In this document: in pieces, positions 1 to 50,846 of the stretch | How the letters are laid out: each line of letters begins with the position of its first letter | Position numbering within the stretch: position 1 is the first letter of the stretch | NCBI GenBank assembly: GCA_021805735.1 | Contig: JAJZEE010000014.1 | Location: 1-50,846, forward strand | DNA from: Bacillota bacterium | GTDB lineage: Bacteria; Bacillota; Bacilli; Alicyclobacillales; SLC66 | Length of the DNA: 50,846 bases | Direction: 5' to 3' | The notes under the pieces: model-generated | Told to the model about the DNA's origin: nothing | The model's database searches: none | The model's input: only the letters and a program-made list of their open reading frames with translations | Translations under genes and position numbers: made by a program

Positions 1-1257
1 GCTGAGACTCGAGATGCTCGGCGCCGGGGCCGTAACGGTAAAGCTCTCGACGTTGCTCGCCGCACCGCCCACGGTGACCGTCACGTTGGCCGCTCCCGCC
101 GCGACATTCGGAACCGTGACGGTGATCGAGGCGTCCGACCACGACGTCACCGCCGCTGCCGTCGCGCCAAAGTCCACCGTCGAAGTTCCCTGCGAACTGC
201 CAAAGTTCGAGCCGGTAATCGTCACCGATGTTCCCGGTGTGCCCGAGGTTGGATTGACGCTCGAGATGCTCGGCGCCGTACTGGCTGGCTGGCTCGTCGG
301 GGCTTGCAGGTAGGGGTAGCCGCTGTTGACGTTCGCGCTCATCCCCCATGTGGACTGAAAATCCCATCCGACATTGGTAAAGGTGCTCTCGGTCTTCATG
401 GCAGCCGTGGTTTCTCCTGTCACTCCGGTTGCGGAACTGGACCCCACGCCCGACGTTTGACCTGTCGTCTGGGAATCAAAGAAGGATCCTGTGATGCCCC
501 CACTGTTACCCGTGTTTGACCCGCCAACCTGATCCCCCACCAGTCCGCCGTTGTAGAGGCCGCCGGTCCCCAACACCGACCCGGTGGCGTAGGAGTCCGT
601 GATGCTGCCGCCATTTTGTCCACCCACCAGCCCGCCGTTGTCGGAGTAGCCCCCTCCAGTTACCGATCCGGTGGCATAAGTATCCGTAACGCTGGCGCCT
701 GAAAAACCTGCCAGACCGCCATCGTAGGAGGTCGTCCCTCCCGTTACCGCTGCGGTTGCATAGGAGTCGGTGATGTTCCCGCCATACAGATCGCCCACCA
801 GCCCCCCCACAGCGCCGGCTTGTGAATCTGAGGCGGCATTCACCGTACCGCTCACGCCCACCGCCTCGACAACCCCGTTCAATACGCCGATAAATCCCAC
901 ATAGACGTGGGTGGTATCGCTGATTTGGACGTTACTGATTTCATACCCGTTGCCGTTGAACGTTCCGGAGAAGGGGGCCGACATTCCCGCAAAGCGCACC
1001 CAGGGAAATCCGGACAGATCGATGTCGTTCATCAGTTCGATGTTGCTGTTCAGGTACTGGCTCTGGTTCTGGTCGATGTATTCCAGTTGTGCGGCTGTGG
1101 ATACCTGCACCCAGCCACTTACGACCGGCGGCGCATCGGACGCAGGCAACGAAGCAGCAGTGCCGAATGCGAATGTGGGTGCGGCAGGCACCGCAAAACT
1201 GCTGGTCATCACGAGCGCCACAGCGACGGCGGAGGTGAGAATGGTGCGTTTTTTCAA
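1..1257 (-). CDS. Secreted GLUG-repeat and TIG-domain surface protein (3' end outside window)
   Basis: The reverse strand is open from a TTG at 1257 to the window edge (419 codons, C-terminus missing). A run AAAGGGGGGTG lies just upstream of the TTG and decides the start; an ATG at 1320 is in frame but leaves this SD inside the gene. Residues 1-25 form a signal peptide (KK, hydrophobic core, AVPAAP cleavage region). Then come at least three GLUG-type repeats with the pattern GGLVG...ITDSYATGSV at about residues 130-240, and from about 330 an IPT/TIG immunoglobulin-like domain (PSISSVNPTSGTPGTSVTITG) that begins to repeat at the edge. GLUG and TIG domains are typical of cell-surface adhesion or matrix proteins; the function here is inferred. 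It is divergent from the LuxR-type regulator at 1692. Confidence 0.8.
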   Translation of the reverse strand, partial: MKKRTILTSAVAVALVMTSSFAVPAAPTFAFGTAASLPASDAPPVVSGWVQVSTAAQLEYIDQNQSQYLNSNIELMNDIDLSGFPWVRFAGMSAPFSGTFNGNGYEISNVQISDTTHVYVGFIGVLNGVVEAVGVSGTVNAASDSQAGAVGGLVGDLYGGNITDSYATAAVTGGTTSYDGGLAGFSGASVTDTYATGSVTGGGYSDNGGLVGGQNGGSITDSYATGSVLGTGGLYNGGLVGDQVGGSNTGNSGGITGSFFDSQTTGQTSGVGSSSATGVTGETTAAMKTESTFTNVGWDFQSTWGMSANVNSGYPYLQAPTSQPASTAPSISSVNPTSGTPGTSVTITGSNFGSSQGTSTVDFGATAAAVTSWSDASITVTVPNVAAGAANVTVTVGGAASNVESFTVTAPAPSISSLS

Positions 1258-1691
1258 TAGAAGCACCCCCCTTTTTTTGCACAAGCCTGCTATAAAAGGT
1301 CTCGACGGCCTTCTTTCCATATGAAGAAGTCCACACTCCGCTTGGCCCAGGAAGCGCCGCATTAGCGGAGAAAGTGCAAAGACGCCAATAAAATAGCCAA
1401 GCGAGAATTCGCCCAGAATCGAAATCTATGTTTCCTAATCGACAACCTCTCTGCAGTGATGGGTGTGTCAGAAACTTCACACCAAACCTATTGATAGTAT
1501 GCGCAAGTGGTTGGAACGAGGACAATAGGGCTCCCCCCCTATTTAGAGTCAGCGGGTGGTTCTTGTGGACGGATCGGTGGTCCTGCGGGGATATCCAGAG
1601 TGTGCGCCGCGCGGTATACTGTGAACAGAGATCTTCAGATCACGTTCAGACAGACGGCGTCGGCATCCGTCACGGGGGGATTCAAACTGGC
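1258..1691. other. Intergenic region between divergent genes
   Basis: This 434-bp gap separates the surface protein and the LAL regulator and must hold both promoters. A TATACT at 1615-1620 could be a -10 box for the rightward gene, but I see no convincing -35. Open frames here look like random overlap. No hairpin or RNA gene was seen. Confidence 0.4.
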
Positions 1692-4604
1692 ATGATTACT
1701 GGCATGATTATGGAAAGGAACACAGAATTGCGAGAGATTCGCGACGTGATCGTTCGGGCAACACACGGGAGCGGTTCAGCGATCTTCTTTCAGGGCGATC
1801 CCGGGCTTGGCAAAACGGAATTGTTGGCCGCGGCGATCGAGATCTGTGCTACCCCCGTGATCCCGATCAGGGCGAGCGGGCACGTCATGGAGACAGGGGT
1901 TCCCTTCTCCCTGGCGCAGCAGATGGTTGAGCAACTCGCTCAACATTGCAGACCACACCCGGAACTCTCGGAGGGCCTGACCGCGTTTCGCAAGCTGTTC
2001 CGAAGGCGGAGCCGCAGGTTGGCGCCAGATGACGGATCATGGTTGCGCGCGGAGTTGACCTATTCGTTTTACTGGCTGTTTGCGTCGGCGGCGGAGCGTT
2101 TTCCCCTTCTGCTCTGTCTCGATGACTTGCACTGGGCGGATCGCGACTCCCTGTCGCTCCTGAGTTTCTTCCTGCGCCGCATGGCGGGTTTGGCCGTGGC
2201 CGTGGTCGGCGGTTTTCGGGGCTGGCCCCATGAGGCGGGAGCCGCGATCCGGGCGCTCGGACAGGAGGCCCCCGTTCAACTGCGGACACTCGCGCCGCTC
2301 AGCGAGAACGCCAGTCGCAGCCTCGTTCGCCGCCAACTCGGAAGCGAACCGTCGCTCCCCCTTTTCGAGCGCATCCACTCGCTTGCGCGGGGCAATCCGC
2401 TGTTGCTCGTCCAAGCCCTGCTTCTGCTGGACAATAAAAATGCCGACGGCGCGGTTCTGACGACGGTCGAAGCCTCCCATCGCGCCATCATCCTGGCGAG
2501 ACTCGATGGTTTGCCAGAGCAGACGCGCCGGCTTCTGCTTGTGGCCAGTGTGCTCGGAACGCGATTTGCGATCACACTGGCGGCCGAACTTGCGGATCTG
2601 GCGGTGGATGCGGCGACAGCCCTGCTCGAACCGGCCGCCATTCTAGGCATTCTAAGACCTTGTGACGATGCGTTAGAGCCTCAGTTGCAGTTCGTCCATC
2701 CGCTGGTCTGGTGGACGCTCTACGATAGTCTTGCGGATGGCGACAGTCGATCGCTGCATCAACGGACCGCACAGTTGCTGAGGAAGCGGGGCGCAGACGA
2801 TTTCACCCTCGCGTATCACCTCACGTACGGAGCCGATGTGGGCGATCGAAACGCCGCCGCCACCTTGTTTGCCATGGCCGCCCAAGCCGAGGGGCAGGGC
2901 GCTTTCGACACCGCCACTGAGTATTTGAGTCGGGCGGCAAAACTCTGCCGTCCGGGCGCCGACAGGGCGAAAGCCCACTTTGCCCTGGGAAATTTGGCCC
3001 AGAAGCTGGGCGACATGGAGACGGCCTCACACGCCTATGACGAAGCGTTTGCCAACATGCGGCGCGAGTCCGAAGCTGGCGCCAATCTTCCTTTGCGAAA
3101 CCGGATCCGGCGGGCGCAGGCGTTCGTTTCCCTCGCGACAGGGAACCCAGACCGGGCGAGACGCGGTTTGGCGGAGGCGCTCCGAGAGGCCCGTTCCGTG
3201 GACACGCCAATGGCGGTTGCGACCGCCATCGAAGGAGCCGTCCTCGAATTGACCAGCGGCACTCTGGAAGCGGCCGCAACCCTGAGCGACGAGGCGGTTG
3301 AACTCGCTCGCAAAGCGGGCGACAGGATCCAGATCGCCAGGGCGGAGGCGGTTGTTTGCCACGTCGCGTTTACGCAAGGGTCTCCCGCCGCGTACGAGGG
3401 TGCGGTGAATGCGTATGAAGCGGGTCGGCCATGGTCGCCTGACGACACGCAGTTTCTGTGGGGATGGTCGCCGGAGCAGAGTCTGGGCATTATCGCCTCG
3501 CGTCTCGGACGATATGTTGAGGCCGAAGAGCGACTGACGGAGGTCCTGTCTGAGGATCTCGACCGCAGATCGTTGATGGGAGTGATCTGGCAGCACACGT
3601 TTCTCGCCGAACTGGACTGGCGTCGCGGACATCTTCGCGACGCGTATGACCATATCAGTCAAGCGAAGTCCCGCACGATCTCCGTTCCCTGGGCAAAGGC
3701 CATGGTCCGTCATCTGGAAGCGCGCATCCTGATGGACATCGGTGATCTGGACGGCGCGCGGTCGGCGCTGCGCGAGGCGGAACAGGACGCTGAACAAGGC
3801 GTGTTCCAGACGGCCATCGTGTTTTGCCGATGGGCGAACGCAGTGTTGCTTGCGCGCGAATGCAACCATGCGGCGGCAGCCGAGCACTTTTTGCAGGGTA
3901 TGCCGGACCTCGACGTTTCGCACCCGCAGATCCCGTGCTGCTTTTTCAGTTGGTGGGAGACCGAGGCGGCGGACAGTTGCGTCCGCGCCGGGATGTTCCA
4001 GCAAGCGCGCACGCTCATTTCGCGCATCGTCGCCGCAGGCGAAACGGTTCAACACCCAGGCCTGTTGACGGCGGGCTTGCGATGCCGCGCCTTGTTGGCC
4101 GATCGTATGGGTGACGAACAGGCGGCGCAGGCGGATTTTGAACAAGCGTACACTCTGTGCCCCGCTTTGGACGATTGGTTGGAGCGCGGGCGGCTGTTAT
4201 TGGATCTCGGGGCTTGGCACAGAAGGCATCGGCGTTTGTCAGAAGCCCGTGCGCCGCTGCGCGAAGCGATGGCCACATTCAGCAGATGCGGAAGCGTTTT
4301 TTGGCGGGAACAGGCGCTCGCCGAACTCCAATCCGCACACGGACGCATTCGCGAACCGGATCCAACCGATCGGTTGCATGATCTTACATCACAGGAATAC
4401 CGGATCGCGAAGTTGGTGTCCGAGAATCGCACCAACCGCGAGATTGCTCTCGCTCTGTTCATCAGTCCAAAGACGCTTGGCATCCACCTGGGCAATATCT
4501 ATCGCAAGCTGAATCTGAGTTCGCGCGACGAGTTGAGGGCGTATGCAACGTTGAATCTCAAATCGCAAGGCTCAAAGAAGACCCCGGCGAACGAAATTTT
4601 CTGA
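1692..4604 (+). CDS. Large ATP-binding LuxR-family (LAL/MalT-like) transcriptional regulator
   Basis: A 970-residue protein from the ATG at 1692, chosen because GGGGGGA at 1674-1680 gives normal SD spacing; the frame stays open upstream but without family-like sequence. Walker A is GDPGLGKT at residues 35-42 and Walker B is LLLCLDDLHWAD near 138-149, as in AAA-type STAND ATPases. A long helical repeat (TPR-like) middle follows. The C-terminal 65 residues are a LuxR helix-turn-helix (LTSQEYRIAKLVSENRTNRE and ISPKTLGIHLGNIYRKL). Length and order match LAL regulators, which sense a ligand or protein through the STAND module and activate transcription. The divergent surface protein is a possible target, but no operator was identified. 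Confidence 0.9.
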   Translation: MITGMIMERNTELREIRDVIVRATHGSGSAIFFQGDPGLGKTELLAAAIEICATPVIPIRASGHVMETGVPFSLAQQMVEQLAQHCRPHPELSEGLTAFRKLFRRRSRRLAPDDGSWLRAELTYSFYWLFASAAERFPLLLCLDDLHWADRDSLSLLSFFLRRMAGLAVAVVGGFRGWPHEAGAAIRALGQEAPVQLRTLAPLSENASRSLVRRQLGSEPSLPLFERIHSLARGNPLLLVQALLLLDNKNADGAVLTTVEASHRAIILARLDGLPEQTRRLLLVASVLGTRFAITLAAELADLAVDAATALLEPAAILGILRPCDDALEPQLQFVHPLVWWTLYDSLADGDSRSLHQRTAQLLRKRGADDFTLAYHLTYGADVGDRNAAATLFAMAAQAEGQGAFDTATEYLSRAAKLCRPGADRAKAHFALGNLAQKLGDMETASHAYDEAFANMRRESEAGANLPLRNRIRRAQAFVSLATGNPDRARRGLAEALREARSVDTPMAVATAIEGAVLELTSGTLEAAATLSDEAVELARKAGDRIQIARAEAVVCHVAFTQGSPAAYEGAVNAYEAGRPWSPDDTQFLWGWSPEQSLGIIASRLGRYVEAEERLTEVLSEDLDRRSLMGVIWQHTFLAELDWRRGHLRDAYDHISQAKSRTISVPWAKAMVRHLEARILMDIGDLDGARSALREAEQDAEQGVFQTAIVFCRWANAVLLARECNHAAAAEHFLQGMPDLDVSHPQIPCCFFSWWETEAADSCVRAGMFQQARTLISRIVAAGETVQHPGLLTAGLRCRALLADRMGDEQAAQADFEQAYTLCPALDDWLERGRLLLDLGAWHRRHRRLSEARAPLREAMATFSRCGSVFWREQALAELQSAHGRIREPDPTDRLHDLTSQEYRIAKLVSENRTNREIALALFISPKTLGIHLGNIYRKLNLSSRDELRAYATLNLKSQGSKKTPANEIF

Positions 4605-4757
4605 TGAAGTCTGGTTTTATTGGCTTGCTTGTATCTCAACAGAGAATAAGCGCACATTTATGCGTTCCGACCCGGCAATCTCACTGGCCGGAATAAAATC
4701 GCTGCCTCTCGCAACAATAAAGCGCCAATACACCCCAGGGACACTCCCCGCGACCAA

Positions 4758-4787
4758 GCAAAAAGCTTCCCGATAATCCGAGAAGCC
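4758..4787 (-). terminator. Rho-independent terminator of tRNA-Ser
   Basis: On the reverse strand GCTTCTCG pairs with CGGGAAGC (one G-U) around the loop GATTAT, followed by TTTT. It lies 20 bp after the tRNA-Ser 3' end. Confidence 0.75.
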
Positions 4788-4804
4788 TTGGCATCATGGG
4801 TTTT

Positions 4805-4894
<90 letters not shown>

Positions 4895-5162
4895 GCAGCG
4901 AATGACCCTCCCATTATAGCACAAGACGAGTCTGTTTTGCAGCCAGTTCCGCGGTCGCTGGTACAGCCTGTCGCGGACCGTTACGTAGCCCGGTCCACAG
5001 CGCATGGCCACTCGTCCTTGCATGTTTCATCTCTCCAACTTTCACCAGCATCATGACTGAGGGCTTTGCACACCATAGAATTGACGCACTCACACAAATT
5101 GTTCACAGGGGTTGTTGCAGGCGCAGAAATCCAGGATTCGCAGGAAGTTGAGGGATCCATAT

Positions 5163-6680
5163 ATGGGTACATTTCGCACTCTGACTGTCAGCGGCTTCTT
5201 AACGGTCGTGCTCGCCGCAGTCGATCTGCCCATTGCCTTCACGACACACCTGAACAGTCGGATGACAGGTCGTACCGACCATGCGCTTACCTCCTCCGTT
5301 CGTGACGCTGCGAACGCCAGACTGTTGAAACCTGTGCAACCTGGTTCAGTGACCATGAGAAAGTTTCCGTATCCGTATCGCGCCATGTTGGCGATCGCCT
5401 CCGACGCGGACGGCGTGACGTTCCGCAAATTTATCCTCATTCACCGGTACCTCAACACGTTTGAGAGAACATCGATGGGCAAGGGACTTGGCCTTGACAT
5501 CGCGGATTCGTTTTTTTTCTTTGTGGGAACGGATCGACCCGGCGCAATCGACACACATAACACTCCCTGGCAAGATCAAATGAGTTATTTTTACCGTCTG
5601 TCTACGAATGATCTTCGCGACGCTCGGGCGATTGTCCATTTTAGCAGAGTCGGCTGGATCGATTCTTTACACGGTCTGGGCGACTTCTCGATGATCGATC
5701 AGAACATAACCCTTTTTGAGCGCCGATACGCGGAGACTGCGCTGCGGGCATTGCGTGAAAACAGGCTTCGGTACACGGTCTGGATCAATCACGGTAACCG
5801 CAGCAACGTAGGCAATTTCGGAAATCCAGAGTCAACCTACCAACAGGGCGACCAGAAACAGTCGCCCTATTATATCGCGGATCTGATTGTTCGGAGTGGC
5901 GTACAGTATATTTGGACGCGCCGTGACAGCGAGTTTGGTCTCAAGAGCATGCTGTATCCAATCACTTTGCGAGACGGGGTGAAGCGCTGGGGATTTTACC
6001 GTTACACTGACGATGGATACGATCCGTGGGGCGATCTCCTGTGGAACTGGAATCCAATGAAGCTGGCCAAGCAGTTAAGCCCCGATCATTTGCGAATGAT
6101 TGAAACCAGGCATTTGTATTCGATTATTGCGCAGCATCTGGGCGGCAATGATATGGAAATTCCCATCTACGGCGCCAATCTGCTTGCTCTGATAAACCTG
6201 GCGCACGCCTATCGCGAAGGACGGATACTGGTCGCACGCACAAGTCGACTTCTGCAATACAATGAAGTCCAGCAGTGGCTCCACTATACAGTCCGCTATA
6301 CAGGTGTTCACGCTGACATCGACATTGATCAGATCCGGGATCCAGTCCTGGGGTGGCGCCATCCAACTCTTGATGATGTGCGAGGCATCACGTTCTATTC
6401 ATCCAGTCCGCGTCAGACGCGTCTTCTCCTGAATGGTCACTCTGTTCCACGCTCGCGATTGCAGTACAACCACGCGGACTATACCGGAAGTCCCAGTGTA
6501 AGCATTCCCTGGTGGCCGGAAAGCACTCTCGACGGCAGCCTGCAGCCTGGTTTTGCGAGCGATGCAATGGACACGTCGCAAAATGAACCAGGCAACGTTA
6601 AGCCGTTCCGGCGGGTTCCCAATCGGCGCGGGATACAGATCAAACCACCGATCTGGACTTGGCGCGAGGATCAGTTGTAA
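5163..6680 (+). CDS. Secreted protein, possibly polysaccharide-deacetylase-like
   Basis: A 505-residue protein from the ATG at 5163; an earlier in-frame start at 5112 lacks a good SD, while TTGAGGGATCC precedes 5163. Residues 1-25 form a hydrophobic export signal (LTVSGFLTVVLAAVDLPIAF). The segment AMLAIASDADGVTFRKFILI resembles the first metal-binding motif of NodB-type deacetylases, where an Asp pair opens the domain. Further conserved-looking motifs are GKGLGLDIADSF and WINHGNRSN. I cannot place it in a named family with confidence. The C-terminal 100 residues are Pro/Ser-rich with aromatic patches. Single gene, co-directional with the antiporter downstream. Confidence 0.65.
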   Translation: MGTFRTLTVSGFLTVVLAAVDLPIAFTTHLNSRMTGRTDHALTSSVRDAANARLLKPVQPGSVTMRKFPYPYRAMLAIASDADGVTFRKFILIHRYLNTFERTSMGKGLGLDIADSFFFFVGTDRPGAIDTHNTPWQDQMSYFYRLSTNDLRDARAIVHFSRVGWIDSLHGLGDFSMIDQNITLFERRYAETALRALRENRLRYTVWINHGNRSNVGNFGNPESTYQQGDQKQSPYYIADLIVRSGVQYIWTRRDSEFGLKSMLYPITLRDGVKRWGFYRYTDDGYDPWGDLLWNWNPMKLAKQLSPDHLRMIETRHLYSIIAQHLGGNDMEIPIYGANLLALINLAHAYREGRILVARTSRLLQYNEVQQWLHYTVRYTGVHADIDIDQIRDPVLGWRHPTLDDVRGITFYSSSPRQTRLLLNGHSVPRSRLQYNHADYTGSPSVSIPWWPESTLDGSLQPGFASDAMDTSQNEPGNVKPFRRVPNRRGIQIKPPIWTWREDQL

Positions 6681-6837
6681 GAGAGCGTTCAATGAGGGAT
6701 TGCCGTGACGCGCACCCAGCCATGTTTTGACCGCATGCGGTTCAACATCTATACTGACGGGAGCAGTAATCAACACTTTGTCCGTATCGCGCAGCGAAGA
6801 GCCAGGTCTTTATGAAGGGGGACCAGTCACCCTCCAA

Positions 6838-8157
6838 ATGCTATATTTCGCCATTTCACTCGTTATCATAGCCGTCCTGACCGCTGGTACGTTTGGGCTC
6901 GTCCATCTCCCTTTGATCCGCCGCTTGAACATTCCCGATGTGGCCTTTTTCCTGACTGTCGGCGTCGGTGCGGATTTCATCGCCCATGCAGTCGGCTTTC
7001 ATCCCGAACGCGTTCTTGCCCCGATTGCGCAGCCGAATCTGCTGTCAGGGGCGGCTGCATTGATCATTCTATATGGCGGCGCTGAACTCACCCATGAAGT
7101 CATGCGAATCATCTGGAGACCAGTTCTCTCTCTGGCCACAGTGGGGGTCATGCTGAGCGCGGGAATCCTTGGTCTGCTGACGTGGAGTCTCGGAATCGCC
7201 CATATGAGCCTCTTTGTAGCTCTCTTGCTGGGAGCTGTGCTGGCAGGAACCGATCCTGCGGTTCTCGTGTCCCTGCTGGATCAGGTGCCGCTGAATGAAC
7301 GTGTGCGTGAAATGCTGATCGCCGAATCGGCGCTCAACGACCCGATGTCCGCCATGATCGCCACGACCATGATCGCTTTTATGGTCGCACAGAATCACCA
7401 CCACGGATCGGTCGCCATGAGCGTGCTCGACACCGGTATCCAGATTGTGGCCGCGCTCGTCGTCGGCGTGATCGCGGGCTGGTTTGCGCGGCGCATGCGG
7501 GCGCGGATATCGAGTGTAACCGTCCGTACCATAGGTCTCTTTGCACTGATATCCGCTGTCTCATGGTGGCTCCATGCGAGTCCATTCCTGTCCGCGTTTG
7601 TCGCTGGACTGATCGCGCAACCTCTTGACCAGCATGTACATCCACGCCATCAGCCGGACAGCGCCAACGCGTCGCTGGTTCGACCGGGCATACCACGTTT
7701 CGCGCGATGGAACGCTTTGCGAATGCAGAGGACGGAGTTGTTGCAGCGCGTAGATCTGCGTATCTTGCATGGACTGCTGTTTGTGGACAGGAGCTATATA
7801 TTTCTGCTGCTCGGATTGTCCTTTCCCATTCACGAAAGCCTTCAGACCGTTTTGTTGGCCGTCGCCGTCGGCGCGCTTCTCGTCGTGATTGCCAGACCGC
7901 TTTCAGTCGCCGGGGCCAAACTTGTTGCAGGACGTGCGGTCAGCCGGCACGAAGCCGCATTTATTGCCTGCAATCGACAGACAGGCGTCATTCCAGCGCT
8001 GTTCGCGGCTGATTTTACGGAACTCCATGTTCCCCACGCCGCCTTTATCAGCCTCAGTGTCACAGTGACCGTTATCATGACTTCCGTCCTGCTGTTACCG
8101 TTATTTCGGCCGCTGGCGCGAGCTTTTAAGCTGCTCCTGGAGGGTCCTCCCGTCTGA
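6838..8157 (+). CDS. CPA1-family Na+(K+)/H+ antiporter
   Basis: A 439-residue integral membrane protein with about twelve hydrophobic segments. The start is taken as the ATG at 6838 (MLYFAISLVIIAVLTAG), with AAGGGGGAC 14 bp upstream; an earlier in-frame start at 6727 adds a non-family sequence. The family signature GAVLAGTDPAVLVSLLDQVP and the ion-binding ESALNDP motif are clear, which points to electroneutral exchange of Na+ or K+ for protons in the cytoplasmic membrane. A histidine cluster (NHHHGS) sits in a loop near residue 185. No C-terminal TrkA or CBS domain is seen. The 3' end overlaps the convergent GtrA gene by 32 bp. Confidence 0.88.
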   Translation: MLYFAISLVIIAVLTAGTFGLVHLPLIRRLNIPDVAFFLTVGVGADFIAHAVGFHPERVLAPIAQPNLLSGAAALIILYGGAELTHEVMRIIWRPVLSLATVGVMLSAGILGLLTWSLGIAHMSLFVALLLGAVLAGTDPAVLVSLLDQVPLNERVREMLIAESALNDPMSAMIATTMIAFMVAQNHHHGSVAMSVLDTGIQIVAALVVGVIAGWFARRMRARISSVTVRTIGLFALISAVSWWLHASPFLSAFVAGLIAQPLDQHVHPRHQPDSANASLVRPGIPRFARWNALRMQRTELLQRVDLRILHGLLFVDRSYIFLLLGLSFPIHESLQTVLLAVAVGALLVVIARPLSVAGAKLVAGRAVSRHEAAFIACNRQTGVIPALFAADFTELHVPHAAFISLSVTVTVIMTSVLLLPLFRPLARAFKLLLEGPPV

Positions 8158-8551
8158 CCCTACGGCTTACATCCTGCGCCCAAGTCCACTGGCGGTTCAT
8201 CGGGGCAGTCCAGAGCAGGCTCAGGCCAACACCGATCGCATTGGCTACATGGCCGTTAATCCGGATCTCATGACCCAACACATGCACTGTCAACACTTCG
8301 ATCAATAATCCGACACTGTAGACCACATAATATTTGGCGGCCCGGACCCCTCTGGATGACACGCAGACGCCCCATGTGAGTTGTTCTCCAACGAGCCAGC
8401 TGACAGGCATCGCAAACAGCGCTGCAATGATCGTTGCGTCTTCATACGACATGGGCCATGCCAGAAGCAGGCGAAACACGGTGAGCGTCAGGGCAACGCT
8501 GGTGATACTGGCGGCAAAGTACAGGGGCCAAAAACGGGTAGCTGGAACCAT
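8126..8551 (-). CDS. GtrA-like four-helix membrane protein
   Basis: A 141-residue protein with four hydrophobic helices and the GtrA-type spacing; the last loop holds NRQWTW, similar to the NFxxxRxWVF-type end of GtrA domains. GtrA proteins are thought to move lipid-linked sugars across the membrane or assist glycosyltransferases. No glycosyltransferase is adjacent, so the substrate is unknown. The gene is convergent with and overlaps the antiporter. Confidence 0.7.
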   Translation of the reverse strand: MVPATRFWPLYFAASITSVALTLTVFRLLLAWPMSYEDATIIAALFAMPVSWLVGEQLTWGVCVSSRGVRAAKYYVVYSVGLLIEVLTVHVLGHEIRINGHVANAIGVGLSLLWTAPMNRQWTWAQDVSRRVRREDPPGAA

Positions 8552-8642
8552 CAGATGCTCTCCTAGGTGTGATTGTTGAAATGTCGGCCCAGTGACTGCC
8601 TCATCTTCATTGTGGCCAATCAGCGTCCCGGAACATACCTGT

Positions 8643-9878
8643 CTAAGCCCACGTAATGATCACTTTCACCAAAGCTCCGTCGACCAACGCCTCCCCCGGT
8701 TCGATGCGGGCCAACCCCGTCTTTCCAGCCAGACTTTGTACAGAACCAGCCGACTGTTTACCTGCTACGTCTATCCAAAGTTGTCCTTCCTCAGCCAACA
8801 GTCGCCCGTGTAAAAACCGCGTGTGCTTCACCGCAGTTTTTACAGGAGCATGGCGCAGGCGCGCCTTCATTCCATCCCATGGTTGTGGGGTAGTGAATCC
8901 CGCCATGGCCTTGAGCGTGGGACTCAACAAAACATGGGCATTCACGAACGCGGCTGTTGGATTTCCCGACAGAGCCAGAACCAGTCGGTCCTCGTAGACG
9001 CCAGCGTATACAGGAGTTCCGGGTCGCATCCATACCCCCCAAAATAACCGTTTGACTCCCAATCGCTCGAGGGCACGGGGCGTCAGATCATAATCGCCGA
9101 CAGACACCCCACCTGTGGTTACCAGTACCTCACAGGTACGCAAAGCTGCGGCAAACTGCTCACAGAGCGCATCCTCGCGATCGGGCGCTGACGGCAAGAC
9201 GATCGGAGCAGCTCCCGCTTCAGCGACAATGGCGCACAGCATGGGCGTGTTGCTGTTATACAAATGACCCGCCAACAGAGGCTGTCCTACCTCAGTCACT
9301 TCACTGCCCGTGGCCATTACGCCAACCGTAATCTTGGAACGCACAGATACATTGGCATACCCATGCGCCGCGGCCACAGCCAGTTCGGCTGGGCCGAGCC
9401 GGGTTCCGGCTGAGAGCAGGCGCGTTCCCAACCTGGCATCGTAACCCCGTTCCTGAATCGCTTCGAGATATCCGACTGCCCGCATGATCTTTACCTGACG
9501 AAGACCCTGTTCCATAAACTCTTCGGTGTACTCCTGCCGGACGATTGCATCCGCTCCGGTGGACACGGCGGCTCCTGTCATGGTCCGGACGGCTGTTCCG
9601 GCTGTCACGCCAACCTGTGGCACACTTCCCGCAGGCACTGAGCCTGTCACTGTCAAAACAACGGGATGTTCCCGAGTGGCGCCGCGAATGTCTTGCACTC
9701 GGACTGCATATCCATCCAGCATGGCACGGTCAAAGGCAGGCGAATCAAACGCCGCGTCAACGTCCTGCGCAAGTACGCGACCATGCGCCGCGTGCAGGGA
9801 TATGAGTTCTGTTTTCGGCCCGCGAAGTTGCGCCGAAAGTCGCGCTAACGCCTCTGGGATTGAAATGAGCGGATCCAA
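8643..9878 (-). CDS. moeA: Molybdopterin molybdotransferase MoeA
   Basis: A 411-residue protein with full MoeA architecture: N-terminal ISIPEALARL segment, the conserved FDRAMLDGYAV motif near residue 50, the MoCF-binding segment TTGGVSVGDYD near 255, SGNPTAAFV near 310, and a C-terminal beta-barrel domain IV. MoeA inserts molybdate into adenylated molybdopterin to give molybdenum cofactor. moaA (20810) and modB (26609) are in the same window but not in one operon, so the Mo pathway is dispersed here. It reads leftwards behind two small membrane protein genes. Confidence 0.95.
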   Translation of the reverse strand: MDPLISIPEALARLSAQLRGPKTELISLHAAHGRVLAQDVDAAFDSPAFDRAMLDGYAVRVQDIRGATREHPVVLTVTGSVPAGSVPQVGVTAGTAVRTMTGAAVSTGADAIVRQEYTEEFMEQGLRQVKIMRAVGYLEAIQERGYDARLGTRLLSAGTRLGPAELAVAAAHGYANVSVRSKITVGVMATGSEVTEVGQPLLAGHLYNSNTPMLCAIVAEAGAAPIVLPSAPDREDALCEQFAAALRTCEVLVTTGGVSVGDYDLTPRALERLGVKRLFWGVWMRPGTPVYAGVYEDRLVLALSGNPTAAFVNAHVLLSPTLKAMAGFTTPQPWDGMKARLRHAPVKTAVKHTRFLHGRLLAEEGQLWIDVAGKQSAGSVQSLAGKTGLARIEPGEALVDGALVKVIITWA

Positions 9879-9920
9879 ATCGGATAAAGCCTCCTGTCCG
9901 AATCGTCAGTATACTCCTGC

Positions 9921-10124
9921 TCATCCCATCCGTTTTACTCGAACTTCGCGGACAATACTGATCAACACAGCGGCAAATAGCAACACCATGAACAGAACGC
10001 CCGCCACTGCGCCCGATACTCCCATCACAGTCAACAATTTGGCGATGATGATCGCCGCTGCAATTCCACCAACCAGCCACTTGTCATCATAAATGAGGCC
10101 AATGATCACCTTTAACGCCCGCAT
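9921..10124 (-). CDS. Small two-helix membrane protein
   Basis: A 67-residue protein starting at the ATG at 10124 (MRALKVIIGL); GGGGGAG at 10140-10134 is 9 bp away. Two other in-frame ATGs at 10130 and 10148 have worse spacing. Two hydrophobic helices (VGGIAAAIIIAKLL and VLFMVLLFAAVLISIV) are followed by a basic tail REVRVKRMG. Function unknown. It lies between moeA and the FTR1-like gene on the same strand. Confidence 0.6.
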   Translation of the reverse strand: MRALKVIIGLIYDDKWLVGGIAAAIIIAKLLTVMGVSGAVAGVLFMVLLFAAVLISIVREVRVKRMG

Positions 10125-10193
10125 GCCCATCGACTCCCCCCACTCCATTCACTGCCTGGTGACTAGAGTATAGCTCCCGTTTCGCGCACAGTC

Positions 10194-10946
10194 CTATGCG
10201 CCGTGGGCTTTCTCTGTAACAGCCGCACGCCGAGTCGCCCGCAGATAGGATACGAACAAGAGGGAAGCCGCCAGATAAAACGCCATGACAATCACGATCG
10301 AGACATCCCGATTCCACCATGCGATACCCAGGCCCTCGCCCGCCCAGAACGTGCCAAAGGCCGACAACATAACCCCCACCACAAACTTGAGCGTATTCTC
10401 GGGAACGGTCTGCAACGGCCGCTTGAACGCGATGCCTGCCAGAATCACGAGAACGAACGCCGCCAGACAGCCCTCAACAGCCGACGGCAATGCCCCCGCA
10501 GACAATCCTACTGTGATTACGATAAAAACGGACTCAAGGCCTTCGAGAAACACCCCGTTAAAGGTAGTCAGTGCTCCAAAACCATCAATGCCAGCACCGT
10601 TCCCACCGCTCTTGCGCTGACGATCCAGTTCCTGCGCAAACGCCTTTGCTTCGTCGTGAACAGCCTTATACCCTGTATAGCGTAAAATCGCTTTACGAAG
10701 CCACCGCATGCCAAAAAGCAGCATGAGCAATCCGACGACGAACTGTACGATGCCGAGCTGTACGATGTGCACTAACGGATACCCAAGAATCAGGACCAGC
10801 GCAGCCAGAACAACAACGGCAAGAGACGCGCCAATCATTGCGGTGCGCCACCCCTTTGTGAGGAGTACGGCCAGCACGATCGTCAACGCTTCCACAAACT
10901 CAACAGCCGTGCCAAGAAAACTCGCACCAGCCACATACCAGTTCAT
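10194..10946 (-). CDS. FTR1/COG4280-like membrane transporter
   Basis: A 250-residue protein with seven or so hydrophobic helices. Two acidic membrane motifs, EFVEALTIVLA near residue 17 and LEGLESVFIVI near 135, match the duplicated (R/E)xxxE motifs of iron permease FTR1 and the related COG4280 group, where the Glu residues bind the cation. The first has E-F-V-E instead of the classical R-E-G-L-E, so the substrate is open. No ferroxidase or EfeO partner is adjacent. Confidence 0.65.
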   Translation of the reverse strand: MNWYVAGASFLGTAVEFVEALTIVLAVLLTKGWRTAMIGASLAVVVLAALVLILGYPLVHIVQLGIVQFVVGLLMLLFGMRWLRKAILRYTGYKAVHDEAKAFAQELDRQRKSGGNGAGIDGFGALTTFNGVFLEGLESVFIVITVGLSAGALPSAVEGCLAAFVLVILAGIAFKRPLQTVPENTLKFVVGVMLSAFGTFWAGEGLGIAWWNRDVSIVIVMAFYLAASLLFVSYLRATRRAAVTEKAHGA

Positions 10947-11076
10947 CCCGCCAAGACACCCCTCGTATGCTCACCATATAGTCGAACTCCTCTTCAATTT
11001 ACCCCACGCTCTGTACTCCGTCAACGCGCGCGTCTGTATAGAGGCGGAATGTCTCCATCCTCATACCCATCACTCA

Positions 11077-11274
11077 TCACTTTACGTGTGTGTTAGTGAT
11101 ACTGGGTCTGCTCAAAGTTGAGCAGATCAGTGCTGCTCCCTCTAGCGCTTTCTCCATGATAGTGGCGTTTTGGTTTGCCGCTTGACGTGTCTGGTAGTAC
11201 TCGTCGCCCGAGACTTGTACAATGGCATCGCTGTGCCCGTTGTTATTACGCAATGGAATCAGCTTGTTCAACAT
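11077..11274 (-). CDS. Small hypothetical protein of mobile-element type
   Basis: A 65-residue protein. Its ATG overlaps the stop of the frameshifted gene upstream (TAATG), and AAGGGTGA lies 9-10 bp before it, so the two were translationally coupled. The sequence (MLNKLIPLRNNNGHSDAIVQ) has no motif I recognise. It lies at the distal end of the decayed element that begins at the tRNA-Leu fragment. Confidence 0.5.
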   Translation of the reverse strand: MLNKLIPLRNNNGHSDAIVQVSGDEYYQTRQAANQNATIMEKALEGAALICSTLSRPSITNTHVK

Positions 11275-11470
11275 TAGTGTTCACCCTTCCATGCGAAGTC
11301 AGCGTCAATGACGCTGCTGGTTTTGGTGGCGGCTGCCCGTCCTTCAAACTCGAACGTGATTGACCCCGCGAACTCAGCCAATGCATGGATAACGCGCTTG
11401 AACTCGCTCAGCGTTCCTTTCGGGGCATTTTCAAAGTCGGCTTGTCCGTAGTACCTGACGTGAGTGTCAT
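11274..11470 (-). pseudogene. Frameshifted small gene downstream of the terminator/SD module
   Basis: An AGGAGG SD in the repeated leader is followed by ATG at 11470, but this frame stops after 20 codons. One base out of frame, a coding-like sequence (VRYYGQADFENAPKGTLSEF ... DADFAWKGEH) runs to TAA at 11276-11274 and overlaps the next ATG. A single missing base in the first few codons would join SD, ATG and this frame. Either the gene is dead or the base is a sequencing error. Product unknown. Confidence 0.5.
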
Positions 11471-11540
11471 TGTGGGTTCCTCCTCCTGGATGAAAACAAA
11501 CAGAGCGCCATTACCGCTGGCGCTCCGTCTTCCTCTATAT
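11465..11540 (-). repeat. Terminator/SD leader module, copy 1
   Basis: A 76-bp stretch that is 74/76 identical to 13802-13877. On the reverse strand it holds a hairpin with T-rich tail, then an AGGAGGAGG SD and an ATG. The only two differences are in the hairpin loop, so the stem is preserved. It follows the RelE-like toxin here and HicA in the other copy. Confidence 0.9.
11492..11525 (-). terminator. Terminator after the RelBE-like pair
   Basis: On the reverse strand GAGCGCCA and TGGCGCTC form a perfect 8-bp stem with a 7-base loop, followed by TGTTTGTTTT. It lies between the toxin gene stop at 11595 and the next SD. Confidence 0.7.
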
Positions 11541-11594
11541 GATGATTTGACGACACCTTATGTTGAACATAGAACGTTCATCCGCCGCTTCTTG

Positions 11595-11855
11595 CTATAA
11601 CCGTTTGTACACTTCCCCGCGTGACGCCACATCCACGATGACCACGAAGAGTCTTCGTTCGTAAACCTCAAACAGAATACGGAAATTGCCGACTCGCTTA
11701 CGGTATAACAAATGGTGACCACTGAGCTTTTTCACGTCGCCACTGAATGGGTCACTAGACATCTCACGGATAGCCTCGACAAGACGATTACGCGTAATCG
11801 CATCCAAAGCGTCAAGGTACTTCCGGGCGCACTTAGTCGTCTCGACGGTGTACAC
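11595..11855 (-). CDS. RelE/ParE-family toxin
   Basis: An 86-residue protein with the RelE fold pattern: N-terminal YTVETTKCARKYLDAL helix, the central KLSGHHLLYRKRVGNFRILF strands rich in Arg/Lys, and the C-terminal VVIVDVASRGEVYKRL strand. These toxins cleave mRNA on the ribosome or, for ParE, act on gyrase. The start overlaps the antitoxin gene by 23 bp, so the pair is translationally coupled. A terminator follows. Confidence 0.88.
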   Translation of the reverse strand: MYTVETTKCARKYLDALDAITRNRLVEAIREMSSDPFSGDVKKLSGHHLLYRKRVGNFRILFEVYERRLFVVIVDVASRGEVYKRL

Positions 11856-12081
11856 TCATTTGATCCTCCGCGCCCAGAGCCCGTAAATATTCCTCCAATG
11901 GAACACACTCGCCACGTTCAAACTCCTTGCGTCCTTCCTCGACGGCCTCCAGTTCTTCCGGTGTCAGTAGCTCGTCATCCTCGGGAACAACGATTTTGGG
12001 TATCGCCTCGATGAGCAATCTCAACTGGTCTTCTGATAAATCGTCAATGATATGATGAAGCGTCTCTCGTGTAGTCGCCAT
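11833..12081 (-). CDS. Antitoxin partner of the RelE-like toxin
   Basis: An 82-residue acidic protein beginning MATTRETLHHIIDDLSEDQL; the ATG at 12081 is preceded by GGGGTGA. Residues 1-30 form a helix like the short DNA-binding or dimerisation segment of small antitoxins; the C-terminal half is rich in Glu/Asp, as expected for toxin-wrapping tails. Position directly before and overlapping the toxin supports the assignment more than the sequence itself. No longer antitoxin domain such as Phd is visible. Confidence 0.75.
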   Translation of the reverse strand: MATTRETLHHIIDDLSEDQLRLLIEAIPKIVVPEDDELLTPEELEAVEEGRKEFERGECVPLEEYLRALGAEDQMSVHRRDD

Positions 12082-12234
12082 GTCTGTCACCCCGCTTATG
12101 TTGACTGACTCTAACCACATTGTACTATGCCTCGGGAGACGCCGCCAAGACTCTCTTCAATGATCACCACGCGAACGTCTGATTTTCCACATGAAAATTC
12201 TGGAGCATAGTTTCCATCAATTGTCCCCCCTCAT

Positions 12235-12492
12235 CTATTGTGATTTTTTGATTCTTGGAGTAAGCTGAACGCGCTCGATATTAGCGATGTACTGTTCGAC
12301 GGTGGCTGCATCTAGGGTGTCCAACTGCTCAGGAAATCCGTGATTTTCTAAGTAGTGGATAACGTCTGCATAGTAACGGAGCGTTGTTGGAGATATCCCC
12401 GCTACCCGTCTGGAGGCTAAGAACTGTTTGGCGACCTCCTGGAATGTGGTCGATGGAGTACCTGACAGAAGAATCTGGGCTCTTCTTGCCAT
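12235..12492 (-). pseudogene. Tyrosine recombinase, N-terminal fragment only
   Basis: An 85-residue open frame from ATG 12492 (SD GGGGAGG 10 bp upstream). It matches the SAM-like core-binding domain of phage integrases: FQEVAKQFLASRRVAGISPT and TLRYYADVIHYLENHG. It stops at TAG after LTPRIKKSQ, before any catalytic domain, so it cannot recombine DNA. It reads away from the tRNA-Leu fragment at 12584-12665, the position expected for the integrase of an element inserted there. Its last 47 bp are echoed at 14513-14559. Confidence 0.8.
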
Positions 12493-12583
12493 AAAAAATG
12501 CGCCTCCCCAAGATTTTTAATCTTGTGACAACGCGCGCTTTTTGCTCTAACGAATCTTGCGAATCCAAGACATTGCCAATTCG

Positions 12584-12665
12584 TCAAAAACCCATATGTG
12601 GTGCGGTCGAGAGGACTTGAACCTCCACGCCCTGACGGGCACAAGAACCTGAATCTTGCGCGTCT
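12584..12665. repeat. tRNA-Leu-derived attachment site, displaced copy
   Basis: 82 bp identical to 18423-18504. It contains the 3' part of tRNA-Leu (CCA end, T-arm, variable arm, anticodon arm and part of the D-arm) plus 15 bp of downstream flank, but lacks the acceptor 5' strand and most of the D-arm. It marks the junction of an element integrated in the tRNA gene. Confidence 0.92.
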
Positions 12666-13015
12666 AGGAGGCCCCGCCAACCCGCGCCGTTGCGCGATCC
12701 CGTTAGATTTTCCTTGTCTTTTTCACTAGATTCACATCTTGTTGCACCGAGTGTACCATAACAAGATGATCTCTTGCAACGCCCTGCTTCCCACTCTTCG
12801 CGCTGGTTTTTTTCCAGACTAAAATACGAGGACTCTGCAAAATTGCTGAGTCGAAATCCTTCGCTGCAACTGCCCTTGTGATCTGCGATCACCCCCCACT
12901 GAACGAATCGTTCACCCATCTTTGCCCACCAGAACGCTTCCCACGAAGGATGTTTTCCTTCTACTACATAGAATCAGTCACTGATCGCCGCTTGTAACGG
13001 CTCCACGAAAAAAAG
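12666..13015. other. Non-coding end of the tRNA-Leu element
   Basis: No gene with a credible start, SD or family resemblance was seen between the displaced attachment copy and the serine recombinase stop. Open frames here run antisense through the tRNA fragment. Confidence 0.4.
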
Positions 13016-13807
13016 TCACCCAATAATTTTGAGCGACAGGTTTTCCGCTTGGCTCACGACCTTACCGCCCTGGCGAAACTCGACCATCCCCACATACTTC
13101 TTGTTCCCGAGGACAGCCTTAATGGTGGATGCATAGAACTGAGTCGGCTTCTCAGGAGTCCATTTCTTCGGCTTGACGCCAATCTCGTTGAGACGTTTAG
13201 CGATCCCAAGCAGCGTCCACCCCTCAGCATATAACTGGTAAATGAGCGCTACAGTGGACGCCTCGGATTCATCGGGCACGAGCCGCTTACGCCCGTTGTC
13301 TGTCGGCTCAATGGCATACCCAAGCGGAACACACCCTGCCGAATGCTCCCCGCGAATGGCTTTAGCAAGACGACCAGCCGCTATTCGAGCGATGATGATC
13401 TCTCGCTCATACTCGTTGATCGCGCCCATGATTTGCCTCACGAGTTTGCGACTCGGGTCGTTGCTCAAAAGATCCGGCTCGGCTACGGACAGAAGCATCA
13501 GCCCCTGGCGGCTTACGTCCCGGATGATGGACTCTTGGATCATGAGGTCGCGGGCCAAGCGGCTCAGTTCAGGGATGATGATCGTTTTGATCCCGCTCTC
13601 GGCCATATAGTCGAGCGCCTGAACCCAAGCGATCCTGGACTCGGCCTCTGTCGTTCCGGTGACAGCCTCCTCGCGAAACACGCGGTCGATGTCTAGGCTG
13701 TTGGACTGGGCGTATCGGCGTACTCTGGCTTCTTGTGCGTCGAATCCATATCCGTCTAGCTGGCCCTGGGTAGATACGCGGATATAAGCTACTGCTGGAT
13801 TTGTCAT
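13016..13807 (-). CDS. Serine recombinase (resolvase/invertase family)
   Basis: A 263-residue protein with catalytic Ser12 in AYIRVSTQGQ, the YGFDAQ substrate-loop region, and IIIPELSRLARD around residue 95 that carries catalytic Arg residues. A Recombinase domain follows from about 155 (GCVPLGYAIEP, IAKRLNEIGVKPK). It is intermediate in length: longer than Tn3 resolvases (about 185), shorter than large phage integrases (450 or more), and lacks the long zinc-ribbon/coiled-coil C-terminus. It could be the element's own recombinase or a resolvase. The start follows an AGGAGGAGG SD inside the 76-bp repeated module. Confidence 0.92.
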   Translation of the reverse strand: MTNPAVAYIRVSTQGQLDGYGFDAQEARVRRYAQSNSLDIDRVFREEAVTGTTEAESRIAWVQALDYMAESGIKTIIIPELSRLARDLMIQESIIRDVSRQGLMLLSVAEPDLLSNDPSRKLVRQIMGAINEYEREIIIARIAAGRLAKAIRGEHSAGCVPLGYAIEPTDNGRKRLVPDESEASTVALIYQLYAEGWTLLGIAKRLNEIGVKPKKWTPEKPTQFYASTIKAVLGNKKYVGMVEFRQGGKVVSQAENLSLKIIG

Positions 13808-13877
13808 TGTGGGTTCCTCCTCCTGGATGAAAACAAACAGAGCGCCATGACTGCTGGCGCTCCGTCTTCCTCTATAT
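13802..13877 (-). repeat. Terminator/SD leader module, copy 2
   Basis: 74/76 identical to 11465-11540. It separates HicA from the serine recombinase and supplies that gene's SD. Confidence 0.9.
13829..13862 (-). terminator. Terminator after HicBA
   Basis: The same GAGCGCCA/TGGCGCTC stem with a T-rich tail as in copy 1. Because the SD of the recombinase gene lies only a few bases later, read-through would couple the recombinase to the toxin-antitoxin promoter. Confidence 0.65.
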
Positions 13878-13898
13878 CGCGAAGCCGGGGTGATTTGG

Positions 13899-14129
13899 TT
13901 ATGAAGTGCCTAGCCACTCGTGAACCGCACCGATAGATAGCCCAGACTGCCGGAGAATTGAGCGTAACGTACCGGGCGCAAGCTCGCGGTGCATGGGGAT
14001 GATGGCCGTACGACCGTCTGCGTGGCACATTTTGCGATGGCTTCCTTTTTGGCTCACGGTGGAGAAACCAAAGTGAGAGAGGTAGTCAACCATCTGTTGT
14101 CCAGACATGACAGGCAAGTGAGGACTCAT
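13899..14129 (-). CDS. hicA: HicA-family mRNA interferase toxin
   Basis: A 76-residue protein with the HicA double-stranded-RNA-binding-like fold: MSGQQMVDYLSHFGFSTVSQ, catalytic His in KGSHRKM (His31), and the C-terminal PGTLRSILRQSGLS segment. HicA cleaves mRNA independent of the ribosome. The first four bases overlap the stop of hicB (ATGA). Confidence 0.92.
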   Translation of the reverse strand: MSPHLPVMSGQQMVDYLSHFGFSTVSQKGSHRKMCHADGRTAIIPMHRELAPGTLRSILRQSGLSIGAVHEWLGTS

Positions 14130-14335
14130 ACTACATTCACATCGACGGGAGCAATGATCGGCGCAGCGCCTGTTGGTGCAGCGTGATCTTCAAAGTATAA
14201 CTCTAGTGCCTCCTGTAGATTGCTCAGGGCACTCTCCAAGGTCTCGCCTTGACTAGCAACTTCCACCTCCAGACAACGTGCGACAAACCATGATCCCTCA
14301 TGCGTGATGGCAGAAGTCAAACGAATGGCGCTCAT
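14126..14335 (-). CDS. hicB: HicB-family antitoxin
   Basis: A 69-residue HicB-type protein: strand AITHEGSWFVARCLEVEVAS, then GETLESALSNLQEALELYFE, the partial RNase H-like fold that binds and blocks HicA. It is short and has no C-terminal DNA-binding HTH or RHH, so autoregulation of the operon is unclear. It precedes hicA with a 4-bp overlap. Confidence 0.9.
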   Translation of the reverse strand: MSAIRLTSAITHEGSWFVARCLEVEVASQGETLESALSNLQEALELYFEDHAAPTGAAPIIAPVDVNVV

Positions 14336-14512
14336 GGTACACCTCCTCCTACTTCCATTGTACCCGGCGTAGCCTCAGTTGACTACGGTTAATACCCCGC
14401 ATGACTCGCGCATGCTCTTTGCCGAACACTTCGGAGTGGTCCGTCGTTCTCGACAACCAACTGGCGAATTGGCGTGTTTTCCATTATATCCCACATTCCG
14501 CACCCTGAAGCG

Positions 14513-14559
14513 TATTGTGATTTAGCGATTCTTGGAGTAAGCTGAGCGTGCTCAATATT
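14513..14559 (-). pseudogene. Relic of a tyrosine recombinase N-terminal domain
   Basis: A 47-bp segment 41/47 identical to the end of the integrase fragment at 12236-12282. In the same reading it encodes NIEHAQLTPRIAKSQ against NIERVQLTPRIKKSQ. The substitutions leave the peptide largely conserved, so this is a diverged second copy rather than a recent duplication. Confidence 0.6.
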
Positions 14560-14582
14560 CTCACGAGGGGAAAGCGATACAC

Positions 14583-15255
14583 TTGAAGAAGTTTACTGGG
14601 TACGTTGCGGCGTTCGTAGCGGGACCACCGTATGCTATCTGGAGGGGTCGCCTTTGCAGCCAGCAAATATGTCCGCGCACTGGAGAGCGAGACACCCATT
14701 CATGTGGGGGTAAAACTGGCTACCGTAGCACCTTCTCTACAGGTAGGATCAAACCGCTATATTCTGGCCTCCAGTGTTGTAGCCTCGCTCGGAGTTGCTG
14801 GAGTAACCAGCGTATGGAACGCCAAGGGGCTAACGATATACCCAGTCGCTGCTACGAAGCCCCCCGCGCCTCCTACCAAACTGCCGAGCGCCACAATGCA
14901 AACTGAAAATGGATTGACCATCACAGTTACGGGCGCAAAGTGGGTCAACAACGGAACCGACCTAGAGGTCGATTTGACTGCATCGAACCACTCAAAATCG
15001 AACGTCACAATTGATGACTTCATGGACGACACGCTTGTACAGGGCGCTACTCAGCTTCAAGCCGATGACATGAACACCTCTCTCCAGCAGACGACTTTCC
15101 CCACTACTATGGCTAACGGCGTGGTCGCTAAAGCCGTGTTGTACTTTACCGGAGGGCACCATCAAGGGGGAACATTCAAGTTCTCTGTTCCTGTCACTAG
15201 CGACAACTACAACCTGAACTGGGCTAACTACGTGTTCACATTCACCGCGAAGTAG
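14583..15255 (+). pseudogene. Secreted protein, frameshifted in its signal peptide
   Basis: A TTG at 14583 after GAGGGGAAAG starts a signal-peptide-like MKKFTGYVAAFVAG, but the frame then leaves the rest of the protein. The frame from 14632 continues MLSGGVAFAASKYVRALES and runs to 15255. Joined, they give one export signal followed by a stalk-domain-like region (residues about 30-90) and a C-terminal beta-rich domain of DUF4352/telokin-like type (NGLTITVTGAKWVNN ... YVFTFTAK). The frame change falls near 14621-14632. It lies on the strand opposite to its neighbours and is followed by a hairpin. Confidence 0.65.
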
Positions 15256-15270
15256 CCCGACATGTAACAA

Positions 15271-15300
15271 AACGAGCGTCCAATCATCTGGGCGCTCGTT
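15271..15300. terminator. Bidirectional hairpin terminator
   Basis: A 12-bp stem (AACGAGCGTCCA with TGGGCGCTCGTT, one G-U) around a 6-base loop. On the reverse strand it is followed by TTTTGTT. It sits between the convergent genes ending at 15255 and 15353. Confidence 0.7.
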
Positions 15301-15352
15301 CTCATGTTATCGGCTCCTCTTGCCAATGCGTCATTCATTTTTTTTACGACAT

Positions 15353-15568
15353 TCACCGTGCCCGCCGCTTCAGTTCAGCGATGTCGTTGTAGTGCGCCAA
15401 CACCGCACGTCTGATCTCGCTGATGTCTGCGGCCATTGAGATTTCCAGATCGTTGAAGCGCGTGTCCATTCGCTGTTCCAACCTCTCGACCTTTGCGTCC
15501 ACTTGACGGAATCCATCTGCCATTTCTTGACGCAACACATCAAGGTACTTTCGTAGCTCTTCGTCCAC
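15353..15568 (-). CDS. Small coiled-coil protein
   Basis: A 71-residue protein from GTG 15568 with GGAGG 12 bp upstream. Nearly all of it is heptad-like: LRQEMADGFRQVDAKVERLE and RMDTRFNDLE. It resembles the short coiled-coil proteins common on Bacillus phages and elements. A second protein of the same kind is at 16155. Function unknown; structural or bdr-like roles are only guesses. Confidence 0.7.
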   Translation of the reverse strand: MDEELRKYLDVLRQEMADGFRQVDAKVERLEQRMDTRFNDLEISMAADISEIRRAVLAHYNDIAELKRRAR

Positions 15569-15612
15569 CCGCCAACGCCTCCATTTTCGGCTCTTCTTAT
15601 GTGTTTGCGGTG

Positions 15613-15789
15613 CTAATTGTCACTATGTTCAATGTCGGCTAAAAAGTCCTCGATCTGATCCCGTGAGTATTGCACACCAGCCAGAAAACCCCGGACAAAT
15701 GCCTCTACGTTGTTGCCACTCCCGGCGAGTGACTCGGCTATGATTCGCAGTGCCCGCTCTTCCTCCGCGCTGATACCAGTAGACGACAT
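15613..15789 (-). CDS. Small hypothetical protein, 58 aa
   Basis: ATG 15789 is preceded by GGGGGATGGGA. The 58 residues (MSSTGISAEEERALRIIAES ... FLADIEHSDN) are acidic and helical. No family recognised. It lies in a leftward run of small genes in the tRNA-Leu element. Confidence 0.65.
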   Translation of the reverse strand: MSSTGISAEEERALRIIAESLAGSGNNVEAFVRGFLAGVQYSRDQIEDFLADIEHSDN

Positions 15790-15927
15790 TTACGTCCCAT
15801 CCCCCTAGTTGTGACCGCTTCGGTCTGTGGCTAACACATTGTACTCGGCGTCACTCCTCGTCAAGCTACTTATTGCTTGGGACGGATCACTCGCACTAGC
15901 GTCCATCCATGTGACTGAACGTGCATG

Positions 15928-16158
15928 TTACGCCATTTGTTGCTGCCAGCTTAACACAACCCAGCGCGTTCCACGCGGAGCAGGCCCAGGGGGAATGGTC
16001 GGCTTCGTGTAGTAGATGACGCGGGTAGACACTGGGAATACCTGGGCCACCCACTGCTGGAACGTTTCCGCGTGAGCAACGTGAGGGACGGCCAACGCCG
16101 CCCCCGCCAACACCGCTATGGATGCCAAAACGTGCGCACCATGTCTCACGGCAGTCAC
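15928..16158 (-). CDS. Small secreted protein
   Basis: A 76-residue protein with a typical signal peptide (VLASIAVLAGAALAVPHVAHA, cleavage after AHA near residue 30) and a 45-residue mature part containing Pro-rich TKPTIPPGPAPRGTRW. Its ATG overlaps the stop of the coiled-coil gene at 16155 by four bases, so the two form one translational unit. Function unknown. Confidence 0.65.
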   Translation of the reverse strand: MTAVRHGAHVLASIAVLAGAALAVPHVAHAETFQQWVAQVFPVSTRVIYYTKPTIPPGPAPRGTRWVVLSWQQQMA

Positions 16159-16397
16159 CTCGCTCTCTTCATGGCCTCAATCGAGACCTCGTGTTCACCA
16201 TACTTTTGAGCGAGTATCCTCCACTCGGTTCGGGTCAGCTTGACTTCGTTTTCCACGCGGTCAAAACGCTCGTCCATTCGCTTGAAGCCTTCATTCGTTC
16301 GCTTGAAGCCTTCATTGATTTCCTGCCGCATGTTGTGAACGGCAACTGTCAAGTCGTTTACTGTAGCAACCAACAGTTCAAGTGTCTTGTCAGCCAT
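16155..16397 (-). CDS. Small coiled-coil protein with internal repeats
   Basis: An 80-residue protein with three tandem 7-residue units NEGFKRT, NEGFKRM, DERFDRV in a continuous heptad pattern (MRQEINEGFKRTNEGFKRMD). Homologous in style to the protein at 15353. It is coupled to the secreted protein downstream by a 4-bp overlap, so the pair could be an exported product with a cytoplasmic coiled-coil partner. This is inference. Confidence 0.7.
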   Translation of the reverse strand: MADKTLELLVATVNDLTVAVHNMRQEINEGFKRTNEGFKRMDERFDRVENEVKLTRTEWRILAQKYGEHEVSIEAMKRAR

Positions 16398-16462
16398 TAG
16401 CTCATCGTCTCCTCGTCCAATCTGTTAGCTACATAGTACAGCACAACGCGCCCTGCGACTAG

Positions 16463-17050
16463 TCAGGAAACTTGCCGCAGTAGCTCGACTGCTTTGTCAA
16501 ACAAGCTGTCGCCGCCGATGATCTTGGCGAACCGATTCTTAGCGAAGGAACTTGTTCTACGTGCTGGCTCGGCATGTCCGACAAAGTCGCTGACTGCATT
16601 GACGACGCCCCATCCTGTACCACGGAATCGGCGAATGTCGTCCGCGAACGATCCGACGCTTTGGGGTCAATCGGCAGTAGCTCATTGACGATCTCTCTGG
16701 CCTTGAACTCGTTGATGGCGATATCTGCCAGTACGTTGGCCTCGGTGTCTGACTCTTCCAAGTAAGCAGCAGCCAGTCCAAGTGTGCGCTTGGCCTCGGC
16801 CAGTTTCGCAGCGATGTCGCCAACGTGCCGCGTAGACCATTGGCGGCTATTGTTCCGCAGAGCCATGTTCAGGGTATTGTTGCAGACTACTCTCACACGA
16901 GTCATCAGTACCCTAATGGCTCCCGTTCCATCGTGGCTATTCGTGAAGCAGATGTACGGATCAACCTTGTCACCCAGGACGTTGAACTCCCGGTTCATCT
17001 TCGCCAGCATCCACACTTGGCGGCCTTCCCGCAAACTCCCGGCAGTTTCG
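16463..17050 (-). pseudogene. DUF932 phage/plasmid-type protein, truncated and frameshifted
   Basis: The family motif ETAGSLREGRQVWMLAKMNR opens near 17050, followed by DKVDPYICFTNSHDGTGAIR and RVVCNNTLNMAL. Near 16645 the coding signal changes frame and ends as ADDIRRFRGTGWGVVNAVSD ... ELLRQVS with TGA at 16465-16463. The N-terminal half of DUF932 proteins is missing, and an in-frame TAA lies just upstream. So this gene has one truncation and one frameshift. DUF932 proteins are common on plasmids, phages and ICEs; their role is not established. Confidence 0.75.
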
Positions 17051-17832
17051 TATCGTTAAAGTCCACTTGGGTCAACCGCCAGCGACGATGGTCAACGATC
17101 CGCTCCAGGGAGTCGACGACAACCGACGGGTCGTAGGCGTACTGGGCATCCATCCGTCCGTTTGCATCCAGAATCACATTGTTGTGGAGTCCCCAACGAG
17201 GGACTGTTTGATCGAAGGACACGAGACGTTCCCCATTGAATAGGCACGGATTCCCATATAGGACAAACAGCCCGCTCACAAACCGCAGGAGTACATCAAC
17301 TCGCATCGGGTCCGTCAAATTGGCCAGATTCGCATGAACCTGTTCCTCGAACAACACGAGACGGGAAATGTCGATACACGGTTGGCATTGAGGTAACATG
17401 TTGCCTGCCCGCTTTTGTTGAACGTGTTGATCCGTCAATTGCGTCAGCAGAGGATCGCACACTTCTCTTAGTATATTGTGGAGAGTCACAGGCAGTAGTT
17501 CGGAGGCCGTCCGGTACTCTCTCTCGCTAAACATCGCCATCGCAATCGGCGATCCGATTGATCCGGTCCACCGTCATTTCCACATCGGTGATAAATTTCT
17601 TCACGATGAGAAATCGACGCCGGTTCCCCTGGAGAATCGCTTCTGCAATCAGACGATCCGACTGGATACTCTTTCCCAAACCGGCCTCTATCGGAACGAC
17701 GGCAAAGTGATTCTCCCCGGTCTCGAAGTCGATCAATCGGCGACGGAGATGTTCGACAAGTTGAACATACGCACTCCCATACGCGGCAACAAAATCGTGA
17801 TGAATGGATTCCGCATCCGAGTAATCGGTCAT
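16995..17832 (-). pseudogene. Helicase-like ATPase of a mobile element, frameshifted
   Basis: The first frame (17832-17527) begins at ATG after GGGAGAAT and carries a P-loop (VVPIEAGLGKS) and FLIVKKF. The second frame (17540-16995) continues with a helicase-like VILDANGRMDAQYAY segment near its end. The frames overlap by 14 bp: reading GATTGCGATG as GATGCGATG would join RIAD to AMAMFSEREY in one protein of about 280 residues. A one-base insertion at about 17543 is the simplest explanation. The 3' end runs into the DUF932 remnant in another frame. Confidence 0.55.
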
Positions 17833-17952
17833 AACGATCTTGGATTCTCCCTATTGGAGCAGAATATATTCAGCTTTCTCGCTGCCCAGTATACCCGAAT
17901 CGTTGTCGGGTCCAGTGATCCACTTTTTGGTACTGAGAGTGGGTTGCCAGAC

Positions 17953-17980
17953 GAAAAACGCCCACCTACGTGGTGGGCGA
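17953..17980 (-). terminator. Rho-independent terminator after the element integrase
   Basis: On the reverse strand CGCCCACC and GGTGGGCG form a perfect 8-bp stem around ACGTA, followed by TTTTT. It lies 33 bp after the integrase stop codon. Confidence 0.85.
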
Positions 17981-18012
17981 TACATACGTTCTACACAGAA
18001 AATCGCCCCCCC

Positions 18013-18362
18013 TTACAGGGAGTCAATCGGGCTGAACTTGGCGTGTGCCTTGGCGACATCCTCGCTAAACATCTCCACGTAGTTGCGTACCATGTCTAGG
18101 TTAGTATGACCGAGCATCTTCTGGAGCGTAAAGATGTCTCCCCTATTTTGGATGTACATTTTGGCAAAGGTGTGCCTCAGTGTGTGTGTGGCAACACTCG
18201 AACGTCCTTGATGCCAGCACGATACCCCAACTCCTTTAGGCGCTCCTGGAGTCCTCGCTTGGAGAACGGAGCATCGCGTTCACCGATGCAGATACTGTCA
18301 AAAGTGGCTACGCTCTTTGCGAAGCTCCGTGTTGTCCTGGACAAAAAAATGCGCCTCCTCAC
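18013..18362 (-). pseudogene. Tyrosine recombinase, C-terminal fragment with CA-repeat frameshift
   Basis: After the SD GAGGAGG shared with the fragment at 12492, the frame goes directly into a catalytic domain: KRGLQERLKELGYRAGIKDV then VLPHTH and a stop. Two bases out of frame the sequence continues LRHTFAKMYIQNRGDIF, TLQKMLGHTNLDMVRNYVEM and ends SPIDSL at TAA 18015-18013. The junction is a run ACACACACAC near 18182-18193; removing one CA restores the canonical HTLRHTFA box. The core-binding domain and the first catalytic Arg are absent, so even the repaired protein is incomplete. It reads away from tRNA-Leu. Confidence 0.85.
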
Positions 18363-18422
18363 AAGATTTTTATCTAGTGAAAAAGCACAAGATTTGCTTT
18401 TCGAAATCTAATGGTTTGTCGC

Positions 18423-18504
18423 TCAAAAACCCATATGTGGTGCGGTCGAGAGGACTTGAACCTCCACGCCCTGACGGGCACAAGAACCTGAATCTTGCGC
18501 GTCT
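18423..18504. repeat. Attachment-site copy within tRNA-Leu
   Basis: The copy of the 82-bp direct repeat that lies in the intact tRNA-Leu gene, identical to 12584-12665. The distance between copies is 5,839 bp. Confidence 0.92.
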
Positions 18505-18524
18505 GCCAATTCCGCCACGACCGC
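18438..18524 (-). tRNA. tRNA-Leu (anticodon CAG)
   Basis: Acceptor stem GCGGTCG/CGACCGC, anticodon stem CAAGA/TCTTG with loop TTCAGGT (anticodon CAG), a long class II variable arm, T-loop TTCAAGT and encoded CCA. The gene is complete and serves as the integration site of the element to its left. Confidence 0.97.
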
Positions 18525-18643
18525 ATGACACATTGATACTATACAAGGGTTTTCACACCGAGTCAACCCTCATGAAAAAGCTTTGACACCTACCGCGCGA
18601 TCCAGTGACAACAACCCGACCAGGCACGCATCGTTGTCGTTTG

Positions 18644-18652
18644 CATATGATA
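18644..18652 (+). promoter_or_regulatory. Possible sporulation-sigma -10 element of cotJAB
   Basis: CATATGATA, 37 bp before the cotJA start, fits the -10 pattern of mother-cell sigma factors (SigE CATA-type, SigK CATAnnnTA). In Bacillus subtilis the cotJ operon is SigE-dependent. No convincing -35 element was found at the right distance. Confidence 0.35.
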
Positions 18653-18688
18653 CAGCGCAAACCGCCTGAGATGACAGGAGCGTGAACG

Positions 18689-18904
18689 ATGATGGCAGAG
18701 GATGACTTGCTCTTTCCTGGATATATGTACCAGATAGACGTGACTGAGGAAATGGTAACTGGCCAGGTTCCGTACCCGTCTCCCTATGCGCACTTCCAGA
18801 AATACGACCTGCCCACGGCACTCCGCCAGGGAACGCTTTTCCCCTGGCTCGATGACCACTGGCGAGCACGCATCCGGGGCGACGGGGAGGCGCACAGGGA
18901 ATGA
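18689..18904 (+). CDS. cotJA: Spore coat-associated protein CotJA
   Basis: A 71-residue protein with SD AGGAG 7 bp before the ATG. It contains the CotJA-type segments PYPSPYAHFQKYDLPTALRQ and GTLFPWLDDHW. CotJA is an inner spore coat protein that needs CotJC for incorporation. Its TGA overlaps the cotJB start. The operon is split: cotJC is 3 kb away at 22006. Confidence 0.85.
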   Translation: MMAEDDLLFPGYMYQIDVTEEMVTGQVPYPSPYAHFQKYDLPTALRQGTLFPWLDDHWRARIRGDGEAHRE

Positions 18905-19170
18905 ACGGCCAGACTCTCGACCCTTACTACCATAGTGTATTGCGCGAACTGCAGTCGACCGGCTTCGCGCTCGTCGACCTCCAACTCTATCTCGACACCC
19001 ATCCTGACGATGCGGCGGCAGGCGCAGACTTTAAGACGTTGGCGCAACGTGAGCGATTGCTCAAGAGAGCGTACGAAGAGCGTTATGGGCCCCTCTGTCA
19101 CTACGGGGAATCCAGCTCGCCAGAGCGCGTTGATCTCTGGATCAATTCGCCCTGGCCCTGGCAATTGTAA
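18901..19170 (+). CDS. cotJB: Spore coat-associated protein CotJB
   Basis: An 89-residue protein with the CotJB pattern: YYHSVLRELQSTGFALVDLQ, then LYLDTHPDDAAA, and RAYEERYGPLCHYG near residue 60. It starts on the ATGA overlap with cotJA. Its role is in coat assembly with CotJA and CotJC, known from Bacillus genetics. Instead of cotJC, a large inverted repeat and an MFS gene follow. Confidence 0.88.
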   Translation: MNGQTLDPYYHSVLRELQSTGFALVDLQLYLDTHPDDAAAGADFKTLAQRERLLKRAYEERYGPLCHYGESSSPERVDLWINSPWPWQL

Positions 19171-19253
19171 AGGAGTCAGCGCCTGACTCTGCTGTGGACC
19201 ATGTCCAGATATATAGGCGTTGGCAGCATAGCCATAATGCCCCCAGTATCCGG

Positions 19254-19307
19254 CAGGCGGCTTTCAATGATATCCTGCGGCAGCATGATATCATTGAAAG
19301 CCGCCTG
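19254..19307. repeat. Perfect 21-bp inverted repeat
   Basis: Two perfect 21-bp arms (left arm 19254-19274, right arm 19287-19307) around a 12-bp spacer. The arm begins CAGGCGGCTTTCAATG. The spacer contains a further CTGC..GCAG palindrome. No T-run follows on either strand, so it is not a standard terminator. It lies in the 269-bp gap after cotJB. Possible origins are a small miniature element end pair or a large operator/RNA hairpin. Confidence 0.9.
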
Positions 19308-19439
19308 CTCCATGCTCAAACTGTCCTTATAGACGCCATGTGGCGGGGAGAAGGGGCTCACTCACACAATGCGCGCCTACTATGTTATTATAGAGTGACC
19401 TTTGTTTCGTCTACCGAAGTATTTAGGGAGAGATTCAAC

Positions 19440-20624
19440 ATGCGCAGGCTGTTTCCCCCCGCCGTCTGGGCAACGGCGTTTGCCACTCTGATTGCATTTA
19501 TGGGAATCGGCGTCGTCGATCCCCTATTGGCGCTCATCGGGAAAGCGATGGGCGCTACGCCGTTTCAGGTCGAGTGGCTCTTTACAAGCTATATCGCAGT
19601 GATGGCCGTGACCATGTTGATATCAGGCGTGCTTGCTACACGCCTGGGCGGCCGCAGGGTCATGCTGATCGGCTTGTCGCTGGTCGTCGTATTTGCTGCC
19701 TTAAGCGGATTATCTCCCAATATCGAATTTCTCGCCATCGTTCGCGCGGGTTGGGGTTTAGGCAACGCATTTTTTACATCGACAGCGCTGTCCATCATCG
19801 TGGGCGCATCTACAGGAGGCATGGCTTCGGCCATCACTCTGTACGAGGCTGCTCTCGGTCTGGGGATCGCTTCAGGACCGCTGATCGGTGGATTTCTCGG
19901 CAGCTACACCTGGCGACTCCCCTTTTTCGGCACGGCGACACTCATGCTGATTGCGGTGATATTCACGTTCTTTCTCGTTCATGATCCGCGCCGTGAGCCT
20001 CCACGCACCATGACGGATCTGTTTGTGGCCATGCGCCATCCGGCGGTGCTCACCAATGCGTTGATCGGACTCGCATACAGCTATGCTTTTTTTACAATTT
20101 TGGCCTACTCACCGCTCACACTCAAAGGCCTGAGCAGTCTCTCATTGGGCTTTACGTATTTTGCCTGGGGCATTCTCGTCGGCATTTCATCCGTCTTTGT
20201 CGTTAATTGGCTGCGACCAATAATGGGCCCGATTCGCCTGTTGCAGTTCAACCTGATCGGACTTATTTTCGTGTTTGCAGCGGCTGGCGCAGTACGCGGC
20301 GACGCTCTGTTGTGGGTCATTGTAATCTCCGGGTTCTTTTGTGGCATTGCCAACGCCCTGTTTACAACTCTGGCCATGGAAGTGTCTCCTTTTTCCCGTT
20401 CGATTTCCTCGGGCACCTATAATTTTCTGCGCTGGGCTGGCGCGGCCATCGCGCCCATTCTAAGCGGCCTCATCGGTCCGCGTTTTGGGATGCAAGTGCC
20501 ATTCTGGATCGCCGGCGCACTTTTGGTCGTTGGCAGCCTGGCGTTGGTGTTTGCCCGCCCCATGCTCGAGCGCAACCTTGAAGCAAACGGACATGCAGAA
20601 GGGTTGCACACCCAGCATGCGTAA
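19440..20624 (+). CDS. MFS drug-resistance-type exporter
   Basis: A 394-residue protein with 12 hydrophobic helices. ATG 19440 is preceded by AGGGAGAG; the frame is open further upstream only through the inverted repeat. It starts AVWATAFATLIAFMGIGVVD, then the family loop ISGVLATRLGGRRVMLIGL (motif A variant). Pattern of DHA1 exporters, proton-coupled export of small molecules; substrate unknown. It interrupts the spacing between cotJAB and cotJC together with moaA. Confidence 0.87.
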   Translation: MRRLFPPAVWATAFATLIAFMGIGVVDPLLALIGKAMGATPFQVEWLFTSYIAVMAVTMLISGVLATRLGGRRVMLIGLSLVVVFAALSGLSPNIEFLAIVRAGWGLGNAFFTSTALSIIVGASTGGMASAITLYEAALGLGIASGPLIGGFLGSYTWRLPFFGTATLMLIAVIFTFFLVHDPRREPPRTMTDLFVAMRHPAVLTNALIGLAYSYAFFTILAYSPLTLKGLSSLSLGFTYFAWGILVGISSVFVVNWLRPIMGPIRLLQFNLIGLIFVFAAAGAVRGDALLWVIVISGFFCGIANALFTTLAMEVSPFSRSISSGTYNFLRWAGAAIAPILSGLIGPRFGMQVPFWIAGALLVVGSLALVFARPMLERNLEANGHAEGLHTQHA

Positions 20625-20809
20625 GACGCGGCGCAGCCCCAACCCTGGCGACAAGATCCCAGTGCCTTGACCACATTTGGAACACGCAGCCTGCGACCAG
20701 ACTGGCGCTAGTCTTGACGATGACAGACACCAGTCCGTATGATAAATGAGACACACTGGAACGAACGCGACCTGTCAGGTTAGCGCTCTTGCATCGAGAG
20801 GTGAGACCT

Positions 20810-21817
20810 ATGCTCACAGACGTACTTGGTCGTCCTTTGCGGGATCTCCGGATTTCCGTCACGGATCGTTGCAATTTTCGCTGTACGTATTGCATGCCCA
20901 GAGTCATTTTCGGCGCCGATTATCCATTTCTCCCTCGTGAAGCTCTACTGACCTTCGAAGAAATCACCCGCCTGGCCAGTCTATTTGCCGTCTTGGGCGT
21001 GCGCAAAATCCGCCTGACGGGAGGAGAACCGCTCCTGCGGACCAATCTGGACGGTTTAATCGAATTGCTGTCGAAAATTCCCGGTATTGACGATATTGCA
21101 CTGACCACCAATGGCTCTCTGCTGTCCAGACAAGTGGCGCACAGACTCAAGAGAGCCGGACTGCACCGTGTGACCATCAGCCTCGACTCACTGGATGATC
21201 AAGTTTTTCAGGCCATGAATGATGTTTCCTTCCCCGTTCACAAAGTGCTTGATGCCGTGCAAGCCGCCGCCGCTGCGGGTCTCACCCCTGTGAAGATCAA
21301 CATGGTCGTCAAAAGAGGGGTCAATGATGAGAGTATCATCTCAATGGCCCGACACTTTCGCGGCACGGGACACATCGTTCGCTTCATTGAATTTATGGAC
21401 GTGGGCACCGCGAATGGATGGCGACGGGATGAGGTCGTGCGCGCCGATGAGATTGTGGCCGCCATCGACAGGGAGTGGCCCCTGACGCAGATCCCGCCAG
21501 AGCACCCCGGTGAGGTCGCCACACGGTATCGATACACAGACAATCAGGGGGAAATCGGAATCATCAGCGCGGTGACGCATGCATTCTGTGGTTCCTGCAA
21601 TCGTGCTCGACTGTCATCCGAGGGCAAGCTGTTCACCTGTCTGTTTGGCTCCAAGGGGTGGGATCTTCGTCAGCGACTGCGCGACGGCGCAAGCGATGAC
21701 GAACTTTTGCAGGTGCTGACAAGCATCTGGAGCAAGCGACAGGACCGCTATTCGGAGTTGCGTTCGCAGGCAAGCAAAGACAGGAAGAAAGTAGAGATGT
21801 TTCACATCGGCGGTTAA
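20810..21817 (+). CDS. moaA: GTP 3',8-cyclase MoaA
   Basis: A 335-residue radical SAM enzyme. ATG 20810 has GAGGTGAG 6 bp upstream, preferred over an in-frame TTG at 20789. The SAM cluster motif CNFRCTYC is at residues 21-28, GGEPLL near 70, and the second, substrate-binding 4Fe-4S cluster ligands are in CGSCNRARLSSEGKLFTC near 260-277. It ends in GG, which is functionally required in MoaA. It converts GTP to the 3',8-cyclo intermediate, first step of molybdenum cofactor synthesis. moaC and other moa genes are not in the window. Confidence 0.97.
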   Translation: MLTDVLGRPLRDLRISVTDRCNFRCTYCMPRVIFGADYPFLPREALLTFEEITRLASLFAVLGVRKIRLTGGEPLLRTNLDGLIELLSKIPGIDDIALTTNGSLLSRQVAHRLKRAGLHRVTISLDSLDDQVFQAMNDVSFPVHKVLDAVQAAAAAGLTPVKINMVVKRGVNDESIISMARHFRGTGHIVRFIEFMDVGTANGWRRDEVVRADEIVAAIDREWPLTQIPPEHPGEVATRYRYTDNQGEIGIISAVTHAFCGSCNRARLSSEGKLFTCLFGSKGWDLRQRLRDGASDDELLQVLTSIWSKRQDRYSELRSQASKDRKKVEMFHIGG

Positions 21818-22005
21818 TATCGACCTCCACCTAGGGGAGCAGGAAAGGCTCACCGACCACCGATGCCATTCCGTCATTAAACGAAGCACTCCCCCCTTCT
21901 CGCGAACTGCGACGAATTCGTCCGCACGAAGAATGGCCACATGCATTTGGACATACCCATTGCGCATATCCATACCTGACGGCATCCGCTACGGGGGTGG
22001 ACTTT

Positions 22006-22578
22006 GTGTGGATCTATGAAAAGAGACTTCAATACCCAGTTCGCGTGAGCAAGAAAGATGTGGGCATGGCCAAATTCCTCATCACGCAGTACGGCGGACC
22101 CGACGGGGAACTCGCCGCGTCTTTGCGTTATTTGAATCAGCGTTACGCCATGGAAAACAGAACAGCCGTGGCGATTCTGACCGATATCGCCACGGAGGAG
22201 TTTGCGCACCTGGAAATGATCGCGACCATGGTGTACAAACTCATCAAGGACGCCACTCCCGAGGAGATGCGCGCCGCTGGGCTCGGTGGGCATTTTGCGG
22301 ATCACGGGCATGATCTGTTTTACACGGACGGCAATGGAGTCCCCTTCTCCGCCACTTACTTTCAGGCCAAGGGAGATCCAATCGCCAATCTTTACGAAGA
22401 CATCGACGCGGAAGAAAAGGCGCGCGCCGCATATCAGCATCTGATCGACTTGACCGATGACCGCGACTTGCAAGACGGACTTATCTTCTTGCGGGAACGC
22501 GAGGTGGTCCACTCGCAGAGGTTTCGAGAGGTGCTCCAAGTTGTCAAAGAGGAAGAGAGCCAAAGAAAAATCTATTGA
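22006..22578 (+). CDS. cotJC: Spore coat protein CotJC (manganese catalase family)
   Basis: A 190-residue protein; GTG 22006 is preferred because GGGGGTGG lies 5 bp upstream and MWIYEKRLQYPVRV matches the usual CotJC start (an earlier GTG at 21997 is in frame). Di-manganese ligands typical of the family are visible: Glu35 (GGPDGELAAS), Glu and His in ATEEFAHLEM (about 65 and 68), and the later EREVVHSQRF. It packs into the coat and may break down peroxide. It is detached from cotJAB by an MFS gene and moaA. Length matches CotJC, shorter than full Mn-catalases. Confidence 0.93.
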   Translation: MWIYEKRLQYPVRVSKKDVGMAKFLITQYGGPDGELAASLRYLNQRYAMENRTAVAILTDIATEEFAHLEMIATMVYKLIKDATPEEMRAAGLGGHFADHGHDLFYTDGNGVPFSATYFQAKGDPIANLYEDIDAEEKARAAYQHLIDLTDDRDLQDGLIFLREREVVHSQRFREVLQVVKEEESQRKIY

Positions 22579-22599
22579 ACTCCACGTGCCCAGGTTCGC

Positions 22600-24423
22600 C
22601 TATCCTCTCGCCACCGGCGATAATGTGAGAATGTCGACCGCTGCCGTGGCGGGAGCCTCGATCCCCGATTTTTCGTACAGACGAGCGTACATGCCTCCCT
22701 TTGCAACGAGCGTCTCATGATCCCCCTGCTCTATGATCCTGCCCCGATCAAGCACGATAATCTGGTCGGCATGGCGAATGGTCGACAAGCGATGGGCAAT
22801 CACCAATGTAGTACGGTTCTTTGCCACCGCCTGCAAGCCCCTTTGCACCCAGGCTTCCGTTTGGCTGTCAAGACTGGCTGTCGCTTCATCCAGAATCAGG
22901 ACTCGCGGGTTCAGAAGCACAACACGCGCAAAGGACACAAGCTGGCGCTCCCCCATGGAGAGATTGGCGCCCTTGGCAAAGAGTTTCGTCTCGTACCCCT
23001 GAGGAAGACGGCGGATGATCTCATCGGCGCCGACGGCTTCCGCCGCTCGTATGACATCCTGCTCGGAAAATTCACCCCGAAACATTCGGATGTTGTCCGT
23101 GACTGTGCCGCTAAACAGGTGCACATCCTGTTGCACCAGACCAATCATGCGATGCAAGTCTTCCTGTCGATACTCGCGCACATCGACGTCATCGACAGTC
23201 ACTCGCCCTTGCGAAACATCGTAAAAGCGGGTGAGCAGACTCATGATGGAACTCTTGCCGGCGCCAGTAGCCCCGACGAACCCAACAAAAGCCCCGGGGG
23301 CAACGGCGAAAGAAATATCGTTCAGGACATTCTCACCGGGCTTATAGGCAAAACTCACTTGATCGAACTCGATCTTTCCGGTCACTTCGCGGGGCGTCAG
23401 TGGCTGAACTGGATCCGCGACATCTGGTTGGACTGCAAGGACGCGACCGATGCGATCGGCAGCCACGATGGAAGACTGCAACGTGTTCCACTGTTGAGTG
23501 ATCGAGTTGATCGGCTGGAAAAACTGGCGAATATATGTGATAAAGGCATACAGGGTGCCAAACAGAATCATATGGCCAATAACGGCGTTGCCGCCAACCC
23601 ACACGACGCCGGCCACCGCGACATTGCCGAGCAGATCGAGCGCGCGATTGAACTGTACAGACACCTGATACTCATGGACATTCGCAGAACGGTGCGCTTC
23701 ATTCAGAGATCGAAAGCGTTCGGCCTGACGATCTTCCTGGTGAAAGATCTGGGTAATGCGCATGCCCGCCAGATTTTCCGCCAAAAAACTCACGACGTTT
23801 GACAGTCGAGTCCGCGTGGTCTGGTAGGCGGTGCGAAGACGTTTGCGAAACAACAGTGAAATGGCAAAGATGATTGGCAACAAAACCATGCAATAGGCGG
23901 CTATCCGAGGACTGAGCTCAAACATGACGGCGATGATCATCACCAGGGAGAGCCCGTCGCGAACCATGCTGAGGAAAAATTGCGTAAAGAACTGGCTCAC
24001 GGTTTCCGTATCGCTCGATACATTGGTGACCAACCGCCCCAATGAGTTATTGTCAAAAAAACTCATGGACTGGCTTTCAATGTGGGAAAACAGCCGAATT
24101 CGAATCTTTCGGACGATGCTCTGCCCCACGTACTGCAATAACAAAATCTGAAAATAGTTGGCCGCCACACTGGCGATGACAGCTCCGATGTAGACAAGGC
24201 TCACCGCGATAAGCCCGTGCAAATCGAGGTGGGCGACGGAAATGTCCCGATCGATCGCAATTTTCACCAGGTAGGGCTGCAATACACTGGCAGCGTTGTA
24301 GATGACCACAAGTACAAACACAACTGCGAAATAACCGATGTAGGGTCTTGCGAAGGGAAGCAGATGCGCAAGGCTGGCCAGACCGCTGGTTGGTGTTGCG
24401 TCGCGCAACGTTTTTTGTCTCAT
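22600..24423 (-). CDS. ABC exporter half-transporter, subunit 2 of heterodimer
   Basis: A 607-residue fusion of a six-helix membrane domain and a nucleotide-binding domain. Walker A GATGAGKSS is near residue 390, Walker B VLILDEATAS with the catalytic Glu near 515. The signature is LSMGERQL instead of LSGGQ. In heterodimeric ABCB-type exporters (BmrCD, TM287/288) the degenerate ATP site is formed by the altered signature of one subunit and the altered Walker B of the other, which is the pattern here. ATG 24423 overlaps the stop of the partner by four bases. Likely multidrug or lipid exporter. Confidence 0.93.
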   Translation of the reverse strand: MRQKTLRDATPTSGLASLAHLLPFARPYIGYFAVVFVLVVIYNAASVLQPYLVKIAIDRDISVAHLDLHGLIAVSLVYIGAVIASVAANYFQILLLQYVGQSIVRKIRIRLFSHIESQSMSFFDNNSLGRLVTNVSSDTETVSQFFTQFFLSMVRDGLSLVMIIAVMFELSPRIAAYCMVLLPIIFAISLLFRKRLRTAYQTTRTRLSNVVSFLAENLAGMRITQIFHQEDRQAERFRSLNEAHRSANVHEYQVSVQFNRALDLLGNVAVAGVVWVGGNAVIGHMILFGTLYAFITYIRQFFQPINSITQQWNTLQSSIVAADRIGRVLAVQPDVADPVQPLTPREVTGKIEFDQVSFAYKPGENVLNDISFAVAPGAFVGFVGATGAGKSSIMSLLTRFYDVSQGRVTVDDVDVREYRQEDLHRMIGLVQQDVHLFSGTVTDNIRMFRGEFSEQDVIRAAEAVGADEIIRRLPQGYETKLFAKGANLSMGERQLVSFARVVLLNPRVLILDEATASLDSQTEAWVQRGLQAVAKNRTTLVIAHRLSTIRHADQIIVLDRGRIIEQGDHETLVAKGGMYARLYEKSGIEAPATAAVDILTLSPVARG

Positions 24424-26288
24424 CCAGTGACCCCCTCTCCATCGTGTTGCAACCGATACAGAGCGCTATACACGCCTTTGCGTCGGATCAGGTCAGTATG
24501 AGTGCCTGACTCCACAAGTTCCCCGCCGTCTAGAACAAGAATCAGATCGGCATGACGCACCGCCGACAGGCGATGGGCGACAATCAGCGTAGTCTTACCG
24601 TGCCTGATCTGCTGCAATCGGGTGATCAGACGCTTCTCCGTGTTCATGTCGACGGCGGACAGACTATCGTCGAGCAGCAGAATCGGCGCATTTTTCAGCA
24701 GAGCGCGGGCGATGGCCGTTCGCTGTTTCTGCCCGCCAGAGAGCGTCACACCGCGTTCTCCGATCTGGGTGGCCATGCCATCGCGAAAGCGCATGATATC
24801 TTCATAGATCGCCGCATTCCGCGCGGCCTGCTCGATCGCTTCCGGAGTCGCGTCGACGCTGCTGAATCCGATGTTTTCCCCAATGCTTGTGGAGAACAGG
24901 AATCCGTCCTGCGGTACATACGCGATTGCCGCGCGCAAAACAGAGAGCGGCAACTCTCGAATATCGTATCCATCCACAAACACACTGCTGTCCGGCGGAT
25001 CAAAGATACGCGGAAGCAGATTGGCAAGCGTTGTTTTGCCGGAGCCAGTACGCCCCACGATGCCTACGGTCTGCCCCCTCGCCACGCTAAACGCGATGTT
25101 TCGTAGAACGGGAGCATCGCCATCTGGATACGTGAAAGAGGTGAGGCGGACATCAATGTCGCCGGCAATCTCAATATGTTGCACAGCGTGATCCGAGTCT
25201 TTGATATCCGGGGCCACAGACAGCAGTATGCGCAACCTCGCCATCGAAGCGGACGCCCGCTGAAAGTTGTTGATCACAAAGCCAATCTGCTGGAGCGGCG
25301 TGATAATCATCGCCAGATACAGAGTGAACGCAACAAACGCACCCAGGCTGATCTGCCGCTCAACAGTCAGATAGCCGCCATACAGCAACGCGATCGCGAA
25401 ACTGAGCGATCCCAGCAGAGGGATGAAGGACTGAAACATGGCACTGCGCTGAATCATGCCGAGTTGCCGACGGACAATCTGGTCCACCCGTTTTGTGAAG
25501 CGGTCTGTCTCGACGCGCTCATTGGCTGTCGCCTTAACCAAGCTGATGGCCGACAGACTCTCCTCAGTCAAATCGGCCATGTCAGACAATGATTCCTGCA
25601 CTTTCCGGGAAGCGTCGCGAATGCGCGGCCCCCACCAGATCACAAGCAAGGGAACAAAGAGAATGGGAATCAGGCTCATCAGGGTGAGTTTCACATTGAT
25701 CGTGGTCAGTGTCATAAACAGAGTGGCCGCAAGCAAAAATATGGAGTTCGTCAGGATGTTCATGCCGCCCGAAAGGGCCTCGCGAACGGCGCGCACGTCA
25801 TTTAAAGCGTGGTTCAGCAGGTCGCCGACGCTGCGCTTGCGAAAGTAGCCCGCCGACAGCGTTTCCCAGTGATCGAACAGCCGTTTGCGCAACAGGTATT
25901 CGAACTCCCGTCCGTGCCTGCCGTTACGCATCTGGCCGACGCCAAAAAGCAGGACATAAACAACCCCCACCAGGAGCAACTCCAAGGCATAATCCATAAC
26001 TCGACCAGGAGTCAGTTGACGGCGGCTCAATGTATTAGTAAATTCACCCAGTATGCGTGGAAACTGGACCATGACGATCTCGGAGAGAATGATCGATACG
26101 TTGGCCACCGCGTATGACCATTTCTTGGCCATGAGGAACTGACGCAAAAGGTGTCTCGGGTCTTCGATCGCACACTCCCCCACTTCTGCCGCGCACAACC
26201 GAGTTCGACGCGCCTGTCGCGTAGACGGCGCTACGAGCCGGCAGGAGAAGCATGGTGCGTCGGCGTTTGGCAGGTGCTCGCCGGGCAT
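24420..26288 (-). CDS. ABC exporter half-transporter, subunit 1 of heterodimer
   Basis: Up to 622 residues. Membrane domain at about 55-340, then NBD with Walker A GRTGSGKTT, canonical signature LSGGQKQR, and Walker B ILLLDDSLSA in which Asp replaces the catalytic Glu. This is the degenerate-site subunit; its partner is the gene at 22600. The start is uncertain: the first 35 residues look non-native, and GTG 26183 or ATG 26132 (MAKKWSYAV) are alternatives; none has a clear SD. First gene of a two-gene operon. Confidence 0.9.
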   Translation of the reverse strand: MPGEHLPNADAPCFSCRLVAPSTRQARRTRLCAAEVGECAIEDPRHLLRQFLMAKKWSYAVANVSIILSEIVMVQFPRILGEFTNTLSRRQLTPGRVMDYALELLLVGVVYVLLFGVGQMRNGRHGREFEYLLRKRLFDHWETLSAGYFRKRSVGDLLNHALNDVRAVREALSGGMNILTNSIFLLAATLFMTLTTINVKLTLMSLIPILFVPLLVIWWGPRIRDASRKVQESLSDMADLTEESLSAISLVKATANERVETDRFTKRVDQIVRRQLGMIQRSAMFQSFIPLLGSLSFAIALLYGGYLTVERQISLGAFVAFTLYLAMIITPLQQIGFVINNFQRASASMARLRILLSVAPDIKDSDHAVQHIEIAGDIDVRLTSFTYPDGDAPVLRNIAFSVARGQTVGIVGRTGSGKTTLANLLPRIFDPPDSSVFVDGYDIRELPLSVLRAAIAYVPQDGFLFSTSIGENIGFSSVDATPEAIEQAARNAAIYEDIMRFRDGMATQIGERGVTLSGGQKQRTAIARALLKNAPILLLDDSLSAVDMNTEKRLITRLQQIRHGKTTLIVAHRLSAVRHADLILVLDGGELVESGTHTDLIRRKGVYSALYRLQHDGEGVTG

Positions 26289-26608
26289 TCGCCGAGCCTC
26301 GGCTGGCGGTCGCCAAGCGGTCGCCGAGCCTTCAGCGGGCGCTTGACTGGCGTCGCACCTGAGAATCTACCTGCGCCCTTTAATCATATCACAGTTGCAG
26401 GTAAGCGTTAGGTTAGACCACCGCGGCGCCGCGTCCGTTCGCCGTGAACTCCTTCACTCCGTGAAACCTGGCGCGTGCCGATCTTGTATTCAAACAACCC
26501 TTCTTGTAAGGTAGAGACGTGACGATCGACGGCTTACCCTCCAAAACCCACACGACCGCCCAAGGATGTGAGCGCGCATGTTCCCCGTGACCTGCATGAT
26601 TTCTGGCA

Positions 26609-27418
26609 ATGAAAAGTAACGTCGCCATTCGCATCGCATTGCCTCTGCTGGCTCTGCTCGGCGCATCCTTTCTGCTGCTTCCTGTGATCGCACTGCTGGC
26701 CCACATCTCGCTGGGCAGCGTGAGCGCAGCTCTTGCCAGCGGCGGACTCCCCGCGCTGTCCGTATCCCTGCAGACGACTGCGGTCGCCCTGACGGTCATT
26801 GTGATTGTGGGCACGCCGCTTGGCTGGCTGCTGGCGCGACGGCATGGACTGCTGTGGCGGACGGTTGAATTTCTGATGTTCATTCCGCTGCTCCTGCCGC
26901 CGCTTGTTATCGGACTTCTGCTCGTGTATTTCTATGGTCCATATGGACCGCTGGGTGAAATGCTCAACCGTTTCCAGCTATCGGCGTCCAATAACCGACT
27001 CGCCATCACGATTGCGGAGATCTACGAGTCCATGCCGTATTATGTATTTGCCGCCCAGGCCGCTTTCAGTCAGGTGGACCAAAGGCTGGAACGCGCATCG
27101 TTGGCTCTCGGACAACCGCCCCACGTCACGTTTCGCCGCGTGACCCTGCCGCTCTCCGCGCCCGGACTGACGGTCGGTCTGGCGATGGCGTTCGCGCGGG
27201 CGCTGGGCGCGTTCGGCGCCGTCATCGTGGTGGCTTACGATCCTCATACGCTCCCGGTGGCCATCTGGATCGCGCTTGAGGAACAGGGATTGCCCGGAGC
27301 GCTTCCGCTCGCGTTTATCCTGCTGGCAGCGGCGCTCCCGTTGCCGCTGCTCACCGCGCTGCTGCGCAGGAGAGTGGTTCCGGAGTCAACTGTTGGCGCC
27401 CACTCTGATTCCGCTTGA
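26609..27418 (+). CDS. modB: Molybdate ABC transporter permease ModB
   Basis: A 269-residue permease with five or six helices and the EAA-type loop RASLALGQPPHVTFRRVTLP that docks to the ATPase. Strong ModB features are FIPLLLPPLVIGLLLVYFYG and ALGAFGAVIVVAYDP. It should import molybdate with a ModA binding protein and ModC ATPase. Neither is next to it: upstream is a divergent ABC exporter, downstream 200 bp without a gene. It is therefore an orphan permease, possibly using subunits encoded elsewhere. Confidence 0.88.
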   Translation: MKSNVAIRIALPLLALLGASFLLLPVIALLAHISLGSVSAALASGGLPALSVSLQTTAVALTVIVIVGTPLGWLLARRHGLLWRTVEFLMFIPLLLPPLVIGLLLVYFYGPYGPLGEMLNRFQLSASNNRLAITIAEIYESMPYYVFAAQAAFSQVDQRLERASLALGQPPHVTFRRVTLPLSAPGLTVGLAMAFARALGAFGAVIVVAYDPHTLPVAIWIALEEQGLPGALPLAFILLAAALPLPLLTALLRRRVVPESTVGAHSDSA

Positions 27419-27624
27419 CCGCCATCCCCCGCCTCATGCGCGGCGCACTGCGCACCCCAACACCGTGCACGTCAACACCGCCGCAGCGCACAGAAGGCAG
27501 GATTGACCCGCCGCCCAACCGCCCATCCTCCCGTCCGCCCAGGCCATATCACGCAGTATTTGTTTATCACGTGATGCGGCTCAGCGGCGTGGAGGCTGCT
27601 GCCGCATAGCGTCATCGCCTGGGT

Positions 27625-28647
27625 TCACGCCTGTCCTGCGGGAGGAACCTCGGCGGGAGCTGACTCTGCATGGGCGGTCTTGTAGAAGTGTCCTGTGGCG
27701 GTGGCCACGACGTCGTCTTGGTCATCGTGAATTTCCGCCGCAAATAATGCCAGTTTATGGCTGTTCTGTCGTGCCGTGATGCCGCAGCGCAAGCGGCCTT
27801 CAACAGCCGCCTTCACAAAATTCACCGTGAGATTGAGGGTAACCGCCCTTTTCAGGTGACCGTCCAACTGAAAAGCCGTTTCCGCCATCGCCGTATCGAT
27901 AAATGTGGTCAACACGCCGCCGTGCACGATGCCGTAGCGATTGAGCAGATCATCGCCGATCGTCATCCTGTACATGAATGTTTCACCGTCCTTGGGGAGG
28001 ACGCAAAACCCCATGACCTCTTGCAAAAAGGCCAGCGGCTGTTGATATGTCCGTTTCTTCGCATCGATCAGCCGCGAGATTTGTTGGAGTTCCTCTTCCT
28101 CCATGTTCCGCAACTGTTCGACAATCTGGTCGATCGCCATCATTGCCTCGCCCCTTTCTGACGCTATCGGTCCATCACCCAGCTTACCGCATATGACGCT
28201 CGATGTTGAGTCGTCGTGAACCATGAATGCGCCCGCAGTGGGCGGGGTAAAACGCCCCAGTTCGTCCAGCACATCCTGTGAGACCCGAATCTGCGCCGCC
28301 GGCAGCCGCAGGCTTTCCACCGCCTCGGATCCCACGACCCGGTTGTGCCATTCAGAGGGCACGAGGCGGTAGACTGCATCGATGTCCGCCGCAAGCTTCT
28401 CGATATCGATGCCTTCATAGACCGGCATGTATGGTTGCATATAGCGACGGGCACGCAGCCACATGGAATAGCCGCCCTTGACGTTGCCGTTTTGCAGATG
28501 ATAGAGACTAACAGCCGCCTGGATCAGACCCTTCAGGATCTGAGGCCGACCGGTGTCAAGCCAGAGCGACTCTCCATACTCATGGCACTCAAAGTAGTCT
28601 TTCGTCACATTAAAACAGTACAGATAAGCGAGCAGTCTATGTTCCAT
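27625..28647 (-). CDS. DUF309-PaaI-type thioesterase fusion protein
   Basis: A 340-residue protein from ATG 28647 (SD AGGGGAG 8 bp upstream; an in-frame upstream start at 28725 has none). Residues 1-90 are a DUF309 domain (YFECHEYGESLWLDT, GLIQAAVSLYHLQNGN). Residues about 205-325 are a hotdog-fold thioesterase of PaaI/YbgC type with the motif YGIVHGGVLTTFIDTAMAET. The 100-residue linker contains a helical MEEEELQQISRLIDAKKR. PaaI enzymes hydrolyse acyl-CoA; DUF309 function is unknown. I do not know this fusion as a standard architecture. No frameshift separates the halves. Confidence 0.85.
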   Translation of the reverse strand: MEHRLLAYLYCFNVTKDYFECHEYGESLWLDTGRPQILKGLIQAAVSLYHLQNGNVKGGYSMWLRARRYMQPYMPVYEGIDIEKLAADIDAVYRLVPSEWHNRVVGSEAVESLRLPAAQIRVSQDVLDELGRFTPPTAGAFMVHDDSTSSVICGKLGDGPIASERGEAMMAIDQIVEQLRNMEEEELQQISRLIDAKKRTYQQPLAFLQEVMGFCVLPKDGETFMYRMTIGDDLLNRYGIVHGGVLTTFIDTAMAETAFQLDGHLKRAVTLNLTVNFVKAAVEGRLRCGITARQNSHKLALFAAEIHDDQDDVVATATGHFYKTAHAESAPAEVPPAGQA

Positions 28648-29017
28648 GCGGCGTTCTCCCCTCACGGACGATGGAGTGCTTTTGTGGAACCAATAATGAT
28701 GGCGCGCTATCGCGCTCTCTATCATTATACTCCCATCTGCGAGGGCGGCCGTGTTGCCATAGACGCCATAGAGTCATGCACTGCTTTTTCTTCGGCTGTC
28801 TCTTCGCCTGTCTCGTTCTGCATTAGCCGCTTCCCCATTGCGACACAGCGCGAAAGACCGCCCGCGAAACGGGCGGTCTATAACCGGAGTCTGGAAATCC
28901 GCGCAATCTAGGGGAGCAGTGATAAAGTCCGCAAAGCAGGCGCGGTCACTCCAGATATAGCGTCCGAGGCTTCAGTCGGTCGCTCGACCCGCCTGACCAT
29001 CTCGACTTTTCGCCCTC
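28648..29017. other. Intergenic region
   Basis: 370 bp between pepC and the DUF309 fusion gene, both leftward. It holds the perfect hairpin at 28856-28878 and otherwise nothing I can support. The promoter of the fusion gene should be here. Confidence 0.4.
28856..28878 (-). terminator. Hairpin, likely terminator after pepC
   Basis: A perfect 9-bp stem GACCGCCCG/CGGGCGGTC with a 5-base loop. On the reverse strand it is followed by TTTCGCG, a weak U-tract. It is 140 bp past the pepC stop codon. Confidence 0.5.
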
Positions 29018-30379
29018 TCACCGCATGACAGCGAGAGATCCCATGGGATCCCAGGGCTGCAGCGCTTTCGGCGGCTGCAGGAGAGCCTCGCGCATGGTGT
29101 CCGAAAGATATTTCTTCTGCACAACGATCTGATACATGAACTCATCGAACCACGGATCGCTCATGATGAAGTAGCCTTCGTTGCCAGGGTCCTTGCCCCA
29201 ACTGTTCTCCACCTTCCAGCGATTCGGCCGGCCATCCACCAGGTTGACGCCGGTAAATACCATGGCATGCGTCATCAAACTCTCGCCATAGTCCAGCCGT
29301 TCGGCCTTGCTCATCCCGAATGAAACGCCAAGAGTCGCCCCGTAATCGTACAGTTTGGTGTCCATGATTCCCGAATCGCGATCAAGCATCTGACCGACAT
29401 CGCAACCAAACCACACCGGCTCTCCGTCGCGCAACTGCGCGATCGTAAGGGCGCGCAACGCCTCGCTTTCGACGTTAAGATAGAGGACGTCGCGGCCGCC
29501 CTTGACATTGCCCAGATATTTCACCGTGTATGTCTTCAGGAACGGCTTGTCGGCAGTGGGAGCGTTGATGACACTGACATAATCATGGAGATCGACATCG
29601 ACATACCGCTTGAAAAACTCCGTGGGAGTCATGTCGCGGTCGCGATGAAACCCGTTGTCCTTGTCGCGATATTCAAAGTCAAAGCGCGCCGGAGGTTCAC
29701 CGAGAAAGTGGCACAGCATGCGATAGATATCGGCCAACATGGCTTCCTTGTCGGTCCTCAGCGCGTCCGCGGAAGCGCCCTCGCGCTGGTGTCTATCCCT
29801 CAGGCCGGCGGCGTCTTCGCGCAATTTGACGGTCAGCAATCGATTCATCATGTTGGATTGACTGCTGTGAAACGTCTCCGGCATCACAGACTTTGGCGCC
29901 ACGCCATATTTGTCCACAAGGTTGACAAACATATCCCACTGTCCGCCGTCCTGCACAGGACTGTCCAGCAGCCATGCAATCAGTCTGCCTTCCGTCGGTT
30001 CGTCGAGCGTTTCCAGGATGCTCTCCAGGAAATAATTCGCCTTCTCAAATTTGTCCCAAAACATCTGATAACTCTGCGACAGTTCAAACTCCTTCAGGTT
30101 GCACCGCTTTGCGACCTTGACGCGCAGCGTATTGAGCCCCGCAAACAGCCAGCAGCGCCCGCTCTGCTTTTGATGGGTGATCGGCCCCGTCTCAATCTCA
30201 TCGGAAAATGTGTATTGCATGTTCACAACCGCGTCCTGATTCATGGCCACGGCGTTTATCCCATTTTTCTTGACCGCGTTCATCAGGGTCCGATTATTAG
30301 GTTGGTCTTTCAGGTCCCTACTGAACTTATCAATCAGCTCTGCCGAAATGGCAGTTGAATCCCTGAGTTGCACCGACAT
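29018..30379 (-). CDS. pepC: Aminopeptidase C (bleomycin hydrolase, peptidase C1B)
   Basis: A 453-residue cysteine peptidase with the full papain-type triad: Cys76 in QSGRCWLFAG, the His in LMTHAMVFTGVN and the Asn in WKVENSWG near residue 400. Length and order fit PepC/BLMH, a cytoplasmic self-compartmentalising hexamer that removes N-terminal amino acids from peptides. The usual C-terminal arm, which blocks the active site and sets aminopeptidase register, is present (PWDPMGSLAVMR). Single gene. Confidence 0.95.
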   Translation of the reverse strand: MSVQLRDSTAISAELIDKFSRDLKDQPNNRTLMNAVKKNGINAVAMNQDAVVNMQYTFSDEIETGPITHQKQSGRCWLFAGLNTLRVKVAKRCNLKEFELSQSYQMFWDKFEKANYFLESILETLDEPTEGRLIAWLLDSPVQDGGQWDMFVNLVDKYGVAPKSVMPETFHSSQSNMMNRLLTVKLREDAAGLRDRHQREGASADALRTDKEAMLADIYRMLCHFLGEPPARFDFEYRDKDNGFHRDRDMTPTEFFKRYVDVDLHDYVSVINAPTADKPFLKTYTVKYLGNVKGGRDVLYLNVESEALRALTIAQLRDGEPVWFGCDVGQMLDRDSGIMDTKLYDYGATLGVSFGMSKAERLDYGESLMTHAMVFTGVNLVDGRPNRWKVENSWGKDPGNEGYFIMSDPWFDEFMYQIVVQKKYLSDTMREALLQPPKALQPWDPMGSLAVMR

Positions 30380-30680
30380 GGGCCACCCTCCCCGTCAACA
30401 TTATGATGCGAAACGTCTGGCAAACATCCTGCCTTCCTCATCGGCAACCCCCACTGCCAGATATTGTGGAAGACGAAACTCCATGCCCCAGCACCCATAC
30501 TACTCCGAACCAATGGAAATGCAATAGCTTGTGAACCAGTCAAATTCGGCGCGATCAACACGGCGGTCGCGGCCTCTCCGCCAGTGGGCCAATTGATCGG
30601 TCTGCCGCAGGAACTGCTTGCGTACCCGCCGTTCCAATGCGACAATGACGAGAAGTGAATTGCGTCTCAGGAGGAATACC
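30380..30680. other. Intergenic region between divergent genes
   Basis: A 300-bp gap between pepC (leftward) and the hydrolase at 30681. A 64-codon frame at 30464 has no SD and no family resemblance. I see no hairpin or RNA gene. Confidence 0.4.
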
Positions 30681-31610
30681 ATGGGTAGCACATTCTCAGT
30701 TCGAGGGAAGGATTTGTACGTAGAGAACCTCGGCGATACGGCGAAACCGGCATTGTTATATTTGCATGGCGGACCAGGCGCTGGCTCGTACGACTTCGTG
30801 CTTCACCAGGGTGAGCGCCTGTCCAGGCATCTGAGGGTGGTCGCCTTCGATCAACGGGGGGTTCTTCGCTCATCGCCAATATCCGCCGAAGATCGCTTCG
30901 AACTGATGGACTTGGTTGAGGACTGCGAGTCTCTTCGGGAACAATTGGGTATTGAGCGATGGTCTGTATTGGGGCATTCGTTTGGGGGATACCTGGGCCT
31001 ATTATATGCATATACGTATCCGGGTTCCGTCGAACGACTGATGTTTGAAAACTCCGTGTTTGACCTGGGTTTGGCGGCCAGATCGCTCTTGCGGGGAGCA
31101 GCCCTTGAGTACGGCGCGCTGGGAGACAGCGCGAAGGCACTGCATTGTCTGGCAGCGGCCTTTTCACCTGCGCACGAAGAGACATCCACGGTATGGCAAG
31201 CGTTTACTGAATTGACGAATGGACTGGGCGCCCGACGCAACAGCCTCTATGTGCATGGGAGCGACAAAGATTTTTTTGAGCAACTGGTCGAGAACTCCCC
31301 GTTTCCCTCGGAATACTGGGAAAGAGCAGGCGTTCACCAGCGCAGATTGTACGAAGAGGGACGTATCTTTGTCTCCCTTTTGAACACCATTGTTTCCGTT
31401 CCTCACACCGCACTTCTCCTGAAGGGTCAATTCGACCATGTCCTGAGCGCTGACCAAATCCACGCCTTTATTTCAGCCAAGCCTGACACTCGGTTGGTCG
31501 TGTTCGAGGAAAGCGGCCATTTTATCCACGTAGAGGAACCGGACAGATTTGCCGCCGAAGTGATTCGTTTCACGGTTGGCGAACCATCACAGACGGGGGA
31601 AGAAGCGTAG
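30681..31610 (+). CDS. Proline iminopeptidase-like alpha/beta hydrolase
   Basis: A 309-residue protein; ATG 30681 follows CAGGAGGAAT. Oxyanion-hole motif LYLHGGPGAGS near residue 27, DQRGVLRSS, nucleophile elbow GHSFGG near 100, acid in GQFDHV and His in ESGHFIHVEE. This is the arrangement of prolyl aminopeptidases (S33). The DQRG-V-L-RS segment differs from the usual DQRGxGxS, so substrate could differ. Cytoplasmic, single gene. Confidence 0.85.
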   Translation: MGSTFSVRGKDLYVENLGDTAKPALLYLHGGPGAGSYDFVLHQGERLSRHLRVVAFDQRGVLRSSPISAEDRFELMDLVEDCESLREQLGIERWSVLGHSFGGYLGLLYAYTYPGSVERLMFENSVFDLGLAARSLLRGAALEYGALGDSAKALHCLAAAFSPAHEETSTVWQAFTELTNGLGARRNSLYVHGSDKDFFEQLVENSPFPSEYWERAGVHQRRLYEEGRIFVSLLNTIVSVPHTALLLKGQFDHVLSADQIHAFISAKPDTRLVVFEESGHFIHVEEPDRFAAEVIRFTVGEPSQTGEEA

Positions 31611-31684
31611 GATCTGTACAGCTCGATTGCAGGTTAAAAACAACAAAACAGCAATGACCGAGACCTGAACGGCAAACAATTGTG

Positions 31685-31710
31685 GTATGATGATTGGACA
31701 ATCATCATAC
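31685..31710. promoter_or_regulatory. 12-bp perfect palindrome, likely operator
   Basis: GTATGATGATTG and CAATCATCATAC around a 2-bp centre. This size and symmetry fit a TetR/MarR/GntR-type dimer site. A TATGAT that could serve as -10 lies inside the left arm, so binding would block transcription. It lies 205 bp before the MFS gene; the cognate regulator is not adjacent. Confidence 0.6.
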
Positions 31711-31914
31711 TGGCAGTAGGAGCGCGCGCACAATGACAGTCTTTTCGTTGCTCAGCATCTGATTCGTTGACCTGCACGGACGTGCGAAGGTCTTTCAGAA
31801 TGTCTACAATCATATGCCATGGTTGAGCCGAAAAGACGCATACATTGCTGTCGCGTGTTTGGTGTTTTTCGAATTTGTGTTGGTATTTCAGCAGACGCTG
31901 CGTGGAGAGTGAAT

Positions 31915-33168
31915 GTGCAGAAAAAAAGACACCTTCAACAAGGGCAACAGCCATGGCAGCACAACGATTTCCGGAAGCTCTGGCTGGGACAGGCTATTTC
32001 CGAAGTGGGATCACGAATCAGCCGGGAGGGAATTCCGCTTACAGCAGTGATGATTCTGGGCGCAGGCCCGCTCTCGATGGCCTGGCTGCGGGTCGCTGCA
32101 ACGGCGCCGGTTTTGCTGCTGGGCCTCGTGGCCGGCGTACTCATTGATCGTCTGCGGCGGCGGCCGTTTCTGATTGCCGCGGATATCCTGCGCGCCCTCT
32201 TGTTGCTGACGATACCCGCGGCGGCGCTATTTTCGTTGCTGCATCTTTGGCTGCTGCTCGTAGTCACTGGTTGCACCAGCGCGCTGGCGCTATTTTTCGA
32301 AGTGGCGTATCAGTCCTATGTACCCTCGCTCGTCACACGCGAAGCCCTTCCAGACGCCAACAGCAAGCTGGGATTCAGCGCGTCTGTGGCGGAAGTGCTG
32401 GGACCGAGTGTTACCGGCGGGCTCGTTCAAGTCTTTACAGCGCCCTTTGCGATTGCATTTGACGCCTTGTCCTATCTGATTTCAGCGCTTCTCGTCTGGC
32501 AGATTCGCACACCGGAAATCCAGCAGCGACAGATGACCCCGGAGACCACACATTGGCTGCGGAACATGACGCATGGACTGCGGGTCATCATCCGCGACCC
32601 TTATCTGGCGGCGCTGTTGGCCACCGAAGCGATGCTGGCTCTCTTCGGAAGCATGATTGGCCCCCTTTACACGCTGTTCGCCATTCGCACTCTCGGCCTC
32701 TCTCCAGCGCTGTTTGGCGTCACTGTGACCATGGGGGGAATCGGCGCCTTGGCGGGCGTCGCCGTCAGCGCCAGGCTGATTCGCCGCTTTGGCCTGGGCG
32801 TCACGCTGATCGGTTCGCTGCAGGCTTTCGCGCTTGCCACCCTGCTCATTCCCCTTGCGGGCGGACCTCTGTGGAGAGCGGTCGCCTGCTTGATGGGGGC
32901 GCAGTTTTTCGGCGATTTCACTGGAGTGATCTACGAAGTTCATGGGCTCACCCTGCGCCAGATGCGCGTATCCGATGACATGTTGGGGCGCGTCAACGCG
33001 GGGTTCCAACTCACAACCGCCACGCTGGCGCTCATCGGCGGTCTGCTGGGAGGGCTGTCGGGAGAGTGGTTCGGCATTCGCCCGACCCTCGTCATCGCCG
33101 TCTGCGGGCTGTGTGGCTCAGCAGTATGGATGCTGGCGTCGCCGATCAGGCGGCTGCGCAGCTACTGA
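31915..33168 (+). CDS. MFS exporter of the MFS_3/EntS-like type
   Basis: A 417-residue protein with 12 helices. GTG 31915 is chosen for GGAGAG 7 bp upstream; the frame is open to 31819. The N-terminus HNDFRKLWLGQAISEVGSRI is characteristic of MFS_3 exporters (enterobactin exporter and macrolide efflux relatives). The motif GLVAGVLIDRLRRRPFLI carries the basic loop of motif A. Substrate unknown. A palindromic operator candidate lies upstream. Confidence 0.88.
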   Translation: MQKKRHLQQGQQPWQHNDFRKLWLGQAISEVGSRISREGIPLTAVMILGAGPLSMAWLRVAATAPVLLLGLVAGVLIDRLRRRPFLIAADILRALLLLTIPAAALFSLLHLWLLLVVTGCTSALALFFEVAYQSYVPSLVTREALPDANSKLGFSASVAEVLGPSVTGGLVQVFTAPFAIAFDALSYLISALLVWQIRTPEIQQRQMTPETTHWLRNMTHGLRVIIRDPYLAALLATEAMLALFGSMIGPLYTLFAIRTLGLSPALFGVTVTMGGIGALAGVAVSARLIRRFGLGVTLIGSLQAFALATLLIPLAGGPLWRAVACLMGAQFFGDFTGVIYEVHGLTLRQMRVSDDMLGRVNAGFQLTTATLALIGGLLGGLSGEWFGIRPTLVIAVCGLCGSAVWMLASPIRRLRSY

Positions 33169-33212
33169 GCACACTACATGCAGAATGTGTTGCTCAATGC
33201 GTGCGCGGTCGG

Positions 33213-35258
33213 TCACTCGGATTCTGCGGGATCCAGCACCGTCAGCAAAAAGGCGTACAGATCGGCCGCCTCCGCGATCACCTTGGATGCGGGCTTTCCG
33301 GCGCCGTGGCCCGCGCTTGTCTCCACCCGCAGCAGGATCGGATTCGCTCCCTCCACAGCCGCGGCCTGCAGCGTCGCCGTGAATTTCATGGCGTGCATCG
33401 GCACGACGCGGTCGTCCGTATCGCCAGTGGTGATGAGGATCGGCGGATACACCGCGCCCAAACGCACATTATGCAGCGGCGAATAGGCGTAGACCGTCCG
33501 AAACGCATCCACGCTGGTCTCGGCGTTTCCGTACTCCGACGTCCAGAAGCGCCCCGCCGTAAATTTGTGATAGCGCAGCATGTCCGTGACGGGCACCTGA
33601 CAGACGACCGCCCCATACAAGTCCGGTCTCTGCAGCATGCATGCGGCAACCAACAGGCCGCCATTGCTGCCGCCCATGATCCCCAGGCGGGTAGATCGCG
33701 TGTACCCCTGGTCGATCAGCCACTCCGCCGCCGCGATAAAATCGTCAAAGACGTTCTGCTTGCGGTGCAGCATCCCATCCTTGTGCCACTCTTCTCCGTA
33801 TTCACTGCCGCCGCGGAGATTGGCCACGGCATACACGCCCCCGCGTTCCAGCCAAGCCAGTCGCGAGACGGAAAACTCCGGCGTGAGGCTGATGTTGAAC
33901 CCCCCATACCCGTAGAGGAGAGTCGGATGTGAGCCGTCAAGTGCAATGCCCCTTTTGTGCGTCAGGAACAGCGGCACGCGCGTGCCGTCCTTGGAATGGA
34001 AAAATACTTGACGCGTCTCGTATTTCGACAAATCAAACGGAGCGTCCACCTTCTCGAAAGCGCTCAATGTTCCGGTCGTCAGATCGTACCGAAACGGCTG
34101 GGATGGATAGAGAAACGACGTGAAGCCAAAGAGCAGTTCGCTGTTTCCCGTTTTTCCCGAGTGACCAAGCACAGAACCCACCGCCGGAAGCCGAATTTCG
34201 CCTGCGGGGCGTCCGTCCAGATGGAAAAACTGCACCAGATGATGCGCGTCCTGCTGATAGACAATGACAAACTGGCCGCCCACGATGCGCGCGGAGTCTA
34301 TGACATCGGTCCGCTCCGGGATCAGCTCGCGCCAGTGAAGCGGTTCCGGCTTTTCAATGTCGATGGCGACGATCCGCCCCCTCGGTCCATCGAGGTCCGT
34401 ATGCACGTAAAACAGCGGACCGTCGTTGCCGATCGGTATGTACATGGCATCGTACGCGTCAAGCACGCGCGCGAAGGGCTCCGCGCTGTCAATCTCCCGC
34501 ACATACACGCGAGTGCGGGGATCCGTGCCCTCCGTGATGAGCAGATAGATGTATCGGCCGTCGTCCGATACATGGGGATCGAACATGAGATCCGGCACGT
34601 CGGGGCGTTCGTAGACGAGCACGTCTTCTGCCTGCGCTGTTTCGAGGGAATGAAAGAAAACCTTTTGATGACGGTTGGCTGCCCCGTAGAGCGCGTCCGT
34701 GTCCACCTCGGGAAAACGGGTGTAGTAGAACCCGCCGCCGTCCGGATGCCACGCGATGCCTGTGAATTTGCACCAGTCCAGCCTCTCCGGCAGCTCTCTA
34801 CGCGCGTCTGCGTCATAGACGTGGATCGTCTGCCAGTCGCTTCCGCTCTGGGACACCACGCAGGCGACATGGCGGCCGTCGCGGCTGCACTCGAACCCTG
34901 TCAGGGCCGCCGTTCCGTCCTCGCGCAGCAAATTGGGATCCACGATCACTTCCGGTTCCGCGCCAAGCCCTTGCTGCACGCACAGCACCGGCTGATTCTG
35001 CAAGCCCCCCTGACGAGTGTAAAAATACCGACCGCCGGCCTCTTCCGGAACGCCGTACTTCGTATAATTCCAGATTTCCGTCAATCGCTCCTGCAGCGAA
35101 TCCCGCAACGGACCGCCGACAACCGACTGCGTAGCGTCGTTTTGCGCGGCGATCCACTGCCGCGTCTCGTCCGACTTTGCGTCTTCCAGCCAGCGATGCG
35201 GGTCTGCGACCCGCCAGCCGTGGTACTCATCGATCACGTTATCTCTGCGCGCATGCAT
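33213..35258 (-). CDS. Prolyl oligopeptidase (peptidase S9A)
   Basis: A 681-residue serine peptidase. ATG 35258 has GGAGGT 7 bp upstream; a GTG nine bases earlier overlaps the SD. The N-terminus DEYHGWRVADPHRWLED and a seven-bladed propeller (about 75-415) are typical. Catalytic Ser in GIMGGSNGGLL near 527, Asp in TTGDTDDRVVP, His in SAGHGAGK near 650. It cleaves short peptides after proline in the cytoplasm; no signal peptide is seen. Convergent with the MFS gene. Confidence 0.95.
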   Translation of the reverse strand: MHARRDNVIDEYHGWRVADPHRWLEDAKSDETRQWIAAQNDATQSVVGGPLRDSLQERLTEIWNYTKYGVPEEAGGRYFYTRQGGLQNQPVLCVQQGLGAEPEVIVDPNLLREDGTAALTGFECSRDGRHVACVVSQSGSDWQTIHVYDADARRELPERLDWCKFTGIAWHPDGGGFYYTRFPEVDTDALYGAANRHQKVFFHSLETAQAEDVLVYERPDVPDLMFDPHVSDDGRYIYLLITEGTDPRTRVYVREIDSAEPFARVLDAYDAMYIPIGNDGPLFYVHTDLDGPRGRIVAIDIEKPEPLHWRELIPERTDVIDSARIVGGQFVIVYQQDAHHLVQFFHLDGRPAGEIRLPAVGSVLGHSGKTGNSELLFGFTSFLYPSQPFRYDLTTGTLSAFEKVDAPFDLSKYETRQVFFHSKDGTRVPLFLTHKRGIALDGSHPTLLYGYGGFNISLTPEFSVSRLAWLERGGVYAVANLRGGSEYGEEWHKDGMLHRKQNVFDDFIAAAEWLIDQGYTRSTRLGIMGGSNGGLLVAACMLQRPDLYGAVVCQVPVTDMLRYHKFTAGRFWTSEYGNAETSVDAFRTVYAYSPLHNVRLGAVYPPILITTGDTDDRVVPMHAMKFTATLQAAAVEGANPILLRVETSAGHGAGKPASKVIAEAADLYAFLLTVLDPAESE

Positions 35259-35335
35259 GGGGCGCACCTCCTCGCATTCATCCTGTCCACCAGTATATCA
35301 GGTCAACACGATTGATCGTTGGGGTCGAGGCACAA

Positions 35336-35365
35336 TTGGCCCACTATAATCTCCTAAAATATGAT
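35336..35365 (+). promoter_or_regulatory. Probable SigA promoter of the S41 peptidase gene
   Basis: TTGGCC (35336-35341), 18-bp spacer, TATGAT (35360-35365), followed 69 bp later by the start codon. Confidence 0.45.
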
Positions 35366-35433
35366 ACACTGCGATGAGTCTGAATCATAGAGAGTGTAAA
35401 GTTTAAGAGAGAGAAACGTATCTCACAGGCCCA

Positions 35434-36966
35434 ATGCCAGAGGAATGGACGTGGAGCATGGGCAGGGGAAGAGTATGGAAGTGGGCGATGGCTATGGGCC
35501 TTCTCCTACTCGCGGCGTTCACCGGTACTTTAGCACTGTTTCATCGGAATAGCGGCCAATCCCATCCGAACCTGGCAAACTTGGCGCCTGTCGGCATCCC
35601 TTCACATGCGGAAAAACGCGCTGTGTTTCAAAAAATATGGGGCATATTCAATTCCCATTATCCCAGTTTTCAAATCAAGTCGGTCAACTGGGAGAACGAA
35701 AAAGACGTTTATGAGCCCCAAGCGCTGGCTGCAAAAACCTGGCCTGCATTCTTCCTGGTGATCAGCGACATGATATTCACTCTGCATGATGCGCATTGCG
35801 GGATCTATGGCGCCCCACTGCCGCCATTATACGGGCCGCTCATATTGACTCACTATGTGGACAATCAGGTGGTTATAGCAGATGCGCCGCAAAATCCTCG
35901 CATTAAACCCGGAATGATCATTGAGGGCATTGATGGACACCCCACCAGCGACATCCTGAATCATCCCACTGGTCCATTATCCCATTTTAGCCCTCTGAGT
36001 GGTCAGACACTGGACCTGCTCACGACGCGGTCATCATCGCCGGAACTGCTGACCCTGTACAATCCACTTTCCCTACGTGTGCAAAATATCACTGTGCCTG
36101 TTTATGGCGAGGAAAACCTCAAAAAATCTTGGACCGATTTCTTTTAAAAGAGGCCCAATCTATTCAACAATTTGCTTCCATTGATTCCACAAATTAAATA
36201 TTATGCAAATAGGAACACAAACGAATCCATTCAGATCCGCCATCTGAAATCAGGGATCGTCTGGATGGTGGTTCCCACGATGAGTACTCAACAAGATCCG
36301 CAACTGTATACGCAATTTGCCAAGGCAGTGGAGCAAATACGATCTGCAAAAGGGCTGATTGTAGATATTCGCAATAATGAAGGTGGCGGTATGTGGCATG
36401 GCGCCTGGTTTGCCCAGCATTTCTACACCTCGGTTCAGGAACCACTGGAGTTTCGTGGGTTGAAGAACGTGGGAAGCCGTCTCTTAAAAACAGATGTGAT
36501 TCCTGGCGATGCTTTCCCGCATGTCAAGCTTTCCAATCCCTCAAGATCATCTTCATTTACACCGTGGTATACATTTCAAATGCGCCCTCTACAGCCACAC
36601 ATCGCCATCCCGACAGCCGTCTTGATCAATGGCTGGAATGCTTCTGCGGCAGAGAATTTCATCGCGTTTATGCAAGTTGCAAAGAACGTCAAGACATTTG
36701 GATCGAGGACAATGGGCGCTGATGGCAGCCCGGTCTCCTTTGCCGTCATGAAGGGTGTGCGCGTCGAAGTCTCATCCTGGCAGGACAGGATTCGAGCCAC
36801 CGGGTTGCCCATTGAAGGGGTCGGCATCCAACCGGAAGTACCCGTGACCACGTCCTACGGGGAATTCCTGAATGAACTGCAAGCGGCCAATCATGGGCAA
36901 TATGCCATCCAATATGACGCGGCGCTGCAAACCGCTCTGCACTGGCTTCACAGTCGGATTCACTAG
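35434..36966 (+). pseudogene. Peptidase S41 (C-terminal processing peptidase-like) interrupted by an in-frame TAA
   Basis: Two parts in the same reading frame: 35434-36147 and, after TAA at 36145-36147, on to 36966. Part 1 has a membrane anchor (AMGLLLLAAFTGTLALF near residues 20-37) and a PDZ-like IKPGMIIEGIDGHP. Part 2 has the S41 core: KGLIVDIRNNEGGG and the catalytic-Ser region INGWNASAAENF. Without the TAA it would be a 510-residue exported protease. Nothing suggests a programmed shift, since frame is unchanged; read-through or a nonsense mutation are the options. The start is uncertain (ATG 35434 or ATG 35458, both with weak SD). Confidence 0.8.
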
Positions 36967-37133
36967 GGTTGCAGTAAAGTTGCCCACAGTGCGCGATGCG
37001 GCGGCATGCACATGGGCTGGATCAATGACGGGAGCATCCGCTCGGCGCAACCGTCGTCAGGACGGTCACAGCAACACTGGCGAACTGCACGCCGAAGCGC
37101 ATGCGCCACACTGCATGATCGACTCTGCTTTGT

Positions 37134-37319
37134 TTATTCGTACTGGTGAATCACTGCGTCTCGCTCATCAAGTTTGCCGCTTACCGCGTCAAGATTGTCG
37201 CTGGGGTTGCGCAACAGTTCCAGTATCTCCCGATCCAATTGTTCGCACCCCTGCAATATGACACGCAACCTGTCGCTGCCGTAGGTATTGAAGTCAGCGG
37301 GAACTCCCAGTTGCCTCAC
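37134..37319 (-). CDS. Small hypothetical protein, 61 aa
   Basis: GTG 37319 to 37134. The peptide is helical and charged (LDREILELLRNPSDNLDAVS) with no recognised family. No clear SD, so support is moderate. It follows the gene at 37361 on the same strand. Confidence 0.4.
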   Translation of the reverse strand: MRQLGVPADFNTYGSDRLRVILQGCEQLDREILELLRNPSDNLDAVSGKLDERDAVIHQYE

Positions 37320-37360
37320 GCGGGAGCATAATCACCATCACATTACACCCCCTATTTTCC

Positions 37361-37792
37361 TCACTCGGGCTTCTTGGCGCCGCCAGGCTGATTCTGGTTA
37401 ACCAGAGCGTCCACCTGCGGGTTGCCTACAAAGTATGGCTTGCCGACCGCCATATTGGGGGCGGATACAGTTCCATTCTGAGCCATGATCATGGCAGTGT
37501 AGTAGCGAACGGCGTCAATCTCCGACAGGCCAAAGGCCCGCAAAGAAATGAGCTCTTTCATCCTGGCGTCTTTTGGATACACCAGGGCCTTGACATCATT
37601 GAGACTCATTCCATATACTTGCAGAAATTCGTTCAGGCTGCCCTTCACCACTTCAAGGATCTTGGGCATATGTTCGTTGACCCGCTCCAATTCGGTCATT
37701 TGAACAATGCTGTTGATCGATTGTTCGATGACCAGCGCCACGTACTCATTGACTTCCTTCATGCTGAGCACATGGCCGGACATCGCACACAT
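37361..37792 (-). CDS. Hypothetical helical protein, about 130 aa
   Basis: A 143-codon frame; the real start is perhaps the ATG giving MKEVNEYVALVIEQS at residue 11. The sequence is helical (ERVNEHMPKILEVVKGSLNE) with a Gln/Asn/Pro-rich end (NQNQPGGAKKPE). It has coding-like composition but no recognised domain and no strong SD. Confidence 0.5.
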   Translation of the reverse strand: MCAMSGHVLSMKEVNEYVALVIEQSINSIVQMTELERVNEHMPKILEVVKGSLNEFLQVYGMSLNDVKALVYPKDARMKELISLRAFGLSEIDAVRYYTAMIMAQNGTVSAPNMAVGKPYFVGNPQVDALVNQNQPGGAKKPE

Positions 37793-37984
37793 TGAGAATG
37801 GCGCCCCTGGCTTTCAGAACCGCAAAATGATTGCTTCTCCACCGCCAACAGCGACCCGTTGACTATGGAACTGTCAGGATAATGACAAGCCAATGTATGA
37901 GGCCCCATCACGTCCTCGCCGTTCTGACCAAGCGTACCGATCACCTGACCTCCTGCCACCACAATGCACGGAGCCACCCATGCT

Positions 37985-39030
37985 TCACAACCCGACAGAG
38001 TTCATGAAGCCAGCACTATACGGACCTGGCAACCCATATCGATTCATCCATTGGATCCAAGCATAGGTCGAAGCATACCAATGCTTGTTCTCCAGGCCGT
38101 GATGTCCAGTTTTATACAACACCAAGCTTACACCCTTCCCTTCCTTCTTCATCCGTTGATACAACGACTCCACCGTCTCCCAGATGACGTGATGATCTTT
38201 CTCCCCCTGCAACAACAGAACCGGGGCGTGGATCGTAGATGTATGGTCATACGGTGAGCGCACTGCAAAGTGCGCACTTCCGTAAGCATACGTGGCGTAG
38301 AGAACCTCGCCAGAATTGAATGTTGACGTCTCCTTCAACCTCCTGGCCCAATAGGCGGTGATATCCCAGCCAACAAACGGGCTGTCAGCGACTACGGCAC
38401 GAATCCCCTTTTGTTCCGATGCGAGCATAAGAGCGATGCCCCCGCCCATCGAAACGCCCCACACATAGGTATCGTTCGGTTTCACATGATGCAACGAAAA
38501 AGCAGCCTTCATCGCATTGTCAGCATCCAGGGTGTCTCCGAACATCCCTTGCACGCTTCCTTGGCTCTTCCCGTACCCCCGATAGGCTGGTGTGATTGTG
38601 ACAATCTTAGAGGAGAAGTCTTCGTAATAGGAGAAAGAGGGAAACACGTTCACGCCTATTACCGTAGTAACACGATGCAGGTGTCTCATATCCCATGGCC
38701 AGCCCCCATGCAATACTACCAGCAAAGGGTAGTGTCCAGGGCGCATGGGCTCAGTCAACCATGCCTCAACCTTCTTGCCAGCGCTCCAATAAAACATCTT
38801 GAACACGCGGATCTTGGGATTCGCGAACTCGCCGCTCTCGTGCATCAAGGTCAGAGATGCAATTTCCCCATGCGCCCCACAACGCGCGAAGCAGTGGCCT
38901 GCGCGCGGACCACACTCATCGACGGAAAACAGCCAACCAGCGTAACTGTGGTCATAATTGCTGTAGCAATCTTGGCCATCCGTCTGACAAAGCGCGACTT
39001 GTTCCTTGACTGATCGACTTCTCCCTTCAA
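37985..39030 (-). pseudogene. Esterase-type lipoprotein, copy 1, frameshifted after the signal peptide
   Basis: A paralogue of the gene at 39280. The TTG at 39030 after AGGGGGACGGG starts MKGEVDQSRNK and a lipobox-like LVGC, matching copy 2. Near 38875 one base is missing relative to copy 2 (GTGGGGCGCATGGGG against GTGGAGCATAACGGGG), so the mature hydrolase domain is in another frame. That frame is open from GTG 39034 to 37985 and keeps the alpha/beta hydrolase residues: WGVSMGGG, LLLQGEKDHHV, TGHHGL. If the deletion is real, export and enzyme are uncoupled. Confidence 0.8.
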
Positions 39031-39279
39031 TCACCCGTCCCCCTGTCCAAACTTCCCGCCTCGCCTTTTACGCTCACCAATCCATGTATGTGGACCATCC
39101 TTCCTTCACCAGCTCGATCCTTAGAATGCGATCGTCGTATCTTCAAACAATATCGAAGTCCAATCTCGCCCATATTAGAAAACTCTTCGAAGGCGCGTCT
39201 GTCCACGGTCGTTTGCCCGATCTTCTTTACCTCAGGCCTGTTTCTTATGTTTATAATGAAGGACACGGTTACCTGTTCG

Positions 39280-40311
39280 TCACAACCCGACAGAGTTCAT
39301 GTAGCCAGCACTATACGGGCCTGGCAACCCATATCGATTCATCCACTGGATCCAAGCATAGGTCGAAGCAAACCAATGCTTATTGAACAGGGCGTGGTGA
39401 CCCGTTTTGTACAGAACCAGGTTGACGACCTTGCCTTCCTTCTTCATCCGTTGATACAACGACTCCACCGTTTGCCAGATGACTGTATTATCTTCCTCTC
39501 CCTGCAACAGAAGCACCGGAGCTTGCATCGTAGATGTGTGATCATACGGCGAGCGCACTGCAAAGCGTGCGTTCCCATAGGTTTGCCCGCCAAATGCTGC
39601 AAATGTCGGCCACTCGTGCAACCTTTTGGCCCAATAGTAGGTGATATCCCAGCCAACAAACGGGCTGACTGCGACCACAGCACGAATCCCCTTTTGTTCC
39701 GAGGCAAGCATAAGAGCAGCGCCTCCGCCCATCGATATGCCCCACAAGTAAGTGTCCTTGGGTTTCACGTGGTGCAACGACTTCGCTGCAATGATCGCAT
39801 TCTCAGCGTCCAGTGTGTCGCCAAGCATTCCGTGCACACTCCCTTGACTCTCCCCGTACCCGCGATAGGCTGGCGTGATAGTGACGGTCCGAGAGGAATA
39901 GTCGGTCCATGGAGAAGAAGGGAACACCTGGGTGCCCTGGACCATCGTAACATGGTGCATGTGTCGACTATACACGGCCCATCCTCCATGCAAAAAAACC
40001 AGCAAGGGGTATCGCCCTGAGCGCACAGGTTCCGTCAACCATGCCTCCACCTTTTTGCCAGCGCTCCAATAAAACATCTTGAACACGCTGACCTTGGGAT
40101 TCACGTACCCCCCTTTCCCATGTACCAATGTCAGGGAAGCGATTTCCCCGTTATGCTCCACAGCGTGTGAAGCGGTGGCTTGCGTGTGGGCCGAACTCAC
40201 TGACGGAGAGCAGCTACCCAGCGCAACTGTCGTCATGATGGCTACAGCAATCTTGGCGATGTGTCTACCAAAGCCCGACTTCTTCTTGGACTGATCGACT
40301 TGGCGCTTCAT
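39280..40311 (-). CDS. Alpha/beta-hydrolase lipoprotein (S9-peptidase/esterase-like), copy 2
   Basis: A 343-residue protein. ATG 40311 follows AGGGGGCAG. A basic N-terminus, hydrophobic stretch IAKIAVAIMTTVALGSC and Cys at about 34 form a lipoprotein signal. The fold is that of S9-type hydrolases: LLVFLHGGWAVYSR (oxyanion), WGISMGGGAALML (nucleophile Ser), LLLQGEEDNTVI (acid), TGHHALFNKH (His). It should act on the outer face of the membrane on peptides or esters. The adjacent copy 1 has the same C-terminus (PGPYSAG-MNSVGL), evidence for tandem duplication. Confidence 0.88.
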   Translation of the reverse strand: MKRQVDQSKKKSGFGRHIAKIAVAIMTTVALGSCSPSVSSAHTQATASHAVEHNGEIASLTLVHGKGGYVNPKVSVFKMFYWSAGKKVEAWLTEPVRSGRYPLLVFLHGGWAVYSRHMHHVTMVQGTQVFPSSPWTDYSSRTVTITPAYRGYGESQGSVHGMLGDTLDAENAIIAAKSLHHVKPKDTYLWGISMGGGAALMLASEQKGIRAVVAVSPFVGWDITYYWAKRLHEWPTFAAFGGQTYGNARFAVRSPYDHTSTMQAPVLLLQGEEDNTVIWQTVESLYQRMKKEGKVVNLVLYKTGHHALFNKHWFASTYAWIQWMNRYGLPGPYSAGYMNSVGL

Positions 40312-41060
40312 TTTTCTGCCCCCTGTCCAAGTTTCCCATTTCGCTCGTGATGCCCATCGTTCTACTCAACCCGTTAGTCTTCCGTACACAATACCCGACA
40401 AATCCCACTGCCAATACTTTCTCGTTATGGAAATGGAATCATTCGTCTTCGATTGGGGAAGGGTGTTTTCCCATGAATGAACGAGATATGGTACTGCTCA
40501 GGCTCCAGCAAGTCCGTACGCAAATGCGGATACCCATGTTCTGGACCCAGCCAGCCGACAAGCCAATGGTCATGCAGCGCGTTCCCAAACCAATGCCCAA
40601 GACTACTGGAATATGATGGTACAAAGAGACCTTGCTGAACGGGAATCCGTTAGTAGTACTGGTGTTTGGTGGCGCTGGCGTCGGGGAACTGCCTCCGCTG
40701 CGGCTACCCCTGCGGCCCCATCTGGAGAACATTTCAATTAGAAACATTTCCCTGATACAAAACTAGCATATGTTATGCGTAATGTAAAGTAATGTATATG
40801 AATTCTACTGCACGTTTGTTTATAACCTATTCCATCCTGTCTATGTCATTAATTTTCTACACACAAACCTTATATAGATGGATTTTTCATCCTCCCAAAG
40901 GTGACTGAGCATACCGCTGCGGATGCATAAAAATGCAATTTGTTCCACTTTCGCTCTCCGCGCCCCAAGTTCTGCCCCTCGACCTTCACACACAAATAAA
41001 AACCGCGCCACGACAGTATCCTGACCTGTCACAGCGCGGCTATTGCCGTGTGCATACATA
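40312..41060. other. Poorly coding region beside the island junction
   Basis: About 750 bp between the lipoprotein gene and the rnpB fragment. It holds one doubtful gene (40439-40747) and an AT-rich stretch at 40740-40860. Two CGCGCC/GGCGCG-like inverted bases near 41010-41040 could form a hairpin. Nothing else supported. Confidence 0.35.
40439..40747 (-). CDS. Doubtful hypothetical protein
   Basis: A 102-codon frame from ATG 40747 with a Ser/Pro/Thr-rich N-terminus (SGGSSPTPAPPNTSTT) and a hydrophobic patch (HHIPVVLGIGLGTR). A weak AGGGA precedes it. No family recognised; it may be a remnant. Confidence 0.25.
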   Translation of the reverse strand: MFLIEMFSRWGRRGSRSGGSSPTPAPPNTSTTNGFPFSKVSLYHHIPVVLGIGLGTRCMTIGLSAGWVQNMGIRICVRTCWSLSSTISRSFMGKHPSPIEDE

Positions 41061-41265
41061 CGGAAGCAAGCAGTAAGCCGAGTTCTGTTCCCTCAGTGCT
41101 GCAAGCGGCGCGGGCTGCCTGCTTGCGGACATAGCCCGCAAGCGGCGACAGCGGTCGCGCCTCGCACGATGAGGGCGGCAATCATCTATCTAGGCGGCAT
41201 GTTTCCATACTGCTCAAGCGACCTACCCGAGTGCGTGACGGGAACTTGGCTACGCCAGCCGCCTT
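41061..41265 (-). ncRNA. rnpB: RNase P RNA (rnpB), 3' fragment
   Basis: On the reverse strand the segment carries the conserved 3' landmarks of bacterial RNase P RNA: CTCGGGTAGGTCGCTTGAG, then CCTAGATAGATGATTGCC, and near the end ACAGAACTCGGCTTAC. Between them lies a long GC-rich hairpin (GCTTGCGG/CCGCAAGC). The 5' half, including the CR-I region and P4 5' strand, is missing: upstream (to the right) the sequence turns into the integrase gene at 41355. The fragment cannot be functional. It most likely marks an integration junction, with an intact rnpB elsewhere. Confidence 0.8.
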
Positions 41266-41354
41266 GATTTTACGCCATAAAAACATAAGTTTGCTTACCG
41301 TATTCTACTCCGAGTTATCGCTCTCTTCATAAATCAAATGAAGGGATGATTGGG

Positions 41355-42248
41355 ATGAAAAGGAGAAGTGATACGCTTCAAGAACTGTCCGAGGATTTTC
41401 TGTTTCACTTGGAAACACAGAACTACTCACCCGAGACCATCAAGGCGTACAGGAACGATTTTAAGTTGCTTAGTCGATTCCTTACCGACGAAGGCATCGC
41501 GGAGATAGGAGAAATTACCGCTTCAATCATGCGCAACTACGGCAAATGGCTTAAGCGAACAGGACACGTGGCAACAGGCATAGCGAGAAGGATTCATTCC
41601 GTAAGTTCATTTTTCAAATGGATGGAGGAAGATGAAATTATCAAGGACAACCCTATGCACAAGGTCAAAAGTCCTAAACGCGACAAACCTATTCCCATTT
41701 ACTTCCGTGACGATGAATTAGCACGTCTTCTCTGCGCACCAAGACTTGACCATCCATTAGATCAAGCCATCATGACACTTATTGCCAATACGGGATTGCG
41801 GAGACAGGAGGTTATTAATCTACAATTGCATGATGTAGATATCAACGCAAATTTACTCAAAGTTAGAAAAGGAAAAGGCGGCAAAGATAGACTCATTCCA
41901 TTGAATAAACAAGCCAAGCAAGCCTTAGCCCATTATCTAACAGTACGACCTGTTGTCGAGTATTCTGCATTTTTTATAGCTATGCGGCATAAACGTCTGC
42001 CAATTGGCTCCGCCTATCTGCATAGGCTGTTCCACGATTGTCTGGATCAGGCTGGCATCACCAGAAAGGGTTTAACGCTTCACAAGCTAAGACATACTTT
42101 CGCCACAAGATTATTGGAGAGAGGGGCAGATCTTAGAACACTACAGGAACTCTTAGGGCATCAGGATTTGTCCACAACCCAGATTTACGCACACGCAAGC
42201 AAAGAACGATTGTCACGGGCTGTAAACCTATTGGATGAAACAATGTAA
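41355..42248 (+). CDS. XerC/XerD-type tyrosine recombinase (island integrase)
   Basis: A 297-residue protein; ATG 41355 has AAGGG 9 bp upstream, while ATG 41346 would abut it. SAM-like N-terminal domain (about 8-95) and catalytic domain with all residues present: Arg149 (TGLRRQE), Lys near 173, His243 and Arg246 (HKLRHTFA), His269 (GHQ), Tyr278 (TTQIYAH). Intact, unlike the two integrases at tRNA-Leu. It begins 90 bp from the rnpB fragment and reads away from it, the expected position for the integrase of an element inserted in rnpB. Confidence 0.93.
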   Translation: MKRRSDTLQELSEDFLFHLETQNYSPETIKAYRNDFKLLSRFLTDEGIAEIGEITASIMRNYGKWLKRTGHVATGIARRIHSVSSFFKWMEEDEIIKDNPMHKVKSPKRDKPIPIYFRDDELARLLCAPRLDHPLDQAIMTLIANTGLRRQEVINLQLHDVDINANLLKVRKGKGGKDRLIPLNKQAKQALAHYLTVRPVVEYSAFFIAMRHKRLPIGSAYLHRLFHDCLDQAGITRKGLTLHKLRHTFATRLLERGADLRTLQELLGHQDLSTTQIYAHASKERLSRAVNLLDETM

Positions 42249-42263
42249 AACCACAATTTAGAT

Positions 42264-42299
42264 CAACGGGGGGCGGTCATCATATGCCGCCCCTCGTTG
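42264..42299. terminator. Strong hairpin after the integrase
   Basis: A 13-bp stem with one G-U (CAACGGGGGGCGG with CCGCCCCTCGTTG) around a 10-base loop, 16 bp after the integrase stop. There is no U-run, so termination is uncertain. Confidence 0.5.
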
Positions 42300-42555
42300 A
42301 ACCATCAATTACGGACAACAAAACGCCATGATTAGTCACGCAGCTTAAAACTCCATTCTCACCCAACCGCCGCCCACTACCAAACTCATGTATAGAGCTA
42401 CTATGAAAACTCAATATTTCAGCTTTTTTCTGCACTTGCAAAATATATGCATTATTCGCTTGATGATACCTGCAATTACTCAATTTTGTGTGTTTCGTCT
42501 CTTTGGGACATCGACTGATGGTGTACTCAAACGTAGATTGTGCACTCTAATACTG

Positions 42556-42578
42556 AGGGGCGACATCGAATCGCCCCT
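42556..42578. terminator. Hairpin after the anchored coiled-coil protein gene
   Basis: A perfect 8-bp stem AGGGGCGA/TCGCCCCT with a 7-base loop, 30 bp past the stop at 42610 of the leftward gene. No clear U-run. Confidence 0.45.
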
Positions 42579-42609
42579 GAAGCTGTCAACGGGTACTACA
42601 TCATTAATC

Positions 42610-43470
42610 TTAGGACCACGTTGAACCATCGGTAAAATGTACTTCAGTGATCGCTACGTTGATGTTCGTCGTTGTGTCTTGGGTTGCCAGCATCCAAGAA
42701 TAATCGTATCCTGTTGTTTCTCCTGGTTGAAGGCTAATATTCTGTTCAATACCATTAAATATGTTGTTACCACTAACAATATCATTCACCGGAGAACCAA
42801 AAGCGTCGTAGCAACTAATGGCCACCTTATATGCATCAATGGTCTTATGGCTCACATTTTCAACGATCACGTAAGCCTCCGGTGTGTTGATGCTATCTGG
42901 TTGTACGTACGCCTTGATAACTTTCAATGGGCATGCCGCGATATTCTCCTGCTGTTTCTTCTTTTGCACTGCTTGTTCTTGGTCTTGTTTCACTTGGGCA
43001 GTCAACTGCTTCACTTTCTTTTGTAGGTTTTTAATATCTGACGTGTCCTGAAGTCTTTGTAGCATTTTCCCACCAGATTGACTTCCCATAAATTGTTTTA
43101 ACTGTGATAGTTCTTTTTCCGCCGATGCCTGATTATAATCTGCAACTTCCAACATAGATAGTTCCTGAGACGCGATGTTACTACCCAGATTCGTTTCGAT
43201 GTCCGTTCTAATTGACAATGGGCCATTACCCAATTGTTGCATAACGTAATTTTCAACTTTCACAACAGATTTGGCAGAAACCATCCCCGTATAATGTAAA
43301 TTTTTGAATTCTTCCTCTACCAAAGATAGTTTTGCACTTGCATCGAGACTTGTCCATTGGCTGTCATTTGAGTCTAAGGTTACTTGTGACGTTCCCCAGA
43401 CAATGACCACAACCACAACCACAGCCAAAGCCAGACTAGTCACAATATATATTCCTCGTCGTGACAACAC
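42610..43470 (-). CDS. Membrane-anchored coiled-coil protein with C-terminal beta domain
   Basis: A 286-residue protein. An N-terminal helix (IYIVTSLALAVVVVVVIVWG) acts as an anchor or uncleaved signal. Residues about 110-170 form a coiled coil (NLQKKVKQLTAQVKQDQEQA). From about 180 an Ig-like/FxLYD-type domain follows (AYVIVENVSHKTIDAYKVAI). It should sit on the outer membrane face. Codon use is AT-rich, unlike the backbone. The function is unknown. The next genes to the right on the same strand are also secreted. Confidence 0.75.
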   Translation of the reverse strand: MLSRRGIYIVTSLALAVVVVVVIVWGTSQVTLDSNDSQWTSLDASAKLSLVEEEFKNLHYTGMVSAKSVVKVENYVMQQLGNGPLSIRTDIETNLGSNIASQELSMLEVADYNQASAEKELSQLKQFMGSQSGGKMLQRLQDTSDIKNLQKKVKQLTAQVKQDQEQAVQKKKQQENIAACPLKVIKAYVQPDSINTPEAYVIVENVSHKTIDAYKVAISCYDAFGSPVNDIVSGNNIFNGIEQNISLQPGETTGYDYSWMLATQDTTTNINVAITEVHFTDGSTWS

Positions 43471-43709
43471 AATACGCCCCCCATATTCAGCATAAGAAAA
43501 TTTAAGTCATGGTGCCTGTGAAAAAAAACAAACTCATGTGAAGTCTAGTCAGATCGTCATTTACGATGCACAGCATAGTGTCTACTTCGGAATGTGAACA
43601 CTATATGTTGATGCCGATGAATCGAATTGGTGATTTTCGTTTGCACAAAGTCCCTCTTTTACAGGTTCTCTAGGGTTCCCGCCCTTTTTATCTTGGTTAG
43701 TTCACTCCT

Positions 43710-44260
43710 TTAATTACCAAGGGTCTGCCACGCGTCGTCAGCCTTCAGCGTATTAGAAGCAATATCCTGTCTAAGATCCTTGTCTTGTGTGTTCATTGAT
43801 GTAAAATCATGTGCAGTATTGTACCTGTTCATCCAGTAAATATAATACGTGTCATAACTCAAATTCTCATACAGCGTCAGAGCAATGTTTTGTATCTTTT
43901 TGCCGGAACCGTTAATCGCATACCACCACATTCTTTTTTCTTCAATCAACATTACGGGCCTGTAAGGGTCTGATTTTCTCAAAAACTGCGGTGTACTGAT
44001 TTGTTTATATCCAAGTTCTTCTCTTGCAAGTGCATAATCACTAGCAAAATTGTCGATGTTCTCTATTGAACTCATGGATGCAGACTGAAAATTAATTTCT
44101 GCTTGCAAAGTGTTCAAACTTTGATTACTTGCAGCCAAAGCCAAGGCTCCGTTTCCACTCAGATTGGGACCCACACCGGACACAATAAAACACACCGCTA
44201 GTCCAAGGCTTACTGCAACCCTTTTTTACTGTTAATTTTGTTTTTCATTGTCGTTTTCAT
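43710..44260 (-). pseudogene. Secreted protein, frameshifted at a poly-A run
   Basis: ATG 44260 (SD AGGGGAG) gives MKTTMKNKINSKKGLQ and a stop. One base out of frame from the AAAAAAGGG run at about 44221-44229 the sequence reads VAVSLGLAVCFIVSGVGPNL and continues to 43710. Joined, it is a normal signal peptide and a 150-residue mature part (TYYIYWMNRYNTAHDF near the end). The indel lies in a homopolymer, so it could be a sequencing artefact or a slippage switch. Family not recognised. Confidence 0.65.
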
Positions 44261-44551
44261 TACAAGCTCCCCTTTTTGTTTTTAGGTTTTACGTCAATCC
44301 TTACTCCTTTGCTTCAGGTGCAACGTACACGGTGTCTGTTCCAGTTTCCACAGGACTTTCATTCCATCTCCAATTCTCTGACTTGCACATAGGACAACCA
44401 ATCCTTTTAATGGTTTCAAAATATATCAACGGTCGCTCTTTTTGTTATGTAGATTCATCTCCTTTGCGTTCCTCCAGTGCTGCAAACGACATCTTCTTAG
44501 AGCGTGGTTACCGCGCATCGCTTAACATACTGTCACAAACAACGATGGCAC

Positions 44552-45397
44552 TTAACTCAATCCAATTTCATCTTTTGCAGTTTCTTGCCCATTTTGAAAC
44601 ATGATCGTTACTATTACATTGTTTTGTTGCCACAAATAAGTCGTAAGATCATAATTCGTGCCTTGACCTGCTTCAGATTGCAATGTTCCATCAATGCCAA
44701 AAAGCTGGTTTACTTGGTCAACTGTGTAACTGGAATCGATTAACTGAAAGTTTGCATATGTAAAACCACTTGAATCAATCGGAACACTACCTGAACTCCA
44801 CGAATTCGGGTTATAATTATTTGGAATTTTGTTAATTTGATCCTGAATATTATTTGGAATTTTCATTACATTCGGTTTCATACCATAGGCGATCATTTCA
44901 TCGCAAGCTATGGAATAAGGAGTTTTAAATAGTCTTATTCTGTATAAAACTTGATTAACATCCTTCTTATATGAACCGCCTACACTCTTTACGAATTCGC
45001 CATCGACCGATTGAGCGTATATGGAAATTTTATTTAAATGACTTATTATTTGTTTTTGATTATTGGCCATGAGTTGATTCCATTTTATCGAAATACCACT
45101 TATGGTAGGAATGTCTTCAGATATTCTCATGTCCCAAATTTGATTATTCTCCAAATAGCCTGAATCACCGTTAAAATAGCCTGATTCATTGCCGCTCCGA
45201 TAATCTGACAAAGCTTTTTCAAGTCCAAACAAGAATTCATTGATATCTCTCGCTGTATTATTTACCGCTTTCAAGTATACTGCAATGTTTTTATCCTTTA
45301 TCACTTTTGCAGGTTTCGATGCTGCAAACGCTGTCGTATTAAACATCATAGCAACTGCAAACATCACTGCTGAATATCCCAAGGAGAATTTCTTCAT
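44552..45397 (-). CDS. Secreted protein with BLIP/DUF3862-like C-terminal domain
   Basis: A 281-residue protein starting MKKFSLGYSAVMFAVAMMFN with cleavage after AFAA near residue 26. ATG 45397 is preceded by GAGAGGGCG; an in-frame GTG at 45406 is too close to it. The last 80 residues (SSYTVDQVNQLFGIDGTLQS, then a Tyr/Trp strand TYLWQQNNVIVTIMFQNGQ) resemble the SmpA/BLIP-type repeats of DUF3862 lipoproteins. The middle is Asn/Pro/Ser rich. Function unknown; part of a group of three exported proteins on the island. Confidence 0.75.
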   Translation of the reverse strand: MKKFSLGYSAVMFAVAMMFNTTAFAASKPAKVIKDKNIAVYLKAVNNTARDINEFLFGLEKALSDYRSGNESGYFNGDSGYLENNQIWDMRISEDIPTISGISIKWNQLMANNQKQIISHLNKISIYAQSVDGEFVKSVGGSYKKDVNQVLYRIRLFKTPYSIACDEMIAYGMKPNVMKIPNNIQDQINKIPNNYNPNSWSSGSVPIDSSGFTYANFQLIDSSYTVDQVNQLFGIDGTLQSEAGQGTNYDLTTYLWQQNNVIVTIMFQNGQETAKDEIGLS

Positions 45398-45650
45398 TAT
45401 ATACACGCCCTCTCATTTCATGTCTAATTTCCACGTTTTCTAGTATCATCATCCAGTAAATACACGCCATCACACCCAGCACCAAGAGAAAGATAATGCA
45501 ATGATCACTATGGTTATTCTGACAACAATATGCCTCCTGTGCTGTGCTCTTGAAGGATAACTTCGTTTTTACAACGATTTGCTTTCTTATATGATTATAA
45601 ACCCATTATCCGTTTGTTGTATATATGCAACGGACTTAGCACGATAATTC

Positions 45651-45682
45651 TGTAAGCATTCCCTTGGATGGGAGTGCTTACA
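45651..45682. promoter_or_regulatory. Operator-like inverted repeat at the XRE gene start
   Basis: TGTAAGCATTCCC and GGGAGTGCTTACA, 13-bp arms with one mismatch around TTGGAT, directly before the GTG at 45683. The right arm includes the SD. Bound repressor or an mRNA hairpin would block the start. GATAAT at 45643-45648 could be the -10. Confidence 0.65.
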
Positions 45683-45919
45683 GTGACTAGCGAAGAAGCC
45701 TTCGGAATTGTATTAAGGCAGCACAGGCTGCGATTATCGTTATCCCAAGAGGAGTTGGCTATTCGCTCTAATGTGGATCGGACATTCATTTCACACATTG
45801 AAAGAGGCAAACACCAGCCAACCATAACAACAATTTTCAAATTGGCGCAGCAGTTGAACCTGACACCAAGCCAGATGATTCGCGAGGCTGAAGATTTGTT
45901 GGCCAAAGCCACAAAATAA
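45683..45919 (+). CDS. XRE-family regulator, possible restriction-modification C protein
   Basis: A 78-residue single-domain HTH_XRE protein: FGIVLRQHRLRLSLSQEELA, then SNVDRTFISHIERGKHQPTI. GTG 45683 is preferred because GGGAGTG serves as SD and an inverted repeat ends just before it; an in-frame ATG lies at 45668. Size and sequence fit the controller (C) proteins that time expression of type II restriction enzymes. A palindrome at its own promoter fits autoregulation. It is 2-4 kb from the R-M genes and faces away from the TIR genes, so the target is unproven. Confidence 0.82.
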   Translation: MTSEEAFGIVLRQHRLRLSLSQEELAIRSNVDRTFISHIERGKHQPTITTIFKLAQQLNLTPSQMIREAEDLLAKATK

Positions 45920-46146
45920 TTATAATAGAATGGAATAATTGATCATCATTTGTTAAACGGCTTTAAATTTCTACGCAATACCTGAACCTGAATTATCTGC
46001 AGGCAAAGAGGAGCCGCGATAAATGTATCTAGCGACATTGTCATCTCCCTTTCTTACGCAATCATCCCGAACTAATTTTTGTAGACTGATTCCCAAGTTT
46101 CTATTCATCCAACTCCAGCTTTAAAATCAGTATTTTACATCGATTA

Positions 46147-46692
46147 CTAAATTCCCCATAAGCGATAGGTATCCTCAGAGTAATACATGAGACTTCCTGG
46201 AGGCAGATTGTTATGGTTAAACTGTTGAACTGCATCGGCTAATGGTTCCTTTTTGAACGGAACGTGGATTATAGACGCTGTCTGTGCCTCGATTCGACTC
46301 TTTAGTGCTGGGGGCCACCATGTTGCTAACGCACTTGGATTTAATACTCGACCTGCATGCATCGTGTAGGCGGCAATAACGGGGATTTTGCACGTATCGA
46401 CTGCATAACTGATTTCATACGGTATCCAGTCAGGGTCGTTCTTAGTCGTTTCCCCTATTATCAGAATCATATTCTTTGAATTGTTGATCCTTTCAATCAA
46501 CTTCCTCTCAATTACTTCGCGTTGACTACCTTGTCTAATAGAATTCTTCTCATGACTATCGACAAACTTGAAGTCACCTTCATCACGAACATTCCAAGCC
46601 GATAGGAGACGGTAGTACTTAATGTCTGTCTCAGTTTGATTTTCAGGGTGGTCTGCATGAAATGCAATATAAGTGCCGTTTCTATATGCCAT
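46147..46692 (-). CDS. ThsB-like TIR-like (DUF1863) protein, copy 2
   Basis: A 181-residue protein; ATG 46692 follows AAGGGGGAATAGAA. It begins MAYRNGTYIAFHADH, a typical first strand of DUF1863/ThsB TIR-like domains, with INNSKNMILIIGETTKNDPD and IPYEISYAVDTCKIPVIAAY near residues 70-108. Glu93 (PYEIS) occupies the conserved position of the TIR catalytic Glu. Thoeris ThsB proteins sense phage and make NAD-derived signals. It is paralogous to the gene 19 bp upstream (46712); the leader GGAATAGAAATGGC is shared too. It ends with a Tyr-containing segment MYYSEDTYRLWGI. Confidence 0.85.
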   Translation of the reverse strand: MAYRNGTYIAFHADHPENQTETDIKYYRLLSAWNVRDEGDFKFVDSHEKNSIRQGSQREVIERKLIERINNSKNMILIIGETTKNDPDWIPYEISYAVDTCKIPVIAAYTMHAGRVLNPSALATWWPPALKSRIEAQTASIIHVPFKKEPLADAVQQFNHNNLPPGSLMYYSEDTYRLWGI

Positions 46693-46711
46693 TTCTATTC
46701 CCCCTTATTTG

Positions 46712-47197
46712 CTATTGGTTAAATTGTTTGTAGTAATACCTACTCCCCGTCTTCTTCTTCGCTGTTTCATGATAGTAATCAGGCCAGTTCTTAAGAGCAT
46801 GAACAATTGCATCCTGTTTAAAAGGTACATGAACGACAGTTGCATCCCTGACTATCGGAGGACATAATTCTTCGTCCACCCCATTCGTTTTATTCAGATT
46901 TATAGCGATTATCGGAATACTCTTGTCTAGTGCAATTTCCATTTCCCAGCGAACAAACTTATTCAAATTTTTTGTCTTCTCCCCCACAAGTAACAAGGCT
47001 ACTTTAGTATTGTTCATTCGGTTTCGAAGATTCCTCTTTATATTGTCCTCCGTGTACACTCGAATATTGTTTAAATCATGTGCGTTGTTAAACTCAAATT
47101 CGAATTTTTCATTCTCATCCCATGCTTTCAATAAAGCATACCATTTCATGTCAGTGTCAGCGTCAAATATTGTATAGACTTTATTCCTATACGCCAT
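46712..47197 (-). CDS. ThsB-like TIR-like (DUF1863) protein, copy 1
   Basis: A 161-residue protein with AGGAGG before ATG 47197. It begins MAYRNKVYTIFDADTD. The core NNTKVALLLVGEKTKNLNKF and VRWEMEIALDKSIPIIAINL, with conserved Glu85 (RWE), closely resembles ThsB of Bacillus cereus Thoeris. The C-terminus is Lys/Tyr-rich (KKKTGSRYYYKQFNQ). Multiple ThsB copies in one locus are common in Thoeris, where they may recognise different phage cues. It starts 11 bp after the channel-like gene. Confidence 0.87.
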   Translation of the reverse strand: MAYRNKVYTIFDADTDMKWYALLKAWDENEKFEFEFNNAHDLNNIRVYTEDNIKRNLRNRMNNTKVALLLVGEKTKNLNKFVRWEMEIALDKSIPIIAINLNKTNGVDEELCPPIVRDATVVHVPFKQDAIVHALKNWPDYYHETAKKKTGSRYYYKQFNQ

Positions 47198-47208
47198 TTC
47201 TATTCCTC

Positions 47209-47886
47209 CTATTGATCTTTGGTTTCTGCCATTGGCAACGAGCGAGCAAGCACAACAACAACGAAAAAGAAGACAAACACAGTTTCTGACATCGTAAGTA
47301 TACGCCCATTTTGTGTTATAGGGGAAACGTTTGAATATGCCGCTGGGATTGTGTTCGACATGCTGTAGAGAAAGGCTGATACCCAGTTGGGTTTCTCATG
47401 TAACCAAAGAAACTGGCTAGTAAATGCAATTCCGTAGAGATAAGTGTAGCACAGTTCCAGATACACAATGGATATTAAAAAATTCAAGAACCTTCTTCTA
47501 ACCCTATGAAGCGTTTGAAACCTGCCAAGAACTGCGTTTTTCTCCCATACATGATAATAAAAATAGGTAAAGGAATTCGAAAGTGCAAGATAAACAATGG
47601 AGGCGGTGAATATTGCGCCATGACCATTCTTCAATATAATCAAACAGATATATAGAACTTTCAGAACAATAAGCAGGTCGACTACACGATTTGAAACTCT
47701 ACGTTTTAGTCTATTTAATTCATCTTGACTTACACTGTCCCTATACATGCGTTCGACAATTCGAGTGGATAAAAACTTGAACCACTCAGGAAAGTTAAGC
47801 CAGCAAAAAAACGTTATGATGGCATCCATGAGGGGATAGATAAAGCCATTATCTCCTGCCTCTTCGTACCTTCGACCGTTATACAT
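47209..47886 (-). CDS. Channel-like membrane protein, candidate effector
   Basis: A 225-residue membrane protein; SD GAGGCGCAGG before ATG 47886. Helices are predicted at about 68-87, 90-111, 133-156 and 196-216, with a basic cytoplasmic stretch at 55-67 and 124-132. Residues 168-196 (AFLYSMSNTIPAAYSNVSPI then TQNGR) align with the pore helix and filter region of two-TM K+ channels (pattern Y-S-x-T-TVGYG-x-xP-x-T-x-x-GR), but TVGYG is replaced by IPAAYS. This suggests a pore with another selectivity or a gate protein. It is the first of three tightly spaced genes with two ThsB-like proteins. No SIR2, SLOG or Macro domain. Confidence 0.72.
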   Translation of the reverse strand: MYNGRRYEEAGDNGFIYPLMDAIITFFCWLNFPEWFKFLSTRIVERMYRDSVSQDELNRLKRRVSNRVVDLLIVLKVLYICLIILKNGHGAIFTASIVYLALSNSFTYFYYHVWEKNAVLGRFQTLHRVRRRFLNFLISIVYLELCYTYLYGIAFTSQFLWLHEKPNWVSAFLYSMSNTIPAAYSNVSPITQNGRILTMSETVFVFFFVVVVLARSLPMAETKDQ

Positions 47887-47924
47887 TGATTCCTGCGCCT
47901 CACTTATTAAAATTAACTTGGACT

Positions 47925-48740
47925 TTACGGAACATTTAATTGGGCAAGATATTCATCTTGTATTTCTGACGACTGAACCAGTTTATAGTGCCTTTCATCC
48001 TTTATTCGCGCATTCACTCCTTCGCAAGTCATGTGAAACATCGCGATAACATCATTGCTCATAAACTGAACAGCTACAGGCAAGCAGATCAATGTTGGGA
48101 ACTTTGTAGCGCAATAGTTCATATCCTGCGAAAGTTGTACAACTCCAATTTTGTCGTCACCTCCCTTCGCCTGTACAGGAACTATGAAATGCTGTCCACG
48201 TTTGTTGACCCCAACGTAAACCTCGTCTATCTCGATTTGCCCTATTCCCTGAACATTCGTCCTCAAATGATTCTGCAAAGAATATGCGGTAATGCCCAGA
48301 AACGTATCAATGAGCCTGTTGTAGCGAACTTTGCTCAATAGACCCTGTTCATCTGACAGTCTATATCGTTCGATGATCTCTGGTGTGTTATCTGGAATTT
48401 TTATGACCTCAAGCGCTGGGTTGGGCATGACAAATGGGGTCTCAGATAAAACGAATGAATACTGCCCATTTCCTTTACCTACGATTATCCAGTCTTGTCC
48501 CTCTGGCGTACTTTCCTTGACAATTTCGGGCATCTCTTTTCTATATCGAAAACTGTAAACTACATCCCCGACGTTCTTTGGAAGTCCAATGTCGAGCTTT
48601 TGAGCCGCAGTAATAATCTCTTCGCGAGTAAATTCTACGGATTGCATCCCAGGTCGAAACTTAGCGGAGAACACTTCGGAGATTAATTGACCATACTTTG
48701 TATCTGCTTTCTGGCTCCCATTCTTCTCCTTAGCCAACAA
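47925..48740 (-). CDS. Type II restriction endonuclease, PD-(D/E)xK type
   Basis: A 271-residue protein. The TTG at 48740 has GGAGGT 6 bp upstream and overlaps the methyltransferase end by 11 bp. The active site is visible near residues 165-195: QIEIDEVYVG, then FIVPVQAKGGDDK, an (E/D)...(Q)xK arrangement. The N-terminal 100 residues are a helical DNA-binding region. Adjacency to a cytosine methyltransferase supports the call. Recognition sequence cannot be read from this. Leftward, 39 bp from the channel-like gene. Confidence 0.85.
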   Translation of the reverse strand: MLAKEKNGSQKADTKYGQLISEVFSAKFRPGMQSVEFTREEIITAAQKLDIGLPKNVGDVVYSFRYRKEMPEIVKESTPEGQDWIIVGKGNGQYSFVLSETPFVMPNPALEVIKIPDNTPEIIERYRLSDEQGLLSKVRYNRLIDTFLGITAYSLQNHLRTNVQGIGQIEIDEVYVGVNKRGQHFIVPVQAKGGDDKIGVVQLSQDMNYCATKFPTLICLPVAVQFMSNDVIAMFHMTCEGVNARIKDERHYKLVQSSEIQDEYLAQLNVP

Positions 48741-50037
48741 TCATGACCTCCACCCGATTTCTGTTCCTTGTTCCTATAACGTCTCGCGGAACGCTGAAAT
48801 AATCCGCAGCCTGCGTCATATCGAAAGAAACAAGTTTTGCATCGCCTAACTCCACGGCTTCATTCGGTCGCTTTGGCACAATTCCGAGCGATTTAATGAT
48901 CTGACCAGCAACAGACCGAGCTAGCAAAGGAGGCACTGAATTTCCAACCTCGCGAAAACCATGCCATTTCGTTACGTGGAATCTAAACCAGTCTGGGAAC
49001 GAGTGTATCCTGGCCGCCTCACGTACACTAATACAACGAGGATAAATTGGGTGAATTGGTCGTGGACTCGTAAACGCCCCGCGCTTACTGTCCGTGCCTG
49101 CCCTTAGAGTATTTGAAATCCCATCGACATGTAAGCGAAAGAATCGACTAGTCGGTTCAATCGCACCACCTGGTGTATCCGCAAATCGCTTCATAGAGAG
49201 TTCAGTATGGACTGTTCGAAGCGAATTTGTAATGATTTGTCGGTTCCACACGCGCGGATAACTGTAGTCGCTTGGATCGTCCTCGATTCCGTGTAAACGA
49301 CGTGCATATTGAGACTTTGGATGTAATAGATAGTGCATAGAATCGCCGTCTAGTAGCTCTTCGTAAGAGTCAATGTCAGGCAAGTCGCCGATGGCTTCAA
49401 AAACGGAAGGACAGTAAGGCAACCCTGTGCTGTTGGTACTATTTCTTTCTTCAACACCCGTTTTACCTCTTATTAACGAAACTGGAACATGGTATACTGG
49501 AGCGGGCATGTCCAGTCTATATCCGAGCAAAAATAACCTTCTGCGATTCTGTGGAACCCCGAATGAGGCCGCATTTAACACCTTATATTCCACTACGGAG
49601 TATCCCGCCTCGCAGCACTCATCAATTAGCGTTTTTAGTAAATTATGAGCACTTCCAACCGTCAAACCTGCCACATTTTCCATCACGAAGTACTTTGGCT
49701 GTAAATCCCTGATTATTCTTGCGAAATGACCTAACAGAGCGTTCCTCGGATCGTCAATAAGTCTCTTCCCAATGAGCGAAAAACCTTGGCAGGGTGGCCC
49801 ACCGAACACTACATCGAGTTGTCCACGATCAACCCCAAGACGTTCCATTAAAGCGCTAGAAGTTACAGTTGAAATATCCGAACAAATTACTTCCGAACGT
49901 GGAAAATTGAAACTATGCACCGCTGCATGTACGGGATCTATTTCTACCGCGCCAATTACGTCAAACCCTGCCTGTTCAAATCCAAGCGACATTCCGCCCG
50001 CACCGCTAAATAGATCGAGTGCAACTGGTCTATGCAT
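48730..50037 (-). CDS. DNA (cytosine-5-)-methyltransferase
   Basis: A 435-residue enzyme from ATG 50037 (GGGGGAC upstream); earlier in-frame ATGs up to 50100 encode a hydrophobic non-family stretch. Motifs in order: I LDLFSGAGG (8-15), IV GGPPCQGFS with catalytic Cys83, VI MENVAGL, VIII PQNRRRLFLLG, IX/X REAARIHSFPDWF and EVGNSVPPLLA. It protects host DNA from the adjacent restriction enzyme. It is the first gene of the leftward defence operon and is divergent from vsr. Confidence 0.96.
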   Translation of the reverse strand: MHRPVALDLFSGAGGMSLGFEQAGFDVIGAVEIDPVHAAVHSFNFPRSEVICSDISTVTSSALMERLGVDRGQLDVVFGGPPCQGFSLIGKRLIDDPRNALLGHFARIIRDLQPKYFVMENVAGLTVGSAHNLLKTLIDECCEAGYSVVEYKVLNAASFGVPQNRRRLFLLGYRLDMPAPVYHVPVSLIRGKTGVEERNSTNSTGLPYCPSVFEAIGDLPDIDSYEELLDGDSMHYLLHPKSQYARRLHGIEDDPSDYSYPRVWNRQIITNSLRTVHTELSMKRFADTPGGAIEPTSRFFRLHVDGISNTLRAGTDSKRGAFTSPRPIHPIYPRCISVREAARIHSFPDWFRFHVTKWHGFREVGNSVPPLLARSVAGQIIKSLGIVPKRPNEAVELGDAKLVSFDMTQAADYFSVPRDVIGTRNRNRVEVMIVG

Positions 50038-50209
50038 TGCAAGTCCCCCAAGTGTCACGATTAAACCAATTACCATTGACGACATAAGAACGTACATCAC
50101 AATCTAATATAAGCGATATGTTCCGCTATGTACACAAGGCCGATATTGACTTGGGTTATGACAACGCACACATATGGCAATAAAATACATTAGAAGGCAG
50201 GTGTCCATT

Positions 50210-50620
50210 GTGACCGATCACGTATCTGCTGAAACTCGCTCTAAGATCATGCGTGCCGTTAAATCGAAAAAGACAGGGCTGGAAGAGAAAATTGCCGCAA
50301 ACCTACGCAAACGAGGAATACATATGCGAAGAAATGTGAACTCGCTCTTCGGAAAACCAGACTTCGCGCTGAAAGGTAAGAAGGTTGTAGTTTTCATCGA
50401 CTCGTGCTTTTGGCACGGTTGCGAGTCACACTCTCACCTGCCAAAATCGAACATAGAATTTTGGTCACGAAAGATTAAGCGAAATCGGCAACGCGATAGT
50501 GCGGTCAACGAGTATTACAAGTCAGTGGGATGGAAGATTCTCCGTTTCTGGCAGCACGACATTAAAGCGAATATTGATGAGGTTATAAACACAATATGCA
50601 GAGCGGTAAATGATGAGTAG
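50210..50620 (+). CDS. vsr: Very short patch repair endonuclease Vsr
   Basis: A 136-residue protein from GTG 50210 (SD AAGGCAGGTG); an in-frame ATG at 50174 adds an unusual N-terminus. Family motifs: SAETRSKIMRAVKSKKTG, KPDFAL with Asp51, VVFIDSCFWHGCESH (zinc ligands) and GWKILRFWQHDI. Vsr nicks next to T:G mismatches from deaminated 5-methylcytosine, which is why it accompanies the cytosine methyltransferase here. Divergent from it across 172 bp. Confidence 0.95.
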   Translation: MTDHVSAETRSKIMRAVKSKKTGLEEKIAANLRKRGIHMRRNVNSLFGKPDFALKGKKVVVFIDSCFWHGCESHSHLPKSNIEFWSRKIKRNRQRDSAVNEYYKSVGWKILRFWQHDIKANIDEVINTICRAVNDE

Positions 50621-50846
50621 GAAGTTGCCATTACACATCGAGGTTTACATGCTGATTTGCCACTGACACATGGTAATCCCTGCAAATGGTTTTAATCACA
50701 CCATCCCGCCATTCATCTAAACCACCATTCCGTTCGCAAGTTCAACGAAGTTCTCCCTACCTAGCTTCCTTTACTCTTTCTATCCGATGGGCGACACGTT
50801 TAGCAGCCAATAGTGCCTTATCCAGGGTATCGCAGTCGCTGGCCGT
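50621..50846. other. Right end of window
   Basis: No complete gene. A leftward frame enters from the edge (see 50757-50846). No attachment site or RNA gene seen. Confidence 0.4.
50757..50846 (-). CDS. C-terminal end of a leftward gene (partial)
   Basis: Thirty codons open to the right edge, ending DTLDKALLAAKRVAHRIERV, then KEAR and TAG. Helical, basic, plausible gene end; family not recognised. Confidence 0.3.
   Translation of the reverse strand, partial: TASDCDTLDKALLAAKRVAHRIERVKEAR

Follow-up and report, generated by a model that had tools for sequence, protein, structure and literature searches.

The question raised by this locus is how the 3′ part of an RNase P RNA gene (rnpB) came to stop abruptly beside an intact tyrosine integrase, and where the working gene would then be found. 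The window, by which is meant the whole stretch of 50,846 bp that was analysed, is the complete contig G000:C125 in the 170-contig draft genome (96.75% complete) of an environmental bacterium, and the right edge of the window is the end of that contig.

A displaced rnpB fragment at the edge of an AT-rich island

The features around the junction are as follows.

39280 to 40311, minus strand: alpha/beta hydrolase gene of the host flank, with 81% DNA identity to the gene downstream of rnpB in genome G002
40995 to 41057, minus strand: host DNA just downstream of rnpB, with a terminator-like hairpin (aligns to the downstream region of the G002 rnpB)
41058 to 41242, minus strand: last 185 nt of a class A rnpB, displaced, running from near P17 to the end of the gene (covariance search and alignment)
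41242 to 41243, no strand: left limit of the rnpB homology, taken as the left boundary of element-specific DNA (alignment)
41243 to 50846, no strand: visible AT-rich island, at least 9.6 kb, running off the contig end (composition and ORFs)
41346 to 42248, plus strand: intact tyrosine integrase (ORF, domain and homology searches)

The covariance search (cmscan) that a preliminary description of this DNA had called for matched the fragment on the minus strand to RF00010 with 34 bits (E 5e-9), the score falling below the gathering score of 100 bits because the 5′ half is missing; a search for a class B RNase P RNA gave no match. Against the full rnpB of G002, a member of the same genus, the fragment is 93% identical over 185 bp, the differences being some ten substitutions and a single gap of 4 nt. 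One pair of its P18 stem is broken by a substitution that leaves A opposite C (judged by eye), as expected of a fragment no longer under selection. By itself, a piece of 185 nt cannot function. Alignment with the full rnpB genes of the order placed a sharp stop of homology at 41242. The abrupt end described earlier was thus borne out, although it lies about 23 bp before the 41265 then claimed, and the integrase ORF, which is indeed intact, begins 103 bp further on (about 100-110 bp from 41242).

Rightward of the junction the base composition changes as had been described, G+C dropping from 55% to 42% (0.549 over the 10 kb preceding the junction, 0.417 from 41243 onward). Among windows of 9.6 kb to the left of the junction, G+C ranged from 0.531 to 0.581, with none below 0.531.

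An island-free relative and a gap in the assembly

The preliminary description had suggested comparison with an island-free relative. G002 is such a relative: its rnpB is complete and is followed by the same flank, including the corresponding hydrolase gene; positions 40951-41242 of the window (292 bp, comprising the fragment and the DNA downstream of it) align to G002 at 86%. On the other side, contig G000:C161 of the source genome carries rpoD and the genes that lie upstream of rnpB in G002, and breaks off shortly before rnpB, within a hairpin that is present complete in G001. An assembly gap therefore takes in both the 5′ part of rnpB and the far end of the island.

This gap bears directly on the reading that rnpB is truly broken, with the RNase P RNA either working as two trans-acting pieces or lost altogether. 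Neither a 5′ half, a second copy of the 3′ part, nor an intact gene was found in the draft assembly, as that reading would have it, but an upstream contig ending in a hairpin immediately before rnpB accounts for the missing half. RnpA is encoded in the source genome, which argues that the RNA-based RNase P has been kept and that an rnpB must exist, and a full rnpB is retained in all complete islands found (see below). We consider a truly broken gene very improbable. The preliminary description had held that the lack of a direct repeat of the 3′ fragment would speak against integration; such a repeat is indeed lacking from the draft, but only trivially so, since the far end falls in the gap, and no contradiction arises.

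Contigs G001:C135, G004:C26, G009:C35, and G000:C161 all end in or close to rnpB, the end in G009 being some 20 nt or less from the P17 site at which the homology of the window begins. Such ends could be due to hairpins or to strain variants with islands in rnpB.

The integrase

Profile searches assigned the protein a Phage_integrase domain and a SAM-like domain, and the R..K..HxxR..H..Y residues are legible in its translation. Translation more likely starts at the ATG at 41355 than at 41346, because a 64%-identical relative starts with MKRR at the matching place and a GAAGGG lies at a normal distance. The protein fell well short of the scores expected of a housekeeping XerC or XerD: it reached 226 bits against the XerC equivalog cut-off of 335 and 218 bits against the XerD cut-off of 330, while a same-genus XerD used as a control (G001, L333) scored 386 bits, above its own cut-off.

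A search for homologues across 59 genomes from the order returned mostly matches of 33-39% identity, which are probably housekeeping Xer proteins. The two nearest relatives are each encoded on a contig that also bears rnpB: an intact integrase in G036, the closest of the intact ones, and a decayed one in G031 (70% identical to that of the window), 1.5 kb from rnpB. In the tree, the integrases of the window and G036 are sisters (99/93) outside the housekeeping Xer set, and that of G058 was placed with this pair with weak support. No tRNA target was found beside the other integrases of this clade.

Related islands in rnpB within the order

Two members of the order provide islands with both ends visible. 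In G036, which belongs to another family, the displaced block and the full rnpB are on the same contig:

18301-18474: displaced block
18590-19498: integrase, 64% identical to that of the window in the search (189 of 299 aligned residues, 63-64%)
22172-22600: full rnpB, 301 bits

The order of this 3.6-kb island is displaced block, integrase, hydrolase, IS3-type transposase, and full rnpB, the hydrolase and transposase being identified by reading the translations. Its direct repeat matches at 172 of 174 bp, the block consisting of the last 72 nt of rnpB and 102 bp of downstream DNA, and the DNA to the left of the block is collinear with the DNA downstream of rnpB in G032. The second island lies in G058, a near-complete genome in two contigs:

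3194634-3194723: displaced block of 90 bp, with 84% identity to the rnpB 3′ end (29 nt) and the 61 bp that follow it
3194889-3195818: integrase, 38% identical to that of the window
3219870-3220324: full rnpB, 25 kb from the integrase

The arrangement of the window recurs in both islands, with the fragment at the outer edge and the integrase transcribed from its side toward the interior; in G036 and G058 a full rnpB, oriented like the fragment, closes the opposite end.

These islands weigh on two further readings of the junction. The first is an assembly chimera, in which a host rnpB was falsely joined to an unrelated low-G+C contig at the palindromic P17 hairpin. Homology does stop inside the palindrome (GTGACGGCCCGTCAC in G002), and other contigs of the family (in G001, G004, and G009) break at or near rnpB; against this, the nearest relative of the junction integrase, in a different family, likewise adjoins a displaced rnpB fragment, so that a false join is most unlikely, if slightly less so than a truly broken gene. 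The second is an old rearrangement, a deletion or transposition having joined the fragment and the integrase at a junction that the integrase did not make. The unassembled far end leaves room for such an event, and a block of 185 nt exceeds what a core site needs, but the same order and orientation recur in G036 and G058 (fragment, integrase facing away from it, cargo, full rnpB), and we give an old rearrangement the same very low standing as a truly broken gene.

The reading of the preliminary description, an element integrated in rnpB that left a 3′ fragment, is by contrast supported by these complete islands, which have the same layout and related integrases, and we hold with high confidence that the window contains one end of an element integrated in rnpB by a tyrosine integrase, with the displaced 3′ fragment left behind. 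On the proposed mechanism, the element would form a circle bearing its own copy of the rnpB 3′ end, and the tyrosine integrase would recombine this circle with the rnpB of the chromosome. A full rnpB would be rebuilt at one end from the 5′ part of the host and the 3′ part of the element; at the other, which is the end seen in the window, the old 3′ end of the host would be displaced beside the integrase. The rebuilt rnpB would lie beyond the contig edge in the assembly gap, so an intact rnpB is to be expected at the far end of the island in the source genome, and the island may still be mobile.

G043 and G053, in which a recombinase lies just downstream of a full rnpB, were considered as further islands and rejected, as no displaced fragment was found: none was present in the 240 kb searched in G043, where conservation with G042 extends past the terminator, and the contig of G053 stops 2.4 kb beyond rnpB, which limits the search there. 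The tyrosine recombinases concerned (L281 in G053, L283 in G043) lie a few hundred bp downstream of the gene. The DNA downstream of rnpB seems to be variable in this order.

Where the crossover falls

The block common to both ends differs in length from case to case: 185 nt in the window (by comparison with G002), 46 bp in the phage record G063 described below, and shorter blocks than that of the window, each including DNA from beyond the gene, in G036 (72 nt of rnpB) and G058 (29 nt). The exact crossover is not fixed, given the differing block lengths of the window, G036, and G058. All four blocks contain GAACTCGGCTTA close to the 3′ end of the gene, which places the crossover probably inside the fragment, near GAACTCGGCTTAC. 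The part of the window fragment upstream of the crossover would then have been brought in by the element. The P17 loop was also considered as the crossover and rejected, because the blocks of G036 and G058 reach back only 72 and 29 nt into the gene.

Cargo of the island

Beyond the integrase, the visible part of the island encodes the following.

42610 to 43470, minus strand: DUF5780 protein, function unassigned (profile search)
43710 to 44195, minus strand: protein without a family match (profile searches)
44552 to 45406, minus strand: protein without known function (profile searches)
46147 to 46692, minus strand: ThsB-like TIR protein (Thoeris; profile searches)
46712 to 47197, minus strand: second ThsB-like TIR protein (profile searches)
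47209 to 47886, minus strand: membrane protein, weakly matching a two-helix ion channel at a score just under the Pfam cut-off
47925 to 48740, minus strand: type II restriction endonuclease (homology)
48730 to 50100, minus strand: C5 cytosine DNA methyltransferase (homology)
50174 to 50620, plus strand: Vsr-type nicking endonuclease (homology)

Judged from homology, the visible cargo would serve mostly in anti-phage defence. The two TIR proteins matched ThsB with E values of 1e-57 and 9e-60, and no match to ThsA was found among the ten island proteins. At 46147-47886, the two neighbouring ThsB-like genes are followed by the channel-like membrane protein in the place of ThsA. The latter is a possible effector of the TIR proteins, and the three genes possibly form a Thoeris-like system with a different effector. 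The marks of a phage-inducible chromosomal island (PICI) were also sought, and the ten predicted proteins of the visible part include no SaPI-like repressor, terminase small subunit, or packaging-interference protein.

In the G058 island, an AbiA-like reverse transcriptase and a SLATT protein adjoin the integrase (L347, 14889-18227), and a DAC-domain protein and a TOTE-type primase are found deeper inside. Taken with the window and the Clostridium case below, this suggests that defence genes may be frequent in rnpB islands.

The window contains a second, classical tRNA island at 12599-18524, with a full tRNA-Leu(CAG) at 18438-18524 on the minus strand, an identical copy of its last 67 nt at 12599-12665 (minus strand), and a decayed tyrosine-integrase remnant at 18016-18279 (minus strand).

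rnpB as an integration target elsewhere

Scanning of IMG/VR with a 15-base motif of the rnpB 3′ end returned at least 120 stretches, many of which, having no other rnpB sequence, are probably chance matches; those linked to an integrase were therefore compared with random positions. A tyrosine-integrase ORF lay within 150 bp at 7 of 120 loci among the matches listed, against a random-position mean of 0.6 outside integrase ORFs, or of 3.0 when positions inside integrase ORFs are counted, by which latter comparison the excess is modest. The clear case is IMGVR_UViG_3300035388_000034 (G063), a record of 41.7 kb in which the two copies of a 46-bp direct repeat of the rnpB 3′ end (96%) are separated by 39.5 kb, with an integrase at a distance of 51 bp from the copy in the rebuilt gene. 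The rnpB-linked integrases of IMG/VR are only 24-33% identical to that of the window, and the site thus seems to have been taken up on more than one occasion. A genus-specific rnpB pattern had no match in IMG/VR, and the rnpB fragment itself matched no phage record and, weakly, one plasmid record.

A separate group of seven IMG/VR records (L159, L161, L191, L192, L218, L231, and L236) end 29-162 bp after the 3′ end of rnpB and have an integrase-like ORF upstream of rnpB, at a constant distance of about 1.1 kb; the rnpB 5′ motif is also present in most of them.

The one clear precedent found in the open literature for an element in rnpB is that of Clostridium novyi sensu lato, where the gene is split by a putative PICI whose cargo includes restriction-modification and Cas14a-like genes (PMC8473940). 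The earlier remark that rnpB is unusual as an attachment site beside tRNA and ssrA genes is thus fair but overstated, given this case and several phages in IMG/VR. The Clostridium PICI resembles the island of the window in its split rnpB, tyrosine integrase, restriction-modification cargo, and Bacillota host (PMC8473940). It differs in its SaPI-like repressor, its terminase small subunit gene, and its CRISPR arrays with Cas14a-like genes; the visible 9.6 kb of the present island showed none of these and has ThsB-like proteins instead. The prophage G063 differs in being phage-sized and in having a distantly related integrase, which stands beside the rebuilt gene and not the displaced fragment. 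With islands of the tRNA and tmRNA type (PMC4383910, PMC12424338) the window shares a tyrosine integrase, a target split near its 3′ end, and a displaced fragment at one end, with a rebuilt gene expected at the other as in the whole islands of G036 and G058, whereas its target is the RNase P RNA gene and its fragment, at 185 nt, is long.

Significance

The island is a further case of a known, gene-regenerating type of element, in a target rarely recorded. Surveys of islands look to tRNA and tmRNA genes first and file the remainder as protein-coding or intergenic sites. As an essential, single-copy gene with a highly conserved end, rnpB suits the same strategy as tRNA genes, and the presence of the same kind of element in the rnpB of other members of the order argues that it is an under-recorded docking site of their sort. 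Whether the rnpB 3′ end is, more widely, an overlooked att site of several unrelated tyrosine-integrase lineages across phyla, and in this order a hot spot at which defence islands come and go, is a proposal to which we give even weight for and against. With complete examples and related integrases to hand, island finders can look for rnpB directly as an att site; the examples also add integrases for a site found in most bacteria and mark the DNA adjacent to rnpB as a place in which to seek defence systems.
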